Positions 1 to 28,115 of a DNA stretch of 28,115 nt are shown here, in pieces. Positions within the stretch are counted from its first letter, which is position 1; each line of letters begins with the position of its first letter. Source of the stretch: Fragilariopsis cylindrus CCMP1102 (Eukaryota; Bacillariophyta; Bacillariophyceae; Bacillariales; Bacillariaceae); contig FMBT01000270.1 in assembly GCA_900095095.1 (NCBI GenBank), forward strand, positions 1-28,115, written 5' to 3'. The position numbers and the translations under genes are program-made. A model generated the notes under the pieces. The model saw only the letters and a program-made list of their open reading frames with translations, was not told the origin of the DNA and did not search any database.

Positions 1-2123
1 CCATAAATTCAAAAGTTTTCGCGAGAATTCGATAGGGGACATCCCGGCCGAAGTAGCTACGCTGAATCGCTGTCGAAGCTATTGCGTCCCGTATATTATT
101 CCAAAGAGATAGTTATTAGATAGAATGGATTATTATGTGGTGAGAGCGAGATATCACAACATGTCCGGTTTGCTGAGAGATGGCAAACAAATAATATTAA
201 TAGCAACGGAATTATTTACCTGCAGTCTCATCAGTCGTTCTTTTTCTGGTTCTGTTTCCGGTTTATAACCGAACAAAGGTTTGTCTAACACGCGATGGGG
301 CTGATATTTATGATAATAATGGAGTATAACTCCATCACGTTTTTGAACGACACTACCGGAACCACCAGTAATATCATCACCATAATTACAAACCAAAGAA
401 ATCAAATCTAATGCATATCCGTATATCGGTTGAGGTCCTTCCACTGCCCTATAAACAAATTTACTGTTGCTACTGGTATTGCTCCTGTTGTCATCGCTAT
501 TATTCTTGTTCCCACCACCTATACCAATCGACGCAAGCTTCTTTCCTTGCGTCCACAAGGTTTGATAGGTTTTATCTCTCGCGGGGATGTTTCCCATGTC
601 GATCAACTTAAGAGGATCTTCTTCTTTTACTACTTCTGTCGTCGGGGGGTTTACGGTAGACTTTTTTATTCGTTGAAGGAAACGTCCGCCGACTCTACGA
701 ACGCTGCAAACGATGAATCCGGCGATTTTATACTTATCTCCACGTTCAGCCAACGAAAACAATTTTAGACAGGCTTTAACGAGAGATCGATATTGGACGT
801 TTCCAGAATGTTTCCTACCTTGTCCACACCTCGCAAATAATACATCGTTCGGTTGAACGACAGTTATGTCACTGTTGATGTTACCACTACACACAGTGAT
901 GCTGCTGATGTGGCAGTTATAATCGATTGGAGGTAACTCCTCAAACAAATTTTCTGTTTTTCGAAACCATGTTTCGGGATCTGCAAGGATGTGTGAAAAA
1001 GGCCCTTCCTCCTTCTTAATGGAAATAGTACCTTGTGTGTGGGTTGCTGTCGCGTTGTTATTAATAGAGGAACTCCCACAATCATTAGTGTATTGGTTTC
1101 CAGTATTTAACCTCATGGCTCGTCGCTTGGTTGATTGATTACAGAAAATATCTTCGTTGTTGCAATTATTATGATCTACTAGAAGAGTTTTTGTTACTTT
1201 AGCAAACGTTCGTTCCGACTCACACTCTTCTGCCTTTATCTGTACATCTGTCCTCGATGATGAGTGTGATATCGTGTCATCGCAATCATCGGCATCTACC
1301 CTCGAATATAACAATTTCGAGGCTTCCTTTCCTTGCTTCCAATGTCTACTTTTGTCTTTATTTCCTATCTTCCGGATATCTCTACGTTTATTAGCAAACC
1401 ATTGGTCCAATCGTTTGATTTCAAGACCCGTATCGGCTATCATACGTTGTTTGTCTATCCCAGTGGGATATGGAAAATTGAAGTGATTTATAAACCAAAT
1501 TTTCAGATATTCGACGACACGAGGATCGAGGAGACGATTACTGATGGGTTTACTACCACCTACCAGATCTGGAGTCTTTTTCTTTTTGAGTTGATTGATG
1601 GGTCGTATATCGTCTACTGGAGTTGAAGTCTTTATATTGTTGAATGGAACGTGCTTGATGGGTTTACCACCATCTACCGGATCTGGTGTCTTTTTCTTTT
1701 TGAATTGACTGATGGGTCGTCTATCGCTTACTGGAGATGGAGTCTTTATATTGTTGAATGGAACGTGCTTATTGAGATAGAGAGGAATTATATCATCATA
1801 GCAAATTCGATCATATTTGTTCCTTTTTCGACAGTGATAAATCCCTCGTTCTTCAATTTTGCAATCATACCACGCCATGTACTATTGGCTGACATGCCAA
1901 GCTCAGAGAGCAACTCTGTTTTACTATGAGCTTTTTTTCCATCCTTCTTGAGATAATCCAAGAGAATTCTCGCTTTGGTCAATGGGCTCGGTAAATTCCT
2001 TTTTAACGGTAGAGTCTTTCTCTTTTTTTTCAATGGAACGTGCTTGATTTTTTGGTTTTCGTCATCGTAGTTGTTATCTCCAAGAAGCTTCCATGGCTTT
2101 TTCCTTTTTCGTTTTGATTCCAT
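1..2123 (-). CDS. Winged-helix + TALE homeodomain + DUF6824-like regulator (3' end off the window)
   Basis: Probable nuclear DNA-binding regulator, read in two frames that join at about 1824-1828. The first frame starts at the ATG 2123-2121 (A at -3, G at +4). It encodes a Lys/Arg-rich leader and a helix-turn-helix of winged-helix type (KARILLDYLKKDG, SKTELLSELGM, then a helix ending in LKNEGF). The second frame gives two 38-aa KHVPFNNIKT repeats and a TALE homeodomain at 1369-1536, with the PYP loop and WFANKRRD recognition helix. At roughly 530-850 lies a block resembling DUF6824 (NDVLFARCGQGRKHSGN ... GGRFL ... KTYQTLWTQGKKL). A KHVP motif also occurs in the first frame, which supports one gene. 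One missing base in an A5 run (T5 on the plus strand) restores a 635-codon exon ending at a GTAAAT donor (219). A 158-nt intron to CAG|CGT at position 61 then gives an in-phase exon, RSYFGRDVPYRILAK, that continues past base 1. Domain calls are by eye; the homeodomain is the surest. Confidence 0.72.
1369..1536 (-). other. TALE-class homeodomain (domain within the regulator)
   Basis: The core runs from RLLDPRVVEYLKIWF through WFANKRRDIRK. The proline-tyrosine-proline triplet between helices 1 and 2, with the longer inter-helix loop, marks the TALE class (KNOX/BELL/PBC-like). In WFANKRR the invariant Trp48, Phe49, Asn51 and Arg53 are present. Position 50 is Ala, where many TALE proteins have Ile or Gly. 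Confidence 0.85.
1543..1770 (-). repeat. Two 114-bp tandem repeats encoding 38-aa KHVPFNNIKT units
   Basis: The copies are 1657-1770 and 1543-1656. Each encodes a unit starting KHVPFNNIKT, with KKKKTPD in the middle and ending GG/GSKPI. They differ by scattered substitutions with no frame change, so the duplication is in-frame and not brand new. A shorter KHVPL relic lies upstream at about 2030-2047 in the winged-helix frame. Confidence 0.85.
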
Positions 2124-2261
2124 GTTGTTGTTGTGTCGGCTGTTTTCAATGTTGTCAACATACTTTTGAGCATGATTTGATGGATTTTGTTTGGGGATGA
2201 TTGATTCCTTCATTCGGAATCCTTTATTTTTTTTATTTAGAAAAAAAAATCGAAAATTTGC

Positions 2262-2330
2262 AAAACCTCGCATCCCCCCAGCCGGAGGCGCTTCGCGGCT
2301 CGCGGCGGGAAAAAGTGAAAAAGATTCTAT
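2262..2330. other. GC-rich island upstream of the regulator
   Basis: A short GC-rich patch (CCCCCCAGCCGGAGGCG, then CTTCGCGGCTCGCGGCGGG) is followed by AAAAAGTGAAAAAG in otherwise AT-rich DNA. It sits about 140 bp upstream of the minus-strand regulator start and just before the HA-repeat fragment on the plus strand. A related CGCGGCGGG...AAAAAGT string occurs at 5891-5914. It could be a promoter element or the remnant of a small mobile element; the sequence alone does not decide. Confidence 0.3.
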
Positions 2331-2383
2331 TTTCATCACAATTCCATCTTCCAGCATCACAGTTGCTTTAATCAGATCATCGT

Positions 2384-2647
2384 GTGGATCTTCTAAATTC
2401 CATCGGATTTGTTTGGAATAGACTCGATAATCGATGGGATGAAACGTTCCAGAGAGTCGTTGCGTACAAGAAACAGCATGGATCAATGTTAGTTCCTGCA
2501 GGGTATGTAGTGGATCCAGCACTTGGATTATGGGTACGTTGGCAACGAGTAAACCACAATAACAATAACATTGTTGCGTCCAAGAAACAACACGAGTCAA
2601 CTCAAGTGCCATCAAAATTTGCAGAAGATCCGCAACTTGGTATATAG
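2384..2647 (+). pseudogene. Fragment of a helicase-associated (HA) repeat protein
   Basis: The open frame begins in the tail of one HA unit (LNSIGFVWN). It then has one nearly complete HA repeat (DNRWDETFQRVVAYKKQHG, LVPAGYVVDPALGLWVRWQR). A second unit has lost its Trp-containing first helix: it resumes at VASKKQHESTQVPSKFAEDPQLG and stops at 2647. HA-domain proteins normally carry several full repeats of about 65-70 aa. There is no convincing ATG and no upstream repeat array in the flanking DNA, so this looks like a relic of a gene or of a transposed copy. The HA identification is by characteristic residues; relic status is inferred. Confidence 0.65.
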
Positions 2648-3336
2648 GTTGGACACAATGAGTTGCATACAATAAGCTCAAGTTATTGAAAAAAAAAGAG
2701 GAACGTCTAAATTCCGTCGATTTTGCATGGGATGCATGGGAAAATAATAAGATTTCACGTGGACGACTATAAAAGATAATAACATTGCTCGTAGTTGCTG
2801 TCTGTGACATAAACAGCTATTAATAAATCAATTACTATATAAGATCAACATAAACAAAGTGTCTGACAGTGTGTTCTTTGTTGTTTTGTTATTTTTAAGG
2901 CGAAGTTGAAAGTAACTTTAAAAAGGTCCTTTAATACGATAATAAGCGGACCTTTCGATTACAATAAGATGCAGTATTCAAAATTCTTGTTGGTAGCAAC
3001 ACACACTAGCTCCATAGTTAGATATAACGTACTCCTCTGTTGTTTTGTGTTCTATACTTATACAGAAAATTCTCTACTCAATACGATTATTAAATATCGT
3101 CTTTGCTGCCATTATTTTGTAGATAAGCAGTTGCTATTGTGTTTATATTATATCTTCGCCATTTTTATTGGGTTGGTAGCGAAAAAGAAAAGGCATGTCT
3201 GTCATCTCAACTGCTTTCGTCATCTTCATACCGTACCGTTGTATTGTAATTCCTGTTCGTGTGCGGTACAAGATGTAAACTCGATATTTGAGTTATTTCC
3301 TCTCAAAGGATGTTGTATTCTCTAATGAAAGATCTT
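2648..3336. other. Intergenic region, no convincing gene
   Basis: AT-rich spacer between the HA relic and the 3' end of the FAD oxidoreductase gene. A 9-bp direct repeat GCATGGGAT/GCATGGGAA lies at about 2725-2742. A CACGTG palindrome (2756-2761) stands just before TATAAAAG (2768-2775). A plus-strand open frame (first ATG about 2969, stop 3325) is Cys/Leu/Tyr-rich and shows no recognisable domain; I do not call it a gene. Confidence 0.5.
2756..2775 (+). promoter_or_regulatory. CACGTG box followed by TATAAAAG (possible promoter)
   Basis: A perfect CACGTG E-box/G-box is followed after 6 bp by TATAAAAG. The pairing resembles a core promoter with a bHLH/bZIP site, but no convincing plus-strand gene lies downstream, so it may be fortuitous or a remnant. 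Confidence 0.25.
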
Positions 3337-5035
3337 TTACATTTTAATCTTTTTATTGAGTTCGAGTTGCTCCCAAACACTCAATAACGCATTTGCACAT
3401 TGCGCACCCGACGAAGCTACTGCAGGGACACCGATACCTGATGTCGTCGAATCACCACATCGGTAGTAACCAGGAAGAGGTGTCGTCACTTCTGGAAATT
3501 TGAATTTAGAATCTCCTGCCGCAATCGCCAAACCATAATTTCCTCGATGACGCTTCAAAAACCGACCGTGAGTTAATGGGGTACCGATTTGTTCGACTTC
3601 GGCTACGCCCAGAACAACCAATGGAGCACGTTTTGCAATTGCGTCCCAAATGGGTTGGGCTCTTTCTTTTTTGAACTCTTGGTATTTTTTGGAAGAAGCT
3701 CGACCTTTTGCGTCCAGGTCTTCAAAATGTTCCCATGCCTCATATGGTTCATTGCCCGCACCATAAGCATGAATGACATGATATCCCGGCGGTGCCAAGG
3801 AAGGATCAAGTTTGGAAGGACAACTGACAACGATAACATTGCCCGGAGCATCGATACCTAAATTCCAGTCTTTGACTACTGTCCATTGTGCGGGAGCGTC
3901 ATCTGGTATTAAATCTGCTTTGATCCCCGCATGAACATGCATGAAGGACTTACAAAGTGGCACTCCTTTTTTGTTAATACCAGCTCCCAACAACCTTTGT
4001 CGTTCTTCATCTAAACCTTCATGTGATGTTTTGACCAAATCGTACGTCATTTTCAAATCGGCGTTACTAACCACTGCTTGCTTGGCACGAATGATTCTAC
4101 CACTTTTTGCCAATTTCACTCCCACAGCCTTACCATCTTCTACGAGAACTTCTTCAACACTCGAGCTTATCTGAACGTCACATCCCTCGTGTTTGGTAAC
4201 ACCTCGCGCCAACGCATCTATCAATCCCTTACTTCCTCCTTTAGGATAGTCCAATACAGCACCTTCTCTGTAGAAGTCTTCAACCATGTATGCCATGACG
4301 GCTGTTAAGGTTTGATCAGCGGGTAATCCCTGCAATAAAAATGCGATCAAATCTAGATAATTTCTCAGGAATTTATCCTTGACACCGTAATCATCCAAAT
4401 TAAATGGTTTGACAATATTTTCAGCTTCAAAAATAACATCAAAGAATGATTTTGGATATTTCGCAGCCAATGTTAACAATATCCCCCAATCTCCACGAAT
4501 TGCTGTACTGGGCAAACACATAATAGTCTTTGCCATTGGTCGGACTTGAGCTGCTAGTGTCTCCCAGTCACTTTTGGCCGTGGGACCACCATAACGATCA
4601 AGAATTTTAAGAAAGTTATCAGCACCAATCGATAATTCATACCCGTCTGGAGCTTCAGGTAAAAATGCACCCCATCGGTCATACGTAATCCATGTAGGTT
4701 CTTCTCCAATCATTTGGTATATATGCTTTAAAGGATTTGGACTTCTGTCGGGAGACATGCCAGCATAAAGAGATGGACCCGCTTCGAATTTGAATACAGG
4801 CGTTGTTGGTTGTTCAATAACGCCGCCGAGGGGATCGTTTGTCCTTTCATATTGACTGCATATTCATGAGCACAACCACCCATTTCGTAATGTGATTCCA
4901 ACACTAAAACTTTTCGACCTGCAGTTGCTAAAAGAGAACCACATGATAGTCCAGCAATTCCTGATCCAATAATAACAACATCGTATGATCATCGTCTGTT
5001 GATGATGCGGCATTTAATCTGTGCGAGACGGAATT
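3337..5035 (-). CDS. CRTISO/phytoene-desaturase-like FAD oxidoreductase, two frame breaks near the N-terminus
   Basis: Member of the carotenoid isomerase/phytoene desaturase/retinol saturase-like flavoprotein family. The N-terminus shows the FAD-binding dinucleotide fold (DVVIIGSGIAGLSCG, then VLVLESHYEMGGCAHE). The middle has FEAGPSLYAG and SPNPLKHIYQMIGEEP. The C-terminus has the family signature GYYRCGDSTTSGIGVPAVASSGAQCANAL. The last 473 codons from ATG 4758 are intact, but that ATG lies inside the catalytic fold, so it is not the true start. Two breaks, near 4833-4840 and 4984-4990, are each repaired by one missing base, giving 566 residues for this exon. The 5' end is open: a hydrophobic MTTSANVLFLFFHF start at 5128 could be a signal-peptide exon, joined by a very short intron (5036-5075). 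A carotenoid role in the plastid is inference; substrate and targeting are unknown. Confidence 0.75.
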
Positions 5036-5075
5036 CTTTTTATTATATTGGTTGATTCAGTGTAAATGTGCTCAC

Positions 5076-5128
5076 CGGCTTCACAAGAAGTGAAAGAATA
5101 AGAATAGTACATTGGCGGATGTTGTCAT
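5076..5128 (-). other. Possible first exon (signal peptide) of the FAD oxidoreductase
   Basis: An ATG at 5128-5126 opens a short hydrophobic stretch, MTTSANVLFLFFHF, of signal-peptide character. A GTGAGC donor follows at 5075 and an AAAAAG acceptor at 5036. The frame has a stop near the end and fits the downstream exon only if one base is missing; the 40-nt intron would be unusually short. Tentative. Confidence 0.25.
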
Positions 5129-5340
5129 GTTCGATCTGCTTATTTGGTATCGTTTTTGTCGAGTGTTGTTGTTGATTGTTTGTTTCTGATGTTTTGTTGC
5201 TGACTGTTTGTCGTTGATTTTAGTTGTGATGTTTGTTATTGTATATTGTATTGTTTGTCGAAATTGTACTTCGTATCGGCATGGCAAAAGAAAAATACTG
5301 TTCATGTAAGAAGAGAATGGAGAGGCAAAAAAGCAAAACG

Positions 5341-5412
5341 TGACCCTGACGGGGCTCGAACCCGCAACCTTCAGTTTCGAAGACTGAAGCTCTACCATTG
5401 AGCCACAAGGCC
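5341..5412 (-). tRNA. tRNA-Arg(UCG): tRNA-Arg (anticodon UCG)
   Basis: A 72-nt cloverleaf on the minus strand. Acceptor stem GGCCTTG pairs with CAGGGTC (with G-U pairs), and the discriminator base is A. The D arm is GCTCAATGGTAGAGC. The anticodon arm TCAGT-CTTCGAA-ACTGA puts TCG at positions 34-36. The T arm is GCGGG-TTCGAGC-CCCGT. There is no intron and no encoded CCA. T4 and T6 runs just downstream on the minus strand suit RNA polymerase III termination. Because it reads CGA codons directly, it is the U34 Arg isoacceptor. Confidence 0.95.
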
Positions 5413-5964
5413 GATCTACTTCAATTTAGTGAAGTCGTACAATATTCCTGAGATTTTCACTATATAAAATATGTAGATGTACAATACAATATATTGTATG
5501 TTTTATGACATCAATATTTTCCTTACATTAATCTAACTTGGTATTGGGATGGAACGGCCCTTCTTAGATGTACTTTGTACATACTTACAGAAAGTTATGG
5601 TAGTTTGATAGTAATTAATGTTTACTTTTTCCTGCCAGGTAAGTGCTGCCAAATGCCAGCGATTTTTACATGAATTCTGTGTGACAACCTTTTTGTTCCT
5701 ACTATGCGTGAACTTTTTGATCCTCTAATTTTCAACAGCCTACTCCAAAAAGAACAATTATACAGGTTTAAAGAAGAGAAGACTACTATCTTTAATTTGG
5801 TGTCTTATTTTTTGAACACTAGAAGACGAGATATTAAGTGTGGATTACTATGACGACAATCAGTCGACTTTGTTTACAATTTTTTGAGGTGCGCGGCGGG
5901 GCTAGGAAAAAGTTCACAAAAAATAGAAAAAAGAATGTAGATTTAATTACATTTGTTAGTGTGA
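5413..5964. other. Spacer between two tRNA genes
   Basis: AT-rich, with no supported coding frame. It contains an AT palindrome around 5488-5499 (ACAATATATTGT). At about 5888-5935 a CGCGGCGGGG...GGAAAAAGTTCAC stretch resembles the GC-rich element near 2290-2325. Otherwise I see nothing. Confidence 0.5.
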
Positions 5965-6035
5965 TGCACTATCCCAGAATCGAACTGGGGGCCCAACGAT
6001 GGCAACGTTGGATTTTACCACTAAACCAATAGTGC
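5965..6035 (-). tRNA. tRNA-Gly(GCC): tRNA-Gly (anticodon GCC)
   Basis: A 71-nt cloverleaf on the minus strand. Acceptor stem GCACTAT pairs with ATAGTGC, discriminator A. The D arm is GTTTAGTGGTAAAAT. The anticodon arm CAACG-TTGCCAT-CGTTG puts GCC at positions 34-36. The variable loop is 4 nt and the T arm is CCCAG-TTCGATT-CTGGG. There is no intron or encoded CCA. The nearest T6 run downstream on the minus strand is about 25-30 nt away. Confidence 0.95.
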
Positions 6036-6313
6036 TTTTTTTGTTTTCTACTAAATTCGATCAAATATCATTACATATACTTTGTTTAATGTCAAAGTTT
6101 TACCACAACAACGGCCGTTCGAGTAGCTACTTCGTACGACTACTACTAGTACAGCAATAATAACATTGGTACGGTACTATTCTATACTGAAAAAGAGGTG
6201 GTTTTTGATACAGTATCAAATTGTTATTCTAGGGCGGAGGATTTAAATTACATGGTACTATTTATATTATTATTAGTTCAATGTACTGATTATCCACTAT
6301 CCACGATCTTTTT

Positions 6314-9300
6314 CTAATCTTCTTTGTCTACTGCCCCTTGCTGCAATCTATTTATTCGAAGAATCTCTGTCAGTCTTGAAATTTCTTTTTCAATCTCTTT
6401 CACTTCCACTCTCTTCGTTCCATTAGGAATTGGACTACTCTTACTTATCAGTAGCGGTAGGACGTCTAAAGATGGGTCAACTACACTGTGCGAAAGCTTG
6501 CTATTTTCATCTACACTACTGTCACATGATGATGCATTGTCGCGAATGCGATACTTATGGAGCCACGGCATTAATGCATAGATTAAGATTAACCTCCATG
6601 TACTACCAGCTCTATGGCAAAAATTCTCAGCATAACGAAATTTCATAAGGTATACAGCTCCTAACATTTCAATATATGGGTGACGGTGAGCTTCATGGGC
6701 CAGAATATCGCAAGTGTGAATTGTAGGAAGAGGATCGAGGCTTAATTTACCTAATTGACCAATACCTTTAGCAAGGAACGGTCTATCGATCATCCCAAGT
6801 GAGGCTAAAGATACAATCATCAATTTTATCTTTAATCGCCAAATTTATTTTTTCGTGTCATCAGAATATAATATTGATTGAGAAGTATGTTAAATATATC
6901 ATGAGTATGTTTTGAATAGGCTGGTAAACGTTTTGTATCTCCTGATCAAATACAACATTAAGACATCATTACACATCATTGCAAATACACATACACGTAC
7001 CATTCGAACCACGATGATAAATATAGTAAAAAAATAATTCGCCCATTCTAAGGCTAACAATCCAATATTCGCACCCGCTGGATTTTTCCTGTACAATCCT
7101 TTGAAAAAAGCAACCCTGCAACAACGTCCAAACTGTACACGAAACGGAGATACAGAGAAAGAAAAAAGAATGAAAGTGAGAGAAATATTTGTAGTACAGG
7201 ACACTCCGATATTACTAGTAGACTTTACTCACCACCGCACGCATCAACAAGAAGAATATGAACCCAACGCCAATTATCAGAAACTGAAATGCTCCGTAAG
7301 ATGTTTGTTGCCAAAGAAATAGAAACACAACAAAGCCCATAATTGCTCCAGAAAGGAGTGCCGAGACGAAACATCCCCAAAACAATGCACCCGTTAACAA
7401 AGTGATAGTGTCAGGTTTTCCTCTATATTTTTCGAAACCTGGATCTCTTAATGAAGGAATAACACCAGTACGTAATTCAATTATGGTTGCTGTGACTGAT
7501 GGAATGTACAGTAGTGTGCACCGCATAGCAGTATAAAATGCAACGGCTATAGCTATACAGAGAGGAATCGTAATCATCCAAAGTTTTTCAGGAAGCATGT
7601 CACCACCGAAAGAAGAAAGCGTATCTGAAACAGCATTTCTAAAATTGGTCACTATACTTTCCAGTTCACTGGCTTCTAGTAGCGCGTCATGAAGATTGGG
7701 GTTGTCAACATTCAAAGCAGGGTTTTCTAGCAAAATACACGTTGCTTCTGCTGACTCGATATTGCTACAGTTTACGTTCCCTGATGTATCATATCCACAA
7801 ATTGAGTCAAGAAGTTCTTGTTGACCTTCCATGACGACACCATCACAATACGCATCTAAGATACCAGTAGCGTTCATATTCTCCATGAAACTGTAAACAA
7901 AGTTTAATGCATCGATACTTGTCTTATCGTTCCAACGTTTATCAAGCCTTGCGACAAGAAAATTACCGATATCAGAGGAAGTTTCAGATTTAGCAGCTGC
8001 CTTCGCGTAGATGTCCACAGTCCTGATGCTGTGGTAATATAAACATGGATAATTCCGTCGTTACGTTCATGTGAGCAAATTTTCGTGTTGTCGTCCCATC
8101 GTAGCACATACACATTAATGCTCAAACAGAGAAAATTACTGTACTTACAGAAATTTTGATCCGAAAACAACGATTAATATACTTATGAAACATTGAGATA
8201 GATTACTAGCTATCAAACGGGCGCTATAAAATATCCCTTCTTCATAAAATATGGTTTGGTTGTATACCCTCCTCCAAAACCAGAATAAACCACCAGTTTT
8301 TATGTACCTTGTTCCATGTAATGCATATGTTGATAAACCTCTACCAAAGTACGTCACAAAAACTTTATTGGTTGGTACACGACGGTGAATATCTCGGGCA
8401 TTGGTGACTAGAGTATTTAGCTTATATGCGGCAGCTTGTTTGATTTGCAGTTCTTGTTTTTCATTACCAAACCCGAATCGTCCCCACCACTTACTCTTGT
8501 TGAAATCAACATCTTTGAACCATATCGTAACAATATGTGTACTGTAAAGATGTAATAATTGTGAGTATTATGAATGAAAAAGAAAGTATGCCAGTAAACA
8601 TCAACACAGCCAGCGCAATAGTAACGAACACCGTAACCGTTATTCATAACATAACTCACATATGTAAATACATGGTAATGCATAGTAATGTCAAAGCTGT
8701 TAGTCTAGTGTTCCTGAATTCGCCTTGGAATTCGCCTTCATCTTCAGATACATCAGCCCCAGGAGTAAATAGTTTTGGATGGAGAAAAAAATTAAAGGGG
8801 ACCAAACCAATTGCTACACAACCTATCAGTGGTAAGTACCATCGAGGTTCTTGCATATTATAATTTCCGATATTTCCCAATCCAATTATAGTAACTCCCA
8901 AACAGCAGAACATAGCAAAAATAAACAGCAAAGTCAAAATATTGACACCGACTGCACAAAAGATTCCATCTACATCCTCTGTTATACTTCTCTGTTCGCC
9001 ATGTAGCTCTTTACATTTCGCCCCAATATTTTTCAAACCAAGAGGATTACGAATCCATGCTAAAGAAAACAGTCCAAATACTGTTGATAGCCACAGAATA
9101 ACAATGAGCGCTTTTCAGGTATGTTTTATCATGAGAGGGAACAGAAAAGAAGAAAAAACATGTTGTGAGAGTTTTGTTCGTTCTGCTTATTCATTCTATA
9201 ATTGTTCCTTAACTGTCACTCTATCATCACCTTACCTTTTGATCGGTAAGTTCCTGCAATCATATCTATGGCAGGTGCAGTATAAATGCGTTGTACTTCT

Positions 9301-10214
9301 TTGGTGGTCACCGAATTATTATTATTACTATTATTATTACTACCATTTCCGCTAGTAGTAGTAGTAGTAGTAGTGCTTCTACGAATCTGATTCGCTTCCT
9401 CCTCCAAAGCGCCAAGTTGCACATCTAATGATGATGTTGCGTTTTCGCTCGTCTTACTATTCCGGGAGGTATTATTACTATTACTATTACTATTCTCGCA
9501 TCCATGATTAAATATATCTTCAATTATCGATGATTGTCTCGTTTCGTTTCTCAGATCGTACAGTCGAGCGTCACTTGTCAATCCACGACCGAACGACTTT
9601 ACGTCGAAGATCTTAGTAGAAGCATCATCGTCTACTACTACATCATTAATAGAACAGGCTTGTACCATTTCTTCTAATAATGTCTGATTGGTGGCTAGTT
9701 CATCCTCACCATACAATAGCAAGATGTACTTAACAAATTCAGTTGTTATCATTATTTCAGAACTTGCTGTTGTATTACCGAACTCATTACTACTGCTATT
9801 TTTTTTAATGACATCATGTATAATAATATTAGCACAGTCCGCCAACAAATCGGATGGTGGAGGTAAAACACCTGGAGGCAATGTTCTGTTGTTACTACTG
9901 TTCTCAACATCGTCATACGATCCCTCCACATAGGCCGCCTTCAATAGTAATGGAATTAAAATAATTGCTGTAACCTCCATCAAATCGAGAACTTCATCAT
10001 CATTAGACGATCCACCCATACCATCCATTATTATAGTTTGTACCTCGTCTAATGTGACCTTGATGCCAAACCTAGAAAGTAAATATACTTGAATATCTTC
10101 ACTGTTGATACTACCATCCGATCGAATATTTTCACCACTTTGATGTAAAGCACAAATATATTTGATCTCATTCGTTCCTGGTCTTGCTCCCACAGGCCGA
10201 TCGAATGCCACCAT
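6314..10214 (-). CDS. EF-hand-like polytopic membrane protein, six exons, about 1088 aa
   Basis: Exons: 10214-9236, 9110-8660, 8541-8149, 8028-7233, 7132-7001 and 6829-6314. The introns have GTAAGG, GTGAGT, GTAAGT, GTGAGT and GTACGT donors with AG acceptors; all phases match and the sum is 1089 codons including stop. Exon 1 (aa 1-326) has an EF-hand-like segment near the start (DGSINSEDIQVYLLSRFGI) and Asn/Ser/Thr-rich runs. Exons 2-5 carry roughly eight to ten membrane spans, for example ALIVILWLSTVFGLFSLAW and LLALEWANYFFTIFIIVV. Exon 6 ends with DILAHEAHRHPYIE, then STWRLILIYALMPWLHKYR and a coiled-coil-prone tail. I do not recognise a named family. A channel or transporter controlled by calcium is a guess from layout only. 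The last intron (6830-7000) has the weakest acceptor. Confidence 0.7.
9296..9376. repeat. Trinucleotide-rich stretch in exon 1 of the membrane protein
   Basis: ATT/ACT and GTA triplet runs on the plus strand encode Asn-rich and Thr-rich tracts in the minus-strand protein. Simple in-frame microsatellite of a kind common in this window. Confidence 0.7.
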
Positions 10215-10812
10215 TCTCTATTCAATAAACAAGAATAGTGGAAGAAAGGTATGTATTCAACAACAGCAGACGTTAGTTTTGCTTTGTTTTGCCTTTGCCT
10301 TTGTCTTACTATATTTCGAAGTTGCATTAGTAACCAATCCAAAAGACTGTAAATAATAATGATCTTTTCGATCTACCTGTCTCACTTCTTTACGTAGTTT
10401 TTGTGATTACTTTAAAAAAAATGACTTTGGAGATACAGTTGACAATTGACATTAGAATAACAGAAAGAAAAATATCTGGTATAAAAAATAAAAAACATCA
10501 TTACAAAAAACAATATTCTTCTCTAAAAAACGGACCGATTTTTACTTAACATTCAAATGGATGGTAAAAGACTATTTCAGTCTTAACAAGTCATCATCGT
10601 GGAATATTGCAACGTGACATCAAATCTAAGACCATATTTTCATTGTTAGACCTATTGTAGATCATTTGTTACATCAGGTCCCGGTGAACCAACACAACCG
10701 ATACTGCAGTAGCTGTATACAGTAGTAGATCACTGAATTGAATCAGTATTACTCAATAGAAAAAATCGAAAACTGGAAGCGAGATATAGAAAATAGTAGT
10801 AAAAAGATCATC
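10215..10812. promoter_or_regulatory. Divergent intergenic region between the membrane protein and HRD1
   Basis: About 600 bp lie between the starts of two diverging genes, so it must hold both promoters or a shared one. It is AT-rich with A-runs; no coding frame is supported and I could not pick a convincing TATA box. Confidence 0.4.
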
Positions 10813-12876
10813 ATGGAGGATCCCCAACCCGAAGGCGTTGTTGACGACGATGATGCTAACGTCGTTGAAACTGCCTCGGAATTACAACAACGACTTGCAG
10901 AAGAGGCTATGGAAAAAATGTTGTTAGCTCAGAAGAGGAAGGAGAAGAAGGAGCTGATGATGATGAAATTGCAAATAATAATAACAATAACAACAACAAC
11001 AACAATGGAGAAGGTAATGACAACAACGACCCTGACTTTGCCGCCAACGACGTGACGATGACGAAGAAATTCCTTTCTTAGACGACGAAATTATGAATAA
11101 TGCTGGTATAAACTTTCACAATAATCAAGATTCTGAGAATAAGATGAAAAATCCATTTACGTATGTACGGGTTAGTTTTTGGTCTGCTATATTTCTAGTC
11201 TATTACGCATTCCGGTCACGACAACAATGGTATTTAGCATTAGTATTTTTATCATCAAGTAAATGGTCATATGTTATATTAGGTAATGCATTAATTGCAT
11301 CATTGATTTGGTCGTTCCAAATGGTTGTGAGTTATGTGTTGAATGGTTTACGATACATGAAGCGGAAGGATTAAGTGACTTTTTTCGTTGGCATATTACT
11401 GAAGCATGTTTGGCATTAACAATTTTTCGAAGTGAACTTAATGTAAAAACTGCAATATTATTTTTGGTACTCGTATTTGCAAAATGCTTACATTGGGTAG
11501 TTGATATGAGAGAAAGTCATTTACGTATGACAGAAGAGGTTGTTGTCGTTCATCCCACGACAGGATGGATCGCTTTGCGTTGGCCTCATGTGAAACTACT
11601 AACCTGCATTAATATGTTAGCTGTTTTTGATATTATTGCAGTTGTTATGTGTGGTATGAATATTATGACAAATGGACCATCTGTATCAATTTTCTTTGCC
11701 TTTGAAAGTCTTATCATGCTTACATCAGTTATTTCTAATAGCCTTTTGTGGTACCTGCATATGATGGATGGGATATTCCATTACTTACACGAAAAATACG
11801 ATTCAACTAAAAAATTGCACAATTTGATCCACCCCTGGAAGGATCACAAGGCGACACTAATTTTTGCCGTTGAGCTACAAGCACAAGCGGCTAAATTTAT
11901 GTTCTATTTAACTTTTTTTGCTATCGTTATGACGTATTACGGACTACCTATCAATTTGATCCGAGAGGTATACGTTAGTTTCCATTCACTGAAGACTCGA
12001 CTGATCGCATTTAACAAATACCGGAAACTCATGTCGAGTATGAATCGATTCAAAAATCCAACTACTGAAGATCTAGAAGAGGAACACATATGTATCATAT
12101 GCCGTGATGAAATGACAGTGGAGACATCAAAAAAATTACCAGGATGTGGACACATGTAAGTAAACCGTCTACCTCCCACGCGGTATTGTGCCATATACAA
12201 TTTTTCCGATCGTATGAATCCTATCGCATCTCATCCCTCCTCCCCCCATCTCTCTCTCTCTTTTACAATATCTTATATAATATTATAGATTCCACAAAAG
12301 TTGTCTTCGAGATTGGTTGGTCCAACAACAGACGTGCCCTACCTGTCGAGGAGATATCACTGCTAATGAGGCAAGGCAGAAAGTTCAAGATATTTTGAAC
12401 GCACGTATACAGGAGCAAAAACAAGAACAAGAACAGGAAACCAAGGAAGAACAAGAAAAAGAAGGCGGAAACCAGGAAGACCAACAATCCAGCACGGAAC
12501 GTACATATGCTGATGTGGGTGAGACAACGGATACGGCTTCGAATACGGGCGTGGAAGATGACCTTGATAAAAAACCAGCCGCGAAGGAGTCTTTCCTGAA
12601 CAAAGATAAACAAGTTAGTGCTTCTGCTAGTAGCCAGGAATGCTCCGCCTTTCCAGCGTTTTATCGCGTCATACAAGATACTGGCGCGTCCGTTTTCAAC
12701 GATGGCGACTTTCCGGCTGAAATTCGAGTCGTTCCTTTTGGTGTTATCTTGTTGGGACAAGAAATGGATTATAGAAAACATAATGGAGGGAACCGGATGA
12801 TGGTTAGATGCCTGATGGATGGGTATATGATGACAACGTCGAACGAATAATTGCTATACCATTTGAATCGCAATAG
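10813..12876 (+). CDS. HRD1: HRD1/synoviolin ER-membrane E3 ubiquitin ligase (ERAD), with four single-base frame breaks
   Basis: ER-membrane RING E3 ligase of ER-associated degradation. The RING-H2 finger is complete: CIIC, then CGHIFHKSC split by an intron, then LRDWLVQQQTCPTC. Upstream, the multi-span domain matches the family at FFRWHITEACLALTIFRSELN, KCLHWVVDMRE and the LRxxEAE-like junction. The intron is 12156-12288 (GTAAGT...ATAG). The start is the first ATG of the frame (10813). It gives an acidic/Asn-rich extension of about 110 aa before the first span, where canonical HRD1 starts almost at the membrane. Frame breaks occur at the A6 run 10913-10918, near 11050, at 11352-11356 and at 12810-12812; one added base each gives 644 aa ending at TAG 12874-12876. 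After the RING come a Gln/Glu-rich region and a conserved-looking block (FPAEIRVVPFGVILLGQE ... MVRCPDGWV). No plastid presequence is seen, so I favour host ERAD over the plastid SELMA ligase. Confidence 0.88.
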
Positions 12877-14209
12877 AGCAATTTTACTATACATACTATC
12901 GAGATCAACAGCCTCCATTTGATTCTTGTACCGGTAGCCCTTGGGAGATTAGATGAATGGATAAAAGAAAATGCATCAATGTATCAATCAAAATTGGGAC
13001 CCCAAATCAGAAACAGTATTTGTGTAATGTTTACATGTTTACGCATCTTTAATTAGTAGCATATTATGATTTGACAATTATTGCACATATTATATACTTT
13101 ACAATATGAAGTATATGATTTAGTTGCACATTGTAGGAGTTAACTCGGTATTTTTTTGCCAACTTGTTGCCATTTCCCCCATACCAGCTGGTATTGCTAG
13201 TTACCAGTAGGTTTAGGCTTTTATCTACATCATATCTATATTATTAGGACTGTTCTGAACTGCCCTATGAGAACACACTCAATTACACTCAATTACACAC
13301 ACACACACCTTTTTTTTTTACACCAATATTTCTCCATCAAGATCAACTACATATGATGGAAATTATTATCACCATTAATCACAACAAGTTGAAGGCTTCC
13401 TGATGACTTGACTCACTCTGAATGTGCACTGATTCTGAATTAGAAGAAAGTTGATGAATACCACAGAGGCTTTCTCAGTCCAAATCTGTTTTAGGTCTTG
13501 CACATTCCACATGCTCTACAACACACACCTTTCATGACTAAGCAGTAGAAACATTAATATATCTCAGGTAAGCTAGTATACTGGCTTCTTTGGTATGGTA
13601 TGTACTGCTACCAATTTTGTCAGCACTGCCTTCTGCTCCTACATATTCTTTTGCCAGTAAATTGATAGTAATTTTAACTTCTATTATGATGTTATGGCCC
13701 TATTTAAATTGATATCTCATTTTAACGTATACACCGTACGTACTAATAGTATGAATACATAGGCCTAAGTACACCTCCAAGTGTCGTGTTCGTGTCGTAG
13801 TAAAATTTCAAAAGATACTAACATTTATGCATCTGCATCTCCTGTACTGGTACGTTACTGTATGTAGCAAATTGAAATGGACCAATGCATCATAATATTA
13901 TGTTGACTGTTGCGACGAAGCACCAAGACCAAATTGACAACCTTGTCCTTCAGTAAGAATTCAATACAATCAAGCTTTGTGGGTGTATCTAAAGAAAAGA
14001 GTGTTGCAAGATATTCCTCATAAGCAAACATACAATCCAAAAAATAAGAAAAGTCGTCGTCATTGTTAGCTATTACGTGATGATGGAAAACAAACAGATA
14101 CAGCGACGAGGACGTCTTCGTCTTCATCAACTCATCAACAAAATTTGAGACAAAGGAATCGAACAGTAGCATCATCATCATCATCATCGGGGTTCTCTCT
14201 CTTTGCACG
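12877..14209. other. 1.3-kb intergenic region upstream of the acidic protein
   Basis: No supported plus-strand gene. It holds a doubled 10-mer ACTCAATTAC (about 13277-13296), a short (AC)n microsatellite running into a T-run (13294-13319), and a CAT-triplet run at about 14170-14188. A 146-codon minus-strand open frame (13855-14295) overlaps the start of the next gene and has no recognisable domain. Confidence 0.5.
13277..13319. repeat. Doubled 10-mer plus AC microsatellite and T-run
   Basis: Two copies of ACTCAATTAC are followed by about seven AC dinucleotides and a T10 run. A simple-sequence tract with no gene overlap. Confidence 0.75.
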
Positions 14210-17200
14210 ATGAGTAGTATTTTATCAATAATCGCATTCACAACGATAAACGCCATCGTAGTGCATTCTGCGTCAACAGGACAACAAGTAAACAAAAAAT
14301 ACTATCATCGTTGCGAGGAGGTGTACTACTTAACAATGGCAATAATTCTAATAACGTCGACGTTACAGCAGCTGCTGATATCGACATCGGAGGTTCCGAG
14401 CAGGAGCTTACCGACGAGGATTTAGATGAATATATTGAATTTTTACTTGCTTATGCAGATGATTTAGCCTCCGAATCAGACAATCCACTTTTAGAAATTA
14501 TGATTATAACGAAGAAATCATCAGCAGTACAAGCAGCGTGAACAAACACGTACCAGAAGTGGATAATAACGTAGTAGAGCCATTACTGGTAGACGATGTG
14601 GAAGACGATCGACAACTTGATGCTATGGTTGAGAAGTTAGTGGCATCAATCGAAGACTCTGACTTGATAGAAGAGGAAGAAGAAAAACGAGATATGGAAT
14701 TAGAAATTAATTTACAGCAGCAGGAGGTAGAGACAACACTGCCGTCGATAAGGGATGACGTTGTTGTAGAGGATGTTGACGTTGGTATTGACGAGCTACA
14801 TGTGGATGATAGTACACCGATTGTAGAGGAAGCGTCGTTACCGATTGAACAAGAAGAAGAATCAATACTGGTTGATAGTATCATCGAAGATATTGAAGCT
14901 ATTGCTGATGATGATGAGGAAAAGCAACCGGAAGAAGAAGAATCAGAATACATCGAAGAGATTATTTCTGTCGCCGCATCAGAGGATATCATACTAACAG
15001 TATCGGATGACGACACTGGCGATACTTCGGTATTTTTAGAAGGAGAAGAAGATCAAATCTTCAATAATAACGAAGATGTAGACTCCGCGGCAGATTCTCT
15101 GATCAAAAATGACGACGATGACGATGTCGTCGAAGAGGAAGCGGGAGAATCAATAAATACGTTCTATTTGGGTTCATCTGCTGTAGATAATATGCCAGAA
15201 AATACTTCAAGCGTTACATCAACGGTTGTCCCGTTAACGGAGGAGATTGAAGACACTACAACATCAAAAGAGACAAAACGATTATCTTTGTTTTCATCTT
15301 TGATGGAAGGCTTGCGATGGGAAAAAGTTACGAGCTCGAACTCGAACTTGAACGACGACGATGCAGCTACAGATAATGTTGTTACTGACTCGACTGAGAC
15401 TGAGGATGTTTTAGACGAAGCGACCGATGAAACAATTCACGAATCTTATAATAGTGAATTGCCGCTAACGAGGGTTGCACTTGGAGATCTCGATGTATCG
15501 GAACAAGAACATACTATTTCTGTTCACGATAGTCCAAAAGTTGAATCGGAAACGGAAATTCAAAGAATTGAAATAAATGGGTCGACTGCAGGTGATCAAA
15601 TTTTGGTGTCTCAACAACAACAAAACAAACCTACTGCCTCGGAAGAAAAGCAAAACGTAGAGATGAATATCGTCTCCTCGGTCAAAAAACATTATCAGGG
15701 CGTGTGGGGCACTGTAAAAGGTTTTTGTTACCAAAAACGGGAATTAATCTACGGAAAATTTAAACCAACTCCTCCGGAAAGAGACTATACAAAGATTTAC
15801 GAAAAATACTTTGCAAGTCAACACACTAACGACTCCGATGACATTAACGAGAATTCTCAAGAGGAAGATAAATATAATTTGAAAAGAGCTTTCATGCGAC
15901 CGTGGGGTACAGTTGTGAAAAATTTCAAACCAATAATAGAATTCATGACAGCAACAGAATCTGATCAGTACTCCCTGGGAATTCAATCAGCCGCAACAAA
16001 CAGTAACGTCTGTGACACTCACTCCGGATTAGGAGTGTATAGCGATGAAACTCCTACAGAGATAGAAGATACTTTCGAAGAAATACCTGCAGAGATAGAA
16101 GATACTTTCGAAGAAACACCTGCAGAGATAGAAAGTGCTTTCGAAGAAACACCTGCAGAGATAGAAGATACTTTCGAAGAAACACCTGCAGAAATAGAAG
16201 ATACTTTCGAAGAAACACCTTCAGAGAGAGAAGATACTTCGGAAGAAACCGACCAATCAATTGATTGCACTGAGAGTAGATCATCAAAGGGCTCCTATCA
16301 TAAGACTGTCTTCGGTCGACTGTGGGGTACCACCAAAGACACGGACGAGACTGATCAAGAAATAGCAACTCCTGATCTATATTTTCTAGGATTACATGTA
16401 GCTAAAGAAAGCACTTTTGATATTGATATCGGTAAGGGATTGGGAGAAAAAGAAGGAACAATAGATAATAATGCAGTCGACAAGGAAAACTTTGTAGTCG
16501 AAGAAGTTGATGTTGCTGAGGTGGCCGTGAGCTATGGGATTCTCAATAAGGTGGACGAATCCTTCGATGTTAATAGTTTCGATATCTCCGAGTCGTCAGG
16601 TGAATCACCAGCAGAATATTCTGAGGAGATGGAAGAAGAAGTTGAAAGGAATATTCTACAACTTCATGGTGTTGAGAAACACGAAATTGCTACTGATGAC
16701 ATTAAAGTCGACAACGATGAGGAGTTAGCCAGCGTGGCTGACGACATAGAATCATCAGAAAATTTCGAGAATGAACCCGTTGAGGTCGAAAAAGAAATTG
16801 AAATCTTAATCCAGAATGATAAGGGTGACGACGAAGAGACACTATCCAAAATAGAGAATGAAACAAATCCTATCGAGGAAGAAGATTCTTTGACTGACGT
16901 GGATAATGTTGCTGACGATATCCTTGATACTGTCATTATTCTCAGCGCATCAGAATCCCTTGAATCGGCATCGGAAGAAACTGAAGAGGAATTGCGTGAA
17001 AGTGAACTGCACGATGATGATGACGCTGATAACAACTTTGAGGTTGTTACTGATATTGAGGAAGATACAGCTACAATGGTTTCGGAGGGAGACGATGACT
17101 CCATCGAAGTAGAGAACGAGGACGAAGAAGTGGACGAGGAAGATTTTCCAACAGATAATATTTCTGTCTTTTCCGAACAGGACGAATTTTCCGACGAGGA

Positions 17201-19160
17201 AGATTTTGTAGACCTTGATGGCCACGACGATGAAATAATCGAAACTGAGAGTGAAATTGACGATGACGAATGTAATAAAATGGACGATTCGGTGATTTTG
17301 AAGGAAATCAGTTCTTTATTATCCGAAGAGATGGAAAATACGAACTTTTTTTGGAAATTTTTGGTAGCTAAAGGCTTGGAACAATATATCATGATTGCAG
17401 TTGTGATATCAGAGTGGTTTCATCTTTATGTCCTGACTCCATTTATCGATAGTATTTATTGGGCTTCGGAAAGAACAGGACACAACATTTTGCAAAGTGG
17501 TCGTATCTCTCCCCCCAAGTGGTTGAAGACCCGTGGAGGAGCTCTTTTAACTTCGATTAGTGATGACGAAGACGCGAACGAGGTTGAGGAGGAAGGAAAC
17601 GACTGTGATCAAGAAGGTTCAAATGGAGAGGATAGCACAGAACTTGACAGTGATTACGGAACGGAGTCCAAGAACATGGACGGTACCAATAATATGGATC
17701 AGGACGATCAAGTCTTATCGGTAGAAAGTGAAAATGATATCGAGTCTATGCCTGAATCTCTTCCGACCCGCAGTAGAGTAAGACCAAATTTCATGTTTCG
17801 ATTTCTTCTAGACTATGGTCTAATCGGCCACATTCTGATCATGGAATTGATTTTAGTAGCAGAATGGTTCCAAGCTTATGTACCAATGCTCCCAAGTTTG
17901 TTGAAGTACGTCGTTTACGATGTGCTCAAGTATAAGAAAGAGTCACGTCGCGACAATGGAGATCGTGCTTATGATCAACCTAGTGGTTTAATAAATCCTG
18001 ACGGCACCTCTCGTGTCGGTAAAAAGCCGAAGCAACAAACAAAGAAGGATGATCAGAAAGCATTAGATAACTTAAGGAATATCGGTGATGTCAATCAAGC
18101 AAAGTATCGCTTTATCACTCAGACGTTTATGGAGCGGCATTCCCTAGGTCCATACGGCACCAGTATCTCCGAAATTGAAGTTGAGGTCGAAACCGAAGAA
18201 ATCGAAGCAGATAGTGACTCAGGGTGGATATTGGAAGCGCTAGCCCACGAAAGCGACGAGAACGATGACGAAGTCAGCTCTCGCTTTCAACCCAACGTCG
18301 GATTCTCCCTAGGTAGTGACGGTCCAAAAATGACCGTCGGGATGGATTTCACCGTAGGCAAATCAACCAAACGGAGAAAGAAAAAATCATCCCAACTTGG
18401 CACAATTGTCCGTCAGATCGATTACAGTGGTAGTGTCTCATCGAAGAAAAAGCCTCCCGTGTCCCATGTGAGTGATCGCGAAAGTGGTGTAATGGGACGA
18501 TTGCGTGCTGCGGGAGCAAACAGTCTCATGGGACGTAGTATATTAGGTGCATATCCAGCAGATCTCCCACCCCCGCACGAAGCAGGCGATGCTTCTGGGT
18601 TAATTGATCTAGCACGAAAATATGGCTACGGTGATTGGTCTGACGATGGCGATCTCTCCGATAGCAACTTCTATCCAGACAGTGATGAAGATGAAGATGA
18701 AAATGACGACGACGAGTATTTTATGAATGAAGAAGTGCTGGATCGCCGGAGGAAACGATCGTCTACTTCTAGTAGTAACAAGAAAAAGAAATCACGGAAA
18801 CGCAGATCTTCTCAACAAGAACTTGGAGTTAGTTTTGATTTTGACCTGAGTAGGAGTTCTTCTCAAGGAGTATCTCCTCCCTTATCAGATATAAACACTC
18901 GAAGAAGAGAAGAGTCATCTGTTAGTGGTTCTATGTCTTCTGCTCGTCGTCGCCGCAAAAGCAATAGCGGCAAACCACGAAGTCGTCTACCGTCACCAGC
19001 AATGGCAAAGATTGGTAATATTTCCCAACAATCGAAAAGTCGTTCATCTACCATTGATAGAACGGACCTTAAAAACGCTATCCAAGATAATGCAACCAGA
19101 AGGAAAAAGACAAGAACGATTAGTCCTGCAATGTCTCTTTTGGACGAGAAGAAAAAGTAA
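14210..19160 (+). CDS. Giant acidic secretory-pathway protein with repeat modules and a basic Ser/Lys tail, about 1650 aa
   Basis: Family not recognised. ATG 14210 opens a hydrophobic leader (MSSILSIIAFTTINAIVVHS) that looks like a signal peptide. Frame breaks at A-runs 14294-14299 and 14495-14497 separate it from the 4.6-kb main frame; one added base at each gives 1650 aa. The body is Asp/Glu-rich. Features in order: three short WGT motifs (GVWGTVKGF about aa 499, RPWGTVVKNF about 566, GRLWGTTKD about 705); six 11-aa TPAEIEDTFEE repeats between the second and third; two related hydrophobic modules ending SEWFHLY (about aa 1046) and AEWFQAY (about 1195); a block containing GFSLGSDGPKMTVGMDFTVG; and a C-terminal 150 aa rich in Lys/Arg/Ser. 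The acidic body with a Lys/Ser-rich tail and a signal peptide recalls biosilica-associated proteins in composition only; an ER or vesicle membrane scaffold is equally possible. Confidence 0.7.
16050..16247 (+). repeat. Six tandem 33-bp units encoding TPAEIEDTFEE
   Basis: Six back-to-back 33-bp units lie inside the acidic gene. Units 2, 4 and 5 are near-identical; unit 3 carries SA for DT and unit 6 has diverged (SEREDTSEE). All units are multiples of three, so copy number can vary without breaking the frame. Confidence 0.92.
17344..17910 (+). other. Duplicated hydrophobic EWF module in the acidic protein
   Basis: Two segments share the pattern F-x-F-L-x(3)-G-L-x(6-8)-I/L-x(4)-S/A-EWF-x(2)-Y: FWKFLVAKGLEQYIMIAVV...SEWFHLY and FRFLLDYGLIGHILIMELI...AEWFQAY. 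Each is the length of one membrane span or a re-entrant hairpin. They are separated by an acidic linker of about 120 aa. Confidence 0.7.
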
Positions 19161-19755
19161 AAATACCGAGAAGCAGCATCAGTAGTACAACGTATATGTA
19201 GAAAATGTTACGACTATTATATTAAATACTTTTACTAGTAGTAGGACTTCTATGTTAGCACTCATTAGTACCATCGCATTATTAGATGAATTGTTTGTTA
19301 TATTATCTTGACGATGCAATTGTAAATAATATGTAGCTTATCTAGATATCATAACCATTTTGATGATATCACTTCTTTGATGTGTTAATGAATGATATTC
19401 ATTTCTTAAAGCTCACTTCGCCGTCGGGTACAAGAATGGCTAATTGATTGGTTCATTTGCTATTCGTAATTACTACTTTTTATTATCTCTCATTCCAGAA
19501 CTCTAAACACAGTATCCCACTTTCATGACAAATAATTGCTACGTACAAATATGATATGTCTATCCACATCTACCGAATACAATAGATGAGATCAAAACGA
19601 TTGATTACAATGCAGTATTGTTTTGCAAAAATTGCGACCTTTCCTTCAAAAGGTCAATTTTTATGATATAATATGAAATGGAATGCTACTTACTATCAGT
19701 ACTTTTTGAACATGATGTTGTTTCGAAGCAGATAATATGTAGTATATATCCTCGA
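19161..19755. other. Convergent intergenic region
   Basis: AT-rich 3'-flanking DNA shared by the acidic-protein gene and the SDR gene. No coding frame, tRNA or repeat stands out. Confidence 0.5.
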
Positions 19756-20918
19756 TTAAGCTTCAACTAATTTCTCACTTGCCTCCCAAAGCTTCGTCGC
19801 ATTTTCTGCGGTCCCGTTAGGATTTGGCAATTTCAATGGCCATCCTCCGTTCACGGAGGCTTCATCTTTGTAAATACCCACTTGTGAATAAAACTTACCA
19901 GACTCTATATCATCCGCAAGCAAGCAATGGAGAGTTGTCTGAGCACCGTCCTCTGCCGTAATAATATCTCCTTTTAAAATGAAAATGTTCTTAACAAGTC
20001 CACCCATCATTTTACCAAGGAAGCTAGTACCGAATATTTTTGCCATAACGTGTTGATCTAATGGACTCTGAACCCATCCTGGATGGACACTTGTAGAAAT
20101 AAGCTTATCCGAAGGATACTTTTGAGATGCACCAAGTGCATGTAAGTAATTAGAAAGTTTACTTTGCCCATAAGACTCACCGGGATCGTACTCACGTGTT
20201 TCAAAGTTAAGATCGTCGAAATCAACAGTAGGCATAACATCACGCATTGTTGTTAAGGCTGCTGCACATGATGACAAAGCAACGAATCGTGATGGTTTCT
20301 TGGTATCGTCGGCCGTTTTGATAAGAACAGGAGTGAGTAGCTTCATAAGCAAGAAATGACCAAGATGATTGCAACCAAATTGCATCTCGAATCCATCCTT
20401 GGTCTTCCCATAGGGACATCCCATAATTCCTGTCATAAGAAATCCAATAGATATCATCATGAAAATCAGCATGGTATTGGAGAGGAGAGGATCACTTAGT
20501 TAGTTGTCGATACGATCAAGGTGATACACGAATCTCTTACAAAGCAAGACCAAAAAGCAAGAAAAAAGAATCTATCCGAATCATTTTGTGAGTTGATTTT
20601 ACTCTTACCTGCATTGTTAACCAATCCATCCAGTCGCTCATACTTTTCTTTGAATGCATCAACAAAGTCACGAATACTTTGAAGTGATGCAAGATCAAGT
20701 GTAGTTAAGAAGATACCATTAGTTTCTTTAGCAGCGACCTGACCCCGTTCTTCATTACGACATGCAAGAATGACAGTTCCTCCCTGCTTAACGAGTTGCC
20801 TAGTAGTTTCTAATCCACATCCTGAATTTGCTCCTGTTACGATAAAGATCTGATCAGTCAGCTTTTTTTCGAATAATTTTGGATCGCAACGAAGAGTAGG
20901 AGGCATGTGTAACAGCAT
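19756..20918 (-). CDS. Short-chain dehydrogenase/reductase, retinol-dehydrogenase-like, two exons
   Basis: NAD(P)-dependent oxidoreductase of the classical SDR superfamily. Exon 1 is 20918-20609 and exon 2 is 20429-19756. The intron (20430-20608, GTAAGA...ACAG) splits the Gly codon of the NNAG motif in matching phase, giving 327 aa. The cofactor motif TGANSGCG is at aa 28-35, NNAG at 101-104, the catalytic Ser in ALSSCAA near 156-157, and the YGQSK catalytic Tyr/Lys at 190 and 194. The overall layout resembles the retinol dehydrogenase/WWOX/POR-like branch. The start is the ATG 20918, in frame with a typical 20-25 residue lead into the fold. No transmembrane anchor is obvious. Neighbours give no hint of the substrate, so reaction specificity is open. 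The frame is intact, unlike several neighbours. Confidence 0.88.
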
Positions 20919-22049
20919 GATGGTGTTGTATTGATAGACAGATGATACTAAGATATATTATGATGGTAATTCGAGGTGCTTAACTTCTTTACTGTACATG
21001 TAACAGCATTATTTGTACAAGATACAATTGTATGCCTATTATAATATGTGCTATATCGAATTACGGTACCAGGTAGGGTTGAACAATTGTTAACAAATAA
21101 GAAGAAGCACATTGCATGCATTGCACGAATTGCGTGAATTGCATGAATTGCAATGTGAGTTGTGAACCTCGCCGAGATGTCGAGAGGCAAGAGAGGCTTA
21201 TTCTATTTTTAATATTCAAGTTTAGTATGTACTAGTAACCAACCGTAGTAGATTTAATGAGATCAACCGTATTCCAGTCGTGCAATTAATATTTTATGAT
21301 AAACAATCCATGTACGTATAGGACTAGTAGTATTATTCATACATACCGCACGTACCTACAATCCCATTTTGCGTTTTAGGCTTATTAGGTGTTGACATGA
21401 AGGAACCGTTAGTTTAATCTTGTTAAAAATCAAATTACGCACATCAAGTAAGTGCACATACCAATTGACCGTTAATCCATTCTTTTGAGATCTGACATAA
21501 CGCGAGGAAGTTTCTTATTCTTCGCATTGAATACGACGCACTGTACAGTAATTCTTCAATAATCGAATTGCAAACAGTAACGGTCAAAAAGATCAAGATC
21601 CGATTGTATTGGTTTTTAATGTAGAAAAGCTCTTAACTACTTATACTTTCAAATACTCTTGTAGCGACTATTAGATAATTCGCTGTAACAAAAAGGAAGC
21701 CGTGATAAGCTACAACGGTATTAGTAGACAAAGAAGTACAGTGCTGTAGGCTGAACAATACACGGTATTAAAGCAAGCGAAGATAAAGAACAGGCTGAAC
21801 AAAGAAAAGCAACAAAAACAAAAAGAGAAAAAAGGGTTGGTTGACATTACTCAAACTCTTTCTAACAGTTCTTGTATTCGAAAGAGAGAAAGGATAGAAA
21901 TACAACAAGGAGTAGGAGTAACCCTTTGACGGAATCGGTACTGTATTCGTAAGAACGTAACGAAGCAACAAAAAGAGTTAAGCAAAGAGAGAAAGAGATA
22001 AAGAAAGAGAAAATAACCCATAGACAACGTAAGCAACAAGTAGTGGGAT
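20919..22049. promoter_or_regulatory. Divergent intergenic region between the SDR and TPR genes
   Basis: About 1.1 kb with no supported gene; it must contain both promoters. The only structured element I see is a five-copy 9-bp array at 21111-21155. The 300 bp before the TPR gene are purine-rich on the plus strand (AAAGAGAGAAAGAG type), as a 5' UTR might be. Confidence 0.45.
21111..21155. repeat. Five imperfect 9-bp repeats, consensus ATTGCATGA
   Basis: Successive units read ATTGCATGC, ATTGCACGA, ATTGCGTGA, ATTGCATGA and ATTGCAATG. The array lies about 190 bp upstream of the SDR start. ATTGCAT resembles half of C/EBP- or octamer-type sites, so it may be a bound regulatory array, or simply a minisatellite. 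Confidence 0.8.
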
Positions 22050-25000
22050 ATGATTTGTCGGACGGTAGATATAATGGACATGACGAAGGGTGGTGGTTCG
22101 TTGTCGTCACCTTCCAACAAGAACAACAACGGTATTATTAGTCGTGGTGTTCAAGTAGGAAATAATTCGCCAAGTGTTGCGTCGCCAAGAAGTGTCGGTT
22201 CGAATTCGACGAAACAAATAAGTAATAGTAATAGAATGGCTGCTTCTGCATATTCATTAGAATTACAACCACAGCGTCAAATATCGATGATGTCTGTTGA
22301 TGGAGACTTGACGGATTCGTACATGTACAATAATGGGAATGGGTTTACACCCATGACCAGCAGTAGTACAAGTGCAGGTCCAAGTCTATTCCAAAGTAGT
22401 GGTGGGGGTGGTGTTACAGCCAATAATTATAGTACCAGTAACGTCAACGTCAACTCTATTAATCCTAACAGCAGCAATAACAACAACAGCCAACATAGTT
22501 ATAATAGTGATCGTACAGGTAACTTTAAGAGCGATGGTATTAATGGAGGTGAAGCAGCTGGTAAAAGTTGTTTAGTTGTTCCTAGCTTTGGTGGTATAAA
22601 AAAGAAAAAGAAATGGAGTGGTGGTGGAGGATCATCACCATCATCATCATCAAGATCACCAAGCAGAAAAACAGGTACACTATATAAAAATCGGAATGTT
22701 CCCAAATCTTCGTCATCAACATCAACAACATCTACGGGGGGTGATACTAATGATCCATTTAGTAATGAATACAATGATCAACAAGGTCTATTAAATTCAT
22801 TCCAGAATTCAATGTTCTCATCCTCGTCGTCTACGTCGTCGTCGTCGTCATCACCGTCGAAGAAGAAGAAAAGTAGAAATAAAAAAGGTAAAGGTGGTGG
22901 TCGTGGTGCTAGTAATAGCAGCCCTAGTGCACGAGACTGGTACTTAGAAACAATGACTGAATGTGAAGAAGGACAAGGAGATGACGACGACGACGACGAC
23001 AATGATACCAAGAACCATAGCAATACCAAAGACGAGCATAGTTACAGTGGTCGAAGTAGAAATATCAACAGCAACAGCAACAGCTGGACCAATAACGACA
23101 ACAGCTGGATGAAGAACAGTTATGGCAACGGCAAACAACAATCGCAATCACCATATAAACAACAACAACGACAACAACAACAAGGTGATAATGATGTTGG
23201 TTCGCCGTCTGCTGCTGATGCTAATAGTAATAGTAATAGTAATAGTGGTGCCGATGCAAATGCGGCTGCGGCTGCTCCTTCTTCAAATTTATTATTGAAA
23301 CTACCAACAGCACAAGATCGTGGACATCAAGCAAGAAGACGACGACAACGAGATTCTGGAGCGATGTATGCATATGAGGGTGAAATGGAACCCGAAGGTG
23401 TACGAGGACAAGAAGCAAAAATTACTACTGTTGGTGCACCTACTGCGACTATTACTGCCCCTTTTACTACTGTGACGAGTAATAATGATAACAATAATAG
23501 TCGGACGACGGCCACAATCTTGTCGTTGTCGTCGCCATCGTCGCCATCGTCGCCATCTTTACAGCAACAGCAGCAGCAGCAGCAAGAACAAGAACAAGAA
23601 GAACCATTATCGGTATCACCAACGGAACAACCTGTTATGGCAATTCGTAGTTTCACAAATTCTGCACAGTCGGAATCTTCTTCTCAGTTATTACCGATTC
23701 GTCAAGTTGTTTCAAACCGACGTGAGCAGATTAGGAATTCATTGCTTCTACAGAGGGAAGATGAAGGTAACGGTAATGAAGATAATGATGATCTCAATGA
23801 TGACGACTTTGACAATTTGGATCCTCCTCATTATCAAGAAGACGAACAACAACAACTACAACTAACACCTACTTCTTCTCCGATTCGTCAAGTTGTTTCA
23901 AACCGACGTGAGCAGATTAGGAATTCATTGATTCTACAGGGGGAAGACAAAGATAACGATAATGAAGATAATGATGATCTCAATGATGACGACTTTGACA
24001 ATTTGGATCCTCCTCATTATCAAGAAGACGAACAACAACAACTACAACTAACACATACTTCTTCTGATAATGACAATGATCTTAATGATATGGTTTCTCA
24101 TAATCTAGCGGAAATCAGCGAAGAAGTAGTAGAAGACGAAGAACGTTCGCAGTCGCAATCGCAATCTCGATCACGATCGGTATATCGACTTCAACAACAG
24201 CAGCAGCAACATGAAAGTGAAGAGGAAAAAGGTCATACTACTACTAGTAATAGTATGATTGACACATCAATACAATCACAGCGTTCAATGCATACGACTG
24301 CTACCAGTGCCAGTGCCACACCACAAACTATGGCAGTTGCACGCGGTGGCGAGAGTGAATCTTTAGAAAATGCATCATCTCCGAAGGCTTTTCGTCGATC
24401 GGCACCTGTCAACATCGATGATTCATCCTTCGAGGATCCGTTGGAACACATTCAAGGGATACATGCCATGGCAATGGAACATGTTATGCGAGGTGAATTT
24501 GATCTGGCATTACAAGCCTTTTCACAAGTTTTACAGGTTTATGTAGAACAACACGGTCAGGCACATCCTCTAACTGCCAGTGCTCATCATAATTTAGGGA
24601 CGGTCCATACCAAACGTGCTGGATTACTCCCCGAGCATACATTACATCAACGGCATTGTCGTGAGGAAGCATTGAAGTGTTTTCAAGCTGCAGCACGATC
24701 AGCAAGAGATTGTCCATCATTGGGACCGAACCATCCGAATGTAGCAGTTAGTTTGGTCCGGATCGGATTCCTATTACTCCAATCGAGACAATACCGGAAT
24801 GCAGTTATTACCTTTGAGGAGGCATTACGGATCCGTACAGATAATTTCGGTCCAACTCATGGATTGGTTGCGAATCTGTATAATAATCTGGGTGTTTGTC
24901 ATATGCATTTGCAACATTTCCCAGATGGACATAATTATCTTCAACAGGCATTAGATATTCAGAAGGAACTCCTCAACCAGGATGATCATTCAAGTACGGC

Positions 25001-27077
25001 ATTACTGGAATTGGCAGATACACTATGCAATATTGGAGGATTGAACCTCGAATGGATTCGAAGACAGGGACCGGATGCACGTCATGCATTTGATGCAGAA
25101 TCAGCCTTTCTAGAGGCTCTTGAGTTGCGCTCTAAAGTTTTGGGGGAAGAACATCCACTTACTAATCAGGTACGATCACTACATGATATGGTGAGGAGTA
25201 TTCCTATACCGAAAGGTGTTGCGGCGGCTGCTGCTGCGGAACCAACGGCACGGCCGAGTTGGTCTACTTCTCCAGCAAGAAAATATTCGTGCGATGTTTC
25301 GGAAATGACCAACCCGAGTCCATCCATTAATAATCCACCCATTAATAATGGACATCGTTCTATGATGCAAAAAGATACGGGAGATATGATTTCATCATCA
25401 TCTCCAGCTCGCAGCGTGACTGATAAACAAAATACCAGCAACTTGAGCATACCGGTATTGGAATTACCCGCAGCCGAGTCATTCGTAGCCAAACCAACAA
25501 TATCATCTGCATCCGTGGCACGTGGTGGTAGCAGTACTAATAATAATGCAGCGAATGATACTTTAATGATGGGCGGATATGAGGCCACAGAAGAAAGTTG
25601 TTTGTTGAGACGGCCAGCCGATGACGATCAGTCAGCGAGTCAAACCAGTGATTTCGTTACTTTCGCGCAATCGGCGGCAGCTTTAATGAATATTAACGAA
25701 TCATCGAAGAAGGAGAGTGATCGTATGGCAACAATGAGGCACGCCAAGGATGTTCTTGATTCTAATCGAGACTTTATGGACTCACCAATTCGACCTACGA
25801 CCAACAAGGATGAAACGAGTGTGGAGAAGACAATCGATGAGAGAGATGGAAACTTAAATGAAGATGGATTGATCCCACTTGCGGGTAATTGGTCCGGTAA
25901 TAGAAACAATGATAGGTTATCACCAGAAGTCCTTCAAGATCCCTCTCAGCAGTTGCATACGATACACAATTGTGCTGCCAGTTATCTATCGAAAGGCCGT
26001 CAAACGGAAGCAGTTACATTGTTGGAAATGGTAGTCGAATGTCAAAAGGCAAAGAATGGGCCACTTCACGAAGATGTTGGTTCGGCCGTACATAATGTCG
26101 GAGTTGCTTATCTGCGAATGGAAGAACACTATGCTGCACTTCAATCATTTGAAGAATCTGTGAGGATTCGAAAGAGTGCTCTGGGTAGAGAGCATCCTCA
26201 AGTGGCTGTCTCGTTGGTGAAGGCTGGGATCTCACTAATGCTACTTCAGCGTCACGAAGATGCTCTTTGGATTTTCCGGGAGGCGTTGTCTGTTCGGACA
26301 CTAGCTCTAGGTGATCTTCATCCGTCGAATGCAAGGATTTATAATAATATCGGATGCGTTCATGTTGAATTCAACGAATTGCAAGAAGCAAGGAGAGCCT
26401 TTGAATCCGCCTTGGATATTCAACGGAATGCTCTTATTAGTAACCCAGAGAATGGTCCAATGATATTTGGTGCTTCAACGACGTTACAAAATCTGGGATA
26501 CTTGTACGGTAAACGCGACATGTATGAAAAGGCAGCGATGGTATTGCGAGAATCACTTAGCGTAAGTTTATATAAATTGGAATCGAATCGAGGGTATATC
26601 TCTGTCTTTGATAAAAGATGCCATTTATCCCGAAAATATTTCTTAACTGTACTTTTCTTCTTCAATGTTCTTCTTCCTCTTCTTCCTCTTTAACAGCTTC
26701 AAGAAAGGATAATGTATCCAGAACATCCTACCGTACTTTCGACTCTTGAAAGTTTAGCGGAAACGTGTGTAGATGCTCGAAGATTTTCTCATGCCTTGAA
26801 ATACTACACACAATTATTTGATAGGTATCAATCGCTGGATGTAGTGAGTTGTTTTAAGCAGGCATCGACGTTACAAACAATTGCCAGTATTCATGGTCAT
26901 CTAGATGATCCGAAAGCACAAATGAATAAACTTGAAATGGCGTTGAAATTTATTCGTTCCGATGATGATACATCTGATAGTACGAGAGAGGAGCGTGCTG
27001 CCCTCGAAAAGGAAATACAGCGGGAATTGCAGCTGGTACAAGGGGATCTGCAAGCAAAAGAAGGCAAATGGGTATAA
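22050..27077 (+). CDS. Large TPR protein of kinesin-light-chain type, two exons, 1630 aa
   Basis: Scaffold-type protein with two TPR arrays. Exon 1 is 22050-26561 and exon 2 is 26697-27077; the intron (26562-26696, GTAAGT...AACAG) is phase 0. The first ~790 residues are low complexity: Ser, Asn, Gln and Asp runs, with Lys-rich patches (KKKKKW, KKKKSRNKKGKG). TPR array 1 (about aa 794-1047) shows the 42-residue KLC-type spacing: HPLTASAHHNLGTVH, HPNVAVSLVRIGFLLLQ, EEALRIRTDNFG. Array 2 (about aa 1301 to the C-terminus) follows a disordered linker: HEDVGSAVHNVGVAY, SVRIRKSALGREHPQVAVS, HPSNARIYNNIGCVH, and exon 2 completes its last units. A second ATG at 22074 has a better context (A at -3, G at +4) and may be the true start. 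TPR folds bind protein partners; the partner is unknown. No membrane span is seen. Confidence 0.88.
23694..24065 (+). repeat. Two 186-bp tandem copies in the TPR gene
   Basis: Copies 23694-23879 and 23880-24065 each encode 62 aa starting PIRQVVSNRREQIRNSL and ending TPTSS or THTSS. They are nearly identical in DNA, with changes clustered in the middle (REDEGNGN versus GEDKDNDN). The high identity points to a recent in-frame duplication or gene conversion. Confidence 0.93.
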
Positions 27078-27221
27078 TAATTTATGGGACGGGACGTCTT
27101 CTAAAAATCTTAAAGAACTATGATATATATTTTGAACATAAAATCTTTACATAAAATTACTTCAAGTATTTATATCATCATATTCAATATTACACTCATC
27201 GCCACTAATGTTTTTGTTTTG

Positions 27222-28115
27222 TTACTCAGGTTTGACAACAGCGAAGACGTTTCTACCTGAGTATCCCAAGAATTTAACAACATAACCAGGATCAATATGT
27301 GTTCTATCACGTCGTTTCAAATTACTGTATTTCACTTTGACGAATTCGAATTTGAAATCGTCTTTATTGACGTAAACTTCGTTATTATCATCTTCGGGAG
27401 GATACTCCCCGATACGGACAGCGTATCGATCATCGTCTTTGAAGTATCGTACGGCAACACACGTACGGCCATTCAAATCGGATCGAGATTCCAAACCGAG
27501 TATTTCGCAACGACGACCACCCAATGGACTTTTCAATAGATTTACAAGGGGTTTATTTCTTGCTTCCAAAGCAATATCCAACGCTTTATGCCGTGCGCCC
27601 GTATATAATCCATGGGATTTGTCAAATTCTTTTGTAGCACCCCATTCGAGCAATAACAAGGCAGCAGGAGTAAGACGTTTCAGGTAACAGGCCTGAAAGA
27701 ATGGTGTCTGCGGTGAAGAAGAAAATGGATCGACATTAGCATTATTTTGTAGCAGAAGTCGCATTAGATCTAACCGACATTCGATTTCTGCCTCATGTAA
27801 CAACGTTCGTTGCATCTTATTGATATTTGGTGCATTAATTCTTTTGTGAGGTATGGGTGGACTACCTAACCAATTCAAAACCTCTTCGATGTTGTTATTC
27901 CCAGCGGCGCAACAAATCTCTTCAGGCAAGTCTTCATATCTATGTTCCGTGGGTTCTTCTAATACATCAATCTCACCATTCATGACATTAGGACCTATTT
28001 GTTCCTTGAGATATTCTAATTTTATTTTATTATTATTAACATACGACACGAGTCTCATCTTAAGCAATTCCTGCTGTTGTGGATGGGGAAGAATACGGAT
28101 AGAGCGACTAAATTC
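27222..28115 (-). CDS. Ankyrin-repeat protein with a conserved C-terminal module (5' end may lie outside the window)
   Basis: The frame ends at 27222 and stays open to the right edge, reading EFSRSIRILPHPQQQ before an internal ATG (about 28058), so the gene is probably cut by the window. Ankyrin-like units lie in the middle: RTLLHEAEIECRLDLMRLLL, then TPFFQACYLKRLTPAALLLLEWGA, then KALDIALEARNKPLVNLL. The last 90 residues form a separate beta-rich module (LNGRTCVAVRYFKDDDRYAV ... YVNKDDFKFEFVKVKYSNLK). Ankyrin repeats mediate protein binding; the partner and function are unknown. It is convergent with the TPR gene, with 144 bp between the stops. Confidence 0.78.
   Translation of the reverse strand, partial: EFSRSIRILPHPQQQELLKMRLVSYVNNNKIKLEYLKEQIGPNVMNGEIDVLEEPTEHRYEDLPEEICCAAGNNNIEEVLNWLGSPPIPHKRINAPNINKMQRTLLHEAEIECRLDLMRLLLQNNANVDPFSSSPQTPFFQACYLKRLTPAALLLLEWGATKEFDKSHGLYTGARHKALDIALEARNKPLVNLLKSPLGGRRCEILGLESRSDLNGRTCVAVRYFKDDDRYAVRIGEYPPEDDNNEVYVNKDDFKFEFVKVKYSNLKRRDRTHIDPGYVVKFLGYSGRNVFAVVKPE

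Follow-up and report, generated by a model that had tools for sequence, protein, structure and literature searches.

The window analysed here is the whole of a 28,115-nucleotide contig (C359) of Fragilariopsis cylindrus, from a genome assembly of 67.9 Mb in 818 contigs. Its left edge is occupied by a minus-strand gene for a candidate regulator, and the following features were located in it:

1-2123, minus strand: putative mosaic regulator gene, with exon 1 at 2123-220, an intron at 219-79 and the beginning of exon 2 at 78-1
1780-1979, minus strand: winged-helix block, residues 49-115 of the protein of the second copy (C584), assigned by similarity to C81 and by predicted fold
1803-1805, no strand assigned: one-base length difference that breaks the window frame, from comparison of contigs C359 and C584
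1542-1770, minus strand: tandem repeats of the linker, two 114-bp (38-residue) copies, TRF score 381
1357-1530 (Pfam core 1381-1497), minus strand: TALE homeodomain, from Homeobox_KN, the Meis2 alignment and 55% identity to C182
658-990, minus strand: segment homologous to the C356/C76/C470 gene, reaching upstream of DUF6824, 60-63% protein identity
556-846, minus strand: DUF6824 domain, diverged, FARCG replacing CGRGG, 51.2 bits
220-459, minus strand: first part of the C-terminal module (exon 1), 69% identity with the protein of C674 (E 1.5e-14)
79-219, minus strand: intron of 141 nt, GTAAAT to AATAG, acceptor homologous to that of C674
1-78, minus strand: second part of the C-terminal module (exon 2, truncated at the window edge), with homology to the second exon of C674
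5340-5412, minus strand: tRNA-Arg (tcg), ARAGORN
5965-6035, minus strand: tRNA-Gly (gcc), ARAGORN
11308-12159, plus strand: part of a synoviolin-like E3 ligase
22050-26693, plus strand: long TPR_12 protein
27222-28067, minus strand: ankyrin-repeat protein

On the minus strand of the window, the winged-helix, TALE and DUF6824 blocks are split over two frames, one spanning 2123-1788 and the other 1878-154. The genome contains the locus a second time, on contig C584, where all three blocks share one frame of 656 codons that starts at the ATG corresponding to window position 2123 and belongs to an unbroken run of 814 codons, whereas the longest stop-free run in 300 order-1 Markov sequences of equal length reached 190 codons. 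Because the C584 copy reads as one frame, the break in the window reflects a one-base length difference near 1804 and not the presence of two genes. The preliminary description had placed the three domains in a single protein, and the unbroken C584 frame bears this out, with the same domain order; the frame break that it had set at 1824-1828 is moved by the comparison of the two contigs. Four stretches of the window were compared (1-3710, 3810-13435, 13967-23867 and 23967-28115, the remainder being left out or having no long alignment), all of which lie within C584, three at 99.9% identity and one at 98.4%. Indel bases and substitutions number 3 and 2, 105 and 48, 6 and 5, and 4 and 1, respectively, and the two substitutions of the first stretch, at 132 and 155, are both inside the intron. 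The one-base difference near 1804 may be a sequencing error or a null allele, the latter being possible since the window copy is frame-broken. Differences between the two contigs were also observed to cluster at 5025-5512, around the tRNA-Arg (tcg).

The gene is larger than the 61-2123 initially assigned to it. A splice donor at 219, after residue 635, precedes an exon at 78-1 that continues off the window, and in our splice model the gene ends 9 codons further on C584, for a total of 670 aa; an alternative in-frame acceptor would give an intron of 150 nt (219-70). The C-terminal module encoded by these two exons, like the mosaic origin of the gene, had been overlooked in the preliminary description. 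For residues 556-635 there is a match in a 1516-codon open frame at C674 (69% identity, E 1.5e-14), whose protein we call zinc-finger-like because its C2H2 and BED matches all fall under the Pfam cut-offs. The window gene and C674 have in common the residues ERLMRLQ, then GT, then a homologous exon reading RQRFxxATSxGMSPIEF, and exon 2 retains 75% DNA identity to that of C674 over 85 bp.

The N-terminal block passes no Pfam cut-off. Its best hmmscan match in the window frame is HTH_45, at 15.5 bits for a cut-off of 25.5, which no longer appears among the matches up to E 1 when the full C584 protein is scanned; an FF match at 13 bits is likewise under the cut-off, and NCBIfam yielded no match for the C584 protein or for the winged-helix stretch alone. 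The structure predicted by AlphaFold2 from three sequences (mean pLDDT 71) consists of three helices followed by a two-stranded wing, and the PDB look-alikes of this model are mostly winged helices, none of the Foldseek matches reaching E 0.001. A Z-alpha domain, of the kind that binds Z-form nucleic acid, is a conceivable identity for this fold. We thus consider the block to be a winged helix by its predicted fold, so that the winged-helix character first proposed is retained for the modelled structure and finds no counterpart above any Pfam cut-off. The repeats that follow form a basic, proline-rich linker. A short piece resembling the KHVP start of the repeat also lies beyond the winged helix, where a 23-bp repeat-like match upstream of the block has a score of 36, the highest score among 300 shuffles being 30. 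The occurrence of a repeat-like piece on both sides of the winged helix ties the two window frames together.

The identification of a TALE homeodomain stands, with a Homeobox_KN match of 49.2 bits (cut-off 24) obtained by hmmscan in the window's own frame and also above the cut-off in the C584 protein. The domain aligns without gaps to Meis2, the alignment to Meis chains shows the three-residue loop extension, and the recognition helix keeps WFxNxR (WFANKRR, where the aligned Meis2 has WFINARR); at the loop, the remaining four TALE loci of the genome are two residues longer than the window gene. Judging from these features, the homeodomain is structurally conventional and appears to retain what is required for DNA binding. 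Other TALE proteins usually carry KNOX, BELL, MEIS or PBC domains for dimerisation. The window gene shares with them the Homeobox_KN match above the cut-off, the ungapped alignment to Meis2 and the WFxNxR signature, but differs from the known TALE classes by its winged helix, its DUF6824 and its C-terminal module, and none of the four partner domains is among the Pfam matches of the window frames or of the C584 protein. It resembles in this respect ORO and SAM of brown algae, which according to the accessible text of their description are also devoid of known TALE partner domains; the domains flanking their homeodomains matched no known domain there (PMC6368402), whereas the window gene contains a DUF6824 above the cut-off.

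What had been described as a DUF6824-like block is a match to DUF6824 itself (PF20710), with 51.2 bits for a cut-off of 27 by hmmscan in the window frame and a score above the cut-off in the C584 protein as well; the lack of any DUF6824 match, one of the two outcomes by which the preliminary description would have been overturned, is thereby contradicted. Its AlphaFold2 model has a pLDDT of 82 and a pTM of 0.74, and none of 75 Foldseek matches had an E of 0.001 or below. Of the conserved columns of the domain, which include the CGRGG loop, a W and the TSQALRE helix among the core, the window gene keeps 21 out of 31, compared to 29 out of 30 in its nearest relative and to a range of 18/31 to 29/29 over 30 aligned domains. 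The window domain appears from this alignment to be one of the more diverged members, and the loss of 10 of the 31 columns suggests that it may be decaying. FARCG, which according to the preliminary description might change binding, is indeed present in the window gene, but the usual motif that it replaces is mostly CGRGG in the aligned domains and not FGRGG as first stated; we know of no function for the CGRGG motif.

DUF6824 has at least 150 matches in the genome (150 were scored out of 319 candidates, with duplicate copies of loci counted) and none in 14 control genomes. A search of viral contigs with one member as query gave 7 pattern matches, none of them a relative, and we found no paper under the name DUF6824 or PF20710 in the open-access literature. 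Among 32 ORFs from the 30 best of the 150 scored loci, two also carry an HA domain, one a PDZ and one a C2H2, and none carries a homeodomain at E 0.001, the scan being one of single open frames within about 3.2 kb that misses domains on other exons. This count of 0 out of 32 speaks against a general pairing of DUF6824 with homeodomains. A fragment of an HA (helicase-associated) domain is also located in the window at 2384-2661 on the plus strand (45.5 bits in the C584 copy); it begins about 260 bp upstream of the ATG of the putative mosaic gene, on the opposite strand.

The nearest non-identical relatives of the four parts of the gene are found at four different loci of the same genome, and the similarity is visible in DNA. 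The winged helix is closest to C81 (77% protein identity, E 1.1e-17; 78% DNA identity over 193 bp), the next match being C527 at E 0.04. At C81, the matching region forms the end of a 232-codon frame in which two winged helices can be discerned by eye, both HTH matches being under the cut-off. The homeodomain is closest to C182 and its identical copy C349 (55% identity, E 1.2e-12; 72% DNA identity over 147 bp). The closest relatives of the DUF6824 are at C356, C76 and C470 (60-63% identity, E 2.5e-26 to 1.4e-25, the next match being at 1.5e-6), which share with the window gene not only the domain but also the stretch upstream of it (DNA identities of 69% over 234 bp and 72% over 75 bp). For the C-terminus, nothing but C674 matched at E up to 10 besides the gene itself, and the DNA identity is 75-81% in three pieces of 46-85 bp.

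Against these relatives, Nei-Gojobori dN/dS values are 0.30 for the winged helix, 0.37 for the homeodomain, 0.15 for DUF6824 and 0.10 for the C-terminus, and the corresponding dS values are 0.47, 0.79, 1.89 and 2.24, the latter two near saturation. In the same order, bootstrap 95% ranges are 0.18-0.74, 0.28-0.88, 0.26-0.47 and 0.17-0.40 for pN/pS, and 0.19-0.53, 0.31-0.69, 0.57-0.80 and 0.56-0.88 for pS, all computed for these four parts. A pN/pS below 1 in each of the four parts indicates that each has been constrained on at least one side; the low dN/dS may be owed mostly to the branches of the relatives. The pS ranges of the winged helix and DUF6824 do not overlap, and those of the homeodomain and DUF6824 do. 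Synonymous divergence is hence unequal among the parts, as stepwise assembly predicts. We considered capture by a transposon of the Helitron or Pack-MULE type and rejected it: only four inverted pairs lie near the gene (18-27 nt, 75-94%), nine neighbouring proteins that were scanned contain no transposon family (five have no match of any kind), and a PRT6-type gene sits downstream on C584. An old, eroded transposon element behind the assembly is possible.

Taken together, we read the gene as a lineage-specific mosaic transcription factor made of known domains in a new architecture. It seems to us reasonably probable, on sequence grounds, that its product, some 670 residues long, is a nuclear regulator that binds DNA in a sequence-specific manner, and that four other gene families of the genome supplied, step by step, the fragments from which the gene was assembled. 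The fragments would have been joined one after the other into one gene, the parts moving from the relatives into the window gene and not in the reverse direction. Once expressed and located in the nucleus, the protein would contact DNA mainly via the WFxNxR recognition helix of its TALE homeodomain. The winged helix, beyond the basic repeat linker, would assist DNA binding, perhaps through additional contacts. Protein-protein contacts would most likely fall to DUF6824 and the C-terminal module, in place of the KNOX, BELL, MEIS or PBC domains.

The main rival is a decaying chimera, given that the window copy is broken and its DUF6824 diverged. According to this explanation, pieces joined by segmental duplication would have produced a young gene without a settled function that is on its way to a pseudogene, the C584 frame surviving by chance or because of its recent age and DUF6824 already decaying. 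Such a gene would be expected to look much like the frame-broken window copy with only 21 of the 31 DUF6824 columns, and the HA fragment that adjoins it on the other strand looks as if gene fragments collect there. We nonetheless find this explanation unlikely: it has to accommodate an open run more than four times the longest one simulated, four parts with pN/pS below 1, a homeodomain with its recognition helix retained, and the fact that both substitutions distinguishing the two copies in window 1-3710 are intronic.

The history could also have run the other way, with an old full-length order from which the single-domain relatives were derived by fission or partial duplication. The present data are compatible with either direction of transfer, and the winged helix and the C-terminal module each have one close relative locus. 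A single fission, however, would leave similar synonymous divergence everywhere, which the separate pS ranges of the winged helix and DUF6824 contradict, and DUF6824 has many other members in the genome and TALE several, so that we regard this history as improbable. Even less credit is given to the view that the winged-helix and homeodomain frames are separate genes joined in C584 by an assembly error. The one-base disagreement does fall at the frame junction, but indel bases outnumber substitutions in all four compared stretches, as would be expected from contig error, and pieces resembling the linker repeat lie on both sides of the winged helix. We therefore retain the stepwise mosaic as our preferred reading.

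As far as the literature is concerned, the preliminary description knew of no protein with this domain order, and we found none in titles and abstract openings of open-access papers on TALE proteins, diatoms and domain shuffling. A 2016 survey of microalgal transcription factors, in its accessible part, presents domain shuffling as assumed but not demonstrated in algae (PMC4827209). A 2024 paper on brown-algal ROCO genes bears exon shuffling in its title (PMC11378527), so that, to judge from it, the process is no longer unknown in algae. The same part of the survey names bHLH-PAS and bZIP-LOV as stramenopile combinations; like these and the PAS-homeobox of Tisochrysis, the window gene brings a DNA-binding domain together with an unusual partner in a lineage-specific manner (PMC4827209). 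Those fusions associate a DNA-binding domain with a sensor domain, whereas the window gene has two DNA-binding folds and two modules of no assigned function. The gene may offer a concrete case of how single-celled organisms assemble new regulators, since each of the four parts of one regulator has a different closest gene at the DNA level and two further genes look similarly composite. If confirmed in other species, the origin of a lineage-specific regulator would become datable step by step.

We counted five distinct TALE loci in the genome (seven matches, two of which are second copies), compared to 4 TALE proteins reported for Phaeodactylum (PMC4827209) and 2 to 14 in each of the stramenopile species studied (PMC6368402), in both cases according to the accessible parts of these sources. 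Two of the five loci carry a DUF6824, which places this abundant domain in a DNA-binding context. The second of them is the following:

C230 (L045), 3512-5575, minus strand: gene with DUF6824, half an NF-YA and a TALE homeodomain, from a splice model

This model comprises four exons separated by introns of 102, 111 and 99 nt and encodes a 584-aa protein with a DUF6824 (69.8 bits), the first half of an NF-YA (33.3 bits, cut-off 27) and a degenerate TALE homeodomain (29.2 bits for a cut-off of 24), in which WLGR stands in place of the WFxN of the others. The three domains are probably joined in one gene, as modelled. Compared with a DUF6824 at C354 (L029), that of C230 shows 70% identity and a dN/dS of 0.89. 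C230 thus resembles the window gene in joining DUF6824 to a TALE homeodomain but differs by its opposite domain order, its four exons, its WLGR and the fact that no winged helix was found in it. At C411 (L067), the last 1067 bp of a frame that contains a Myb domain (35.2 bits for a cut-off of 24.4) show 94.3% DNA identity to the 3′ part of the C674 (L063) gene. Both C230 and C411 look chimeric and could be further patchwork genes.

These observations lead us to a broader proposal, which we put forward tentatively, as a possibility against which we would still lean. In this lineage, new transcription factors may arise repeatedly when fragments of existing regulator genes are shuffled in frame, with DUF6824 and pieces of the C674-type gene acting as mobile connectors. 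Three such products, differing in age, would be the window gene, C230 and C411; DUF6824 itself would represent a novel type of domain, for interaction or for DNA binding, in place of the usual TALE partners. Finally, at C306 (L048), 3177-5304 on the minus strand, an ORF with a TALE homeodomain lies just ahead of a second one, which encodes a RING finger (zf-C3HC4, 25.2 bits for a cut-off of 21), and the two may be exons of one TALE-RING gene.
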